A stretch of 55,805 nt of DNA. Source: Actinomycetes bacterium. GTDB lineage: Bacteria > Actinomycetota > Aquicultoria > Aquicultorales > Aquicultoraceae. The notes beneath the pieces are model-generated. The model made no database searches and was not told where the DNA came from. It worked only from the letters and a program-made list of their open reading frames with translations. The stretch is taken from assembly GCA_021794835.1 (NCBI GenBank), contig JAJYQA010000013.1, forward strand, positions 1-55,805. The letters are read 5' to 3'. Positions 1 to 55,805 of this stretch are shown here, in pieces. The number at the start of each line of letters is the position of its first letter. Position 1 is the first letter of the stretch. Made by a program: the position numbers and the translations under genes.

Positions 1-124
1 AAATACCTCGATATGTCGGTAAGGGAGAAAGTATCAGTGCAAGCTGCGAAACCAGAGTCGACTCTGGTTTCAGTCTAGGGGTTGATCTTGAGGAACGTAA
101 TTTACAGAAAAATTGGGACTTGAT
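1..124. mobile_element. Probable end of an IS256-family insertion element
   Basis: The MFS gene to the right stops making sense at about position 125, and the sequence 101-124 (TTTACAGAAAAATTGGGACT then TGATC) resembles, from memory, the terminal inverted repeat of IS256-type elements, which reads roughly TTTACA, an A/T-rich stretch, then GGACTT and ATC. I infer that an element lying mostly left of the window has inserted into the MFS gene. No transposase is visible in these 124 bases, so the family is a guess and the target duplication cannot be seen. Confidence 0.4.
48..71. repeat. Perfect 24-bp palindrome
   Basis: Both halves match exactly around the centre between 59 and 60 (half-site GAAACCAGAGTC). 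It has no loop and no T-run, so it is not a typical terminator. It sits about 50 bp inside the presumed insertion-element end and may be a protein-binding site or part of that element. Confidence 0.6.
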
Positions 125-1135
125 CAACTGTACCTCTCTGCTCCTTACTTAAGTTAGTAACTAGCACTTGCAGGACAGCAAATGCTGATCCACCAAAACC
201 AAGCCACAGAAATACACTTATAGCGGCTGCCAAAACACTGTAATTTGTCAACGGTAGCAATATCATTACCACAAACAGCATTAAAGTAGAGACAAATGCA
301 ACGTTCATTTTTCCAATTTTGTCACTGATCCTCCCGCCCAGAAGCATTCCTAGGAGGTTTCCAAGACCGGCGGGAATTAAAAATATTCCTATCTGTGATA
401 CGTCCAGGTAAAAACTCTGCCGAAGCCAAGACCCCAAAAATGTGTAAAGGCCAAAATTGGCGAATGCTACTAGCGCTGTAACTGTAAGCGCAGCGTCCAC
501 AACTCTAATGGCAAATACATCTTTAAACCTGTTAAAATAAGCAATTTTTGTCGGCCTACTCCTCTTTGGTTCCTCCAAAAATATAAATGAAAAAAGACTT
601 ACTATAAATATGGCAAAACCTAGCAGGTAAAAAGTATATCTCCAGGTCGAATTCTTAGCGATAAACGACGCTACTGGTACACCAAATATTAGGCCTAGGG
701 AAAGAGCCGATGCTATGATGCCAGTAATCTTGCCTCTTATTTTGTAATCAAATCTATCGCCAATATATGACCATACATTTGGAGCAACTAAAGCAGCACT
801 AACGCCAGCAAGACTTCTAAATACCAATATAAGACCATAGGTCTTTGCAGTGCCCGTTAACAAATTGGAGATAGCGAATACGACACAAGACCGGTGGTGA
901 TAAGTGGCTTCCGTCCTAACGTATCAGAGAGTGGTCCTTGAAGAGTGGAGATTATCACATATGACAATGAGTAAGCCGTAACCATTAATCCTGCATACGC
1001 ACTTAATATTCCTAAGGATTTTGCGATTGATGGTATTAGTGGTGAAATTATAAATGTATCAAGACCGATAAAAAAGAATATGAAGGATAATACAGCTATT
1101 TTTAATGCATTTACTGGTTTTTCCGCCATTGCCAT
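125..1135 (-). pseudogene. MFS transporter, frameshifted and 3'-truncated
   Basis: Major facilitator superfamily drug or sugar efflux-type permease. The N-terminal piece carries TM1-TM2 and the loop GPLSDTLGRKPL typical of MFS motif A; the second piece carries the remaining helices up to LSKEQRGTV. The pieces are in different frames: the sequence that should continue VSYS as NLLTGTAKTYG lies one frame away near position 863, which fits a 1-bp deletion. The 3' end, expected to hold the last helices, is missing and is replaced at about 125 by presumed insertion-element DNA. The likely start is the ATG at 1135 (MAMAEKP), about 11 bases after AAGGAG; the frame is open to a GTG at 1147. It is the last gene of the lux-like operon. 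Confidence 0.75.
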
Positions 1136-1886
1136 TTTGAATACCACTCCTTTTTCTTAAGATTTATCCACCATATGAGTAGATCGTTAATTTTGTTATC
1201 ATAATATGCTGCTGTATGCTGGCCACCGTTTAAGACAACTAGGTTTTTTCGCAAGCTGCTTCTTGAAATATTGTCCAGGCATTTTCTACAGATGAGATCT
1301 CATCCTTTTCGTAGTGTATTAATAGCAATGACTTTCGCTTTAACGCTTTTAAACTCTGCCTGACGTCCCTATCTCTAAACACCTTATAAAGGCTATCCTT
1401 ATCAACTTTAACTTTATGACCGCCTTTCATATCCTCCATATTTCGTATAACAATTTCCCATATCTGTGCAGTAACCACCCACTCAGGGGTAATTGACATT
1501 CCGATTACCCCAATTACACGGTCATCTTTAACCGCCTCATGCAAAGAAAACAGCCCACCCATACATTGCCCGCCTAGAATAATCGGGACATCTTTGTATA
1601 GATTCTTAGCATATTCAACAACAGCTTGGAGGTCGTTTATAATTTCCTCATTAGCAATACCATCAGTTTCCCCGTGGCCTCGAAAATCAAATAACAATAC
1701 GATATTACCGCTATTACAAATATCCATTGCCTTCTGCTCTAACCAAGCCATGTTACCGCCTAAACCATAAGACAAAGTAACCAAACAGGATAAATCACTA
1801 GATTCTGTACTAATATATAACTTAGCTGGCAGAACAACGTTGCTAGCGTTTATTTCAATATCTTTCTCTTTAAACATTTCTACCAT
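1111..1886 (-). pseudogene. LuxD-like alpha/beta hydrolase, C-terminal frameshift
   Basis: Alpha/beta-hydrolase fold protein (thioesterase or dienelactone-hydrolase-like). The nucleophile elbow reads GGQCMGG, so the nucleophile appears to be Cys rather than Ser. The in-frame protein (1239-1886, 215 aa) stops at AACEKT, before any catalytic His. One frame away the same strand continues NLVVLNGGQHTAAYYDN, supplying the expected His, and ends at 1111, overlapping the MFS start. The shift lies in a run of six A on the coding strand near 1250, consistent with loss of one A; slippage cannot be excluded. The start ATG at 1886 overlaps the end of the LuxC-like gene and has GAGGAA upstream. Its place beside LuxC- and LuxE-like genes suggests the role of LuxD, releasing fatty acid for reduction. 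Confidence 0.7.
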
Positions 1887-3286
1887 CTTAGCGATTCCTC
1901 AGTGTAAAGATATGTGCCCAATAAACCTTCATGGGGTTCGCTGAAATCCACGACTGCGGGACTGTGCATGCCAACAAATAGTTTGCGAATAGTTGGATTA
2001 CTTAGCGCATGTGCTATTAGATGGTTATCTTCTGTAAGAAGCGTAAGTGCTAAGGAGCCCTTAAAGTAACGAATAGCATCATCTCTATTAACCTCCGCCA
2101 CTACTACAAATGGAAACGGCAATTCAACATCGAAACACTCTTGGTAACCTGATACGAAAAGAACGATGGGCATTAAAATAGAGACTGGGCCCAATTTAGC
2201 TATAAAATCTTTGCACCCCAAGTTTGCCGTAACATTCATTGCACCTTGGGTCAAAAGTTTATCTATTTCCAACTGAATACCAGCCAGGAGCTCGTTTGAT
2301 TTTAAAGCTGAAAGTTTGCTAGCGGGATCTCTTGGGTCAAGCGGTTGGACTTCCATTAATTTATATGCCAGCCTTTCGGCAAGGTCATATCCATTTCTGT
2401 TTACTAATACCATACTGGTATTCACGCAACCTTTTCCGGCATTGACAACGACAGTTTCAAAAATAAAATTTATTAAATCGTCATCTACTGTGTAGTCGTT
2501 CACATCTAAATAAATCTTGCTATGTCCAGGTCCAAAAAGCTTTACATTCTTGGCTTTACAGTATTTATCTACCAGCCGTTGGCCACCAAACATTATTACT
2601 TTCTCAGATTGCCTATCGGCCATAGAATCAATACCATCGTAACCACACATGAGCAAATTAAGAGCACTGGCTGGTATTCCTGCCTTAAGCAACGATAAAA
2701 TAAGTCTAAAAGGAGTCATAGGATCATTCCAACCAGGCCTAAGAACGATAGCGTATTTCATCGCTAGCGCTAAAAGCCAGAAAAAGTTAAGATATGGCAG
2801 GCTATCTGATAAGACTACACCTAAATTATTGGCCATGGGCAACCACCTCATGGATAGTGACCTCTGGGTTTCAAAGACATTCGTGTCATACGTATCAATA
2901 ACATTTGACGGGGAATCTTGCTCAAGATATGTCTCAATGTTACTTAAAAACGAATACGTTCTGTCTAACATATTGCGGGCTATCTGTATTGGATTTCCAG
3001 TTGCCATGGCATAATATTGGCAATAATCATCTGGCGATTGATTAGTATCACCATAACTGAGATTATCGCTGGCAAAAATCCCTCCAGCTTGCTGAAGGAT
3101 TCTTACTATTTCATGTACCGATAGTTGCCTTAAGGCAATGCTTCCGGTCTCATCCGACATCGCTGTTTTGACCGAAATAGGCGGAACTAAGCAAATGCTG
3201 CCAAGGCTCTGATTGGTGAAGCTAACAATCGGCTCTTGATTTATTGTTGTATAATAGTTACCGCCGTAAAACCCGGAAACGTTCAT
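1880..3286 (-). CDS. LuxC-like acyl reductase (aldehyde dehydrogenase fold)
   Basis: Member of the LuxC branch of the aldehyde dehydrogenase superfamily, which reduces activated acyl groups to aldehydes with NADPH. Visible landmarks are a nucleotide-binding region around GVVLSDSLPYLNFFW, the segment FGPGHSKIYL, and NAGKGCVNTS with the presumed catalytic Cys near residue 287, close to the position known in luminous bacteria. About 468 aa, normal for the family. I prefer the ATG at 3286, directly after the LuxE-like stop at 3291; the frame is open to a GTG at 3310. It lies between LuxE- and LuxD-like genes with overlapping ends, so translation is probably coupled. No luciferase subunits (luxA, luxB) are present. 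The natural acyl substrate is unknown. Confidence 0.75.
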   Translation of the reverse strand: MNVSGFYGGNYYTTINQEPIVSFTNQSLGSICLVPPISVKTAMSDETGSIALRQLSVHEIVRILQQAGGIFASDNLSYGDTNQSPDDYCQYYAMATGNPIQIARNMLDRTYSFLSNIETYLEQDSPSNVIDTYDTNVFETQRSLSMRWLPMANNLGVVLSDSLPYLNFFWLLALAMKYAIVLRPGWNDPMTPFRLILSLLKAGIPASALNLLMCGYDGIDSMADRQSEKVIMFGGQRLVDKYCKAKNVKLFGPGHSKIYLDVNDYTVDDDLINFIFETVVVNAGKGCVNTSMVLVNRNGYDLAERLAYKLMEVQPLDPRDPASKLSALKSNELLAGIQLEIDKLLTQGAMNVTANLGCKDFIAKLGPVSILMPIVLFVSGYQECFDVELPFPFVVVAEVNRDDAIRYFKGSLALTLLTEDNHLIAHALSNPTIRKLFVGMHSPAVVDFSEPHEGLLGTYLYTEESLRW

Positions 3287-3290
3287 GACT

Positions 3291-4358
3291 TTAATAAACT
3301 CCCTGAACACACATTTCTACGCTATGCTCGTATGGTGATACATTAGCAATGCCGTCGGAGCACGATCTATCAGCTGGGGGTATCCGGATAGCCTGATCTC
3401 GTTCTAGCAGATTTGGGATAAACATTTCTTTTGTAAGCGTGGTGAGTCTAACTCTTCCCAGCTTATTATAAGGTTGTATATAAAAAGGATTAGTAGGATC
3501 GACAACAGCTAAATTACAATACGGGGAAAAAGGATAATATGAAATTAAATTACTTTCGCCTGAGGCCGAACTTGGGTGTTGTATCGCCACACCTCCTAAC
3601 GTGTTACCATAAAAAATTACAAAAGGAATTTCGCTAAAATATTCTTTCTTCAAAAAATTATAGGTATCAGAACTGATTTCAGTTCCCCCGCATACCACTC
3701 CCTGGATGTCAAATTCTTTGAAGTCAATCCTATTAATCAATTCTTCTAAAATCTTAGGGGTTGTAAAAATATAAGCTATCCTCTGAGTTTTAAGTATCTG
3801 GTTACTCTGGTCTATAATATGCCCAACGTATTCATTAGCTATTTGTTTCTGGCCGTTGGCTAAACACCGCTTGATCCATCTTGGGTCAAAATCAATGTAA
3901 TAACACAAGCTACGACGTTGGCTTGCTAATAGTCCCACTGTGTAACCTATGACATGCGGCCCAGTTGGTCCAATGAACAACCAGTTTGCTTCATACCTAA
4001 ATCCATAGTTATCTAGACAACTGCTTTCCCACTTGGCAAGGGTGTTTCGGTAGCTTACGTCAATTACCCTTTTTGGACTAAACGTACTTCCCCCTGTTTC
4101 AAAAACATGAATATCGTGTTGGCTAGAAAAACCTTTTGGGACCAGTCTCCTAACATCAACCTCCGATAGAACCTTTTCATCGAAACACCCAGATACCTCT
4201 AAATCATCGAGACTATTTATCTTCCGTCTTGCATTGATGCCCAGCTTTTTTTGTTTCTCTAGCCAGTATGGCGACCCCGTCATTTCATTAAAGTGCCAAT
4301 CAATTATTTCGACAAGCCATTCATTCCATCCATCGTCCGGTAAGAAACCATCCAACAT
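3291..4358 (-). CDS. LuxE-like acyl-protein synthetase (adenylate-forming)
   Basis: Adenylate-forming enzyme of the LuxE/PaaK family, which activates a fatty or other carboxylic acid with ATP and passes it to a protein thiol. The P-loop-like motif is ETGGSTFSPKRV; a second motif is FYGNTLGG, matching the YG-T/E motif of adenylating enzymes. A Cys lies six residues from the C-terminus (EMCVQGVY); in luminous bacteria LuxE is acylated on a C-terminal Cys, so this one may serve the same purpose (inference). The start MLDGFLPDDG at 4358 has an excellent AAGGAG seven bases upstream; a longer form from 4385 would overlap the DUF362 remnant. About 355 aa, close to the LuxE length. Confidence 0.75.
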   Translation of the reverse strand: MLDGFLPDDGWNEWLVEIIDWHFNEMTGSPYWLEKQKKLGINARRKINSLDDLEVSGCFDEKVLSEVDVRRLVPKGFSSQHDIHVFETGGSTFSPKRVIDVSYRNTLAKWESSCLDNYGFRYEANWLFIGPTGPHVIGYTVGLLASQRRSLCYYIDFDPRWIKRCLANGQKQIANEYVGHIIDQSNQILKTQRIAYIFTTPKILEELINRIDFKEFDIQGVVCGGTEISSDTYNFLKKEYFSEIPFVIFYGNTLGGVAIQHPSSASGESNLISYYPFSPYCNLAVVDPTNPFYIQPYNKLGRVRLTTLTKEMFIPNLLERDQAIRIPPADRSCSDGIANVSPYEHSVEMCVQGVY

Positions 4359-4371
4359 TTCCTCTCCTTTT

Positions 4372-4525
4372 TTACACCAAGGCATTATGGCTCACTAACA
4401 TATCCTGCTTATCCATTGTCTTTAGCTCAGGGAAAAATAAGAATAGTTTGTGTATATCTAGTAATCTGATGTCTCCCGTATTATCTATAGATACAATATT
4501 TTCTTTTTGGAGGCACTTAATTAAT
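4372..4525 (-). pseudogene. DUF362 protein, C-terminal remnant left of the IS
   Basis: Not open from a start codon, but it becomes the natural 3' end of the DUF362 gene once the insertion element at 4526-6393 and one copy of the TTAAT duplication are removed. The joined frame reads SLPSLIKCLQKENIVS and runs to a TAA at 4372, 14 bases before the preferred LuxE-like start. The original operon was therefore DUF362, LuxE-, LuxC-, LuxD-like and MFS in close series. The last residues (NTGDIRLLDIHKL...) are not recognised as a domain. Confidence 0.75.
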
Positions 4526-4540
4526 CCGAAGTTCCGCAGT
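4521..4540. repeat. Left target duplication and inverted repeat of the IS1634-type element
   Basis: TTAAT (4521-4525) is the target-site copy; CCGAAGTTCCGCAGT (4526-4540) is the left inverted repeat. The same 15 bases occur reversed at 6379-6393, followed by TTAAT. Confidence 0.85.
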
Positions 4541-6393
4541 CAGTAGACAAACGCCGCCCCAAACAGGGCGCTATCCAGCAAGGATAGAAAGTGGCTAAAA
4601 TGCGTGTAGTGCCTACGGGGTTATCTCGAAGAACTTCGGCGGCTCTTTGATCTTTAGAGCCGCAAATATCTCTTTTTGAGCAGCGGTGATTTCGGTTCGT
4701 TGTCGCAGCTTACCTGCGGGGCCGGAAAACTCACCAAGATGCATGCGGTTTAGCTCTGTTTTGATATATCGCCAGGTCCGCTTTGTCTCGACTTCGGCTA
4801 CTCGGATAAGCAGCAAAGCTAAGAAGCACAGGGTAATGTGGGCGCGGATGCGCTCTTCTTTCCGGTGATACACTGGTCGAAGCTCAAGGGTGTGTTTTAG
4901 ATCCTTAAATCCGCGCTCGACTTCTAAGAGCTGCTTGTATCCAAGGGCAACGTCTTCGGAAGAGAGCGTGTCATCTGATGTAGAAAGCAGGAATTTGCCG
5001 TCAAGGCGCTCTTCGGCCTTTATCTTGGCCTTGTCGATTGCAAGTGTGCCGTCGGCCTTCTGCTTGAGATAGCGCCCCATGCTTTTATTGCTGCGAAGCT
5101 CGCATGTCGCTTTTTTATGTGGCGACCCTTTGAGTTGCTTAATGCTGGCAAGCTCTGCCTCAAGCCGTGAAATGGTGTGTTCGCGCATCTCTTTATCTTT
5201 TTTAGCCTCGGCCGGATTGTAGCAGAGTATGTAGCGTTTGCGCCTCTCACCGTCACCGACTACGATCTCTTTTACCTTGAGGTTATCTCGGACCTCTTTG
5301 AAGCGCCCGGCTCTCGACAATGCCTCTTCCGCGAGCGGGCTCCCGAGCGAAGCTTTTCTCCGGCGATGTATCCTCCGCCGGCTCGTTGCATGTAGCGCAA
5401 GTTTTCCTCTGAGGTAAACCCTCTGTCTACCACCATGATGACCCTGCCTAACTTCCAGTCCCGAAGATCATCCTTGATTCGCTCAACGAGGGACATATCG
5501 GCAGTGTTTCCTTGAAACGTCCAGGATCGAACCGGTATGCCCTCACGCGTGACCGCAAGGCCGACCACTACCTGGGGTCTATCCTCTCGGTGGTCTTTTG
5601 TGTTGCCGTATTTTCGAAACTCGTCTTCGCCGCACTCGAAGTAGGTCGAGGTGGTGTCGAAAAACAGCAGATCGACCTCCAGGTTCAAGAGGTTAGCCAC
5701 GGAGAAGAAGACCTCGCGCTGTATCGCCTCATCGGCCCCTAAAAGAAAGTCCATCGCACGATATGCATGATCGTCGGTTATGTTTGATATGTCCTTAATC
5801 ACTACGTCACCCTTCATCCAGGCGACAGCCAAGAGCCTGGAGGTAGGATTAATTGCACGGTTGGCGACCAAAGCAAAGAGAGTACGCTCGACGTTCGTGT
5901 CGAAATGCCTGTTTTTAAGAAGCTCTTGTATGGCTGATGCGATACCTAAGCGCTCCCAGATTGCATCTAAGAAATATGCGCAACCGATGGGCTTAGATGA
6001 GATAAACGAGATATCTTTGGTTGCGGTCGCCTCAAGCACGACACCGGGCTCTAAAAACCTGGAGATGCTTTTTACTAACCGGGCCAGAGCATCCCGATCG
6101 AGCCTATCTTCTCTGCCGAAAGAGTAGACCACGTTAGCTTGAGCCTGGCCTTTTTCATTTCTCTCGTTGTGCGCTAGTTGAAGATAGCGCACGACTGAGC
6201 CGTCTTTATTTTTCCGGGAGATCGTTCTTAAATACATGCCTATATGATAGAACATATATTGCTTGGTAGTACAGGTAATGATTACCAAACGTGTGCCTAC
6301 GCTTTTTCGGCGTTTCAGACACCCGCCAGGTTGCTGAGCTGCTATTTTAGATTTTAGGTGGGGTAAAAATGCCTATTTACTGCGGAACTTCGG
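4526..6393 (-). mobile_element. IS1634-family insertion sequence (1868 bp)
   Basis: Bounded by perfect 15-bp inverted repeats, with partial similarity continuing a few bases further, and by 5-bp direct repeats TTAAT. It holds one transposase gene in two frames. Length and transposase type fit the IS1634 family of the IS4 group. The element sits inside a DUF362 gene, whose frame is restored when it is removed with one target copy. The intact flanks and ends show a comparatively clean single insertion. Confidence 0.88.
4613..6237 (-). pseudogene. IS1634-family DDE transposase, frameshifted
   Basis: The first part (to about 5345) holds YLRTISRKNKDGSVVRYLQL at the N-terminus, a first acidic site in FFDTTSTYFECGEDE and a second in MVVDRGFTSEENL. 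The second part (4613-5320 frame) carries VERGFKDLKHTLELRPVYH with the third acidic residue. The two parts are out of frame by one base near 5340: GEKLRSGAR should run on to AEEALSRAGRFKEV. A 1-bp deletion is the simple reading, leaving the copy inactive; programmed frameshifting is less likely. The start MYLRT at 6237 matches the usual family start; the frame extends to 6288. Confidence 0.85.
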
Positions 6394-6398
6394 TTAAT
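6379..6398. repeat. Right inverted repeat and target duplication of the IS1634-type element
   Basis: ACTGCGGAACTTCGG (6379-6393) is the reverse complement of the left end; TTAAT (6394-6398) repeats the bases just outside the left end. Confidence 0.85.
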
Positions 6399-7326
6399 GA
6401 AGGCAGGCTTTTCTTTGTTGATTCTGGGGCGTTAATTTGATCTACAAGTTGACTAAGGACTATATGGTTTTTGCATAATATGGTAATAATCTGTGCTATT
6501 ATGGTTCGTGGCTTAGCAATTTCCTTCGGCTTAATTTCCCCTATAATTTTAATTTTAGCTTCACTATGTTCTCCAAGTTTACAGGCTATTGCATTCTGCA
6601 AATAGCCTGGCCAATACGGTATCTGGATCAATTTACACAATATGATATCGACAGCTACAGGATCTGGGCCAGCCACAATCACATTCAAGTTCGAAGGCGT
6701 TCCATAAATAGGTCCCATTCCCTCCATCCCCTGTATACCATCAACTATTGTATAAACAGGCATAAACCTCCTCAGGAGTCCGATAAGCAACTCGCGGATA
6801 TACAAATGCATTGGCTTTTATTCTTCTCACTTATTAAGCCAAAAAGATTTTTTATGCCGAGGGAAGCACCTGTTAAAATGTGCGTCTTTACAACTGGCAA
6901 ATTTATTATCGCGTCTGCATTTAATACATCGTCAGCAATTGTTACTTCTAAATTTGTGTGTAATCCCTTAAGCAATACTTTACGCTGTGTTCTTTTGGTG
7001 AGATTTACTATCTTAGCGCCAGTTGATTCTTGTAACGTATATAGTTGCAGTAAATTTGCAGTTTCATCAAAGGCAGAGTTAGTAGGGTCTGACTCGACAA
7101 TGGTAACCTTATACTTTTTTCGCATTAGGAAACGTGCAACACCCTCAAGAATCTCTAAATGTGTTGTTGCTCCTGTTTCCGGATGATTACTCGACGAAAG
7201 GTTTGGCTTTAGCAGTATCTTGCCACCAGGTACTATCGGTATATTGACCTGAGTTTCCATAAGGTTTTCAACTAAATCGGCAATATTTCTTTTATTGAAC
7301 GTATCCAGAACTATTACCTCGCTCAT
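6394..7326 (-). pseudogene. DUF362 domain protein, frameshifted and interrupted by an IS
   Basis: DUF362 proteins are a poorly characterised family, often linked to iron-sulfur or metal biology. The N-terminal part shows the family signature ILLKPNLSSSNHPETGATTH and later GIKNLFGLISEKNKSQ. There it leaves frame: MHLYIRELLIGLLRRFMP continues one frame away, implying loss of one A near 6811. The second part includes VDGIQGMEGMGPIYGTP and then runs into the IS at 6393. The start is probably ATG 7326 (MSEVIVLD), although its AAGGAG is about 13 bases away; the frame is open to 7377. It would have been the first gene of the lux-like operon. Confidence 0.75.
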
Positions 7327-7377
7327 GTGTAGGTTTATACTCCTTTTTATTAGAATACTGAGCGATAGATTGTCCAT

Positions 7378-7637
7378 GCCACACAGCTATATCGCCTACA
7401 TTGTATTAATCATATTATTAACCAATATTTATACAACAGCTAAGCTTAAATCGGATAACTAAGCTTTACTTTAAATGCCATTACCTATTTGTAGCCAATT
7501 ATTAAAGTGTAATAGCGTATAATTTCCTTATATTCATATGCAATGCTAGCATTAAACTACTAGCCGTAGCTTAGCACTCATAAGCTCGCTTAGGAATTAC
7601 CCAACAGGTTATGTTTTTTACTATTTTTGGATAACCA
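7378..7637. other. A/T-rich intergenic region without a recognised gene
   Basis: About 260 bases upstream of the DUF362 gene. It is likely to hold the promoter of the lux-like operon, but I cannot pick one convincingly. I see no RNA structure beyond short inverted repeats such as AAGCTTAAA...AAGCTTTA. Confidence 0.4.
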
Positions 7638-7660
7638 AAAGGGTGATTTATGAGCCTTAT
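7638..7660. repeat. Direct repeat copy 1 (AAAGGGTGATTTATGAGCCT)
   Basis: Nearly identical to 7670-7693, one turn-like step of about 32 bp away. Its position between a LuxR-type regulator and the operon it might control makes an operator possible; this is only a positional inference. Confidence 0.5.
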
Positions 7661-7667
7661 TAATCCC

Positions 7668-8360
7668 CTAAAGGGTGATTTTTGTAAGCCTTAAGTATAT
7701 ATACGCATGATGAAAGCAGTTTACGAGGTGTGGATGATGTATATGGTGAGCAATTCGCAAGAGGATAAAGTCATAGATTAGTTGACGGCGGTTGGTCAGA
7801 TTTAACTTGCGCCTGATTTTTCTTATACGGGTTTTAACCGTCTCGGTACTTATGTGTAAGGTCTCTGCGATATCTTTATTGGTTTTGCCCATTTTAACAA
7901 GCTCCAATACTTTTTGTTCTTGATTAGAAAGCTGGCTTAAGTTCGAAAACTGATTATGAAAAGACAAACTGCGGATGACCTTTTCTAAGATTGCACGCCG
8001 AAAGAATAATCCTCCACTACTTACTATCTCAACAGCTTTGCTTAACAGTGATGGCTGCGCCCTGATAATGCAGCCATCAACCGATGCTTTTAAGGCGTTG
8101 ATCTCTATCTCTTCATCTACTTGCGATAATAAAAGAATTACTTTGGTATCAGGGTACCGGCTTTTTATCTGGAAGTTAAATAAAGAAGGCTTATCACAAA
8201 GCAGCTCGGCGTTTAACAAAATTATATCTGGCACGTGATCGGCCAATAGATCCAACAAGGATTCAAAATCTAGCCCGAAAACTTCTGCATCCGACCTTAG
8301 ATCTGAGCGTATGCCTTCTACTTCAAGCTCACTGCAACCAACTACTGCAACATGCCACAT
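7668..8360 (-). CDS. LuxR/NarL-type regulator with degenerate receiver
   Basis: Two-domain response-regulator architecture. Residues 1-120 look like a receiver fold, but the usual phospho-acceptor segment reads DIILLNAELL, with Asn where Asp is expected, and the N-terminal acidic pair is absent. The C-terminal LuxR-type helix-turn-helix is intact: LSNQEQKVLELVKMGKTNKD followed by IAETLHISTETVKTRIRKIR. After it comes a His-rich tail (AHHIHHPHLVNCFHHAYIY) not typical of the family. The start is probably ATG 8360 (MWHVAVVG) with GGGGGG just upstream; the frame is open to 8396. It is likely a phosphorylation-independent regulator, and the lux-like operon downstream is an obvious candidate target (inference). 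Confidence 0.75.
   Translation of the reverse strand: MWHVAVVGCSELEVEGIRSDLRSDAEVFGLDFESLLDLLADHVPDIILLNAELLCDKPSLFNFQIKSRYPDTKVILLLSQVDEEIEINALKASVDGCIIRAQPSLLSKAVEIVSSGGLFFRRAILEKVIRSLSFHNQFSNLSQLSNQEQKVLELVKMGKTNKDIAETLHISTETVKTRIRKIRRKLNLTNRRQLIYDFILLRIAHHIHHPHLVNCFHHAYIYLRLTKITL
7670..7693. repeat. Direct repeat copy 2
   Basis: Reads AAAGGGTGATTTTTGTAAGC then CTTAA. It overlaps the last codons of the LuxR-type gene, so part of the similarity lies in coding sequence. Confidence 0.5.
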
Positions 8361-8796
8361 AATTGCCCCCCGATTAAAGCTATCTAAAATTACCAACGCA
8401 TAAATAGCGTATTCGTCGTATAAAGATCTAATTATTCATATTACATCTAGTATAGCATGGTGGGCAATCCCTTAGGCAAAGACCTTTTTTTAAGAGATAT
8501 TTTTGCAGGGTTTAGGTCACAAAAAATTTGGAAAGACGAGGGGGCGTACTGCCAGGTGTTTTATAAAAACGCTCTTAATACCAGCAAGGATATAGTGGTT
8601 ATATTTAAAAATTGGTATAAAATGTCATATTATCGTTAAGTTTTCTGGAAATTTTCCGATAATTAATAAACAGGCGTGATTAAACCCAAGCCTAGGGTGC
8701 CTGGTCTGGGGAATGTTACCGCATTCCCCTTTTACTTTCCTCTACACCTTCTCTAATTTCGAGACCAAGCCAATTATAGAATATGGCATATTCGTG
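8361..8796. other. Intergenic region, no convincing gene
   Basis: Upstream of the LuxR-type gene. A 60-codon open frame at 8457-8639 on the plus strand has no ribosome binding site or recognisable motif and I do not call it. The only clear signal is a hairpin with a T-run at 8708-8735. Confidence 0.4.
8708..8735 (+). terminator. Intrinsic terminator-like hairpin
   Basis: GGGGAATG, loop TTACCG, CATTCCCC, then TTTTAC on the plus strand. No plus-strand gene is confirmed upstream, so what it ends is unknown. Confidence 0.55.
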
Positions 8797-10393
8797 TTGC
8801 CTCATTTAAAAATCTGCTTGAACTAATCTCTGGTTGCCTCATATAAAAGCTATTCGAAATTCCCACATACATGCGTAGTAGGGAGCCTTTAATCGTCAAT
8901 ATATCCTTCAGTTGATAACTAATACTAGCGGTCTTTGTGGGTAAAGTAATCTAGCTGGCACTAGCATATCTTAACGACAATTATTATTCCTTTAATTATT
9001 AAAGTAGTAGTGTTTGTGGGAATATGGTAAACATGAAAGGTTTTCCAAGCTCTGGTGGAAAAGACTATCGTTTTTGTAAGGTCTTTTCCACGAGAGCGGC
9101 ATTTCCGCAAACATGATCCTGCCCTCTCTCAATTTGCTTTTGCACTACTAGCTTAACTAATTTATCTTGCAGATGCATAATCCTTCTTTTTAAGGCTATT
9201 GGATTAAGCTTAGCGTATTCTTTTTTCAGCCGGTTTTTATTGCTCCGTGATACCAAGGTCGCCTCAAGTACCCTCTGGTAAGGTGTTTTTGCCTTGTCAT
9301 ATTTCTTTGTTACTTTGGGTCCGGTCCTTGTTTTCTCTGTAAGCTTCATGGTTGGCTGAAAGAAATTGGTGTAGAGGCGCAAGATTGTATGTAGCTCATT
9401 TAGCAGCAGTAATTCCTCTTCTGTATCGTGGCGCATGTATCCGACAGTCTTTCGCACGACTGAGTAATTCTTCTGCTCTACATAGCAATTATCGTTCTTG
9501 CGGTAGGGACGGCTTCTGGTGAAGGTGATCTTGTTGCATTCGCAATACCTTTTTAAGTTGTTGTTGATAAATTCGCCCCCGTTATCCGAATCTATGCCGA
9601 GCAAGGGGAAAGGAAATCTCCCCTTCATCTGCTCGATTGCCTCAAAGACCCACTTCTTCCGCCTTGTTTCTTACAGCAACAGTTTCTGTCCAGCATGTTG
9701 CAATATCGGTTGCATCCAAGGTTTGGCAGAACTCCCCGCTTGCATCTCCGCCATCATGGGCTACAAGGTCAATTTCAAGAAAACCGGGTTTTGCCTCATT
9801 CCAGTCAGAGAAAGTTCTTATCGGTATCTGGCTTTTAAGAAGGCTCCCCGGTTTGGTATAGCTCTTAGGTTTGAGCCGCTCTTTTTTCTTTACAGGCCCA
9901 AGCATTCTGTCAATGGTTGGAGCACTTATTTTAAAAAGTTTGTCCCGGGTCTCTTCGTCTAAGCATATCTCAGAAAACCTCTCTAGCACTGGTATAATCT
10001 CTTTTAAATATGGGGCAAGCCTTTTACCGCAGGGCTGATCCAAGAGATGCCAGATGAATTCGAGTGCGCTTTGGACCTTCTCGTCATAGTACTTGGGCCT
10101 CTGGCGTCTCTTTGTTTTACCAAAGACGACCGCAATATTTGTCCCTGGTATGCTGATCCTTTTATCAAAGCATCTCAAAACATATGACGCATAGGAGCGG
10201 TTATAACCGGTTAACGTCACAAACTCATCTAAAATCTGCCCCCTTTCCTTCTTCGTTGCTCTGCGATATCTTTTTGCTGTCTCTTTTGTCACCGCCTGTT
10301 TTTCCCTCATAGTAAGTGCCATGGCTGCCTCCTTTCTTTACATAAAAAGCAGCCAAAATCTCACTCCTTTCAAGTAGATTTTTGGTGAGGCAA
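8797..10393 (-). mobile_element. Insertion sequence with rve-type (DDE integrase) transposase
   Basis: The ends are imperfect inverted repeats: TTGCCTCATTTAAAAATCTG then CTTGAA at 8797-8822, and its reverse complement, with one gap and a few mismatches, at 10369-10393. A second partial end (GGTTGCCTCATATAAAAGC) lies just inside at 8832-8850. No clear target duplication is seen. The single transposase gene is frameshifted. About 270 bases at the left end are non-coding. Confidence 0.65.
9065..10322 (-). pseudogene. Integrase-core transposase (IS481/ISNCY-like), frameshifted
   Basis: The N-terminal part (9642-10322) has a helix-turn-helix region around LTGYNRSYASYVLR and the first catalytic Asp in FLEIDLVAHDGG. 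The second part (9065-9628 frame) has the second Asp in LGIDSDNGGEF and the Glu in NCYVEQKNYSVVRK. Between them the frame is lost near 9650: VAVRNKA should run on to KKWVFEAIEQMKGRF, which fits a 1-bp insertion in a short G run. All three catalytic residues survive, but in two frames. The start at 10322 has a strong GGAGG site. The exact IS family is uncertain. Confidence 0.75.
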
Positions 10394-10601
10394 TTCGGTA
10401 TTTTGATATTTATGCCGGTGGATGCTACCATACACATACATATAGAATGCTTTATGTCTATACAGCAATTTTAGTTAGTAATCTTCATGCCCTACTCCCA
10501 CCCACACCCGAGGCTTAGATCATTTTAAGTTTATTGGCATATCCAACAGGAACCAAAGTGACCTAGGCATTCAAGGAAATGGTAAAGGCTATAGGAGTAT
10601 T

Positions 10602-11189
10602 ATGAGCGGTAACAGAAAAAGAACGGCGGTAAAGATAATCGGCCTGGCGGTTATCTTGACAGCTATCTATCCACTTGCTCAGATTTTCTATTCCGACATC
10701 CATGCAGCCGAAAGCCAGAGAAAACTGCATAATGAGTGGAACAAAATATTGCGCGATAACAAAACTAGTTCTCAAGCCGCCGCTAAACCTACCAGAATAT
10801 CTCACGGAAAGCCTTTTACTAGAATGGTCATCCCCAGAATTAACCTTGATGCTATAGTTCTAGAGGGCACTGATGAAGATACCCTTAGACAGGAGCTGGA
10901 ACATATCGAAGGAACCGCCTACCCCGGTGAGATCGGCAATGTGGTTATTTCAGGACATAGGGTTACATATAACCGCCCATTCTACAGTCTTGGCGCATCA
11001 AAGAAAGGCAATCCAATCTATGTTTACGTGCCACCCCAGGAGTTCACTTATTATGTTGTTGGGCAGAAGGTGGTCAAGCCAACAGATGTAAGCATTGCCG
11101 ATCCGATCCCAGATAAGACATTGACCCTTACAACATGTAATCTCCGCTTTAGCGCAAGAGAAAGGTTAATAATAGCGAAGATGCGGTAA
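10602..11189 (+). CDS. Sortase (class D/E-like)
   Basis: Membrane-anchored transpeptidase that would attach surface proteins to the cell wall or to each other. Residues 10-30 form a single N-terminal membrane segment (IIGLAVILTAIYPLAQIF), followed by an outer-surface linker. The catalytic set is visible: His in VISGHRVTYNRPF, Cys in TLTLTTCNLRFSARERL, and an Arg a few residues later. At 195 aa it is slightly short at the C-terminus. ATG 10602 has TAGGAG upstream. It is the only plus-strand gene in this area, between an insertion sequence and pcrA, and no substrate with an LPXTG-like signal is seen in the window. The class assignment is tentative. Confidence 0.85.
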   Translation: MSGNRKRTAVKIIGLAVILTAIYPLAQIFYSDIHAAESQRKLHNEWNKILRDNKTSSQAAAKPTRISHGKPFTRMVIPRINLDAIVLEGTDEDTLRQELEHIEGTAYPGEIGNVVISGHRVTYNRPFYSLGASKKGNPIYVYVPPQEFTYYVVGQKVVKPTDVSIADPIPDKTLTLTTCNLRFSARERLIIAKMR

Positions 11190-11202
11190 GGGGTAAGCTA
11201 CG

Positions 11203-13308
11203 TTACCTCTTTTCAAGTGGGGCATAGCTAAGTAGCAGCGTTTTTTCGCCTTCCATGGTGAAGAAGACGGTTACCTGATCCTCATCTTTAACTGCAGTTA
11301 TGCGTCCTTCGCCAAATTTTTTGTGGTAGACGTTATCGCCAACCGAGAAAATACCAACTTGGGACAGCGGTTTTGCCTTAACATCTACCTTTTGATCGGC
11401 ATCTTTTATAAGCTCTGGCGGTATCTCGTGCAAAAAACGGGAGGCTGAGTTGTAGTTTACACCACCCCAAAGGTTCCTCGACCAGGCATTGCAGAGATAT
11501 AGTTTCTCCATTGCACGGGTGATACCGACATAAAACAGCCGCCTCTCCTCTTCAAGCTCATCAGCCTCGGTTATAGAGCGTATGTGGGGGAAGATGCCGT
11601 CCTCCATCCCAACGATAAAGACAATATCAAACTCAAGTCCCTTGGCGTTATGGACCGTCATTAAAGTTACAGCGTTGTTGTCATCATCGTAGGAGTCGAT
11701 ATCGGTAATAAGAGATATCTCCTCCAAGAATTCATCAAGATCGCAGGACTCACGTTCTTCTTCAAACTCCTTGATAACGCCCACAAACTCTTTTACGTTC
11801 TCAGCGCGGTTTTCCGCTTCAATCGTGCCTTCGGCCTCAAAAGCCGCAAGGTAGCCGATTTGATCAATTAGCGCCCGCACAAGGTTCTCCAAAGTCTCTT
11901 TTTCTTTTATCGCTTGAATTCCATCCATTAAGGCAAGAAACTTCTTGATGCTCTTTTGCGCTGCAGTTGAAAGCGTATAAATATCGTCAACGTTACTTAA
12001 AGCTTGATAGAAGCTCGTGTTGTTTTTTAATGCGTAGGCATCAACCTTGTCGATTGTAGTATTACCAATCCCCCTCTTAGGCACGTTTATAATCCTTTTT
12101 AGGCTTACCGTATCCTGCGGATTGGATAGCACGCGTAAGTACGCCAGGACATCCTTTATCTCGGCGCGGTCGTAGAATTTAAGTCCCCCAATGATTTTGT
12201 AAGGGACGCCGTAGCGAAGAAATATCTCCTCAAGAACTCGGGACTGGGCGTTCGTGCGGTAGAAAACAGCAAACTTCTTATACCGCCCCCCCGCCTTGAC
12301 CATCTGCTCGATCTCACTTGCGACAAAGGTCGCCTCTTCGTGCTCGTTTTTTCCCTGGTATCGGGTGATAAGCTCGCCCTCGCCGTTTTCCGTCCAAAGG
12401 TGCTTGGGTTTTCTTGCGCGGTTATTTTGCATCACTTGATTTGCGGCCTTAAGTATTGTCTTGGTTGAGCGGTAATTTTGCTCAAGCTTTATGACCCGGC
12501 ATTCGGGATAGTCGCGCTCGAACTCAAGGATATTTCGGATATCAGCGCCACGGAACTTATAGATAGACTGAAAATCGTCCCCTACGACACATATGTTGCG
12601 GTACTTTCCAGCCAAGAGTCTAACTAACTCATATTGGGCATAGTTGGTGTCCTGGTACTCATCGATCAGTATGTGCTTGAATCTCTCCTGGTAGGTATCC
12701 AGTACCGAGGGGAATAGCTGGAACATATTGACCGTCGTCATGATCAGGTCGTCGAAGTCCAGTGCGTTACTCTGGTAAAGCCTTTCCTGATATAGCTTAT
12801 AGACTTCTGCAACAGTTTGCTCAACGTAAGTTGTTGCACGCGAGGCAAACGTCTCGGCGTCTATAAGCTCGTTCTTTACCTTGGATATAGTGGCGGCGAT
12901 CTTGTTTGCCGGATATCGCTTGCTGTCGATATTTAGATCTCTTAGACAGTAAGACACCAACCGTTTAGAGTCGTTATTATCATAGATGACAAAGCTTTTG
13001 CTATATCCAAGCCGATCAATCTCTTGACGTAGGATTCTTGCGCATGTGGCATGAAAGGTGCTTACCCACATCGCCCGGCTTACTCTCCCGACCAGTGAAG
13101 CGATTCGCTCTTTCATCTCGTTGGCAGCCTTGTTCGTAAAAGTTATCGCCAGGATATTAAGTGGACTTACACCTTTCTCTTTTATGAGATAAGCGATTCT
13201 ATGGGTTAGTATCCTGGTTTTACCGCTTCCCGCACCGGCTATAATAAGCAGCGGGCCTTCATGATGTGTTACTGCTTCAAGTTGAACCTGGTTTAAGTCA
13301 TCTAGCAT
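11203..13308 (-). CDS. pcrA: UvrD/PcrA-family DNA helicase
   Basis: Superfamily 1A 3'-5' helicase used in nucleotide excision repair and in clearing protein blocks from DNA. Motifs in order: Q motif LNQVQLEAV, Walker A AGAGSGKT near residue 25, motif Ia AITFTNKAANEMKER, Walker B DEYQDTN, motif III VVGDDFQSIYKFRGA, motif IV LEQNYRST, motif V VTLMTVHNAKGLEFD and motif VI EEERRLFYVGITRA. The C-terminus carries the tudor-like PcrA domain (VGDNVYHKKFGEGRI). 701 aa, normal length. Convergent with the sortase gene and not obviously part of an operon. Confidence 0.95.
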   Translation of the reverse strand: MLDDLNQVQLEAVTHHEGPLLIIAGAGSGKTRILTHRIAYLIKEKGVSPLNILAITFTNKAANEMKERIASLVGRVSRAMWVSTFHATCARILRQEIDRLGYSKSFVIYDNNDSKRLVSYCLRDLNIDSKRYPANKIAATISKVKNELIDAETFASRATTYVEQTVAEVYKLYQERLYQSNALDFDDLIMTTVNMFQLFPSVLDTYQERFKHILIDEYQDTNYAQYELVRLLAGKYRNICVVGDDFQSIYKFRGADIRNILEFERDYPECRVIKLEQNYRSTKTILKAANQVMQNNRARKPKHLWTENGEGELITRYQGKNEHEEATFVASEIEQMVKAGGRYKKFAVFYRTNAQSRVLEEIFLRYGVPYKIIGGLKFYDRAEIKDVLAYLRVLSNPQDTVSLKRIINVPKRGIGNTTIDKVDAYALKNNTSFYQALSNVDDIYTLSTAAQKSIKKFLALMDGIQAIKEKETLENLVRALIDQIGYLAAFEAEGTIEAENRAENVKEFVGVIKEFEEERESCDLDEFLEEISLITDIDSYDDDNNAVTLMTVHNAKGLEFDIVFIVGMEDGIFPHIRSITEADELEEERRLFYVGITRAMEKLYLCNAWSRNLWGGVNYNSASRFLHEIPPELIKDADQKVDVKAKPLSQVGIFSVGDNVYHKKFGEGRITAVKDEDQVTVFFTMEGEKTLLLSYAPLEKR

Positions 13309-13462
13309 TCTTATAACCTCTTGTTGTGACTTCAGATTTTTGTTACTGATTTCCGATTGTGCGCCCTGTTACTTTATAAATCATTTTACCGTTTCTCGCA
13401 ATTACATGTGGGATTACATGTCTAGAGCAAGGACCTGGTGCACCGTCAACCATGCTATGATT

Positions 13463-13688
13463 TGTCATTGTGAGCATACTATGAATCGCCATTGCGAGCA
13501 GAGCGAAGCAATCCGTGTTGCGAGCGACCGGAGGCCGTAGGGAAGGCGTGGCAATCTCAGGTTGTCATTGCGAGGAGTGAAATGACGAAGCAATCCTGGG
13601 GTTGCAGCTAACGTGCGAGATTGCCACGCCTTACGGCTCGCAACGACATAAAGATTGCCACGGTCGTTTCACTCCCTCGCAATGACAG
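13463..13688. repeat. Cluster of dispersed GTCATTGCGAGGAG-type repeats
   Basis: Several degenerate copies of a unit such as GTCATTGCGAGGAGTGAAAT and GACGAAGCAATC occur in both directions, with the arm GGCGTGGCAATCTC near 13545 and its reverse complement GAGATTGCCACGCC near 13617. Related copies occur at 36112-36153. Such repeats are non-autonomous dispersed elements of unknown mobility. Together with flanking DNA they fill the gap between pcrA and eno; no gene is seen there. Confidence 0.75.
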
Positions 13689-13725
13689 CAATCAACTCAT
13701 GGTCGATGGAATAGTAGGTCTAATA

Positions 13726-13756
13726 TTGCCAACAGCATGTTAATAAAGGGTATACT
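13726..13756 (+). promoter_or_regulatory. Putative eno promoter
   Basis: TTGCCA at 13726-13731 and TATACT at 13751-13756, with a rather long 19-base spacer, 45 bases upstream of eno. No riboswitch-like structure is recognisable between it and the gene. Confidence 0.4.
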
Positions 13757-13801
13757 ATCCGTATCAAAGTTTAATTCAACTTTTGTAAAGGAGCAGGTAA
13801 A

Positions 13802-15088
13802 ATGGTCAAATATCTAATAGCCGATATCCAGGCAATGGAAATCCTCGACTCAAGAGGTAACCCGACTATTGAGGTTGAGGTAATCCTAGAGTCGGACATA
13901 AGTGGAAGAGCTGCCGTTCCATCCGGCGCATCAACGGGAACCAGGGAAGCGCTGGAACTAAGAGATAAAGACCAGAAACGCTTTGGCGGCAAAGGTGTAA
14001 CCAAAGCAGTAACGAATGTAGAGGATATCATCAAGGCTCAATTGATAGGTAAAAGTGTTTTAAACCAATTAGAGATAGACAATATCCTCATTGAACTGGA
14101 CGGGACAGAGAACAAAAGCAATCTAGGTGCAAATGCCATTCTCGGCACCTCTATGGCTGTCTCAAGAGCCGCCGCCAACGAATCAGGAGTTCCCTTATAT
14201 CACTATCTCGGCGGCTCGCAAGGAACAACCCTGCCGGTTCCGATGATGAATGTCTTAAACGGTGGCGTCCATGCCGACAGCGGCATCTCTCTTCAGGAGT
14301 TTATGATTGTGCCGGTTGGGGCCAAAAACGTTGCCGAGGGAATAAGATTTTGTTCTGAAGTTTACCAGACTCTAAAGAAAATTTTAAAACAAGAAGGCCA
14401 AATTATCTCAGTTGGTGATGAGGGCGGTTTTGCCCCTCGCCTAAGTAAAAGCGAGGATGCCATTAAGAATATAGTTCGGGCTATAGAAGCTGCCGGCTAT
14501 GAGAAAGGAAAAGACTTGGCAATCGCTTTAGACCCGGCGGCAAGTGAGTTTTATGAAGATGGAATATACATTTTTGATGGCGAGAGAAAAACCAGCGAGC
14601 AGATGATCGATTATTATGAGAACCTTGTCAACAGATATCCGATTATTTCGATTGAAGACGGCCTGGCTGAGCAGGATTGGGATGGCTGGAAGATGCTAAC
14701 CGAAAGGCTGGGTCAAAGGATACAACTTGTTGGTGATGATATTTTTGTCACCAACCCCAAGATATTCATGGAAGGCATAAAACAGGGTATTGCAAACGCG
14801 ATTCTTATTAAACCCAACCAGATAGGCACTCTATCTGAGACTTTAGAGACCATTGAGCTGGCCCGTTTGTATAGATATAAGACGGTCTTATCCCACCGCT
14901 CGGGCGAAACAGAGGATACTTTTATTGCGGACTTTGCGGTTGCAACTAATATCGGCCAAATGAAAACAGGGGCACCTGCCCGCTCTGAAAGGGTGGCAAA
15001 GTATAATCAGCTTATGAGGATTGAAAAGAAACTAAAACATGCAAGCTTCTATCCTGATATAGCGTTGCTGGGAAATAGAAATATTTAG
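13802..15088 (+). CDS. eno: Enolase
   Basis: Converts 2-phosphoglycerate to phosphoenolpyruvate in glycolysis with two Mg2+ ions. 428 aa, full length. Conserved blocks are present: [14 protein letters not shown] at the N-terminus, [33 protein letters not shown], metal ligands in [23 protein letters not shown] and [11 protein letters not shown], the catalytic Lys in [10 protein letters not shown], and SHRSGETED. The start has AAAGGAG nine bases upstream. Enolase is a well-known target of fluoride with phosphate, and the gene stands next to a set of fluoride-riboswitch operons. Its 3' end overlaps the stop of the convergent 151-aa gene. Confidence 0.98.
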
Positions 15089-15540
15089 CCAATTACCGAT
15101 TTTTGCTCGTCCTCTCCTTCGGAGATATGTCCACCGCCCACAACAAATGATTCCAGGTTGAGGAGGAGTTTGGCAATGTGGGAGAACTTCTCTGCCACTT
15201 TCAATGCATCGGCCTCGTCGAGAATACCATAGCCCCTCAGACGCGAGGGCATTGTATTCTCGACGGCCGTCCAGGCTTCGGCAAATTTGCCATTGATGGT
15301 CCGGTCGGCCTTTACAAATCGCGCCTCAAGGCCGAAAAGTTCTTTCGCCTCTTCTATCTCCTTTTTCAATACACCCAACTGCTGCCGAACGATAGATGCT
15401 CTTCTTGCATCCAACGTTTCGTATTTTTTAAGGATTCCGTGATCCGAAGAGACATTGATCAACTGTTCGGTCTCATCGATAGCCGTCTCCAGACGCAGGA
15501 GCGTCGAAGTTATTGATCTTTTCTGGGCCTCATTAAGCAC
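15085..15540 (-). CDS. Hypothetical protein, helical, last gene of a fluoride-riboswitch unit
   Basis: No family recognised. About 151 aa, strongly helical and charged, with heptad-like stretches ([16 protein letters not shown] and [20 protein letters not shown]) that suggest a helical bundle or coiled coil. It has no signal peptide, membrane segment or Cys clusters. I prefer the GTG at 15540, two bases after the upstream stop and preceded by AGAGGTGG; the frame is open to a TTG at 15558. It follows the DUF6062 gene so closely that the two are surely co-translated. Confidence 0.7.
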
Positions 15541-15541
15541 T

Positions 15542-16228
15542 TTAACCACCTCTGCCAAAGTTACTGCTCTTGTAAACGGATAACTTAAGCAAAGCTTGCT
15601 GCCATGCGTTCATCTCTGCCCCCTTCGGCTCGTGAGAAAATTCAACACGGCTCTTTCTGATCGCCTCCTCAAGGGCAAAGCTCAGTTCCTGCAGCTTATC
15701 CACTTCAATAGAGACGATCGACTTCTTTATCTTTTTGCTACCGGCCGTAGCTATTGCCATCGCCCGGTGAGAGAGACACAAGCCGAAGCTACGTTTGTAT
15801 CGCTCCACAAAATCGGGGTCTGCTATATTGTAAACGAATATGCTGATGAGGTTAGCTTCGCGCTCATCAAGTGACTGACAGGCGGTACAACCTGCGGTAA
15901 CCGGAAACGATGCGACATCGCCTCTTTTGTGCCTCAAGGGATGTGACACATCCGTAAGGCTGCAAAGAACGCGCTCGGTCAACTCACGCGCAATGGTCGA
16001 GGCGCTAAGCAGGCGGCCGCTTTCTTTAACGGCTTCGATCAATCGCCTGGCATGCCGGCGGCAGAAAGTCTCGCCACGTGCGGCAAGCGCGTCCCTTGTC
16101 GCCCCATCACCGATACCTTCAAGAGCAAACCAGAAAAAGAACCGCTCCTCTGCCTCGTCAAGCAAAACACAGATGGGGCAGTTTTCTTCTTTAAACGCCA
16201 GCTCAAGTTCACCACTTATCCAGTCCAT
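15542..16228 (-). CDS. DUF6062-like Cys/His-rich protein
   Basis: Uncharacterised family with paired Cys motifs, here CPIC near the N-terminus, FCRRH, GCTAC in the middle and LCLSH later, suggesting two metal- or cluster-binding sites each made from CxxC plus CxxxH-type elements. About 228 aa. ATG 16228 (MDWISGELE) has TTGGAG at the right distance; the frame is open to 16258, but that would run into the riboswitch terminator. It is the first gene after an internal fluoride riboswitch, so I infer a function in fluoride stress. The family name is from memory of the motif pattern. Confidence 0.7.
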   Translation of the reverse strand: MDWISGELELAFKEENCPICVLLDEAEERFFFWFALEGIGDGATRDALAARGETFCRRHARRLIEAVKESGRLLSASTIARELTERVLCSLTDVSHPLRHKRGDVASFPVTAGCTACQSLDEREANLISIFVYNIADPDFVERYKRSFGLCLSHRAMAIATAGSKKIKKSIVSIEVDKLQELSFALEEAIRKSRVEFSHEPKGAEMNAWQQALLKLSVYKSSNFGRGG

Positions 16229-16255
16229 AGTTACTCCAATGGCCATTTTGGTAAA

Positions 16256-16326
16256 CAAAAACTCCTATGCCTTGCATAGAAGCTATTAGTTCTTTTTAGC
16301 GAACAATTATGGCGAGCTTCATCACC
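16256..16326 (-). ncRNA. Fluoride riboswitch 1 (crcB motif) with terminator, before DUF6062 gene
   Basis: The minus strand from 16326 reads GGTGATGAAGCTCGCC (first stem with the GATGAAGC pseudoknot strand), then ATAATTGTTCG...AAAGAACTAATAGCTTCTA, matching the fluoride aptamer core position by position. The partner of the pseudoknot (AGCTTC) is shared with a 9-bp terminator stem CTTCTATGC/GCATAGGAG, loop AAG, followed by TTTTTG. Fluoride binding should keep the terminator from forming. It begins only 24 bases after the stop of the HEAT-repeat gene, so it acts inside an operon or has a promoter within that gene. Confidence 0.9.
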
Positions 16327-16350
16327 TTGCCTTTTATGCTGCACAAGGAC

Positions 16351-16830
16351 CTACAAAAGGCTAGTATTGTTTTCCAGTACCTTTTGGATAATCTCTTTTA
16401 AAGTGCCATCAGTATAGCGGACAGCCGCCTTGAGAGCTAGTTTTGGTTTTTTACCTCCAATTATGCCAAGAGCTTTTGCTGAAGCAACGCGCACTATAAG
16501 ATAAGAATTTGGGGCTGAGAGTTTCTTTGCAAGAACATTGATGGCTTTACTGTCTCCGATTTTCCCTAGAGCTAAAGCGGCAGCTTCTTGAAGATATGGG
16601 TCTGGCGATGATGATAACACTTCAATCAATTGCGGCACTGCTGCCTTTTCTTTAATTTGGCCCAAAATCCAGGCTGCCCTCACGGCGGTCAGCGGCTCTG
16701 GATGCCTTAGTGCGGAGATAAGCTTTTCACTAAAACCTCTTTTATCAAAGCCCTCAAGGTCGGCCCCGCACTTAGGACAAACCTTTTCTTGAGCCTCACA
16801 TTCACCCCAACAAGAAGGGCAAAATATGAT
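16351..16830 (-). CDS. Zinc-ribbon HEAT-repeat protein
   Basis: The N-terminus has a short zinc ribbon (FCPSCWGECEAQEKVCPKCG, four paired Cys). The rest is a run of HEAT / PBS-lyase-like helical repeats: TAVRAAWILGQIKEKAAVPQ, then PYLQEAAALALGKIGDSKAI, then VRVASAKALGIIGGKK. Such proteins are scaffolds for protein contacts; the partner is unknown. The start is probably ATG 16830 (MIIFCPSC), with an in-frame ATG at 16848 directly after the MFS stop. Third gene behind fluoride riboswitch 2. Confidence 0.75.
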   Translation of the reverse strand: MIFCPSCWGECEAQEKVCPKCGADLEGFDKRGFSEKLISALRHPEPLTAVRAAWILGQIKEKAAVPQLIEVLSSSPDPYLQEAAALALGKIGDSKAINVLAKKLSAPNSYLIVRVASAKALGIIGGKKPKLALKAAVRYTDGTLKEIIQKVLENNTSLL

Positions 16831-16848
16831 CATTGCCAACTCCCACAC

Positions 16849-18117
16849 CTATATATCGGCTTCAGGCAACCCTTCAATTTCATGCGGCAGCCTCTTCCTG
16901 CCGTCGCCCGGAATCAAAAGGATAAAAAGAATCAATGCTAACAGCGATATGACGCTTCCAAAGAAAAACGGCGCGCTCGGGTTTATCTTATCCCAGAGAA
17001 AACCGGCGATAAGACTTGCGGGCAGAAGCGCGATGCCGAGAGCCAGATTTAAAAAGCCGTAGGCCGTTCCTCGCAAATTCGCCGGGACAATATCGGCGGT
17101 AAAAGCCTTAAAGATACCTTCTGTAAATGCGTAATACAGGCCATAAGCGGCAAATAGAAGCCAGACGGCAAAGGGGCTTTTAACTAAAGCAAAGCCCAGA
17201 TAAACCAGGGAGAATATTAAGTACCCGGCAATAATTACCGTTTTTCTTCCAATACGGTCGGAAAGCGAGCCGATGGGTGTTGCGGCAACGGCATAAATCA
17301 TACTAAAAACGAAATAAACAAGCGGGATGAGGCCAATGGTAATCCCAACGTTTCTTGCTCTTAAGATAAGGAAAGCATCGCTTGAGTTACCGATGGTAAA
17401 CACCAGTACTACCAATAAAAACAGTTTAAATGATCTATTGAAAGGCTTGAGGCTGAGTTTTATACTCGTGGGTTTAATTGTCCTTGCTTTCTCTTTTACA
17501 AATAAGGCAAGAACGGCGACCCCAATAGATGCCGGGATGATTGCCAGGCTAAAGTATACCCTAAAGTTATTATGGAGAAGCGGCAATACCGCAAAAGCAA
17601 ATAAAGGTCCAAAGGCAGCACCTAAAGTGTCCATACCTCGGTGGAGTCCGAATGACCTACCATATTCTTCTTTGCGGGTTGAATCTGCTATTAGAGCATC
17701 CCTCGGAGAGGTTCTAACACCTTTTCCAGACCTATCTACAAATCGGGCAATTAACACCTCCCACCAAACAAAAGACAGGGCAAGTATCGGTTTTCCAAGT
17801 GCTGCAAGCCCATATCCTATAACGGTAAGTTTCTTTCGCCCACGAAGTCGGTCTGAGAGCCAACCAGAGAAGACTTTAAGGATGCTTGCGGTTGATTCGG
17901 CAATGCCTTCAACAAGACCAACGATGGCAACCGGCGCCCCAAGAATTGTCGTTAGAAATATCGGAATTAGCGGATAGATCATCTCGGTGGAGATATCTGT
18001 AAAAAGAGAAGTTAGTCCAAGAAAGAAAACATTTCTTGAGAAGCCAAAGATTTTTTTATTTGTTGGTTGCCGCGCTTGTTCTGAGCTGAAGATCTTTTTA
18101 TCAGTTCTTGATCGCAT
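16849..18117 (-). CDS. MFS transporter in a fluoride-riboswitch operon
   Basis: Major facilitator superfamily permease, 422 aa, 12 predicted helices. N-terminal signature SLFTDISTEMIYPLIPIF; motif A in GWLSDRLRGRKKL and again in GSLSDRIGRKTV of the second half; a conserved loop RSGKGVRTSPRDALIADS. The substrate is not known; relatives are annotated as general efflux permeases. It follows the dynamin-like gene by 14 bases and leads directly into the HEAT gene, forming one transcription unit behind fluoride riboswitch 2. Possible roles are export of a toxic by-product or of an anion (inference). Confidence 0.85.
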   Translation of the reverse strand: MRSRTDKKIFSSEQARQPTNKKIFGFSRNVFFLGLTSLFTDISTEMIYPLIPIFLTTILGAPVAIVGLVEGIAESTASILKVFSGWLSDRLRGRKKLTVIGYGLAALGKPILALSFVWWEVLIARFVDRSGKGVRTSPRDALIADSTRKEEYGRSFGLHRGMDTLGAAFGPLFAFAVLPLLHNNFRVYFSLAIIPASIGVAVLALFVKEKARTIKPTSIKLSLKPFNRSFKLFLLVVLVFTIGNSSDAFLILRARNVGITIGLIPLVYFVFSMIYAVAATPIGSLSDRIGRKTVIIAGYLIFSLVYLGFALVKSPFAVWLLFAAYGLYYAFTEGIFKAFTADIVPANLRGTAYGFLNLALGIALLPASLIAGFLWDKINPSAPFFFGSVISLLALILFILLIPGDGRKRLPHEIEGLPEADI

Positions 18118-18131
18118 TTCTACCTCTGGTA

Positions 18132-19892
18132 CTATCCAATTTTATTTACATAAGAGGTTAACTCCAGCTCGATTCTCTCAATTCTTTCCTTGTAGGATTC
18201 AAGTTCAAGCTTTCTTTTCTGTATCTCAACCTCATTTTTCTGCCGATATTCAAGACCTCTTGTAACGGCCGACTCTATGCTAGATACCATCTCCGTTACA
18301 CGCTCATCGAGCATTCCTTTTAATGCAAGCAGGCTGTCGTCCAGCCTTGCATAAAGATCGCCCCGAATGCGCCCGCAATGCATATCAAAATACCTTATCA
18401 ATTTCTCTTTCGCATCTGCATACATCACTTTTGCGGCAAATACCTTGGGAAGTATACTCTTAGCGGGAGCGGCGAGTAGCTCTATGCTGGTTGATGCTTC
18501 TTTAGACATGTAATAGAACCACTTGCTATCAAGTAGCATAACCGTGCCAACGATCTGCGAAAGTGAAAGGCCAAATATATCGGATGCTTTATCAACGATT
18601 TCTTGAGCGATACCGTTGGTCTCGTCGATAAGTCGCTTTGCAATATACTCAAAACCGGCAGAGACTTTTTTCTCCTCTTCGCTTCTCCAACGAGTAAATA
18701 TAGAAAGGATAATATTTTTAACTGCGTTATCTAGGACATCTGAAATTTGCGCCTTTGGTCCGGCCTTCGCCTTTTCAAGGGCTTCATCAAGCTCTTTAAT
18801 TGCCTCCGGCAGCTTCTCTTTTTTTAAGCCCTCCGTGTCTTCATCATACTGTTTGATTAACTCACCGAGCTGGCCTTTCATTAGATAGTGTGCATCAAGC
18901 CGCTTGCGCTCGATTTGCTCGACATACTTTTTGAAATCCCCTAACTGTTTTTCGACCAAATCGATAGGGGCTTCAAGCGATTTAAGCTCAAGTTCGATAT
19001 GTCGCAGGATGTTGTTTGTAACCTGCAGGCCGCGATTAATCGCAACGGTTAATATAAGCAGACCCTTCTCTTTAAGCAAAAACTCTGAAAGCTCACGCTC
19101 AAATTCGGGTAGGTTGCTTTGAAGAAGCATCTCTTGGTTGCCACTCTGCCTGGCTTGAAGAGCCAGCCTTGCCGAAAGCGGTATCAGGGTAACACTGCCG
19201 CCCAACGTCTGCTCTAGAACTTTTCTGCTAAATTCCAGGGACTCCTTTCGCTCGCTCTCGGATAAGTAGTCAATCTTATTTTGGATAAAGAAGATTTTAT
19301 CTATATACTCTTTAATATCGATAAGATATGCGAGCTCGGCCTTGCTTATCGGTTGGTCGGAAGAGACCAGAAATATAACGGCATCGGCTTCAGGCAGATA
19401 GTCGTAGGAAACCTCGGTGTTGTGTTCGTAGATCGAGCCGACACCCGGAGTATCAACCAATATCACACCTTCATGAAGGTAGTTAGAGGGATACTTTGCG
19501 ACAACTTTCTTAACACCTTTTTCATTGTTGGGATTACTACGCTCTGTCACATAATCGTTGAGCATTTCAAGAGATATCGTCTTTCTCTGGCCATTTTCAA
19601 AAATGACCTCTGCTGAAGGAGTATCCCCGTAGATTAGTTCGGTTATAATTGAGGTAAGCGGGACTACTGCCACCGGTAGTGCGGCTTCGCCAAGTATCGC
19701 ATTAATAAACGATGTTTTACCCCGTTTAAATTCACCCATAACCACAAGGTTAAACTTGTTATCGGTAAGCTTTTCAATCGCATATTCGAGCATATTGCTA
19801 TTGTTGGGCGACTCATTTTGGTTAAGGCTTGCCTTAAGCTCACCTAAAGTCATGAGTATCTCTGTTCTTGCTTCTGCATAATTAATCGACAT
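18132..19892 (-). CDS. Bacterial dynamin-like GTPase
   Basis: Large GTPase of the dynamin family, which binds and remodels or repairs membranes. G1 is GEFKRGKTSFINA near residue 55, the switch Thr lies in VVPLTSIITE, G3 is DTPGVGS, G4 is QNKIDYLS. The middle and C-terminal regions are long helices with coiled-coil character; a mildly hydrophobic patch (LSQIVGTVMLLDSKWFYYMS) may be the membrane paddle. About 586 aa. The start is ATG 19892 (MSINYAEAR), with GGGGTGAT just upstream; the frame is open to a GTG at 19901. First gene behind fluoride riboswitch 2, which points to membrane maintenance under fluoride (inference). Confidence 0.88.
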   Translation of the reverse strand: MSINYAEARTEILMTLGELKASLNQNESPNNSNMLEYAIEKLTDNKFNLVVMGEFKRGKTSFINAILGEAALPVAVVPLTSIITELIYGDTPSAEVIFENGQRKTISLEMLNDYVTERSNPNNEKGVKKVVAKYPSNYLHEGVILVDTPGVGSIYEHNTEVSYDYLPEADAVIFLVSSDQPISKAELAYLIDIKEYIDKIFFIQNKIDYLSESERKESLEFSRKVLEQTLGGSVTLIPLSARLALQARQSGNQEMLLQSNLPEFERELSEFLLKEKGLLILTVAINRGLQVTNNILRHIELELKSLEAPIDLVEKQLGDFKKYVEQIERKRLDAHYLMKGQLGELIKQYDEDTEGLKKEKLPEAIKELDEALEKAKAGPKAQISDVLDNAVKNIILSIFTRWRSEEEKKVSAGFEYIAKRLIDETNGIAQEIVDKASDIFGLSLSQIVGTVMLLDSKWFYYMSKEASTSIELLAAPAKSILPKVFAAKVMYADAKEKLIRYFDMHCGRIRGDLYARLDDSLLALKGMLDERVTEMVSSIESAVTRGLEYRQKNEVEIQKRKLELESYKERIERIELELTSYVNKIG

Positions 19893-19903
19893 ATAAATCA
19901 CCC

Positions 19904-19976
19904 CATAAAATAATAGCCCCCACGCAAATTCGTAGGAGCTATTAGCATTAAAGCGATTTATGCGAGCCCCATCGCC
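19904..19976 (-). ncRNA. Fluoride riboswitch 2 with terminator, before dynamin-like gene
   Basis: The minus strand from 19976 reads GGCGATGGGGCTCGC, ATAAATCGCTTTAATGC, then TAATAGCTCCTACG, the fluoride aptamer pattern. The last part also forms the 5' arm of a 12-bp terminator stem with two G-U pairs, ATAGCTCCTACG with CGTGGGGGCTAT, followed by TATTTT. A TATACT at 19995-20000 is the likely -10 box; I see no good -35. The dynamin-like start codon follows 12 bases after the element. Confidence 0.9.
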
Positions 19977-20040
19977 TCATATTTACTTATTTCAAGTATA
20001 ACAGAAATTTTAACTCAGTCCTATACGTTCTAAACTGCTG

Positions 20041-22203
20041 TTACAAAAGCAAACGCTGGACAACCAAAACAAGTACCAGACCAATTAGAACATATGCTGC
20101 ATAAACGTTTATGCTTCCGGCATGCATTTTGGCCAATGTCACAGCTACCGATTGAATGAAACTGGTGATTGGTTTGAAGATCAACCGATCAATAATATGT
20201 ACCTCTTTTCGCCCGTTCTTTATTGCGGTTCTAAAATGTCCGGCTACCGTTTCTTTCGTATCTTCAATTGTCGAGGGATGGAAAACCGCATTAAAAATAA
20301 CCCGCACAGGGTTTGAAAAACCCGTAGCTGTATAGGTCATTTCGGGCAGAAGACGCCGAATCCCGCCATCCCAGGCCGCCGCCCGCCTTACCTTTCTAGC
20401 CCTGGTCAAAACTTTTACTAAGATAAATGTTCCACCCAGCAGGAACAGCAACACTATAAACGTATACGAGGTTGACATAGCAAAAACCACCGGATTTTTC
20501 TCCAGGCCCCGGTGTAGGATTACCAGACCGCGACCAGGAAGATAACTACGGCCCACCTGCGCACCAAGATCGTGAAACTCTGAAACAAACGCCCCGCCGA
20601 ATTTCGGATCTCCCTTATCTACCGTGAAAAACGGCGGCACCAGCTCATCGGCCACTTTCTCATGCACCAGGGGTGCTACGGTTTTATCCAGCACAGGAAC
20701 GACGTAGGTCGGGAGGATTCCAAAAAGAAGACAACTGAGGGCCAGAATCCCCATAGGGATAATCATGGACCTCCTAACTTCGCCCACTTTCTTTACTCTC
20801 TTCGACCTGCCCATACCCAAGAAACTCATCGCAAACGCCTTAACGAACGTGGTAACAGCCAAAGCGGCGGTCAAAGCGAGAGCCGCTCCACTCAGGGCAA
20901 AAACGATCTTCTCGCCCGCCGAATGGATAGCCGAGCTTTGAAGCATTGTCTGTAGAGTCAACCATTCACTGACGAAACCGTTGAAAGGCGGCAGAGCGGC
21001 GATGGACAGCGAACCCGCTAGAAAGAAAAGCGCCGTCCAGGGCATTATTTTAATCAATCCTCCTAAACGGTCCATATCGCGCGTGCCGACAGCATAATCA
21101 ACCGAGCCGGCACCGAGAAAGAGAAGCGACTTGTAAAGGGAGTGATTTATCAAATGGTATAGTGCCGCGATAAAGGCAATGCCTGCTAAGACTGGAAGCC
21201 CTGAGGCTGCAAATACAAACCCCGCGCCAAGTCCAGCGGTTATAATTCCCATGTTTTCGATGGAGCTGTGGGCCAGCATTTTTTTCATGTCGTTTTCGGT
21301 TGCCGCATAAAGAATCCCCACCAAAGCCGAAATACTGCCGATGATCAAAACAATAAGACCCGGTCCAACCTGGCTAACCGGAAGAAGATCGGCGTTTACC
21401 CTCGTAATACCGTAAATTCCAAGGTTTAAAACAACCCCCGACAAGAGCGCGGATACATTTCCGGGAGCGACGGGATGGGCTCGGGGAAGCCACGTACTGC
21501 TCGGCACCAGGCCGGCTTTAACACCGAAGCCAAAAAATGAGAGCAGAAAAACAGCCCAGCGGGCGACTTCGCCTAAACCCCCGGCAGAAGCTCTCAGCGC
21601 CGCAAAGTCAAGACTTCCCGACGCTTTCGCCATGATCAGAAAGGCAAGAATAACCATAATGGTACCCGCCTCGCTCATGGCCAGCATTAGAAAACCCGAA
21701 CGTGTTGTTTCTTCATGCTCGTGTTCATAGTTAACAAGCAAATACGAAAAGATCGACATTACTTCCCAGGCGATTAGAAAAGACAGAATATCGCCAGAGA
21801 TAAGAACCAGAACAATAGACGCAAAAAGTAAATAGTAAAAGATACTGAAAGTTTTCAAGTTATAGCGGTTAAGGTATCTTTTTAAATACCCCGCTGAAAA
21901 GATCGAAACCGGTAAAAATACTAATCCCGTTATGAAAACAAAAAGCGCCGATAGGCGGTCTATCTTAAAGGTCAGCGTCCCCAGGAACGGCAACGTCCAG
22001 AGTTCAGTTTGGACGGAATGGCCGGAGAGGAGAACCTCTCCACCAACGAGTAAAACGGAGACAGAAGCTATAGAGGCTACCAGGGATAAACCAAACGGGT
22101 TCATACGATTTGAAAGCAACGCCGCCAGGATAATACCAATGCCGCATAGCGATAGAAAAACAATAATACCATTTATAACAACAGCATTACTCGCTTCAAC
22201 CAT
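20041..22203 (-). CDS. NuoL/HyfB-like antiporter subunit of the Ehr-type complex
   Basis: Large membrane subunit of the Mrp-antiporter/complex I family, expected to move protons or Na+. 720 aa. The key charged residues are kept: Glu147 in LIAWEVMS and Lys229 in GFGVKAGLVP, plus the NHSLYKSLLFLGAG and AALPPFNGFVSEW blocks. The C-terminus has the HyfB-type extension ending in membrane helices, with MTYTATGFSNPVRVIF. ATG 22203 follows the small-subunit stop by four bases. Last gene of the six-gene operon; no terminator is evident between it and fluoride riboswitch 2. Confidence 0.88.
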   Translation of the reverse strand: MVEASNAVVINGIIVFLSLCGIGIILAALLSNRMNPFGLSLVASIASVSVLLVGGEVLLSGHSVQTELWTLPFLGTLTFKIDRLSALFVFITGLVFLPVSIFSAGYLKRYLNRYNLKTFSIFYYLLFASIVLVLISGDILSFLIAWEVMSIFSYLLVNYEHEHEETTRSGFLMLAMSEAGTIMVILAFLIMAKASGSLDFAALRASAGGLGEVARWAVFLLSFFGFGVKAGLVPSSTWLPRAHPVAPGNVSALLSGVVLNLGIYGITRVNADLLPVSQVGPGLIVLIIGSISALVGILYAATENDMKKMLAHSSIENMGIITAGLGAGFVFAASGLPVLAGIAFIAALYHLINHSLYKSLLFLGAGSVDYAVGTRDMDRLGGLIKIMPWTALFFLAGSLSIAALPPFNGFVSEWLTLQTMLQSSAIHSAGEKIVFALSGAALALTAALAVTTFVKAFAMSFLGMGRSKRVKKVGEVRRSMIIPMGILALSCLLFGILPTYVVPVLDKTVAPLVHEKVADELVPPFFTVDKGDPKFGGAFVSEFHDLGAQVGRSYLPGRGLVILHRGLEKNPVVFAMSTSYTFIVLLFLLGGTFILVKVLTRARKVRRAAAWDGGIRRLLPEMTYTATGFSNPVRVIFNAVFHPSTIEDTKETVAGHFRTAIKNGRKEVHIIDRLIFKPITSFIQSVAVTLAKMHAGSINVYAAYVLIGLVLVLVVQRLLL

Positions 22204-22207
22204 ATTT

Positions 22208-22957
22208 CTAACCCCTAACCTCAGATGATGTAAGTAAAGCGGATGATTTTCTTTTAACCGCTAAAAGTAGCCCGTGGATAATTGCCAGCGGGGGCGGAGG
22301 GCATCCCGGCACCGCAACGTCTACCGGAATTAGCTCAGAAACACCGGCGTCGGACATAAAGCTTGGGCCAAATATCCCCCCAGAAAGGGCACACGCACCG
22401 ACCGCCATAACCAATTTAGGCGTCGGCATTGCATCATACGCTTTTTTTAGCGGCAACCGCATATGATCGGTAACCGGACCTGCTACCAGCAACACGTCGG
22501 CTTCCCTCGGGGTTGGCGTTGCAAAAAAACCAAGGCGGTGCATATTATAATATGGCTTGTTTAACTGCTCAATTTCGCTTATGCATGCCCCGCAGGCACC
22601 TCCATCAACAAACCTTATATTGATAGAGCGATTAAAGGCACTTCCCAATCCCCGATTGGCCCCGCTATCTTTTGTGTTAGCCGCCCATTCGTATCCATAA
22701 TCCCAACCCATGGGACTCTGGGAGCCACGTTTGCAACGAAAACAGTGGATACAGTAATTATAATCAACGGTGAGCTGGTTGCCTGACCGTTCAATCGCAC
22801 CCGTCGGGCAATTAAAAACAAGCTCTTGAACTTCTTTCTCAGTCCCTTTTGCTGCAGTAGGCAGCCCAGGGGAGACCCCAGAGGCTGTCTCCATCTTCCT
22901 GGGATACTGGGTTGTTTTTATTCCAGTTCTAAGTCCCTTAATGACCCATTTACTCAC
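22208..22957 (-). CDS. NuoB/HyfI-like small subunit fused to a half ferredoxin
   Basis: 249 aa in two parts. Residues 45-78 are a reduced ferredoxin: Cys50 in NCPTGAI and CIHCFRC (Cys69, 72, 75). In a normal two-cluster ferredoxin these four Cys bind one [4Fe-4S] cluster, while the ligands for the other are absent here. Residues 115-235 are the NuoB-like domain with all four ligands of the proximal cluster: CGAC (122, 125), GACALSGG (189) and VPGCPPPP (219). It thus keeps an electron wire of two clusters leading to the large subunit. The start is a GTG with GGAG upstream. No separate ferredoxin-like subunit is present. Confidence 0.88.
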   Translation of the reverse strand: MSKWVIKGLRTGIKTTQYPRKMETASGVSPGLPTAAKGTEKEVQELVFNCPTGAIERSGNQLTVDYNYCIHCFRCKRGSQSPMGWDYGYEWAANTKDSGANRGLGSAFNRSINIRFVDGGACGACISEIEQLNKPYYNMHRLGFFATPTPREADVLLVAGPVTDHMRLPLKKAYDAMPTPKLVMAVGACALSGGIFGPSFMSDAGVSELIPVDVAVPGCPPPPLAIIHGLLLAVKRKSSALLTSSEVRG

Positions 22958-23011
22958 ACTAATCTATCTCCTAGATTTATAGTCTTCAATCTATAACTCC
23001 TCAATCTATCC

Positions 23012-24616
23012 CTATCGATCGGATTCGGCATTTGAAAGACCAAAGGTTGCCATAATTATAGGAAAATCCTGAAATGCAAAATTCTCCGCAGCGAGATGAA
23101 ATCCATGCCAGTTACTAAAAGACGGTGTAGTCAGCCGGTAGCGCAGCACCCGACCATCCTCTCCCACTCTTATCCAGTGGAATGAGGCACCACGGGGCGC
23201 CTCCACCCACCCGAGAGCTTCTCCGGGAGCAATTCGAAACGACTTAGCATTTACCGAACCCGGGGGAAGAGATGAGGCAACCTGGTTGATAATATTTACA
23301 GACTGCTCTGCTTCAGCAAACAAAACCCGGAGGCGGGCATAGCCGTCCCCTTCCTCCTCACCCGGCACGGTGAAGTCCAATTTTTCGTATCCAGAATAAG
23401 GCAATACTTTGCGTATATCTCTGAGCAGACCCGATGCGCGTGCGACTGGGCCGACCAGCCCGTGTGAAACAGCGTCCTCCAATGAGACAGCCCCAACTTC
23501 TTCAAGGCGGTCGAGGAAGCTGCTTGAGAAATAAAGCAGCTTCTTAAGCTTGTTTAGCTCAACCATTAAGCCGCGAAGATTCTTAGCAAGCATACCAATT
23601 GCATCATCGGCTAGATCGATCGATAGGCCACTGAGTATATTTAGGCCAAACAGGTAGCGGTGACCGGTTAACACACCAGAAAGGCGAAGCAATTCTTCTT
23701 CTAAAATACTTGCCTGACTGGTTGCCACGGCAAAAGCGGTAGAGCTGCAAATGCCCGCAATGGCGCCAATGTGGTGGCGCAGCCGTTCCAGCTCAGCCAG
23801 AACTATGCGGAGAGCTTTAGCGCGGGGTGGTACTTCTATACCGGAAATATTCTCTACGGCTTTACATAAAGCAAGTGAGTGGGCGAATGCCGAAGTCCCG
23901 GAAAAACGCTCGGCTAAAAGAATAACATGCTCTACAGCATTTCCTTCGGCTATTTTTTCAATCCCCCGGTATTTATAAAAGAAACGGGGGATAATTCTTA
24001 TTACGTCCTCCCCGACGGTTTCAAGAAGAAAATGGGCAGACTCAGCAAAATCCGAATACACCGGACCGATGGGCATCATGAAGGCGCCGGGTGACTGAAC
24101 AATTCTCAGCGGTCGCCAATCCGGGTCAACCTCGCGATGAATATAGGGATTTGATGGGTCAAAATCGGCCCGCATAGGATTTATGCCCTCCGGCCACTCT
24201 TCATGAAGTACAAAATCGCCTAAACGGGGATGCCCTTCAAAAACAAGGCCGAAGAGGTCTTCGATCTCCCTCTCATGCCAGTCGACGGCATGTATCAAAT
24301 TACTAATGCTGGGAACCGTAGTTGTCGAATTGGAAATCCGATAGGAAACACATATAAGTCCATTTCCAAAGCCGCCGTAAAAGATATATGTTAGCAACTG
24401 CTCGGAGGCCAGATCTTCAACAACCAGACTGGCAAAGCTATAGTCCAGCTCAGAGAAAAGCCAGTTACAAACATCCGCCACAATACTTTTATCGCATTCC
24501 ATATGGCAGATAAATCTGTCCTGTTTGCATCTTACCTTAATCTTGCCGGGCCAGCGATTTGCGCTGATCTCAGATAAATTCAGCCATTCGGTAGCTTTAT
24601 TTAAAGACTGTACCAT
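23012..24616 (-). CDS. NuoCD/HyfG-like large subunit lacking all NiFe ligands (Ehr type)
   Basis: Residues 1-165 match NuoC (DWHEREIEDLFGLVFEGHP) and 170-534 match NuoD/hydrogenase large subunit. In [NiFe] hydrogenases the metal is held by CxxC near RxCGxCS and by CxxC near the C-terminus. Here the first reads RFSGTSAFAH (Ser239, Ser242) and the second FGLSNAESDR (Ser528, Glu531), so all four Cys are gone while surrounding residues are kept. The protein therefore cannot hold a NiFe centre and belongs with energy-converting hydrogenase-related (Ehr) proteins of unknown substrate. The C-terminus runs to the natural end with no cleavable tail. ATG 24616 has GGGGAGGTG upstream. Confidence 0.9.
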   Translation of the reverse strand: MVQSLNKATEWLNLSEISANRWPGKIKVRCKQDRFICHMECDKSIVADVCNWLFSELDYSFASLVVEDLASEQLLTYIFYGGFGNGLICVSYRISNSTTTVPSISNLIHAVDWHEREIEDLFGLVFEGHPRLGDFVLHEEWPEGINPMRADFDPSNPYIHREVDPDWRPLRIVQSPGAFMMPIGPVYSDFAESAHFLLETVGEDVIRIIPRFFYKYRGIEKIAEGNAVEHVILLAERFSGTSAFAHSLALCKAVENISGIEVPPRAKALRIVLAELERLRHHIGAIAGICSSTAFAVATSQASILEEELLRLSGVLTGHRYLFGLNILSGLSIDLADDAIGMLAKNLRGLMVELNKLKKLLYFSSSFLDRLEEVGAVSLEDAVSHGLVGPVARASGLLRDIRKVLPYSGYEKLDFTVPGEEEGDGYARLRVLFAEAEQSVNIINQVASSLPPGSVNAKSFRIAPGEALGWVEAPRGASFHWIRVGEDGRVLRYRLTTPSFSNWHGFHLAAENFAFQDFPIIMATFGLSNAESDR

Positions 24617-24622
24617 GAGCAA

Positions 24623-26068
24623 TCACCTCCCCAGTAAAATGGACGCAAGGTGCACGAGTTTATTGAACGGCCCCGGCAAGAACAGACCAAGTAAAACAAT
24701 AGGAGCCCCGGCTAAAAGCAGGGCTGTAATATTTGATGCTCTTAAAGGTATCCCTTTTGAGCCTGGCTCGGGTCTTCCAAACACCATGCGGTTAATATGA
24801 TACATAACTCCCCAGAAAGCAATAACAATGAAAAAGGCCAGGAGACCGGAGGCAATATACTGGCCGCTGGTAAGCCCGGCTTTTAAAATTGAAAACTCAC
24901 TTAAAAAGACTGCAAACGGCGGCGCTCCGGCAATAGCCAAACCTGCAACTGCAAGTGAGACAGCAGATACCGGGGATGTTCGGATAAGACCCCTTACCGA
25001 AGCAATATCTTGATTTCCGGTAGCCATTAGAGAGCTTCCAGTAGCAAAAAAAGCAAAGGACTTCGCGAGAGCATGGCTTACAATCTGGAGTGTGGCCGCA
25101 TACCAGGCCGCAGGGCCACCAATACCGGCGGCAACCAGAATTATGCCCATATGCTCAATAGTAGAAAAAGCAAAAAGTCTTTTGAGATCTTTCACTTGAA
25201 TTATTAAAAATGCTGCTACCCCAACAGAAATAAGGCCAAAAACAATAAACCATACCCCTGCGTAGTTGCCTGCAGCTCCCTGGAGAATGGGCTGCATTCT
25301 TAGTATGACATAAAGAACGGTAGTACTCTCCGCAATAGATAGCAGTGCGCAAACGGGTGCCGGCGCCTGGCTGTAGGCATCGGGCAGCCACGTATGAAAA
25401 GGCACTAGCCCCGCTTTTGTGCCAAGACCGATTAAAATAAAGATAAATGCGGTTTTAAGAATGTCACCAGGGATACCTGGCGATAATTTAACCAGCTCCG
25501 CCCAGGTAAAAGGCCCATGTCCAACAGTATTTAACCCCCAATAGAGAATTAATACCCCAAGAAGGGCAAAGGCCGCCCCCATGGAGGTAAGAATAATATA
25601 CTTCCAGGCGGCCTCAAGAGACTCGGAGGTATTGTCAAAAGCAACTAAAAAAACCGATGAAACAGTGGTAAGTCCGACCGCAATCCAAACGAGAGCGATA
25701 TTCGATAACATCGGTATTGCCAGCATAGAAAAAAGAAAAAGATTGTATAGAGCATAGTAGCGACGTATTTTATACGGGTTGTTCACCGCAACCCTTTTTT
25801 CAACATATCCCCAGGAGAAAATAGAAGCCGTCAACCCGACAAAAGCTACCAAAAGCAAAATTATTGCCCCAAGACTATCGCACGCGACCCAATTTTTCAA
25901 AGCCACAACTTCTGCCGACTTAATAGCGACAAAGGCTACCCGTAATGATAGAAGGAATATAGCCAGGGTACCGATGTTTGTTATAGCCGGAGCTAATTTT
26001 TTCCCAACAGGGATTAACGACAGACCGGCGGCTAATAAAGCTATAACAAGAATGATAATTAGCTCCAT
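24623..26068 (-). CDS. NuoN/HyfF-like antiporter subunit of the Ehr-type complex
   Basis: Second antiporter-type membrane subunit, 481 aa. The TM7 Lys is present in GLGTKAGLVPFHTWLPDAY and the discontinuous-helix region APVCALLS follows. In TM5 the stretch WIAVGLTTVSS has Gly132 where relatives normally carry the Glu of WxAxExTT; the missing Glu could impair ion translocation in this subunit. Other blocks (STIEHMGIILVAAG, SHALAKSFAFFATG, GAPPFAVFLSEFS) are normal. ATG follows the HyfE-like stop by six bases. Fourth-from-last in the operon order C-E-F-G-I-B. Confidence 0.87.
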   Translation of the reverse strand: MELIIILVIALLAAGLSLIPVGKKLAPAITNIGTLAIFLLSLRVAFVAIKSAEVVALKNWVACDSLGAIILLLVAFVGLTASIFSWGYVEKRVAVNNPYKIRRYYALYNLFLFSMLAIPMLSNIALVWIAVGLTTVSSVFLVAFDNTSESLEAAWKYIILTSMGAAFALLGVLILYWGLNTVGHGPFTWAELVKLSPGIPGDILKTAFIFILIGLGTKAGLVPFHTWLPDAYSQAPAPVCALLSIAESTTVLYVILRMQPILQGAAGNYAGVWFIVFGLISVGVAAFLIIQVKDLKRLFAFSTIEHMGIILVAAGIGGPAAWYAATLQIVSHALAKSFAFFATGSSLMATGNQDIASVRGLIRTSPVSAVSLAVAGLAIAGAPPFAVFLSEFSILKAGLTSGQYIASGLLAFFIVIAFWGVMYHINRMVFGRPEPGSKGIPLRASNITALLLAGAPIVLLGLFLPGPFNKLVHLASILLGR

Positions 26069-26074
26069 GAATGC

Positions 26075-26758
26075 TTATTCCTCCCTCAAAGAGACCATCT
26101 TGCCCACAGCCGTTGTCCCTACACGTTCGTGTATTCTTCTGGTTAACAAACCCATAACGAGGGCTATGATCAGCACATCGAAAGCCGCCGCCAGCTCAGC
26201 GATAAGAGGCAGGCTCGAAGCGATAGAAATCCCGGCAAAAAACGCTCCATTTTCCATCGAAAGAATTCCAATAACCTGAGGTACTGCTTCGCGCCTAACT
26301 GTAACTACGTAGGCGCCTATAAGAAGCCCGGCCATGCCTATGGGCAGATTAAATTTTATGGTAGGATCGCTCGCAAAGCTTAGAAGGGGACTCGAAACAA
26401 AATAAACTATGATAGTAAGCACCATGGCGATTAATAATGACGAGGGGATGTTTAACGCCTGTGATATCTCGCGACGGGCGTAGACCTCCCGATCAATGGT
26501 GCGGCGTAGAAGCCAGGTAATTAAAACCGCTTTGACCACAAGGGTAATCCCTGCTACAGCAATCAGATGGTTCGATTCGTACTGGTAGCCCAAAACAAAC
26601 GCAGAGCTGGCTAGCAAAACAGATTGAAGTGCAAACAGGTTCAAGTAAGCAAGCACCTGGCGCATTGCAACCATCCCAAATGCGGAAAGCAAAAACAACC
26701 CGCCGGCCAGCGCATCCAACTTAGCAAAAATGGAAAGTGTCGTATTATGATCTAACAT
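26075..26758 (-). CDS. HyfE-like membrane subunit
   Basis: About 227 aa, several membrane helices, with the NuoK-like half in its C-terminal part (GILSMENGAFFAGISIASS, carrying a membrane Glu). ATG 26758 (MLDHNTTLS) has TAGGAGGG upstream. The reading frame is open further upstream to 27055, but that part overlaps the HyfC-like gene on the same strand and is not coding. It links the antiporter subunits to the NuoH-like subunit in the membrane arm. Confidence 0.83.
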   Translation of the reverse strand: MLDHNTTLSIFAKLDALAGGLFLLSAFGMVAMRQVLAYLNLFALQSVLLASSAFVLGYQYESNHLIAVAGITLVVKAVLITWLLRRTIDREVYARREISQALNIPSSLLIAMVLTIIVYFVSSPLLSFASDPTIKFNLPIGMAGLLIGAYVVTVRREAVPQVIGILSMENGAFFAGISIASSLPLIAELAAAFDVLIIALVMGLLTRRIHERVGTTAVGKMVSLREE

Positions 26759-26787
26759 AAACCCTCCTATGCGCTCCTCAAGCCCTC

Positions 26788-27738
26788 TTACATCTCTAGA
26801 AGCCTGGTAATCATAGCCGCCATGGAAGTAATAAAGGCAGCACCAAGAAATTCGGTTATTCGGAAAAGTCTCAATTTGGCAAGCGACGACTCGATAACTA
26901 CAAGAACTAGTATAAAGCCGAACATTTTCACCAAAATAAGAGGTATGGCCAAAAGAACATCTGACAGCGCCTCCGTTTGTGCAAGCCCCCATGGAGTTAC
27001 AAGAACATTTAGAAAAATGCATAATAGAACAAAAAACTTCATAGCGCCGCCCCATTTCATTAGAGCCGCAGCCCGCCCTGAATATTCTAGACCCTTTGAC
27101 TCATCAATCATTGCCAGTTCAAAATGACCGGAAGGATTATCAACGGGAATGCGACCTGACTCGGCAATAATCAACATGAGGAAAGCCAACATCAGAAGTA
27201 TATGCGACGGATCAAAAAAATTTGCCAGCGGTGTTACCCATTGCTTTTGGACAATGTAGGGAATCGTGGAACCGGCTATAAAAGACACCGTAAAGAAAAC
27301 TATCATAAAAACGGGTTCGGCGAGAAAGCCAACCATCCGGGTCCGGCTGGCCCCCACCGGTCCATACGGATTTGCCGTATCCACTGCGGCTAGGGTAGCA
27401 AAAAATCCCCCCAGCGCCAGGATAAAGCCGCCACCAAGCATGTCCCCCATAAAAGCAAAGAAGAGCGGATACCCGGTAAGAACCGGAATAAGAAGCGTTA
27501 CAAAAATCGGTGTTACAAAAACTATATAAGGCGTAACTCTAAATATCCAGGAGCTCTGCTCAGAGACAACCTCATCTTTATGGAAAAGCTTCCATAAATC
27601 GCGATAAGGCTGGAATATGCTTGGACCCCGTTTAGATTGAATTATCTCTTTCAGTTTATTAAGGACACCCTTAATAAGCGGCGCAAATGTCATTACCACC
27701 AGTACTTGGATTATATTAAAAACAATTCTGTCAACCAT
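26788..27738 (-). CDS. NuoH/HyfC-like membrane subunit
   Basis: First gene of the complex operon, 316 aa, about eight helices. NuoH-family landmarks: FQPYRDLWKLFHKDE near residue 45, GFFATLAAVDTANPYGPVGA with SRTRMVGFLAEPVF, IIAESGRIPVDNPSGHFELA, and DESKGLEYSGRAAALMKWG. In related complexes this subunit couples the redox module to the antiporter subunits. ATG 27738 has GGGAGG upstream. About 107 bases separate it from the terminator of fluoride riboswitch 3. Confidence 0.9.
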   Translation of the reverse strand: MVDRIVFNIIQVLVVMTFAPLIKGVLNKLKEIIQSKRGPSIFQPYRDLWKLFHKDEVVSEQSSWIFRVTPYIVFVTPIFVTLLIPVLTGYPLFFAFMGDMLGGGFILALGGFFATLAAVDTANPYGPVGASRTRMVGFLAEPVFMIVFFTVSFIAGSTIPYIVQKQWVTPLANFFDPSHILLMLAFLMLIIAESGRIPVDNPSGHFELAMIDESKGLEYSGRAAALMKWGGAMKFFVLLCIFLNVLVTPWGLAQTEALSDVLLAIPLILVKMFGFILVLVVIESSLAKLRLFRITEFLGAAFITSMAAMITRLLEM

Positions 27739-27845
27739 GGCATACCTCCCTGGCCGCCTTGTGCTAATGTTGGAACTACTAAGAGTATGGACTATTCTTT
27801 AATTTTCAAGCACCTGCCCATAAATAAGTTTCTAAAATTTTACAC

Positions 27846-27914
27846 AAAAATAGCTCCTACCTATAAGGGTAGGAGCTATTAGCACTCTGATGCATATAGG
27901 CGAGCTCCATCGCC
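27846..27914 (-). ncRNA. Fluoride riboswitch 3 with terminator, before the Ehr-type operon
   Basis: The minus strand from 27914 reads GGCGATGGAGCTCGCC, TATATGCATCAGAGTGC, TAATAGCTCCTACC: the fluoride aptamer with complete first stem and pseudoknot strands. The end pairs into a perfect 12-bp terminator (ATAGCTCCTACC, loop CTTATA, GGTAGGAGCTAT) with TTTTTG. A good promoter lies just upstream (27940-27968). The only genes in this direction are the six subunits of the hydrogenase-related complex. Confidence 0.93.
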
Positions 27915-27939
27915 ATAATCTATTTACAACTAATTTTAT

Positions 27940-27968
27940 ATCTTAGCAAGGTAAAGATTACTTGTCAA
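27940..27968 (-). promoter_or_regulatory. Promoter of the Ehr-type operon
   Basis: On the minus strand, TTGACA (27963-27968), 17-base spacer, TAAGAT (27940-27945). It would start transcription around 27933, about 20 bases before the riboswitch. The same boxes and spacing occur before guaB3. Confidence 0.7.
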
Positions 27969-27973
27969 TAATA

Positions 27974-28008
27974 GTCTTAAAGATGGTCTTAAAGATGGTC
28001 TTAAAGAC
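27974..28008. repeat. Three tandem 12-bp repeats (GTCTTAAAGATG)
   Basis: Two full copies and a third that changes at its end lie between the two divergent promoters of riboswitches 3 and 4, directly behind the -35 box of the Ehr-type operon. Iterons at such a place could bind a regulator; this is inferred from position only. Confidence 0.7.
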
Positions 28009-28105
28009 AAAGGCTGTAATCGCCTCCGCTATCGCCAATTTTCAGGTATACAGCTACAAGACTGTTATCAAAAAACTACGTAAAAGGCAAAAAGGCCAGC
28101 ATGGT

Positions 28106-28134
28106 TGACTTCACCGCATAACCCAAGTAAACTC
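28106..28134 (+). promoter_or_regulatory. crcB promoter
   Basis: TTGACT (28106-28111), 17-base spacer, TAAACT (28129-28134), immediately upstream of fluoride riboswitch 4. The promoter is divergent from that of the Ehr-type operon. Confidence 0.6.
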
Positions 28135-28142
28135 ATTTTTTA

Positions 28143-28214
28143 AGCGATGGGGCTCGCTCTATGGCCGTTAGATCGGATGATGGCTTCTGCCAATTGAGGT
28201 AGAAGCATTTTTTT
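28143..28214 (+). ncRNA. Fluoride riboswitch 4 with terminator, before crcB
   Basis: Reads AGCGATGGGGCTCGCT, CTATGGCCGTTAGATCGG, ATGATGGCTTCTGCC, a clear fluoride aptamer. Its last part forms a 9-bp terminator stem (GCTTCTGCC/GGTAGAAGC, loop AATTGA) followed by A and seven T. The gene behind it, crcB, is the classic target of this RNA, which supports the identification of the other three copies. Confidence 0.96.
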
Positions 28215-28239
28215 GCTTTAAATTGCAACAAAGGGGTGA

Positions 28240-28617
28240 TTGTTCATAAGGCTTCTCTATGTAGGAATAGGTGGTTTCTTGGGTGCGATAGCAAGATACC
28301 TAATCGGCGGATGGATTATGGGTTCTGGCCGCTTTGTTTTCCCTCTGGGAACATTTATAATCAACATATCCGGTTCTTTTTTGATAGGGCTATTTTTTGC
28401 TTTTGCCGTTGATCGCTACGGCCTAGACGGCTTCTGGCGACCGTTTTTTACAATCGGTTTTCTAGGTGCCTATACCACTTTCTCAACATTTAGTTTGGAA
28501 ACACTAAATCTCGTTGAGAACGGCAGTTTCTTTTTAGCTACCGCAAATGTGCTGGCAAGCGTCTTATTCTCTCTGGTCGGCACTTTCGCAGGTATCTTAA
28601 TTGGAAGGAGTATTTAG
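28240..28617 (+). CDS. crcB: CrcB/Fluc fluoride channel
   Basis: Small membrane protein that lets fluoride leave the cytoplasm; family members act as antiparallel homodimers. 125 aa, four helices. Signatures: GIGGFLGAIARYLIGG at the N-terminus, PLGTFIINISGSFLIG with the conserved Asn, and GFLGAYTTFSTFSLE with the conserved Phe/Thr box. A stop codon lies directly upstream in frame, so the TTG at 28240, next to AAGGGGTGA, is the start. Only one crcB is seen. It is followed after six bases by the DUF190 gene. Confidence 0.95.
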   Translation: MFIRLLYVGIGGFLGAIARYLIGGWIMGSGRFVFPLGTFIINISGSFLIGLFFAFAVDRYGLDGFWRPFFTIGFLGAYTTFSTFSLETLNLVENGSFFLATANVLASVLFSLVGTFAGILIGRSI

Positions 28618-28623
28618 GGGGAT

Positions 28624-28971
28624 ATGAAATCAACCGCTTCGGGAAAGCTAGTTAGAATATTTGTCGGGGAGTCCGATCAGTGGCATCGCAGACCGCTTTA
28701 TACCGCAATTGTCGAGCGTGCCCGCGAAATGGGCCTGTCAGGAGCAACTGTTATCCGGGGTGTTGAGGGATTTGGCGCACACAGTAGAATCCATACCCTG
28801 CGCATCCTCCGCCTCTCTGAGGACCTTCCTATTATTATAGAAATTGTTGACTGTGAGGATAGGATAAACAAGTTTTTGCCTGTCCTTGACGAGATGGTTG
28901 CGGAAGGCTTGGTAACTATCGAAGATGTCGAGATACTAATATACCGGCACAGGTTCGGTGAGGAAATCTAA
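28624..28971 (+). CDS. DUF190 PII-like protein
   Basis: 115-aa cytoplasmic protein of the DUF190 family, which has a PII-like fold and often follows crcB. Visible family features: LVRIFVGESDQWHRRPLY at the N-terminus, GLSGATVIRGVEGFGAHSRI, and PIIIEIVDCEDRI. A ligand-responsive control of the channel has been proposed for such pairs but is not shown here. Same transcription unit as crcB behind fluoride riboswitch 4. It ends six bases before the convergent aroF stop. Confidence 0.9.
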   Translation: MKSTASGKLVRIFVGESDQWHRRPLYTAIVERAREMGLSGATVIRGVEGFGAHSRIHTLRILRLSEDLPIIIEIVDCEDRINKFLPVLDEMVAEGLVTIEDVEILIYRHRFGEEI

Positions 28972-28976
28972 GAAAC

Positions 28977-29741
28977 CTAAACCACACGCTTTCCGATAAC
29001 TTCAGCCACCGCTCTAACTTCACTAACCAATTGCCTTAATTGCTCTGGGGTCAAAGACTGTGCCCCATCGCAGAGCGCTTTTTTAGGGTTGGGGTGTACC
29101 TCAATTAAAAGACCATCAGCTCCCACGGCAGCCGCAGCTCGGCTCATCGGGATGATGTAGTCGCTGTGCCCCATTGCATGGCTGATATCCACAATTATCG
29201 GATGGGGACTTAGCTTCTTTATTACAGGAACAGCAGCCAGATCAAGAGTAAAACGGGTCGCTGTCTCAAAGGTTCTAATTCCCCTCTCGCAGAGGATAAC
29301 GTTTGGGTTGCCCGCAGTAGTAATATACTCAGCCGCCAGCAGCCACTCGTCAATGGTTGCAGACATGCCTCTTTTTAGAAGTACGGGGGTGTGGTTTTCA
29401 GAGGTGAGCTTTCCGATCTTTTTCAGTAGCGCAAAGTTGGCCATATTACGCGTGCCAACCTGGATAATATCCGCATACTCTAGAACTAGGGCAACATGCT
29501 CGGTGTCCATAACCTCGGTTACTGCTTTTAGACCGTAGGTGCCTGCAGCCTCTAAAAGATACTTTAAACCTTCTTCTTCAAGACCCTGGAAGCTATAAGG
29601 AGATGTCCTGGGTTTGAAAGCTCCACCCCTTAAATAGGTAAGGCCAAGTTCCGAAACTGCTTTTGCTACTTCCGTAACCTGCTCGCGGCTCTCAACCGCG
29701 CAGGGACCGGAGATAATTGTTAAATCGCTGTTTGAAATCAT
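28977..29741 (-). CDS. aroF: 3-deoxy-7-phosphoheptulonate synthase (type I beta)
   Basis: First step of the shikimate pathway: phosphoenolpyruvate plus erythrose-4-phosphate. 254 aa, the short form without an N-terminal regulatory domain. Motifs: [73 protein letters not shown] and [13 protein letters not shown]. The start ATG follows the chorismate mutase stop by ten bases. Sharing an operon with chorismate mutase suggests that the two proteins may interact for feedback control. Confidence 0.95.
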
Positions 29742-29751
29742 TTAAATCCAC

Positions 29752-30024
29752 CTATGATTCAGCATTTTTCATCGCGTGCAGGATAGTTTCAAATATTACT
29801 CTTAAATCATCGTCATACAAGGGCCCGTTATTTATCGATGTGATCTTTTGAAAGATGTCTTCTTCTCTCCCTGGATCATAAAGAGGCAGCTTATTCTCCG
29901 CTTTAATTTTTCTGATTTCGAGCGCAAGTCCCGCCCTACTATTTAGGTCTTCAACCAAATGGCTATCAATAGCATCAATTTTTTCACGCAGCTCATCTAT
30001 TTGGCGCTTTGCTTCCCCGCTCAT
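29752..30024 (-). CDS. Chorismate mutase (AroQ class)
   Basis: 90-aa all-helical enzyme that turns chorismate into prephenate. Landmarks: IDELREKIDAIDSHLVEDLNSR, the active-site Lys in EIRKIKAENKLPLYDPGRE, and the last helix VIFETILHAMK. GGGAGG precedes the ATG. Between guaA and aroF, all in the same direction. Confidence 0.9.
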   Translation of the reverse strand: MSGEAKRQIDELREKIDAIDSHLVEDLNSRAGLALEIRKIKAENKLPLYDPGREEDIFQKITSINNGPLYDDDLRVIFETILHAMKNAES

Positions 30025-30037
30025 TGTTTTCCTCCCG

Positions 30038-31579
30038 TCATTCCCATTCTATAGTTGCTGGCGGCTTTGAACTAATGTCGTAGGCCACGCGGTTTACATA
30101 ATCAACTTCGTTTATTATGCGATTTGATATCTTCTCGAGCACTTCGTAGGGGATTCTTGCCCAATCGGCCGTCATAGCATCCTCACTGGTTACAGCCCTT
30201 AAGATAATCGGATAGGCATACGTCCTCTCATCTCCCATAACACCAACGCTCCTGATTGCCGGAAGAACAGCAAAGGATTGCCATATTGAACGGTAAAGCC
30301 CGGCCCGTTTAATTTCTTCCTCAAAAATCGCATCGGCGTTTCTAAGGATCCCAAGCCTCTCTTCAGTTATCTCACCAATTATGCGCACGGCAAGACCGGG
30401 ACCTGGGAATGGGTGTCTCCAGACGATCTCATCAGGCAAACCCAACTCCTCGCCGACCGCGCGCACTTCGTCTTTGAAAAGCGCGCGAAGCGGTTCGACA
30501 AGCTCTAATTCCATGTCCTTTGGTAGGCCACCCACATTATGGTGTGTCTTTATCTTGGCGGCATCACGCGTACCGCTCTCGATAACATCCGGGTAAAGCG
30601 TCCCCTGGACTAAGAATTTTGCATCATGAAACTTAGCCGCTTCTTCCTCAAAAACCCGGATAAACTCTTCACCTATAATCTTTCGCTTACGCTCCGGGTC
30701 GGTTACGCCTTTTAGCTTTTCCAAAAACCTATTTTTCGCCTTAACATGGATCAGGTTTATGCGGAAGTGCTTCTTGAAGGCCTCTTCAACTTTCTCGGCT
30801 TCACCTTTGCGAAGAAGGCCGTGGTCGACAAAAATACAGGTTAGGTTATCGCCAACCGCTTTGTGAACCAGAATTGCGGCAACGGACGAGTCAACGCCGC
30901 CGCTCAGACCGCAGATAACTTTATTGTCGCCAACCTGCTGCCTTATCTTAGCTACGGCATCCTCGATGATAGAGACCATCGTCCAGTTGGGCACACATTC
31001 ACAGACATCGTAGAGGAAGTTTTTAAGAATCTCCATTCCATAGACGGTATGCATTACCTCTGGGTGAAACTGCACACCGTAGAATTTTTTCTCAGGATTT
31101 TCCATTGCAGCAACCAGAGAACCGTCGGTATGAGCCGATACTGTAAATCCCAAGGGTACGATTTTAACCGCGTCCTGATGGCTCATCCAGACAGTCTGTT
31201 CAAGCGGGATATCCCGGAACAGCCCCTTGCCATTATCTACTGCCAAGGTAGTCTTGCCGTATTCTCTGTTGCCTGTACGCGCAACTTCGCCACCAAGTGC
31301 GTGGGCCATAAGCTGCATGCCGTAGCAGATACCCAGAATGGGAACGCCAAGCTCAAAAAATGCGGGATTAGCAGACGGGGCGTTATCTGCATATACACTT
31401 GCCGGACCACCGGAAAAGATAAGGCCGCTTGGGCTCTTTGCCTTAAGCTCCTCTATGGATATGTCGTGCGGAACAATCTCGGAGTAAACCTTGCACTCGC
31501 GTACCCGACGCGCAATAAGCTGCGCATATTGCGCGCCATAGTCAACCACCAAAACTGTCTGGAAACTCTCAGAGGCCAA
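30038..31579 (-). CDS. guaA: GMP synthase (glutamine-hydrolysing)
   Basis: Converts XMP to GMP. The N-terminal class I amidotransferase domain has the nucleophile in [11 protein letters not shown] and the His-Glu pair in VQFHPEV. The ATP-pyrophosphatase domain has the P-loop [10 protein letters not shown], and the dimerisation domain ends with KPPATIEWE. 513 aa, full length. The start appears to be a TTG (31579) with AGGAG upstream. Follows guaB3 by 21 bases. Confidence 0.97.
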
Positions 31580-31600
31580 TTGGATTCTCCTAAACTTATT

Positions 31601-32758
31601 CTATCCCATACCGACCCTTTGGGCCTGCTGCAGAGCTTTACCCTCAGTCTGTAGAGCAGGTGCGACCATAACCTCAGCCTTCTGGAACTCTTTTATGTTC
31701 TGATATCCTGTGGTCGCCATCGAGGTCCTCAACGCGCCAAAGAGGTTAAGTGTGCCGTCGTTTTCCCGGGCCGGCCCGAGGAGAAGCTCTTCAAGCGTGC
31801 ATTTCTGCCCAGCAAAAACGCGGGTTCCTCTTGGAAGAGTGGGGTGGAACGTCGCCATACCCCAATGGAAACCAAGTCCTGGAGCCTCTTTGGCGCTTGC
31901 AATCGGCGAGCCGATCATAACCGCATCCGCGCCACAAGCGATCGCTTTTGCAATATCGCCACCGGTACGCATGCCGCCATCGGCTATAACATGGCAGTAA
32001 CGGCCGCTCTCCTCTAGATAGGTCATTCTTGCCGCAGCCGCGTCGGCAATCGCAGTTGCCTGCGGGACACCAATCCCAAGAACCCGCCTGGTTGTACATG
32101 CGGCGCCCGGACCAACCCCAACCAGAACGCCAACCGCACCGGTCCTCATAAGGTGAAGGGCAGTGGAATACGATGCACAACCTCCGACGACAACCGGTAT
32201 ATCAAGTTCGTTAATAAACTTCTTAAGGTTAAGAGGCTCAACCTGCGTGCTGACATGCTCAGCCGAGACAACCGTGCCCTGGATTATTAAGAAATCAAGC
32301 CCGGCTTCAATTGCTGTCTTATAATACTGCTCGACCCTCTGCGGCGTGAGAGAAGCAGCAGCCAAAACCCCGCCATCTTTAATTTCTTTTACACGTTTTG
32401 CGATGAGCTCTTCCTTTATCGGCTCTTTATATAGCTCCTGAAGACCACGGGTTGATTCCTCTCTTGGAAAGCTTGCTATTTTTTCGAGAATAGGGGTGGT
32501 ATCATCGTAGCGTGTAAAAATACCTTCTAGGTTTAGAACCGCTAACCCACCAAGTTTACCAAGTGCAATTGCCAGCTTGGTATCAACAACGCCGTCCATG
32601 GCCGATGCCAAAAGCGGCAGCTCAAAATTATATCCGGCAATTTCCCAGCTTATATCGATATCCTCGGGGTCGCGGGTCCTCCTGCTTGGGACGATTGCAA
32701 TATCGTCAAAACCGTACGCTCTTCTTCCTTTTTTGCCTTTCCCTATCTCTATATCCAT
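31601..32758 (-). CDS. guaB3: IMP dehydrogenase family protein, GuaB3 type
   Basis: 385-aa TIM-barrel enzyme of the IMP dehydrogenase/GMP reductase superfamily, of the GuaB3 kind found in actinobacteria and cyanobacteria, without CBS domains. The catalytic Cys lies in GVGPGAACTTRRVLG; the N-terminus has ARRAYGFDDI-like KGRRAYGFDDIAIVPS and the phosphate site ADGGMRTGGDIAKA. Its pairing with guaA supports IMP to XMP conversion. No ordinary guaB is in the window; in mycobacteria guaB2 normally sits just before guaB3. ATG 32758 has AGGAGG upstream. Confidence 0.92.
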   Translation of the reverse strand: MDIEIGKGKKGRRAYGFDDIAIVPSRRTRDPEDIDISWEIAGYNFELPLLASAMDGVVDTKLAIALGKLGGLAVLNLEGIFTRYDDTTPILEKIASFPREESTRGLQELYKEPIKEELIAKRVKEIKDGGVLAAASLTPQRVEQYYKTAIEAGLDFLIIQGTVVSAEHVSTQVEPLNLKKFINELDIPVVVGGCASYSTALHLMRTGAVGVLVGVGPGAACTTRRVLGIGVPQATAIADAAAARMTYLEESGRYCHVIADGGMRTGGDIAKAIACGADAVMIGSPIASAKEAPGLGFHWGMATFHPTLPRGTRVFAGQKCTLEELLLGPARENDGTLNLFGALRTSMATTGYQNIKEFQKAEVMVAPALQTEGKALQQAQRVGMG

Positions 32759-32821
32759 ACTTCCTCCTGAAAAATTAAAACGGTTGGGATGTTTCCCTGC
32801 TTTTTTCCTATCAGTTATTAT

Positions 32822-32870
32822 AAAAACCCAGCGCTATTTGTCCCTACCGGGCTCTAGCATCTGGGCCTCC
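32822..32870 (-). terminator. Terminator-like hairpin in the guaB3 leader (possible attenuator)
   Basis: On the minus strand CCCAGATGCT pairs with AGCGCTGGG (one bulge), with an inner CCC-GGTA-GGG hairpin, followed by TTTTTA. It lies in the 5' leader, about 65 bases before guaB3, and downstream of a good promoter, so it should stop transcription unless prevented. A second hairpin (32872-32891) precedes it. It matches no riboswitch class I know. Confidence 0.6.
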
Positions 32871-32871
32871 T

Positions 32872-32891
32872 AACCAATTATTTAACTGGTT
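32872..32891 (-). other. Leader hairpin upstream of the guaB3 attenuator
   Basis: AACCAGTTA, loop AA, TAATTGGTT: a 9-bp stem in the minus-strand leader immediately before the terminator-like hairpin. It may be part of a regulatory fold. Confidence 0.5.
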
Positions 32892-32934
32892 ATAAATCAT
32901 ATTCTTGCTCGATTTCATGGGTAAAATTTCGATT

Positions 32935-32963
32935 ATCTTACACCTGCGAAGGGATTGTGTCAA
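32935..32963 (-). promoter_or_regulatory. guaB3-guaA promoter
   Basis: TTGACA (32958-32963), 17-base spacer, TAAGAT (32935-32940) on the minus strand. It implies a leader of about 170 bases. The rest of the gap up to 33140 shows nothing recognisable. Confidence 0.7.
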
Positions 32964-33144
32964 GGAAAACGATACCGGTAAACAGGTGAACAGAAAGATC
33001 TTCGGCTCATCATATTATCTGCTCACCAGTCTGCAGGTTTATACTAAACTTACGGGTCTTCTGTAATCTTCTTACTTTAGGTAATTAAGCAGCGGGCTCT
33101 GATTCTTGAACTTTACCGAGTTCAGCACACAATGAATATGCTGA

Positions 33145-33176
33145 TAAAAAAGCGGGGTCTCCCGCCCCCGCTTTTT
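33145..33176 (-). terminator. groES-groEL terminator
   Basis: Strong G/C hairpin AAAAAGCGGGG...CCCCGCTTTTT on the minus strand, 47 bases after groEL, with T-runs on both strands. Confidence 0.85.
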
Positions 33177-33222
33177 AGCTTGTATTTAGCTTGTAAATAC
33201 CCTCTCAGCTTGTTCTGATGCT

Positions 33223-34863
<1,641 letters not shown>

Positions 34864-34948
34864 TTAATGCTTTCCCTCCCTTAAAATATCAACTAAACTT
34901 AAGTTGCGTTTTATTCTTTGACTACGCTCAGAACGCGCCTAGGAGCAG

Positions 34949-35242
34949 CTATTCGCCGATCACGGCCAGAATATCTTCTTCCCTCATGACGAGGTATTCT
35001 TGGTCGTCGATCTTTATCTCGCTGCCGCCATACTTGGAAAAAATAACTTTATCGCCGGCCTTTACCGACATCGGGATGGTTTTACCATCCTGTCCCACTT
35101 TTCCTGGGCCTACTGCGATTACCTCACCCTCCTGCGGCCTCTCTTTCCTCGCGGTCTCCGGAATAACGAGGCCGCTTTTCGTCATCTCTTCTGCCTCCAT
35201 TGGTTTGATCAGAACACGGTCACTTAGCGGCTTAAGATTCAT
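34949..35242 (-). CDS. groES: Co-chaperonin GroES
   Basis: 97-aa lid of the GroEL chamber. Shows [12 protein letters not shown] at the N-terminus, the mobile loop region around [14 protein letters not shown], and [21 protein letters not shown] near the end. AGGAGG lies upstream. First gene of the CIRCE-controlled unit. Confidence 0.97.
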
Positions 35243-35266
35243 AAATCAACCCTCCTAACAGTATTT

Positions 35267-35293
35267 TTAGCACTCAAGCTATGAGAGTGCTAA
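35267..35293 (-). promoter_or_regulatory. CIRCE operator (HrcA site)
   Basis: Perfect inverted repeat TTAGCACTC, nine bases, GAGTGCTAA, the classic HrcA heat-shock operator, between the promoter and groES. No hrcA is in the window. Confidence 0.97.
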
Positions 35294-35297
35294 AAGT

Positions 35298-35327
35298 ATA
35301 TTACAACAGTGTCTTTGCTAAAATCAA
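35298..35327 (-). promoter_or_regulatory. groES promoter
   Basis: TTGATT (35322-35327), 18-base spacer, TAATAT (35298-35303) on the minus strand; the transcript would begin inside or next to the CIRCE element. Confidence 0.7.
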
Positions 35328-35402
35328 GACCACAAAATGTATTTTTGCCAAAATTGCCGCATTGCAAACATTTGTTTTGTTAGCAACCTTAATCCCAAGA
35401 TG

Positions 35403-36115
35403 TTATTGCCGGATTTGCGCAGAGTAATAAAGCCTGTATAGCAATCCTACCAGCAAAAATGCGAGATAAAGATAGATTATTAGATAACCAAACCTTGCAA
35501 AGAAGCTGGGCTTTGCGGCAAATGCTGCCGTGCCGTAGAGCAATTGTTGTTTTTCAACCCCAGTTCTTAATATAACCTTCCCGCTGCTGCCAATTATCCC
35601 CGAAACCCCGGTATTTGCAGCCTGAATGATAGGGATTCCATATTCCACAGCCCGCATGCGGGTGATACGAAAATGCTGCATAATGGCAGCGGTATCGCCA
35701 AACCACGCATCATTTGTAATAACAACAATCATCCTTGCCCCGTTTCTTACCATTTTGCCTACCAATGCGGAGTCGGATGATTCAAAGCAGATTATAGTTG
35801 AGAATTTGCCGGTTAGTCCTCGGGTATCTTTTGGGGTATTAAAGACCTTGTAGCTGCTTCCCGGCTTAATATCTCTCACGAGCTTAGCCATATCGTTTAG
35901 TCGCTCAACAACTGAGCGCATAGGCATATACTCACCGAAGGGAACCAGGTGGATTTTGCGGTACTCTTGGCAGACGCCTTGCGCATTGATATAAAACGCG
36001 CTGTTATAGATATCGCCGTTTACATGGTTTAAACCACCCATTATAAGCAAGGTTTTTGTCAGTGCAAGGAGCGATTTTACGCGGGCAAGATAAACATCCT
36101 CGTCATTATAGAGAT
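35403..36115 (-). pseudogene. lnt: Apolipoprotein N-acyltransferase, 5'-truncated
   Basis: Only the C-terminal part of the nitrilase-like domain and the final membrane helix remain. The catalytic Lys (EYRKIHLVPFGEYMP) and Cys (STIICFESSD) are present, as is NDAWFGDTAAIMQHFRITRM; the N-terminal membrane domain and the region with the catalytic Glu are missing. The homologous frame can be read up to NLYNDEDVYLARVKSLL at about 36115, where dispersed repeat sequence (GTCATTGCGAGGAG type) begins and brings a stop. A TTG at 36050 could start a 215-aa product. I regard it as broken; lipoprotein N-acylation would need another gene. Confidence 0.75.
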
Positions 36116-36205
36116 TGCCACGTCACTCGTTTCACTCGCTCCTCGCAATGACATTTTCATTGGCTTGGCTATTGGCTGTTTGGCTATTGGCTTTTCTTTA
36201 CCCTG
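36112..36205. repeat. Dispersed repeats (GAGGAGCGAGTGAAACGAGT unit and TTGGCTATTGGCT unit)
   Basis: The first unit (36112-36153) is the same family as at 13463-13688; the second (about 36155-36205) repeats GGCTATTGGCT and matches blocks near 39060 and 46640. They separate the lnt fragment from tsaD. Confidence 0.7.
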
Positions 36206-36271
36206 GACCTGACCCCGGTCGCTGGACCCTCTTTCGACATCGGCACTTTGGCACATCTAGACCTGTATCTT

Positions 36272-37300
36272 TTAGCCCAATTTTAGATTTGGGATCGGAT
36301 TGGCCTCAAGAGACACCCTATCGCCGGCGAGATATCTGTAGTAGCCGGCCACCGCAATCATAATAGCGTTGTCGGTACAGAGAAAAGCGTGCGGGTAGTA
36401 AAGCTCTAGGCCCTCGTTTTTTGTCCCATCAATCATGCGCTCGCGAAGATAGCTGTTTGCGGCAACTCCCCCCGCCAATACAATGGTTTTAACATCCTTA
36501 TCCTTTGCAGCCTGGATTGTTTTTGCGACAAGCACGTCTGCAATGGCAGCCTGAAAACTCGCAGCTAGATCATGCAGCGGAAGCTCGCGTGCGTCCAGGT
36601 TCAAATGCGAGACGTAGGTGAGAACGGATGTCTTTAAACCGCTCAAGCTAAAGTTGAGGTCTCCTGTCTTCATCATCGCCCGGGGGAACGGTATAGCGTG
36701 TGGGTCTCCATCTTTAGCCATCTGGTCGATTATGGGCCCACCGGGATAACCCAGGCCCAAAAATGCGGCTATCTTATCGTATGCTTCACCCACTGCATCA
36801 TCAAGCGTCTGGCCCAGCACCTCATACTTGCCGAAGTCCTCCATGTAGACAAGCATGGTGTGCCCACCCGAGACAATTAACGATACAAGAGGCAGCTTAA
36901 GGTCGGGATGGTCAATAAGATTGGCGTAAATATGCCCCTCAAGATGATTTACCCCAACAAGTGGCAGGTCCTTGACGTAAGATATAACCTTGGCCGAGCC
37001 CAAGCCCATAAGAAGGGCACCGACTAGCCCGGGCCCTATGGTCACAGCCACGGCGTCCAAGTCCTCATAAGCCAGGTTCGCCTTAGCCATCGCCTCATCA
37101 ATGATAGGATTTAGCATCTCGAGGTGTTTTCTTGAAGCTATCTCGGGCACAATCCCGCCGAACTTTTGGTGGAACTCAATTTGTGATGCAACAACACTTG
37201 AAATAACCTCACGGCCATCTCTTACAACCGCCGCACCAGTTTCATCGCATGACGTCTCGATACCTAATATATGTACGTTTCTGCGTGGATTCTCGATCAT
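36272..37300 (-). CDS. tsaD: tRNA N6-threonylcarbamoyladenosine transferase TsaD
   Basis: Transfers threonylcarbamoyl to A37 of ANN-decoding tRNAs, working with TsaB and TsaE. 342 aa. ASKHA-fold markers: HILGIETSCDETGAAVV, the metal-binding histidines in VNHLEGHIYANL, VSGGHTMLV, LDDAVGEAYDK, GLGYPGGPIID and VLAGGVAANSYLR. The ATG follows the rimI stop directly. All four genes of this set (tsaE, tsaB, rimI, tsaD) are contiguous here. Confidence 0.97.
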   Translation of the reverse strand: MIENPRRNVHILGIETSCDETGAAVVRDGREVISSVVASQIEFHQKFGGIVPEIASRKHLEMLNPIIDEAMAKANLAYEDLDAVAVTIGPGLVGALLMGLGSAKVISYVKDLPLVGVNHLEGHIYANLIDHPDLKLPLVSLIVSGGHTMLVYMEDFGKYEVLGQTLDDAVGEAYDKIAAFLGLGYPGGPIIDQMAKDGDPHAIPFPRAMMKTGDLNFSLSGLKTSVLTYVSHLNLDARELPLHDLAASFQAAIADVLVAKTIQAAKDKDVKTIVLAGGVAANSYLRERMIDGTKNEGLELYYPHAFLCTDNAIMIAVAGYYRYLAGDRVSLEANPIPNLKLG

Positions 37301-37819
37301 TTAAGCACTTCTTCCTTCAAGGTCCCTTCTTATTTCACCAAAGAGCTTCTTATAGTAATCACTGGTTATATCCCCGGTCCAGAATATAAGCGCGTCCTCG
37401 TAGTTGTCCGTGTAATAGCCCTTGCGAAGCCCCTTCATCCTAAAACCAAATTTTATATAAAGATGCTGGGCCTTAGCGTTTGATTTGCGCACTTCAAGTG
37501 TCAAATTTCTGATGCCTCTTTGCATAACCGCTTCAATCGCTGAGAGCATCAGCCTCGTAGCTATCCCTCTGTTCTGATAAGGTAAATCAACTGCAATATT
37601 GGTTATATGGGCTTCATCAAGTACATAATACAGGCAAATAAAGCCCACAATTCGCTCGCCTACCTGAGCAACCAGGCACAAATTATGATGATTGCCAAGC
37701 AACTCTCTTTGAAAGGTGAGCTTGCTCCAAGGAGCTGAGTGCGAACGCCGCTCGATGTTGTAGACCTCCTCAACGTCGGTCATCATCATCTGGCGAATCT
37801 CTGGCCTCATTGTAATCAC
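37301..37819 (-). CDS. rimI: Ribosomal-protein-alanine N-acetyltransferase RimI
   Basis: GNAT acetyltransferase, about 172 aa. The acetyl-CoA loop is VDLPYQNRGIATRLM, followed by NLTLEVRKSNAKAQHLYIKF and GFRMKGLRKGYYTDNYEDAL, the usual RimI features. A GTG at 37819 with GGGGTGA upstream is the likely start. Between tsaB and tsaD, its usual place. Confidence 0.92.
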   Translation of the reverse strand: MITMRPEIRQMMMTDVEEVYNIERRSHSAPWSKLTFQRELLGNHHNLCLVAQVGERIVGFICLYYVLDEAHITNIAVDLPYQNRGIATRLMLSAIEAVMQRGIRNLTLEVRKSNAKAQHLYIKFGFRMKGLRKGYYTDNYEDALIFWTGDITSDYYKKLFGEIRRDLEGRSA

Positions 37820-37825
37820 TAAGTT

Positions 37826-38533
37826 TCACCCCTGATGACGTTTTCCCCACATCTCCTCGGCTTGAGACAGTCTAACGTAAATTGGCGTAAGTTGGTATAG
37901 CTCATCAAAATCCTCCGCTAAAATCCGTGGCTTTGCCAAAAGAATCAGGTCGGATGCTCTTGGCCACCAGCTTGCCTCCGGAGCAAAATCGGCCTTGCCG
38001 CCAAGCACCGAGGCTATAATACCGGAATATAGCTTTAACGAATCCCCCGCAAAAACAATATTCCCGTAGCCCTCAATCAATAAAACATTAGCTAACTCAT
38101 CTGGCTTAATAGCCTTAAATTCTGTTAAGCGACTTACTTTACCATCGTCTGCCTTATAAAAGGCCGTATAAACCTCGCCCCTTTTAGCGTCTATAACTGG
38201 ACAAATAAGCGACTTGTCTCGTGCATTGCGTTGGGCGATCGCATCTAGACTTGGGATACCAATAATAGGAATCTTAAGCATTTGGGCGAAAGTGCGGGCC
38301 ATTACCATGCCTATGCGAAGCCCAGTGTAAGAACCCGGTCCGCTCCCGATAACAATAATCTCGACATCCTGGATTCTCAGACGAGACTTGCTTAAAAGAT
38401 CGCCTATCGTTGGGATAAGTTTAGCCATGTGACCTCTCGGAAGCCAAAGATCCGCTTCGTTTATGATTCCTGCTTCATCGCCAACTGCAATAGTCAGCAC
38501 AGGGCTGGATGTATCAAAGGCAAGCGTCAGCAA
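37826..38533 (-). CDS. tsaB: TsaB, partner protein of TsaD
   Basis: Inactive ASKHA paralogue that forms the core of the t6A complex with TsaD. The N-terminus LTLAFDTSSPVLTIAVGD and GSGPGSYTGLRIGM are diagnostic. I prefer the TTG at 38533, just after the tsaE stop with GGGGGAA upstream, giving about 235 aa; the frame is open to 38581, overlapping tsaE. Confidence 0.92.
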   Translation of the reverse strand: MLTLAFDTSSPVLTIAVGDEAGIINEADLWLPRGHMAKLIPTIGDLLSKSRLRIQDVEIIVIGSGPGSYTGLRIGMVMARTFAQMLKIPIIGIPSLDAIAQRNARDKSLICPVIDAKRGEVYTAFYKADDGKVSRLTEFKAIKPDELANVLLIEGYGNIVFAGDSLKLYSGIIASVLGGKADFAPEASWWPRASDLILLAKPRILAEDFDELYQLTPIYVRLSQAEEMWGKRHQG

Positions 38534-38534
38534 T

Positions 38535-39002
38535 TTATTCCCCCGGTCGCCATTTTTCAAATTTTTCTTGCCAGGCATCACCGTATGGCGATATTTCTAT
38601 GCGGCGAAAGTTGTCGTCGACCAGCCTTAAAATCTTTACATCAAGGCGAATGTCCGGCAGAAGTTCCTCAACTTTATCTCCCCACTCGATAACAGTTAGA
38701 CCATCCCCATAAAAATACTCATCAAACCCAAGCTCTTCAAGCTCATCTGGAGAGAATAGCCGGTAAACATCAAAATGATAAAGTGGAAGCCGTCCCTCCC
38801 CATATTCCTTAATAATGGTAAATGTCGGACTGGTAACAGGCTCGATAATACCCAGGCCGGCGGCAAGTCCTTTTGTAAAGACCGTCTTGCCGGCCCCTAA
38901 ATCACCACTTAAGTTGATAAGGTCGCCTTTAGATAAGACGATAGCTAGCTTACTTGCCAGCCCCCAAGTCTCCTCAGGCGAATGAGAGATTACTGGATAC
39001 AT
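38535..39002 (-). CDS. tsaE: TsaE, ATPase of the t6A system
   Basis: P-loop ATPase needed for t6A formation. Walker A is GDLGAGKTVFTKGL; PVTSPTFTIIKEYGEG and YHFDVYRL are family blocks; VIEWGDKVEELLP follows. The true start is most likely ATG 39002 (MYPVISHSPEETW). The frame is open to 39068, but that adds MKILNLIGYWLLG, which is translated repeat DNA and is shared with an unrelated gene at 46649. Confidence 0.92.
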   Translation of the reverse strand: MYPVISHSPEETWGLASKLAIVLSKGDLINLSGDLGAGKTVFTKGLAAGLGIIEPVTSPTFTIIKEYGEGRLPLYHFDVYRLFSPDELEELGFDEYFYGDGLTVIEWGDKVEELLPDIRLDVKILRLVDDNFRRIEISPYGDAWQEKFEKWRPGE

Positions 39003-39024
39003 TTTCTCGTCACTTTGTTCCTCG

Positions 39025-39095
39025 AAAAAGCCAAGTAGCCAATAGCCAATAAGATTTAGTATTTTCATTGGCTATTTGGCTATTGGCTACTTCCA
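39025..39095. repeat. Dispersed TTGGCTATTTGGCTATTGG repeat, imperfect palindrome
   Basis: AGCCAAGTAGCCAATAGCC on the left and GGCTATTTGGCTATTGGCT on the right flank AAGATTTAGTATTTTCATT. An almost identical block occurs at 46610-46670. It may fold as a hairpin. Confidence 0.7.
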
Positions 39096-39107
39096 ATCTA
39101 GACCTGC

Positions 39108-39713
39108 TTAGAACAGTCCCATCTGCTCTGCTTCCGGCCCGCGCATAACTTCAGGCTTCTCTTCCAGATATTCCTTTAGCTTCTTAAAATCCTCGGCCAG
39201 CGGCTCCAAATTTGCTCGTGAGTGAAGTGCAGCTGCCGGGTGGTAAATCGGCACCACAAAATAGCTGTCTTTTTTAAATTTTTGCCCATGAACGCGCCCC
39301 ATTGAAACATCTTTCAACCCCAGGATAACCGCGGATGCGAAGCGTCCTAGAGTTGCAATCACCTTGGGCTTGATCTCCTTTATCTGCGTAAAGAGGTATT
39401 CGTTCGTGCAGACCTCGATCTCCTCGGGTTTGGGATCGCGATTCTGGGGCGGCCTGCATTTCACAACGTTTGTTATATAGACATCTTCGCGTTTTAGTCC
39501 AATAGACTCTAGAAGCTGGGTTAAAAGCTTTCCGGCGGCACCCACGAAGGGCTTTCCTTGTTTGTCCTCGTAGAATCCAGGACCCTCACCAACAAAAACA
39601 ATATCGGCGTCTATATTGCCATCGCCAAAAACTACCTGGGTGCGTCCCTGCTTTGCCAACGGGCAAAGCTCGCAGCCCTTCGATGATTCAGCCATACTGG
39701 TAAGTTTTGTCAT
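39108..39713 (-). CDS. Family 4 uracil-DNA glycosylase
   Basis: Iron-sulfur uracil-DNA glycosylase that removes uracil from DNA. CELCPL near the N-terminus and CRPP...EVC provide four Cys for the [4Fe-4S] cluster; the active-site block is FVGEGPGFYEDKQGKPFVG; YHPAA is near the end. About 201 aa from ATG 39713 (MTKLTSMAESS), which has AGGTGATGG upstream; the frame is open to 39758. It follows the FmdB-like gene by eight bases. Confidence 0.92.
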   Translation of the reverse strand: MTKLTSMAESSKGCELCPLAKQGRTQVVFGDGNIDADIVFVGEGPGFYEDKQGKPFVGAAGKLLTQLLESIGLKREDVYITNVVKCRPPQNRDPKPEEIEVCTNEYLFTQIKEIKPKVIATLGRFASAVILGLKDVSMGRVHGQKFKKDSYFVVPIYHPAAALHSRANLEPLAEDFKKLKEYLEEKPEVMRGPEAEQMGLF

Positions 39714-39721
39714 TCCATCAC

Positions 39722-39937
39722 CTATTTTCCGCATGTAGCACAATTTGTACTTGAGCAATTACTGCATATACCACTTGAGCTCGTTCTCCCGCCGGACGAG
39801 AATCCAAATGAGGAAAAGAGCTTTTTAACTTCACCGCCACCGCAATTTGGGCATATCAGAGGTTCATTTATTGAAGACTGGACAAGCCTTTCAAAAGCTA
39901 TATCGCAATTTACACATTTAAATTCGTACAGAGGCAC
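39722..39937 (-). CDS. FmdB-type zinc-ribbon protein
   Basis: Small regulatory-type zinc ribbon of about 71 aa: PLYEFKCVNCDIAFE then ICPNCGGGEVKKLFSSFGF, with further Cys near the C-terminus (GICSNCSSTNCATCGK). The family is common next to housekeeping genes and has no settled function. The start is the GTG at 39937 with GGAG upstream; the frame is open to 40048, but the added residues do not fit the family. Confidence 0.85.
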   Translation of the reverse strand: MPLYEFKCVNCDIAFERLVQSSINEPLICPNCGGGEVKKLFSSFGFSSGGRTSSSGICSNCSSTNCATCGK

Positions 39938-40144
39938 GTTAAATCTCCAAAAAGAACCTAAAATTACTGGACGTATAGTAAATTTTATCAATTTTGCGAA
40001 GGATAGCAAAGTAGAAGCAAGGCAAATTTCCCAACTGCAAATTATCAAACATTGGCACCTTGGAACTTTGGCACTTCTAGACCAAAAGCAGGGCTTTGGC
40101 CCTGCTTTTGCATTCTACAATCGAAAATCGTAAATCGACAATTT

Positions 40145-40570
40145 CTAGTCTCTCTGCCAATTCACGCGGACGAACTCGGCATCACGCAACCACTTAATCA
40201 TAAGATTACCGCTAAAAGCCTTTTCAAATTCTCTTCCTATACGCTCTGCCAAAGATGTATCCGTTGTCTCAACAGTTAGGCCATCCCCATTTTCTTTCAC
40301 ATTATATACTCTCGCAGTAACGTTGCGATGGAGTTGCCTATCGGCAATATTGTTGATCAAATTTACTGCTTCGTCGAAGTGATTTTTCAAAAAAGTCCCC
40401 TTGAGCGTTACAACACCGTCTACTCTTCTTTTCTCGATTCGCTGATGTCCTGGGCAGAGAGCACGCTCTATCTTCCTATTCCGCATGAGCCTTGTGTATT
40501 CTCCCTCATCGTAGAACCATTTGTGTCCATCAAATACTGCCATGCATCTCGAACAGATCTTTGTACTCAT
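40145..40570 (-). CDS. Cys-rich protein resembling the BCAM0308 family
   Basis: About 141 aa. N-terminal zinc-binding pairs (ICSRCMAVFDGHKW and ALCPGHQRIEKRRVDG) are followed by VVTLKGTFLKNHFDEAVNLI. I recall this layout in the BCAM0308 family, of unknown function and related in part to NMD3-like zinc ribbons. ATG 40570 has AAGGAGGT upstream; an ATG at 40588 is in frame. It stands alone between an apparent repeat region and the lipoprotein gene. Confidence 0.65.
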   Translation of the reverse strand: MSTKICSRCMAVFDGHKWFYDEGEYTRLMRNRKIERALCPGHQRIEKRRVDGVVTLKGTFLKNHFDEAVNLINNIADRQLHRNVTARVYNVKENGDGLTVETTDTSLAERIGREFEKAFSGNLMIKWLRDAEFVRVNWQRD

Positions 40571-40706
40571 GCATTCTACCTCCTTCAAACACGCGAAAGT
40601 CCGCGCCTTTCACATCCTAAATAAAATAGTTTAGAGTGGTGTTGAAATAATATTTGGTCTTGTATTAGCTAAAGCCCTAGACATCGCCTCCTTTTCAATG
40701 GATTTG

Positions 40707-41258
40707 TTAAGGTTTAACTGTAATACCAATCTCAACTTCTTTATCTCTTAAACCGCCTGCCATGATCTTACCGAAAACATTGTAATTACCGGGGGCAATT
40801 ATTTTTCCGGTCGAATCTTTCAATGGCCACTCAGCATCGTACGATATGCTTTTGCCCGGCTCTACAGTGACGGTCTCGATGTTCTGCGCAAACACCTTCC
40901 CGTTCGACCACCGCCAAACCTTTTGGCCTGAGACTCCTGTGACGCGGACGTCAAATTTTTGAGCTGAAGTGAAAATAAGTTCGCGGGACTCCGAGCCCAT
41001 GTTTTCAACTGAAAGCTTTAAATGCAGTGGTTCGTTTAATTTTACTTGATTGGATGAAATGACAATGGAGATTTTTAAGTTATCGACTATCCTATCGGCC
41101 TTTGTGTTCCCGACTACAGGACTCGCCCCTTTACCTTTCGGATTTTGGACATCTGGCTTTTTACTCGAAGCTTGCTCGCTTCGACAACCAGCGGCAAAAT
41201 AAACCGCACCAAGTAGAATTACTGCTACGATTGCTATAGCTATCCGCAAAGCGGACAT
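40707..41258 (-). CDS. Lipoprotein with BsuPI-like domain
   Basis: N-terminal signal IAIAIVAVILLGAVYFAAGC with a lipobox Cys near residue 25, so it is likely anchored outside the membrane. Residues 58-183 look like the BsuPI / intracellular proteinase inhibitor domain (Ig-like): SIVISSNQVKLNEPLHLKLS, FDVRVTGVSGQKVWRWSNGK. The target is unknown. AAGGAG precedes the ATG. It follows alr by three bases, so the two are probably co-transcribed. Confidence 0.75.
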   Translation of the reverse strand: MSALRIAIAIVAVILLGAVYFAAGCRSEQASSKKPDVQNPKGKGASPVVGNTKADRIVDNLKISIVISSNQVKLNEPLHLKLSVENMGSESRELIFTSAQKFDVRVTGVSGQKVWRWSNGKVFAQNIETVTVEPGKSISYDAEWPLKDSTGKIIAPGNYNVFGKIMAGGLRDKEVEIGITVKP

Positions 41259-41261
41259 CGA

Positions 41262-42380
41262 CTACTCCTTGTATACCCGTGGAACGCGTCCATTTATCAT
41301 GCAAACAATTTCGTAATTTATAGTGCCTAGAATTGCTGCAAGCTCGTCGACGCTTATCTCTTCGCCGCCCTGGCGACCGATTAGGACCACTTCGTCATCA
41401 ACCTGAGCTATCGAGTCGGAACCTAAATCAATCATAAACTGGTCCATACAGATGTTTCCTACAGCCCGATACCTTTGTCCACCTACAAGGACTTGCGCCT
41501 TATTCGAGAGAAGCCTCGGGTATCCGTCGCCGTATCCTGCGGGGACTGTGCCGATCTTCGTATCGCATATCGCCCTGTATGTTCTGTTGTAGCTTACACT
41601 CTCGCCGCACGCAAGCCCCTTTACAAAGGATAATCTAGCTTTAAGAGAAAATGCAGGTATTAAGTTAATCCTGCCTTTTGTCTCTTTAGATGGATGAAGA
41701 CCGTACATAGAGATACCGATTCTTACCATGTCAAAATAAGAGCCCGGATGTAGGTACACAGCCGCGCTGTTTGCCGCGTGCTTTACCGGCGGACAAATCC
41801 CATCGCTTGTTAATTCTTCAAGAAGATATTGGAACTTTCTTAGTTGGTAATCGGTATAATCACTTTCCGGATTATCTGCATCGGCAAAGTGGGTAAATAT
41901 CCCCTCTACCTCAAGGCCGGAGAGTTCTCTTAGTTTTCGTATAAAGGAGACGGTACTTTCTGGAGTAAGGCCAACCCGGTTCATGCCGGTATCAACCTTT
42001 ACATGAACTTTTGCTTTTCTGCCGCGCCTAGTCGCCTCCTTGGATAACGCTTGCGCCAGGTTTAGTGAGAAAATAGTTGCAGTTAAACCATTTTCAAGAA
42101 TCAAGGGAACTGCATCGATTGACGGCTCGGAAAGTATAAGGATGGGCTGAGTAATACCAGCTCCTCTAAGCTGGGCACCCTCCTCGGGAAGTGCGACCCC
42201 CAGCCATGCTGCACCGGCCTCGCAGGCCGCCTTTGCAACTTGAACAGCTCCGTGCCCATAGGCGTTTGCCTTAACGACAGCCATTATTTCAACTTGCTCA
42301 CCGACTACCTTCCTGGCCTCTTTTATATTGTGCTTAATCGCCGAAAGATCTACCTCGGCCCATAAGGGTCTGGTTGTCAT
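41262..42380 (-). CDS. alr: Alanine racemase
   Basis: PLP enzyme supplying D-alanine for the cell wall. 372 aa. The PLP Lys is in AVVKANAYGHGAVQVA, the partner Tyr region in RIGISMYGLHPS, and VGNICMDQFMIDLG is near the end. The start overlaps the stop of the CBS gene by one base (TAATG). Confidence 0.97.
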   Translation of the reverse strand: MTTRPLWAEVDLSAIKHNIKEARKVVGEQVEIMAVVKANAYGHGAVQVAKAACEAGAAWLGVALPEEGAQLRGAGITQPILILSEPSIDAVPLILENGLTATIFSLNLAQALSKEATRRGRKAKVHVKVDTGMNRVGLTPESTVSFIRKLRELSGLEVEGIFTHFADADNPESDYTDYQLRKFQYLLEELTSDGICPPVKHAANSAAVYLHPGSYFDMVRIGISMYGLHPSKETKGRINLIPAFSLKARLSFVKGLACGESVSYNRTYRAICDTKIGTVPAGYGDGYPRLLSNKAQVLVGGQRYRAVGNICMDQFMIDLGSDSIAQVDDEVVLIGRQGGEEISVDELAAILGTINYEIVCMINGRVPRVYKE

Positions 42381-42847
42381 TAGCCCCTGCTTATCGCTCT
42401 TACGATATCACCCTTGGTTACAATCCCAACCACTCTGTCGCCTGACATAACCGGTACCCTGCCTATATCTTTCTCTACCATTAGTGTGGCAATATCCTCG
42501 ATACTTGTACCCTCACCAACCGTTATAACTTCCATCGTCATAACATCAGCAACTTCAGCGCCAATCGCCTTTTTAAACTCTTCCTCAAAATGCTCTAGAC
42601 TGCCTGGTAGATAAAGGTATCCGTCTAGAAGCTCAATATATGTTGGGAAACGAAGGCGGACGTCCTGCACTATTAAATCACTCTCAGTTACAATCCCAAC
42701 CAAGCGCCCATTACTGTCTAAAACAGGCGCCCCACCGATATCCTTTTCGGCCAATATTTTGGCGGCCTCTTTCACCGACATAGTCGGGGTAAACGTTATC
42801 GGGTTTTTAGTCATTATATTTTTTGCAGTTTTTCTAAGCTCTGTCAT
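42380..42847 (-). CDS. Two-CBS-domain protein
   Basis: 155 aa made of a CBS pair: MTKNPITFTPTMSVKEAAKI with GGAPVLDSNGRLVGIVTESD, then VMTMEVITVGEGTSIEDIAT with GRVPVMSGDRVVGIVTKGDI. Such proteins sense adenine nucleotides or similar ligands. Coupled to alr by overlap; the ligand is unknown. Confidence 0.92.
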   Translation of the reverse strand: MTELRKTAKNIMTKNPITFTPTMSVKEAAKILAEKDIGGAPVLDSNGRLVGIVTESDLIVQDVRLRFPTYIELLDGYLYLPGSLEHFEEEFKKAIGAEVADVMTMEVITVGEGTSIEDIATLMVEKDIGRVPVMSGDRVVGIVTKGDIVRAISRG

Positions 42848-42935
42848 ATCATTTTATCCTTAGTAGTTGCCCAACTCATCGGGTGCATCTTTGCCCCATA
42901 AATAGGGCAACTATAATTCAATCGTAATTCGACAT

Positions 42936-44459
42936 TTACAAGATCCAAGTGATTGCCTCCGGCAGGTAGTTGATAACATCTGATGCCATCAGACAATACT
43001 CGCTTACATCCTCAACCGCGATATCCGCTGCAAGGCCATGCAGATAGACCGCAACAGATGCTGCATTATAAACAGTAAGTTTTTGCCCTATCAGGGCAGC
43101 TATAAATCCGGTTAAAACATCCCCTGTCCCCGCTGTTGCAAGCCCCGGATTTCCCGTCGTGTTAATTGTCGAATCGCTTGCTTTGCTTATTATCGTCCTT
43201 GAGCCCTTCAAAACGGCAACCACTCCAAACCCATCAGCTGCCCGCTTTGTAAAACCAACCGGATCATCCAAAATATCTTTCGTTGTTACGCTGAACAAGC
43301 GAGCCATCTCGCCGGGGTGCGGCGTTATTACCGTTGCCGCCTTTCTTTTCGCAAAAACATCGGTGTGCCCGGCAATTGCATTTAGCGCATCGGCATCTAT
43401 AACCATGGGCTTCTCGATCCTGCCGACAAGCTTTCGTACCAGCTCTTCCGTCTCGGGGTGTCGCGTAAGGCCAGGTCCGATCGCAATCACATCGTATTCC
43501 GATGAAAGTTTAAGCAACGAATCGTAGGCGGCCAATGAAAGAGTCCCGGCATCCGTTTCGGCTTGCGGACGCACGATCGCCTCAGTAAGCGACATGTTTA
43601 GGATAGGCGTAATTCCCTCCGGGGAGGCAAGAACGACAAGTCCGGCTCCCATTTTGTAAGCTCCATGGGCAGTAAGAACAGCCGCGCCGCTCATTCCCCT
43701 TGACCCCGCGATGACCAAAACCTGACCGACTGATTTTTTATGCGCGTTTATATCCCTTGCGGGAAAAATCTCGTAGGCACCTGTCCTATCAAGATGTCTG
43801 AAAGTGCTGTACTCGTTGATAAGGCTTTCCGGTATACCTATATCGGCAACCACCCACTCCCCAGTATATTCCGCGCCGGGATGAAGCAACATGCCGATTT
43901 TCGGCACGCTAAAAGTAACTGTTACATCCGCGACAACTCCAACACCGTGGACCTTTCCAGTATCCGCCTCAAGCCCCGAAGGCAAATCCACAGAGAGAAC
44001 TAACTTCTGGGACTCATTAATGCGCTCTATAACATCAGCTGCGGGGCCTCTTACCGCCCCTTTAAGACTAAAGCCGAAAATGGCATCAATCACAAGGTCG
44101 GATTTAACCAGTACCTCATCAAGAAAGCTAAGATCAGGGTTGGTTACCAGGTTGACTTCCGGCGGTACTTTATCAAAAGCCTCTTTTGCTACCGGGGGAT
44201 AGGCATCCCTTTCCGCAAGAGAAATAGCGGTAACCTTATATCCTGATTGACTTAAGATTCGGGAGGCGACAAACCCGTCACCGCCGTTGTTGCCCTTACC
44301 GCACACAACCAAGACGTCCCTGGGTTCGGGCAACATCCGCTTGACCTCCTCGGCTACGGCCTGTCCTGCTCTTTCCATGAGCAATCCCGTGTTTAAGCCA
44401 AAGGCGGCTTCGGCCTGCTCTTCTATTTTAAGCATCTCACTGCTTGTGACTGCTCGCAA
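42936..44459 (-). CDS. nnrD: Bifunctional NAD(P)HX epimerase / dehydratase
   Basis: Repairs hydrated NAD(P)H. The N-terminal YjeF_N epimerase domain has VVCGKGNNGGDGFVASR; the C-terminal ribokinase-like dehydratase has VIAGSRGMSGAAVLTAHGAY, VITPHPGEMARLF and GNPGLATAGTGDVLTG. 507 aa, fused form. The start is a TTG at 44459, only four bases after acpS, with GGAG upstream. The usual actinobacterial place beside acpS and alr. Confidence 0.95.
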   Translation of the reverse strand: MRAVTSSEMLKIEEQAEAAFGLNTGLLMERAGQAVAEEVKRMLPEPRDVLVVCGKGNNGGDGFVASRILSQSGYKVTAISLAERDAYPPVAKEAFDKVPPEVNLVTNPDLSFLDEVLVKSDLVIDAIFGFSLKGAVRGPAADVIERINESQKLVLSVDLPSGLEADTGKVHGVGVVADVTVTFSVPKIGMLLHPGAEYTGEWVVADIGIPESLINEYSTFRHLDRTGAYEIFPARDINAHKKSVGQVLVIAGSRGMSGAAVLTAHGAYKMGAGLVVLASPEGITPILNMSLTEAIVRPQAETDAGTLSLAAYDSLLKLSSEYDVIAIGPGLTRHPETEELVRKLVGRIEKPMVIDADALNAIAGHTDVFAKRKAATVITPHPGEMARLFSVTTKDILDDPVGFTKRAADGFGVVAVLKGSRTIISKASDSTINTTGNPGLATAGTGDVLTGFIAALIGQKLTVYNAASVAVYLHGLAADIAVEDVSEYCLMASDVINYLPEAITWIL

Positions 44460-44463
44460 AAAT

Positions 44464-44841
44464 CTACTCCGTTCCCACAGCTATCGCTGAGGCTACCGCC
44501 GATTCATGACTAAGGGATAGGCTGATAAAAATATCACAGATGCCCACTTCTTTGGCGAGCTCCGCTGCACTGCCGCTTAGGCGAAGATACGGCCTGCCCC
44601 ACTTGTCACGACGGACCTCAAAATCCGTCCATTTTACGCCACGCATTCCGGTTCCAAGTGCTTTTACTGCAGCTTCTTTCGCTGCAAACCTGGCTGCAAA
44701 GTGCAGGTGGGGGCGGCGCCTGCTTAGGCAATAATCCCTTTCAGATTCGGTAAAGATACGTTCGGTGAACCTCTTGCGGCGACTTATTGCCCGTTCTATA
44801 CGGGTTACTTCGACAATATCGATACCAATTCCTTTAATCAT
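44464..44841 (-). CDS. acpS: Holo-[acyl-carrier-protein] synthase
   Basis: Moves phosphopantetheine from CoA to ACP. GIGIDIVEVTRIERAI with the metal-binding Asp, FTESERDYC, and FAARFAAKEAAVKALGTGM are diagnostic. ATG 44841 (MIKGIGIDI) with AAGGGG upstream gives 125 aa; the frame is open to 44874. Confidence 0.95.
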   Translation of the reverse strand: MIKGIGIDIVEVTRIERAISRRKRFTERIFTESERDYCLSRRRPHLHFAARFAAKEAAVKALGTGMRGVKWTDFEVRRDKWGRPYLRLSGSAAELAKEVGICDIFISLSLSHESAVASAIAVGTE

Positions 44842-44900
44842 AGCGCCCCTTTTGTTGGTATTGCTTGATTGCATCTTACCACATCATCCCTCTTATGATA

Positions 44901-46574
44901 TTACCATATAACATTATGGAACGTATCATAGGCAGCGGAGTAGGTTTTATATCCACCGCTTAGATTCTTAACCTTGAAGCCTTTTTGCGTAAGTATTCTG
45001 CAGGCGACATAGGCCCTAAGCCCTATTGCGCAGAAAACGTAGATTTCTTTGTTTTTAGGGATCTCGTTAAGTCTTGCCCTCAGATGGTCGACCGGAATAT
45101 TTATGGCACCCTCAATAGTCCCCTCCATTTTATATTCGAATGGAGTTCGAACATCTACCAGTAAGCTCTTATCCGGATCAAGCTTTGCGACATCATCCCA
45201 GTAATAGGTATTGCAGTCACCCCGCAAGGTGTTTGATGCCACATATCCGGCAATATTTATCGGAGTTTTTGCGCTTGAGAAAGGCGGCGCGTAAGAAAGC
45301 TCCAGCTTCTCAAGGTCAAAGATGGTCATGCCGGCGCGCATTGCAATTGAGAACGCGTCTATTGTCTTATCAACACTCCCGCCACCAACGACCTGAGCGC
45401 CAAGGAGTTTTCCGCTATCCGGACCAAAAAGAACTTTAACCGAAAGCCCACTTGAGCCAGGGTAATAAAGTGCATGTGAGCTGGAATGACTTATCGATTT
45501 TTTATATGGAATACCGTATTTCTGAAGAGTGCTCTCATTTAGACCCGTTACCGCAACCGCCATGTCGAAGACTTTCAGAATCGCCGTGCCTTGAGTCGCG
45601 ACGTATTTGTCTTCGCGCCCGCAGATATTATTGGCGACAACTCTACCCTGCTTATTGGCAGGCCCGGCAAGCGGAATAAGCGCGGGGTTTCCGCTTATAA
45701 AATCTCTCACCTCTATGGCGTCACCGACAGCATAGATATCAGGGTCTGAGGTTTTTAAAAACTCATCGACCGCAATTCCCCCGGTTACGCCAAGATCAAG
45801 TCCCGCCTCTTTGGCCAGCGCTACCTCTGGTCGAACACCGATGCCGAGGATTACCATATCTGCGTAAAGTCTCTGCCCATCGGTCAGCTCAACCACGGTT
45901 CGCTCGTCCTTGTGGTGAAGCGCGTGGACGCCGTTATTTCTAATTACGTTTACACCCTTCTCGAGGATATGCTGGTGGACCAGGGCCGACATTTCAAAAT
46001 CAAGCGATGGCAGAATGCGATCGGCAAGTTCTACGATAGTTACCTCGACATCACGACGTCTTAGGTTCTCGGCCATCTCAAGCCCGATAAAGCCTGCCCC
46101 GACAACCACCACTTTCTCGGGATGCAACTGATCGACAAACTCTTTTATCGCATCCACGTCGGGAATGTTTCTTAGTGTAAAGACCTTTGGGTGGTCAAGG
46201 CCGGGAATATTGGGCTTAAACGGGATCGCCCCCGGGGAGAGGATGAGTTTATCATATGTCTCGCAGTAGGTTTTACCTGTGGCGTGGCTATATACCTCAA
46301 CGCTTTTCTTGTCGCGAATGATGCGCTTTACCTCACACTGAACCCTTACATCTATATTGAATCGCTCGCGCATTCCTTCTGGCGTTTGAACCAGCAGGTT
46401 ATCGCGCTCCTTAATAACTTTTCCTATATAATAAGGCAGACCGCAGTTCGCGAAGGATATATGCTCATCCTTCTCAAAGAGGATGATCTCGGCATCTTCA
46501 TCCAGCCTGCGAAGCCTAGCTGCGGCGCTTGCGCCGCCCGCAACTCCACCAATTATTAAGACTTTGAGTGACAT
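44901..46574 (-). CDS. CoA-disulfide reductase with C-terminal rhodanese domain
   Basis: Flavoprotein of the single-Cys disulfide reductase group. FAD motif VLIIGGVAGGASAAARLRR, active Cys in SFANCGLPYYIG, second nucleotide site VVVGAGFIGLEMAENL, and FAD contact IYAVGDAIEV. The last 100 residues are a rhodanese domain with the active Cys in VFCAIGLRAYVAC. Such fusions act on CoA disulfide or persulfide in redox and sulfur balance. ATG 46574 (MSLKVLIIGG) has GGAGGG upstream; the upstream frame to 46649 is translated repeat DNA. Confidence 0.93.
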   Translation of the reverse strand: MSLKVLIIGGVAGGASAAARLRRLDEDAEIILFEKDEHISFANCGLPYYIGKVIKERDNLLVQTPEGMRERFNIDVRVQCEVKRIIRDKKSVEVYSHATGKTYCETYDKLILSPGAIPFKPNIPGLDHPKVFTLRNIPDVDAIKEFVDQLHPEKVVVVGAGFIGLEMAENLRRRDVEVTIVELADRILPSLDFEMSALVHQHILEKGVNVIRNNGVHALHHKDERTVVELTDGQRLYADMVILGIGVRPEVALAKEAGLDLGVTGGIAVDEFLKTSDPDIYAVGDAIEVRDFISGNPALIPLAGPANKQGRVVANNICGREDKYVATQGTAILKVFDMAVAVTGLNESTLQKYGIPYKKSISHSSSHALYYPGSSGLSVKVLFGPDSGKLLGAQVVGGGSVDKTIDAFSIAMRAGMTIFDLEKLELSYAPPFSSAKTPINIAGYVASNTLRGDCNTYYWDDVAKLDPDKSLLVDVRTPFEYKMEGTIEGAINIPVDHLRARLNEIPKNKEIYVFCAIGLRAYVACRILTQKGFKVKNLSGGYKTYSAAYDTFHNVIW

Positions 46575-46604
46575 ACAAACCCTCCTAGGTAAGCCAATAG
46601 CTTT

Positions 46605-46735
46605 TCTCAAGCCAATTAGCCAAGAGCCAATAAGATTTAGTATTTTCATTGGCTATTTGGCTATTGCCTATTGGCTGCTTTTATATTGGCTATTGGCTGA
46701 CTTTCAATCTAGACCCACGCTACATTGGCTATTGG
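46605..46735. repeat. Dispersed TTGGCTATTTGGCTATTGG repeats
   Basis: Several copies of GGCTATTTGGCTATTG and GGCTATTGGC, plus the element AGCCAATAAGATTTAGTATT shared with 39045-39065. It lies between the methyltransferase and the CoA-disulfide reductase genes. Confidence 0.75.
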
Positions 46736-46741
46736 CCGCAC

Positions 46742-47350
46742 TTAAGACCACACCCTATCAAGCGGTTTGCATGTAGGTATAACGAATACCAGACCATAAG
46801 CATACTTGCTAGGCACAAATTTTTTAATCAACGCGTACCCACGCTTTTTAAAGAATCCCACGGCTTCATCTTCCGGGATGCGCTCGTGAAGCGGCGGGCC
46901 CATCTCTCCCGGGGTTTGGTTCCAATCAACTACAATAATCCGGTGAAACGGCTTGGATACCCGGCGAATCTCCATTAAAAATTTATCCGGGTCATCCAGT
47001 TCATGAAAGACTGTAAGCATATAGGATATATCGATAGTTCCATTTGGGATGGGGAAGCTGTTTTCTTCAGATTTTAAAACCTCTATATTATTGAAACCAT
47101 CTATCCTTTCCTTAAGGACGGCAAGCATATCCGGACTGATATCCACCGCGTAAACGATCCCGCGAGAGTTAAGGTGCTTGGCAAGCGGTATCGCCAGGTA
47201 ACCTATACCGCAGCCAAGATCGGCCACCGCTATATTATCCTCCGTATCACCTACAGCCTCGATTAGCGTTTCGATTGGGAATATTTCCTGCCTTTTTGGG
47301 CTATCTAATCTGGCTAAATCACCGTGAAACTTGTGTCCTCCCATGCGCAC
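46742..47350 (-). CDS. Class I SAM-dependent methyltransferase
   Basis: 202 aa. SAM-binding motif I is VADLGCGIGYLAIPLAKHL, motif II is VYAVDISPDMLAVLKER, and DISYMLTVFHELDD and RIIVVDWNQT follow, the UbiE/arsenite-methyltransferase-like layout. The substrate is unknown. The Cys residues that mark arsenite methyltransferases are not evident. A CsoR-family-like operator lies about 60 bases upstream of the start, and a CoA-disulfide reductase follows in the same direction. Confidence 0.88.
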   Translation of the reverse strand: MRMGGHKFHGDLARLDSPKRQEIFPIETLIEAVGDTEDNIAVADLGCGIGYLAIPLAKHLNSRGIVYAVDISPDMLAVLKERIDGFNNIEVLKSEENSFPIPNGTIDISYMLTVFHELDDPDKFLMEIRRVSKPFHRIIVVDWNQTPGEMGPPLHERIPEDEAVGFFKKRGYALIKKFVPSKYAYGLVFVIPTCKPLDRVWS

Positions 47351-47410
47351 TCCTTGCAGTCTCTAAACTACCAAAAAAACAATCTAATACATGGCATAAA
47401 TTTTAGCACA

Positions 47411-47429
47411 TATACCCTATGGGGGTATA
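47411..47429 (-). promoter_or_regulatory. CsoR/CstR-type operator-like palindrome
   Basis: TATACCC, five bases, GGGTATA, with a G-tract on each strand. This matches the general form of sites bound by CsoR-family repressors of copper, or persulfide in the CstR branch. It lies upstream of the methyltransferase gene. No regulator gene is in the window. The rest of 47351-47816 shows no gene. Confidence 0.5.
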
Positions 47430-47719
47430 GGTATTACTTTACCGACAATTTCAGGGTTTAACTTCAAATGACAGTTGCCAAGCACCAAGAACATCGAATT
47501 GCAAAATCCCTATAATTATATATAGCTATACGCCAGCTAAGGGCCAACAATTATTAATAGACCTTGGTTAAATACGACGGTATGCATTATCCCATTGGCG
47601 AACATCCGCCTGCAGATTATCGTAACTTTTGTGACAATTTCTTGCTAACAAATGTAGCCACACCCCTCCTGAGGTGTTATTATGTGTCTAAGAGGAATGC
47701 TGGTAAATTAACAAAATGC

Positions 47720-47749
47720 TTGCTTTCGCGGACGCAATTTTGTTATATT
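47720..47749 (+). promoter_or_regulatory. Putative hppA promoter
   Basis: TTGCTT (47720-47725) and TTATAT or TATATT (47743-47749), 17-18 bases apart, about 70 bases before the gene. No fluoride-riboswitch-like structure is visible here. Confidence 0.35.
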
Positions 47750-47816
47750 AAAGTAACCTCATTCAGAGAAGGCTTCCTCGGTATGTGGCATAAAATCTAA
47801 AAAGAAGGAGTGGAAT

Positions 47817-49862
47817 ATGGAGAACAACGCAATTTACCTTGCCTTGATTGCTGGTGTTGCGGCTATCATCTTTGGTTTTATCCTTATCGCCGCGACGCTT
47901 AAGCAACCACAGGGCAACGCAAAAATGCAACAGATCGCTAAAGCGATCCAAGAAGGCGCTGTCGCCTATCTTAAAAGACAGTATACAACTGTCGCTATCG
48001 TAGCAATTATTTTGTTCGTAGTTCTTGGGGTTGGCCTTAACTGGACAACCGCTATCGGTTTTCTCATAGGTGCAGTAGCTTCGGCAACCGCCGGAATTAT
48101 TGGAATGACCGTAGCTGTTCGCGCAAATATTAGAACAGCTGAAGCCGCCAGGGGAGGTCTCAAGAAGGCCCTGGGTCTTGCTTTTAGAGGAGGCGCCGTC
48201 ACCGGCATCCTGGTTGTAGGACTTGGTATTATTGTTGTAACCGTTTTCTGGATGGTAACCAAGAATGCCGATGCCATGATTGGATTAGGATTTGGTGGAA
48301 GTCTTATCTCTGTCTTTGCCCGAATTGGTGGCGGTATCTTTACAAAAGCTGCTGACGTAGGTGCCGACCTTGTCGGTAAAGTCGAGGCAGGAATTCCGGA
48401 AGACGATCCGAGGAACCCAGCAGTTATCGCCGATAACGTTGGTGACAATGTTGGTGACGATGCTGGAATGGCAGCAGACCTGTTTGAGACTTATGTTGTA
48501 ACTGCAATCGCTGCAATGCTACTTGGGCATCTATATTTCAAGTCAAATGTTGCAACTGTCTACCCACTTGCATTAGCAGGAGTTTCTATCTTTGCTTCAA
48601 TCATCGGTACCTTCTTTGTAAGGCTCGGTAGGAAAAACAACATTATGGGAGCCCTCTATAAAGGACTAATTTGGTCAGCGGGTATTGCAACAGTTCTCTT
48701 CTACCCGATCACCAATTACTTCATGGGAAACACCAATGCTGTAATTAATGGAAAGACGATAACGACCGGCAGTCTCTTCGGATCCGCGCTGGTAGGTATT
48801 ATAGTTACTGCAGCATTGGTTATCATTACGGATTACTACACATCCTCAAAGTACTCACCAGTTAGAATTATTGCTAAAGCTTCCGAGACCGGACACGGTA
48901 CAAACGTTATCCAGGGTCTTGCAGTTGGTATGCAGGCAACCGCACTGCCAGTTATAGTTATTGCAGCCGGTATCTTGGCCTCATTTAGTTTTGCTGGTGT
49001 TTACGGTATCGCAATTGCCGCGATGGCTATGCTTAGCATGACCGGTATTGTTGTTGCTATCGACGCGTTCGGCCCGGTAACAGACAACGCCGGCGGTATT
49101 GCTGAGATGGCAGGCCTTGAGGGCAGCGTAAGAGACGTCACCGACGCACTTGATGCAGTTGGCAACACAACCAAGGCTGTCACCAAAGGTTATGCCATTG
49201 GTTCGGCTGGTCTTGCCGCTATCGTTCTCTTCTCGGCTTACACCCAAGAGCTTGCAAAGAGAGGTCTTAACATTAGGTTCGACCTTTCAAACCCATATGT
49301 TATCATCGGCCTTTTCCTCGGTGGTCTTCTGCCATATCTCTTCGCATCGTTTAGCATGGGTGCGGTGGGTCGCGCAGCCGGCGCTGTCGTTGAAGAGGTA
49401 AGGCGCCAGTTCCGTGAGATCAAGGGTATCATGGAAGGCACCGGCAAGCCGGAATACGGTAGAGCTGTTGAGATCGTAGCGGCGGCAGCTATTAAAGAGA
49501 TGATTGTTCCGGCTCTTATCCCGGTTCTCACACCGTTAATTATCCTTGGTATCGGTACAGTCCTTGCCTCACAGGGTGGGCATATCGGCGCTACCATGCT
49601 CGGTGGAGTTCTCGTCGGAAGTATCGTAACCGGCCTGTTTGTCGCTATCTCGATGACCACTGGCGGCGGTGCTTGGGATAATGCCAAGAAGTATATCGAG
49701 GATGGCCACCATGGCGGCAAGAAGAGCTTTGCACACCAGGCAGCAGTTACCGGCGATACCGTCGGCGACCCTTATAAGGACACCGCTGGCCCGGCCATCA
49801 ACCCGATGATCAAGGTCATCAATATTGTTGCTTTATTAATAGTTCCGTTCCTAGTTAAGTAA
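47817..49862 (+). CDS. hppA: Membrane H+-translocating pyrophosphatase, K+-independent type
   Basis: Uses PPi hydrolysis to pump ions. 681 aa, about 16 helices. Signature [20 protein letters not shown] and [20 protein letters not shown] for Mg-PPi binding; a second acidic site in [20 protein letters not shown]; a third in [20 protein letters not shown]. The segment [11 protein letters not shown] has Lys where K+-dependent enzymes have Ala, which by family knowledge marks the K+-independent, H+-pumping group. AAGGAG lies upstream of the ATG. Pyrophosphatases are fluoride-sensitive as a group, which may be relevant to the riboswitch operons elsewhere in the window. Confidence 0.96.
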
Positions 49863-49906
49863 AAACTGGCAAATCGTGCCGAGGGACAAAAACGGATAAA
49901 AAAAAG

Positions 49907-49943
49907 AAAACGCCTCGCAACTTGTAAGAGCGAGGCGTTTTTA
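49907..49943. terminator. Bidirectional terminator between hppA and glmS
   Basis: AAAACGCCTCGC, 11-base loop, GCGAGGCGTTTT, with T-runs on both strands, between two convergent genes. Confidence 0.9.
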
Positions 49944-49974
49944 ATATTTGAGAATATATAAATTTCAAGCGTGC

Positions 49975-51798
49975 TTACTCCACCGTCACACTCTTGGCTA
50001 GGTTGCGGGGCTGATCCACATTGCATCCCCTGATCTTTGCGATATAGTAGGCAAGAAGTTGTAGAGGAACTACTGCAGGGATTGCCGAGAGAAGCTCCGA
50101 TGTTCTTGGCACATAAAAGACGTAATCGGCATGATTCTTTATCTCCTTGTCGCCCTCAGTGGCAACGGCGACGACTTGCGCGTCTCGCGCTTTTACTTCT
50201 TGAATGTTGCTTATAACTTTCTCGTAAGTGTGACCCTCGGTAGCAACAACAACCACGGGTACACTTCTCTCAAGAAGCGCAATCGGGCCGTGCTTCATCT
50301 CGCCGGCCGCATATCCTTCGGCATGGATATAGGATATCTCTTTTAGTTTTAGCGCGCCTTCCATGGCCACGGGGACGCCGATACCTCTGCCCAGAAAAAG
50401 GAAGCTCTTGCAGTCGGAGAACTCCATGGCGCATGACTTAATGCCATTTATGTCTTTTAGGAGTTCATTCATTTTCTCTGGCAGCTCGTTTAGCTCGGCG
50501 ATTATATTATTGATCTCATTCTGCGCAAGTGTACCCCGCACCTGGGCAAGATAAAGCGAGAGTACGTAGATTGCCGCCATCTGTGATACCAGGGTCTTGG
50601 TTGCGGCAACGCCGATTTCCGGACCGGCATGGGTGTAGACCGTACCGTCGGCCTCTCTTGTGATGCTGCTTCCGACAACATTACTTATTGCAAATACCTT
50701 AGCGCCGTCGGCTTTTGCCCCCCGCAGGCTTGCAAGCGTGTCTGCTGTCTCGCCGGATTGCGAAATTGCAACAACTAGGGTGCTCTCGTTGATTATTGGA
50801 TTGCGATATCTAAATTCGGATGCGACGTCGACCTCGACGGGAATCCTTGCCCAGTTCTCGATCACGTTTTTGCCAACCAGTCCAGCGTGGTAAGACGTGC
50901 CGCAGGCTACAATAAATATTTTACTTATCGCTTTAACCATATCGTCGGTGAGGTTTGAGCTTGTCTCTAGAACAACCTTACCTTTCTGGAAGCGGCTCCT
51001 GATCGTCTCCTTAACTGCAACCGGCTGCTCATGGATTTCTTTGAGCATAAAGTCCTCGTAGCCACGTTTCTCCGCCGCCTCAAAATCCCAATGTACAGTA
51101 AATGAGTCCCTATCGACCGCGACGTCATTAAAGGTAAAGATATTGACGCCATCGCCGGTGACTTCAACCAACTCGTCGTTATTTAGAAAGATAACCTCGC
51201 GGGTTGATCCAAGGATTGCCGGAATATCGGATGCAATAAAATTCTCGCCATCCCCTATTCCAAGAACTAGCGGACTGTCTTTGCGAGCGGCGATGATTCT
51301 ATCCGGCTCGTGCTTACTTATAATCGCCATCGCAAAAGAACCTTTTAGTTGCTTTATGGTGGCTTTAACCGCGTCAAGTAGGTCGCCTTTATAGTTTTCC
51401 TCAACTAGATGGGCGATAGTCTCAGTATCGGTTTCCGAATCAAATGTGTGTCCCTTTGCTTGAAGCTCTTCTCTAAGAGACGAGTAGTTCTCGATGATTC
51501 CATTGTGAACTACGGCAAACCCACCGGTACAATCGGTATGAGGATGGGCATTTTCCTCAGATGGCTTTCCGTGGGTTGCCCAGCGGGTATGCCCAATTCC
51601 GACAAAACCGGCTGGCGTGCTCTCAAGAAGCGCGCTCTCGAGTTCTTTTAGTTTGCCAAGTCGCCTTATGACACTGATCTCCCCGTTTAGAACCGCTATT
51701 CCAGCGGAGTCATATCCTCTATACTCAAGTCTCTTTAATCCATCAACCAGAATAGGTACGGTATCCTGCTTACCGATATATCCGACAATTCCACACAT
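49975..51798 (-). CDS. glmS: Glucosamine-6-phosphate synthase
   Basis: Makes glucosamine-6-phosphate from fructose-6-phosphate and glutamine for wall synthesis. The N-terminal class II amidotransferase begins MCGIVGYIG with the catalytic Cys next to the start Met; GHTRWATHGKPSEENAHPH follows. Two SIS domains hold CGTSYHAGLVGK and VAISQSGETADTLASLR; the C-terminus ends QPRNLAKSVTVE. 607 aa. ATG 51798 has AAGGGAG upstream; the frame is open to 51843 but must begin at Cys. Under the glmS ribozyme in its leader. Confidence 0.97.
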   Translation of the reverse strand: MCGIVGYIGKQDTVPILVDGLKRLEYRGYDSAGIAVLNGEISVIRRLGKLKELESALLESTPAGFVGIGHTRWATHGKPSEENAHPHTDCTGGFAVVHNGIIENYSSLREELQAKGHTFDSETDTETIAHLVEENYKGDLLDAVKATIKQLKGSFAMAIISKHEPDRIIAARKDSPLVLGIGDGENFIASDIPAILGSTREVIFLNNDELVEVTGDGVNIFTFNDVAVDRDSFTVHWDFEAAEKRGYEDFMLKEIHEQPVAVKETIRSRFQKGKVVLETSSNLTDDMVKAISKIFIVACGTSYHAGLVGKNVIENWARIPVEVDVASEFRYRNPIINESTLVVAISQSGETADTLASLRGAKADGAKVFAISNVVGSSITREADGTVYTHAGPEIGVAATKTLVSQMAAIYVLSLYLAQVRGTLAQNEINNIIAELNELPEKMNELLKDINGIKSCAMEFSDCKSFLFLGRGIGVPVAMEGALKLKEISYIHAEGYAAGEMKHGPIALLERSVPVVVVATEGHTYEKVISNIQEVKARDAQVVAVATEGDKEIKNHADYVFYVPRTSELLSAIPAVVPLQLLAYYIAKIRGCNVDQPRNLAKSVTVE

Positions 51799-51947
51799 GG
51801 ATTCTCCCTTCAGTAACAATAAAACGCCTCTTGAGATATACAACGGCTAATTATATGGTAAGTTGCAAAAACCAATATAACAAACGAAGTTAAAAGGGGA
51901 CAAAATAAGGAATTGCTGCATGTAGATTTAATAATGCTTTTCTTTTA

Positions 51948-52136
51948 CCACTCTGGCATCTCTTTATCCCGACGGTCACCCTCCGGATTTGTAGGTGCCA
52001 TTACGACCGTGGCCTGCCGAGAGGCATCCGCCGAACTGCTAAAAACCGTTTACTGGTGGTTTTTAAGCTCCTCGATTAACCTCTCCCTCGTCAACTGCCC
52101 TTCCAAAGTACCTGGTAGGTAGGCAGTTCTGGCGCT
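51948..52136 (-). ncRNA. glmS ribozyme
   Basis: The minus strand holds the conserved core in order: AGCGCCAGAACTGCC with the cleavage site between A (52136) and G (52135), GGCAGTTGACGAGGGAGAGG then TTAATCGA, TTCGGCGGATGCCTCTCGGC, CACGGTCGTAATGGC, and GGAGGGTGACCGTCGGGATA then AAGAGATGCCAGAGTGG. It cleaves itself when glucosamine-6-phosphate binds, lowering glmS mRNA. About 150 bases separate it from glmS. Everything needed for the catalytic core appears present. Confidence 0.95.
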
Positions 52137-52198
52137 AATAATATTATCCCCTATTTAATTTTTATTCCCTTTTCAATACCTCTATATTATACCATAAG

Positions 52199-53530
52199 CT
52201 AATACCCTAACTCCTGCCGAATTACATTTGCGACGCTGTTCGCGACGAAGCCTGCGCCATCGCTGGTATCGCTTTCAACCATCACCCTGATTAAAGGCTC
52301 GGTTCCAGAAGACCGTACTAGTATCCTTCCCCTATCCTTTAGCTCAGCCTTAGCTTTTGCAATGCTCTCCTTAATTAAAGGTATATCTTCCCATCCATCC
52401 GTCTTTTTTACCTTAACGTTGACTAAAACTTGTGGTAATTTTTTCATTATCTGCTTTAACTCGGATAGATGCTTACCCGTCTCCATCATAACGGACGCGA
52501 GCTGAAGTGCCGTTATGATGCCGTCTCCTGTTGTATTGTGGTTTAAGAATATTATATGGCCAGATTGCTCGCCGCCAACAGCAACGCCCCGCTTTAGCAT
52601 CTCTTCCAGAACATAGCGATCACCCACTTTGGTTTTAACTATCTGTATACCGTATTTCTCCATTGCTATATCAAAACCAAGATTGGCCATAACCGTCGAG
52701 ATAAGCGCGTTTTTAGGAAGCAAGCTTCGCTTTTTCAGGTGGGCGGCGCAGATCGCCATGATGTAATCTCCATCAACAACCTCGCCGTTCTCATCCACAG
52801 CGATTACCCTATCGGCATCCCCATCGTGCGCAAAGCCAATATCGACATCGTGTGAGGTGACAATTTCTTGGATGTAATCGATATGGGTTGAACCGCAACC
52901 AAGGTTGATATTTATGCCGTTGGGTTTGGTATTTACGGCCATAACTTTTGCTCCAAGCTGTCTAAACACAGTAGGAGATACATGGTATGCCGCGCCGTGG
53001 CTACAGTCGATTGCAACTCTAAGCCCCTTAAGGTTTCCTGATATTGTATTTATAAGGTGTTCGATGTAGATATCAGCTGCCCTTTTGTTTTCCCTTACCG
53101 TGCCGATACTCGGTCCGGTTGGCAAATCCTTGATTGAGCCCATAACGGCCTCTATTTCATTTTCAGTACTGTCGGCCAGTTTAAAGCCGTCGGGACCAAA
53201 AAACTTAATACCGTTATACTCGGCCGGGTTATGCGACGCGGAGATAACCACGCCGCCGTCGGCGTTTAGAGCCTTTGTTAGATGGGCGATCCCCGGTGTC
53301 GGAAGAACTCCAACTTTTACGGCGTGAGAGCCGACAGAGCATATGCCTGCAGCAAGTGCGGCTTCAAGCATATCCCCGGATACCCTCGTGTCTTTTCCAA
53401 GGATAAAGATTCCGCCTTTATCCTTACTAAGAACGGCTGCACCGGCTTGGCCTAGCCTGAATGCCATATCGGCGGTAAGATCTTGATTTGCAACTCCTCG
53501 AACTCCATCAGTTCCAAAAAGCCTTCCCAT
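52199..53530 (-). CDS. glmM: Phosphoglucosamine mutase
   Basis: Converts glucosamine-6-P to glucosamine-1-P, the next step after GlmS. 443 aa. The phosphoserine loop is VVISASHNPAEYNGIKFF, the metal site AHDGDADRVIAVDE, the sugar loop GGEQSGHII, and the phosphate site ILVRSSGTEPLIRVM. GGGGG precedes the ATG. With glmS it forms the amino-sugar block. Confidence 0.97.
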   Translation of the reverse strand: MGRLFGTDGVRGVANQDLTADMAFRLGQAGAAVLSKDKGGIFILGKDTRVSGDMLEAALAAGICSVGSHAVKVGVLPTPGIAHLTKALNADGGVVISASHNPAEYNGIKFFGPDGFKLADSTENEIEAVMGSIKDLPTGPSIGTVRENKRAADIYIEHLINTISGNLKGLRVAIDCSHGAAYHVSPTVFRQLGAKVMAVNTKPNGININLGCGSTHIDYIQEIVTSHDVDIGFAHDGDADRVIAVDENGEVVDGDYIMAICAAHLKKRSLLPKNALISTVMANLGFDIAMEKYGIQIVKTKVGDRYVLEEMLKRGVAVGGEQSGHIIFLNHNTTGDGIITALQLASVMMETGKHLSELKQIMKKLPQVLVNVKVKKTDGWEDIPLIKESIAKAKAELKDRGRILVRSSGTEPLIRVMVESDTSDGAGFVANSVANVIRQELGY

Positions 53531-53580
53531 AACCCCCTTAGTATACCATTTATGCTTTGCTCTATAACAGTATTTCTAAG

Positions 53581-54597
53581 TTAAGGAAGAAATGCCTTCT
53601 CAATAAAAGGCGAGGTCATTGCAGTAAGCATTGCCTCGTAGCTGGGAATAAAGATTAGGTGGTCACCGACTTTATAGTTTTGCCTAGAGTCGGTTATATC
53701 AACAACCAAGTGGTCGCTGCTCCTTCGCAGTACTTCTATTTGTGGATCAAGAGGTTTTAGCTCCCCCCGGCAGATATCCTGAATGCCGATGGCAAGAATC
53801 GCCCTTTTTCTTTTATTGCCGCCATTGGGCACAGGTTTTTCTTTTACCTCTATTATCTCTGCCTCAATAATAAAGGCATCCTGGTAAGTGCCGGGGATGG
53901 GCTTAAAATTAATCGTCTCTTGACCAAGAAGGATAGCCTCACCCAATCTAAGTTGATTTATGCCACGGGGAACAGACTTAGACTCTATCAACTTCCAGGC
54001 GCTTGAATTGCCACCAGAGACGACGGGTAGTTCGGTATTAAGCTCCTGGCGCAGCTGGTTTGCACTCTCTACAAGAAGATTAAGCATTGCCGGCGTCGGA
54101 GAAATCCCCTGGAGGCAAGCAACATTAGAGCCAATCCCTACCAGCTTTATCCAGGGAAACAACACCGCCTCTTTCATAAACTCAAGAAGGTTTTCGGGAA
54201 GAACTCCTTCCCGAAGATCGCCGGTCTCGACCATAACAACTACTTTATACTTCTTTTGGACTTTTTCCGCTTCATCGGATATCCTGCGAATGGTCTCAAG
54301 CTCCGAGACAAGGCATATGTCGGTGATATCCACAACCTGGGATATCTCCCAGAACATAGGTTGCCTAAGCATCATAAGGGGGACATCAAGCACTTTTAGC
54401 TTTTCCAAGTTCTGCAGCCTGGAATCACCAATTAGGCCAACCCCTGCTTCCATCATCGCCTCGGCAACCTCAATGCTTCCAAGACACGCCTTAACAACGC
54501 CTACAACTTCAATATTAAGCTCAGCGCAAGCAGATACGAGCGTCCTAGCGTTATGCTCTATTTTATTAAGATCAACTTTGATCAGTGGATAAGACAA
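53581..54597 (-). CDS. Ornithine/alanine racemase-like PLP enzyme
   Basis: Fold III PLP racemase, 338 aa. The N-terminus IKVDLNKIEHNARTL and the PLP Lys in VGVVKACLGSIEVAEAMMEA, then GLIGDSRLQNLEKL, resemble ornithine racemase (Orr) and YhfX-type proteins more than Alr, which is separately present at 41262. GGNSSAWKL and PRGINQLRLGEAILLG are typical of that group. The substrate is uncertain. The TTG start at 54597 has AGGAGG upstream. Between glmM and rpsI. Confidence 0.82.
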   Translation of the reverse strand: MSYPLIKVDLNKIEHNARTLVSACAELNIEVVGVVKACLGSIEVAEAMMEAGVGLIGDSRLQNLEKLKVLDVPLMMLRQPMFWEISQVVDITDICLVSELETIRRISDEAEKVQKKYKVVVMVETGDLREGVLPENLLEFMKEAVLFPWIKLVGIGSNVACLQGISPTPAMLNLLVESANQLRQELNTELPVVSGGNSSAWKLIESKSVPRGINQLRLGEAILLGQETINFKPIPGTYQDAFIIEAEIIEVKEKPVPNGGNKRKRAILAIGIQDICRGELKPLDPQIEVLRRSSDHLVVDITDSRQNYKVGDHLIFIPSYEAMLTAMTSPFIEKAFLP

Positions 54598-54666
54598 AGG
54601 TCCTCCTTTTGTTTATTATTTCCTTCTGGCCTCCGGCTCCTAACTCTTTCTTCTAAAATAAACAGA

Positions 54667-54698
54667 AAAGAGGTTAAAGAAATTTCTTTAACCTCTTT
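54667..54698 (-). terminator. rplM-rpsI terminator
   Basis: A perfect 32-bp palindrome (half AAAGAGGTTAAAGAAA) followed on the minus strand by TTCTGTTTATTTT. It lies about 30 bases after rpsI. Confidence 0.8.
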
Positions 54699-54704
54699 AA
54701 TCTG

Positions 54705-54736
54705 CAACAATTACCTCTTGCAACAATTACCTCTTG
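54705..54736. repeat. 16-bp tandem duplication at the rpsI stop codon
   Basis: CAACAATTACCTCTTG occurs twice in direct succession (54705-54720, 54721-54736). The second copy includes the last codons and stop of rpsI. Confidence 0.85.
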
Positions 54737-55122
54737 GAGAACTGTGGACGCTTGCGGGCTTTTTTCAAGCCGTACTTACGACGCTCCTTCATACGTGGGT
54801 CGCGGGTTAGTAGGCCAGCTTTCTTAAGCTCTCCACGAAAACCGTCATCAGCCTCAAGCAGGGCTCTCGCGATACCGTGACGCAAAGCTCCAGCTTGACC
54901 GCTTACGCCGCCTCCGGTGATCGACGCGATAACATCAAACCTGCCGATTGTGCCGGTCACATCGAATGGCTGCTGAACTAAGGTCTGTAGCGTCTTGCGG
55001 CCAAAATAGGTTTCAAGGTTCTTACCATCGATGTTAAACTCACCCTTGCCGGGCGTCAAGCGGACCCGAGCTACGGCATCTTTTCTACGGCCTGTCCCGT
55101 AATAAATAACTTTATCAGCCAC
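54727..55122 (-). CDS. rpsI: Ribosomal protein uS9
   Basis: 131 aa. [19 protein letters not shown] at the N-terminus and the basic tail [16 protein letters not shown] that reaches the P-site tRNA are diagnostic. It follows rplM by three bases. Confidence 0.98.
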
Positions 55123-55125
55123 CGT

Positions 55126-55569
55126 TTACTCTCCTTCCGCCCTAAGATCTAGTATTTTTGGGTGCTGGGCGGCATGTGGATGCTCCGACCCCGCATAGAC
55201 TTTCAGTTTTTTAAACATTGCACGGCCAAGACTGTTATGTGGCAGCATTCCCTTAATCGCAAGTTCAATGACCCTTGTAGGGTCCTTGGCCATCATTTTT
55301 TCAAATGTGATCTCTTTTAGGCCGCCAGGATAGCCGGAATGACGATAGTATTTCTTGCTCTGGGCTTTTTTGCCGGTCATAGTGACCTTTTCCGCGTTAA
55401 TAACGATTACATTGTCGCCAGTATCCATGCTTGGCGTATACATCGGTTTGTGTTTTCCCCTAAGAATGGTCGCAGCCCTTGTCGCCAGGCGGCCCAGCGG
55501 TACTCCGGCTGCATCAACAATAAACCATTCTCTATGGATATCCTTTGGCCTAGCTGAATAGGTCTTCAT
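55126..55569 (-). CDS. rplM: Ribosomal protein uL13
   Basis: 147 aa. [38 protein letters not shown], and [20 protein letters not shown] are typical. GGAGGA precedes the ATG. First gene of the unit. Confidence 0.98.
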
Positions 55570-55636
55570 GTCTCCTCCAACGCTGTATGTGAAAGCAAAT
55601 CAATATTCCAAAACGCTAATAATGCAACCAGAATAT

Positions 55637-55690
55637 ATTATACAAAACCGCAGTAAATGTCAAATATAAGTAAGCCTATGTTACTGTCAA
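55637..55690 (-). promoter_or_regulatory. Two putative tandem promoters of rplM-rpsI
   Basis: Upstream pair: TTGACA (55685-55690), 16-base spacer, TATATT (55663-55668). Downstream pair: TTGACA (55658-55663), 15-base spacer, TATAAT (55637-55642). The spacings are short, but the boxes are good and suit a strongly expressed operon. Confidence 0.55.
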
Positions 55691-55693
55691 CGT

Positions 55694-55805
55694 TTAGTAG
55701 GAACATCTCGTCTCGTGCTTATGCGAGTGCCCCCAATCCAGCAATACCGCGCAGAGCAGCAACCCAGGGACGACTGCCATGAGGCCCGGTAAGTGCTGGC
55801 AGAGA
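55694..55805 (-). CDS. Possible C-terminus of a membrane protein (partial)
   Basis: An open minus-strand frame enters from the right edge, with a hydrophobic stretch LMAVVPGLLLCAVLL followed by DWGHSHKHETRCSY and a stop at 55694. Another frame is also open here, so coding is not certain. No family can be named from 36 residues. Confidence 0.25.
   Translation of the reverse strand, partial: LCQHLPGLMAVVPGLLLCAVLLDWGHSHKHETRCSY

Follow-up and report, generated by a model that had tools for sequence, protein, structure and literature searches.

A fluoride-riboswitch-linked relative of the group-4 [NiFe] hydrogenases that lacks the NiFe ligands

The window analysed here, a stretch of 55,805 nucleotides from an Actinomycetes bacterium (contig JAJYQA010000013.1), carries a fluoride riboswitch followed by six genes on the minus strand (27738 to 20041) which, judged from their products, make up an assembly of the group-4-hydrogenase/complex-I type. 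With a probability of about 0.95, we regard this complex as a fluoride-dedicated and catalytically dead relative of the group-4 [NiFe] hydrogenases, of the Ehr type. Its function is put forward with less assurance: we think it rather probable that the complex translocates H+ or Na+ for ion and pH homeostasis under HF stress.

Results

A fluoride-switched operon

The six ORFs are complete, uninterrupted and arranged in the order C-E-F-G-I-B (Table 1). Their intactness, together with their conservation over many phyla, rules out an isolated or decayed copy. The sequence-only reading had placed a riboswitch ahead of the six-gene complex, and an Rfam-grade aptamer does stand there, on the same strand as all six ORFs; the end point given earlier, 27914, falls within it. 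The 3' strand of the aptamer doubles as the 5' half of a perfectly paired terminator hairpin (-20.7 kcal/mol, z -6.35), and the leader therefore contains, on this shared strand, an expression platform competing with the aptamer. Since the terminator shares this strand and a promoter-like site lies just upstream, the leader of the operon reads as a fluoride ON switch, a prediction from its sequence. A chance riboswitch match is ruled out by the overlapping terminator and by the conservation described below.

Table 1. Features of the operon and of the surrounding fluoride island (positions are those of the window).
Feature	Position	Strand	Evidence
C: HyfC/NuoH-like membrane subunit, 316 aa	26788..27738	-	PF00146 3.9e-32
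E: HyfE-like membrane subunit (NuoK-like C-terminal part), 229 aa	26075..26764	-	NF008556 3.9e-19, below its cut-off
F: HyfF-like antiporter-type subunit, 481 aa	24623..26068	-	PF00361 6.4e-49
G: large subunit, 30 kDa + 49 kDa fusion, HyfG/NuoCD-like, 536 aa from ATG 24616	23012..24622	-	
I: one-cluster ferredoxin (HycF-like) fused to NuoB/HycG-like small subunit, 249 aa	22208..22957	-	PF01058
B: HyfB/NuoL-like antiporter-type subunit, 720 aa	20041..22203	-	PF00361 2.1e-53
Fluoride riboswitch aptamer, 5' of the complex	27863..27923	-	RF01734 36.5 bits (gathering 34), E 1.7e-6
Intrinsic terminator built on the aptamer's 3' strand	27849..27880	-	13-bp stem and U tract; terminator scan
Promoter-like site, TTGACA-17-TAAGAT, TG ahead of second hexamer	27940..27968	-	consensus scan, 10/12 matches
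Divergent fluoride riboswitch with overlapping terminator, 5' of crcB	28134..28196	+	RF01734 26.1 bits, E 0.0041, below gathering
crcB/fluC fluoride channel	28240..28617	+	PF02537 5.8e-28
DUF190 protein, next after crcB	28624..28971	+	PF02641 4.2e-43
Third fluoride riboswitch and terminator, 5' of dynamin-like GTPase	19926..19985	-	RF01734 32.7 bits; fold z -4.90
Dynamin-like GTPase	18132..19901	-	PF00350 3.2e-27
MFS transporter, downstream of GTPase	16849..18117	-	PF07690
Zinc-ribbon/HEAT-repeat protein	16351..16848	-	PF13646
Fourth fluoride riboswitch, 5' of DUF6062 gene	16270..16335	-	RF01734 34.1 bits
DUF6062 protein	15542..16258	-	PF19538 3.8e-12

At E <= 0.001 the genome as a whole holds four fluoride riboswitches and no more; every one lies within 12 kb of this window, and they serve crcB-DUF190, the complex, the dynamin-like GTPase with its MFS transporter, and the DUF6062 gene. 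Two of the four reach the Rfam gathering threshold, the others (32.7 and 26.1 bits) falling below it, and terminators overlap all four aptamers. Clustering of the neighbours found in related loci returned dynamin-like GTPases (31), DUF190 (17), enolase (13), metallophosphoesterase (11), MFS transporters (9), CrcB (7) and pyrophosphatase (5); neither a recurring electron-donor module nor a conserved donor or acceptor gene was found among them.

Loss of the NiFe site

The large subunit, G, reads RFSGTS in place of RxCGxC and GLSNAE in place of the C-terminal DPCxxC. All four NiFe ligands are thus replaced, and the numbering first given for them (Ser239, Ser242, Ser528 and Glu531) is right when counted from the ATG at 24616, the same positions being 241, 244, 530 and 533 from the upstream TTG. 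The observation that the surrounding motif residues remain also holds (ER, FAHS, DFPI and DR). Alignment with E. coli HyfG and HycE, which have cysteine at all four positions (motifs RVCGIC and DPCYSC), leaves the window protein with none, and across the 80 related loci and the window the ligands are kept in 0 of 81 aligned large subunits. The window chain stops at DR without a cleavable C-terminal tail; the same ending is found in all members aligned, the extension for the maturation protease being absent. Where NuoD has its quinone-site His and Tyr, the aligned columns show A/T/S and G/A.

G retains more than 70 invariant positions. Its AlphaFold model (pLDDT 85.7), used like the other structure models for fold assignment only, matches HycE of E. 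coli formate hydrogenlyase best among PDB entries (7z0s_E, TM 0.90) and E. coli NuoCD second; by sequence, too, the match to HycE (1.2e-63) is stronger than that to 6u8y_L (5.2e-28), which stands for Mbs/Mbx, the archaeal sulfur-reducing relative whose NiFe site is altered. Family names and this resemblance to HycE are what speaks for the annotation, under which the complex would be a working hydrogenase or formate hydrogenlyase. An active hydrogenase is ruled out by the loss of the ligands in 81 of 81 sequences, and neither a formate dehydrogenase gene nor protease or nickel genes occur in the operon, just as the subunit has no C-terminal extension; we accord the annotated function practically no chance.

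Conservation of the riboswitch in related loci

Related loci (80) were picked by protein similarity alone, and the order C-E-F-G-I-B recurs in all of those that cover the operon. A covariance model was built from 41 of their aptamers; its automatic structure took the pseudoknot as a helix, and it was used as a sequence detector cross-checked with Rfam. By this model, a same-strand fluoride riboswitch adjoins the operon in 56 of the 62 testable loci, that is, those with enough upstream sequence, and in three of the 56 it stands ahead of a dynamin-like gene leading the operon. A regular-expression scan had detected the riboswitch in only 29 loci; given the rise from 29 to 56 of 62, the apparent absence in Acidobacteria is therefore a detection limit. 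An enolase gene precedes C in two loci, with the riboswitch upstream of the enolase (L042, L069), while one sequence starts inside an enolase ahead of C (L045), another locus has a divergent riboswitch (L063) and a further one includes only 220 bases upstream of the operon (L055). A single divergent member, L071, is clearly without a nearby riboswitch, the sole such case among the 62 testable loci.

Independent Rfam searches passed gathering in 9 of 9 loci of a non-random sample, three of which had been missed by the pattern scan, as well as in all four tested loci of the second subtype described below, and found the riboswitch in none of four classic Ehr loci. Among 198 genomes of the bacterium's own phylum, a same-strand fluoride riboswitch stands a few kb upstream of each of the five best homologues and, by inspection of two lists, of no other homologue listed. 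The link between riboswitch and complex is, then, conserved in related genomes and over many phyla.

Relationship to Ehr and other complexes

In the tree, all large subunits linked to fluoride riboswitches fall into a single clade (bootstrap/SH-aLRT 99/99). A group of NiFe-less complexes without the riboswitch joins it at 88/81 but stays distinct from it, and the intact group-4 enzymes, Hyf and NuoD lie outside both. The riboswitch-free group was labelled Ehr by its features rather than by a named reference Ehr sequence, and includes complexes of Methylocalor, Rhodococcus, Rhizobium and one genome of the own phylum, in which B precedes C and the fluoride riboswitch is missing. A divergent second subtype of the fluoride-linked clade (Mycobacterium branderi pJCM12687, a Burkholderia multivorans plasmid, Caballeronia sp. 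SBC1) has the same gene order and Rfam-grade riboswitches, and on the M. branderi and B. multivorans plasmids its neighbours include enolase, DUF190, pyrophosphatase and dynamin. Hosts of the clade range from apparent anaerobes to mycobacteria.

The sequences support placing the complex with the Ehr-type complexes. As described, these (e.g. Geobacter ehrABCDLS) likewise consist of Hyf-like subunits, both membrane and peripheral, lack the NiFe ligands and have an unknown function (PMC7894505, PMC6349859, PMC10284858). The earlier suggestion of an Ehr complex stands insofar as this is a NiFe-less, Hyf-like assembly; it is not simply a known Ehr, being set apart by its clade, by the order of its genes and by a ferredoxin module with a single cluster. 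Fluoride-linked members differ in their C-E-F-G-I-B order and their riboswitch from the riboswitch-free Ehr loci (L110, L111, L113, L117, L119, L121, L122), which place B 5' of C-E-F and occupy a separate branch; the Geobacter Ehr was set beside them by description.

Other known assemblies share parts of the complex. E. coli Hyc and Hyf offer subunit homology and, in HycE, the closest fold, whereas the complex lacks their four NiFe cysteines and C-terminal extension, has lost one of two HycF-type clusters and has no HyfD, HyfA or HyfJ. Complex I contributes NuoB/C/D/H/K/L/M-like parts and the NuoD-like E-x-D-R end, but the operon has neither the NADH module NuoE/F/G nor NuoA/J, the quinone His/Tyr are absent, and N2-type ligands are eroded in about half of the clade. 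The Mrp antiporter, for its part, has no redox subunits, while the large and small subunits are conserved here.

Iron-sulfur clusters and ion-path residues

The fused ferredoxin part of I aligns with HycF (7z0s_F) and keeps one of its two cluster motifs, C50 with C69-x2-C72-x2-C75, which is complete in 75 of 76 sequences; in one member of the second subtype (L107) the ferredoxin is a separate gene, likewise with a single cluster. The N2-type cluster, which adjoins the old active site, has fared differently. All four of its cysteines are present in the window protein, as are those of the ferredoxin, and in 37 of 77 sequences with the window included, yet 40 of the 77 are without at least one ligand. 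Elsewhere the fourth position is occupied by N, D, S, H, Q, T, A or F; the second cysteine is missing from a group of Planctomycetes, and all four are gone in L072 and L081 of the main subtype and in L112 and M. branderi of the second. On the tree, the intact or incomplete state requires at least eight changes, and all four ligands disappear at three points: two lineages of the fluoride clade and an Ehr-like Allomeiothermus protein. Sequencing error is an unlikely cause, because the same substitutions recur in related genomes.

Members with three cysteines may still hold an N2-type cluster, whereas those with none of the four, to go by their sequences, cannot bind one in the usual way. Since ligands are lost in about half of the clade, and all four in two lineages, the standard electron path to the old active site cannot be universal, and the alignments indicate that electron flow through N2 cannot be required by the clade as a whole.

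The membrane arm, by the same alignments, is not decaying in the manner of the electron chain. Over 62-71 main-subtype sequences, equivalents of NuoM K234 and E407 are invariant in F and B (the TM7 Lys and TM12 Glu in the F of the window), as are those of NuoH E157, D213, E220 and E228 in C; in the second subtype the D213 position of C is E or H. Members without N2 ligands retain the antiporter Lys and Glu residues. The TM5 Glu is kept in 53 of 65 F and 61 of 71 B sequences and absent from the remaining 12 and 10, among them F of the window, where a Gly (codon GGA) takes its place; in one group of Planctomycetes the Glu is missing from F and B alike.

Discussion

On entering the cell as HF, fluoride makes the cytoplasm acidic and depletes the proton-motive force that its export needs, and Na+/H+ antiporters are, after exporters, the next commonest genes under fluoride riboswitches (PMC11139923). 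On these grounds, ion and pH homeostasis is the most economical function for the complex. We infer that its subunits assemble, that ions are moved in a definite direction at the expense of an energy source, and that the cell benefits in fluoride. Fluoride would relieve the transcription terminator so that the complex is expressed; HF entry would meanwhile impose an acid load and a loss of the ion gradient, which the complex could counter by moving H+ (or Na+) via its two antiporter-type subunits and the NuoH-like subunit. The restored gradient would then support expulsion of fluoride by CrcB, which depends on membrane potential. In members like that of the window, the clusters that are left might provide a redox drive; alternatively, the complex might work as a redox-gated antiporter. 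The partners in the island, being fluoride-defence genes, and the invariant ion-path residues support a homeostatic role; the TM5 Glu gaps in F and B and the riboswitch-free L071 count against it.

How such ion movement would be powered is where readings diverge. The electron-driven pump proposed from the sequence alone would take electrons from reduced ferredoxin, relay them over the fused ferredoxin cluster and then the N2-type one, and deliver them to an acceptor in what was once the active-site pocket, with ions pumped by the membrane arm. The window itself is well equipped for this, with its clusters complete and the NuoH-like coupling residues invariant, and the related Mbx has been reported as a ferredoxin oxidoreductase (PMC6349859). 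As a general account it fails on the loss of N2-type ligands in 40 of 77 members, with two lineages devoid of all four and at least eight changes between states; the quinone positions of complex I are not His/Tyr, the islands bring no conserved donor or acceptor gene, and the hosts extend from apparent anaerobes to mycobacteria. We consider such a pump unlikely. A stronger contender, though we put it somewhat short of an even chance, is a redox-independent or redox-gated antiporter or ion conductor, Mrp-like in effect, with a peripheral arm that serves as gate or sensor through one [4Fe-4S] cluster. Repeated loss of N2 while 75 of 76 sequences keep the ferredoxin cluster, retention of the antiporter Lys/Glu where N2 is gone, and the standing of antiporters as a known fluoride-riboswitch class all argue for it, but the large and coupling subunits, both absent from Mrp, are strongly conserved, and three-cysteine members may still carry the cluster. 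A pure antiporter needs no conserved peripheral arm, and with more than 70 invariant positions in G some chemistry or gating there probably persists; the complex is thus possibly redox-gated rather than redox-driven.

The strict association with fluoride islands might also suggest that fluoride or HF is itself the target of the complex, through transport or scavenging, or that the complex serves some other process damaged by fluoride and separate from ion gradients. This seems improbable to us, as the island already has a dedicated exporter in crcB and the sequence suggests no anion site. In its boldest form the homeostasis proposal would have this branch, with its NiFe site lost, no quinone site, the last cluster of its electron chain on the way out and the ion-translocating membrane arm kept, give up redox catalysis to become a fluoride-induced ion transporter that is not redox-driven, and a major unrecognised part of bacterial fluoride tolerance; we advance that version tentatively and would not be surprised to see it fail.

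Known fluoride riboswitch regulons (crcB, CLC-F, antiporters, PPase, enolase) share the aptamer and neighbour genes with this locus, and their lists make no mention of a missing NiFe site or of a separate clade. Formate hydrogenlyase does figure on such lists, as the sequence-only reading had it: genes of that name appear in the 2010 paper on the crcB motif (PMC2864571), and a 2024 review takes them for a formate-oxidising fermentation enzyme (PMC11139923). The lists probably refer to this clade, in which case the 'formate hydrogenlyase' of fluoride biology would be a separate, putative fluoride-tolerance machine. A search of openly accessible literature found no paper tying the fluoride riboswitch to hydrogenase, complex I, Ehr or dynamin. 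What is new here, as read from the alignments, is the pairing of one near-universal ferredoxin-type [4Fe-4S] cluster with N2-type ligands that are repeatedly lost.

Ehr complexes have been described as being of unknown function (PMC6349859, PMC10284858, PMC4378227), with pH homeostasis proposed for one in an acidophile (PMC6688271). Fluoride is a first physiological handle on complexes of this type, and a simple inducer makes their function testable. Our results suggest that 'formate hydrogenlyase' on fluoride riboswitch lists should be re-read, and the natural variants with and without an intact N2 site may tell how much complex I-like machinery ion movement needs.

Genes adjoining the complex

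The dynamin-like GTPase of the window (Table) is present again in 31 related loci, and in three of these (L026, L030 and L035) its gene heads the operon of the complex; in the literature searched, we found no report tying dynamin to fluoride riboswitches. Enolase was likewise found repeatedly adjoining the complex in other loci, sitting between the riboswitch and the complex in L042 and L069. The small gene overlapping the DUF6062 gene had no Pfam match. Elsewhere in the window, the gene at 47817-49862 apparently encodes a membrane-bound H+-pyrophosphatase, as read from its sequence, and a fluoride riboswitch is absent there.

Table. Features of the window outside the complex
Feature	Position	Remarks
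Enolase	13802-15088	+ strand; adjoins the fluoride island
Small gene	15085-15558	after the DUF6062 gene, overlapping
DUF6062 gene	15542-16258	under a fluoride riboswitch
Dynamin-like GTPase	18132-19901	own fluoride riboswitch at 19926-19985
glmS ribozyme	51944-52147	upstream of glmS; RF00234, 96.9 bits

Variation among the complexes

Within 25640-25700, in the antiporter-type F subunit of the window, the TM5 position at which Glu is common elsewhere is occupied by Gly (codon GGA), and one Planctomycetes group has TM5 Glu in neither F nor B. Two neighbouring complexes on one contig (L074 and L075) represent one of each subtype, main and divergent.

On a plasmid of Allomeiothermus silvanus, the Ehr-like complex L121, at which a riboswitch was sought and not found, has a gene order with B first and has lost all N2-type Cys, the cluster ligands of the small subunit. 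Loss of N2 thus extends beyond the fluoride-linked clade.
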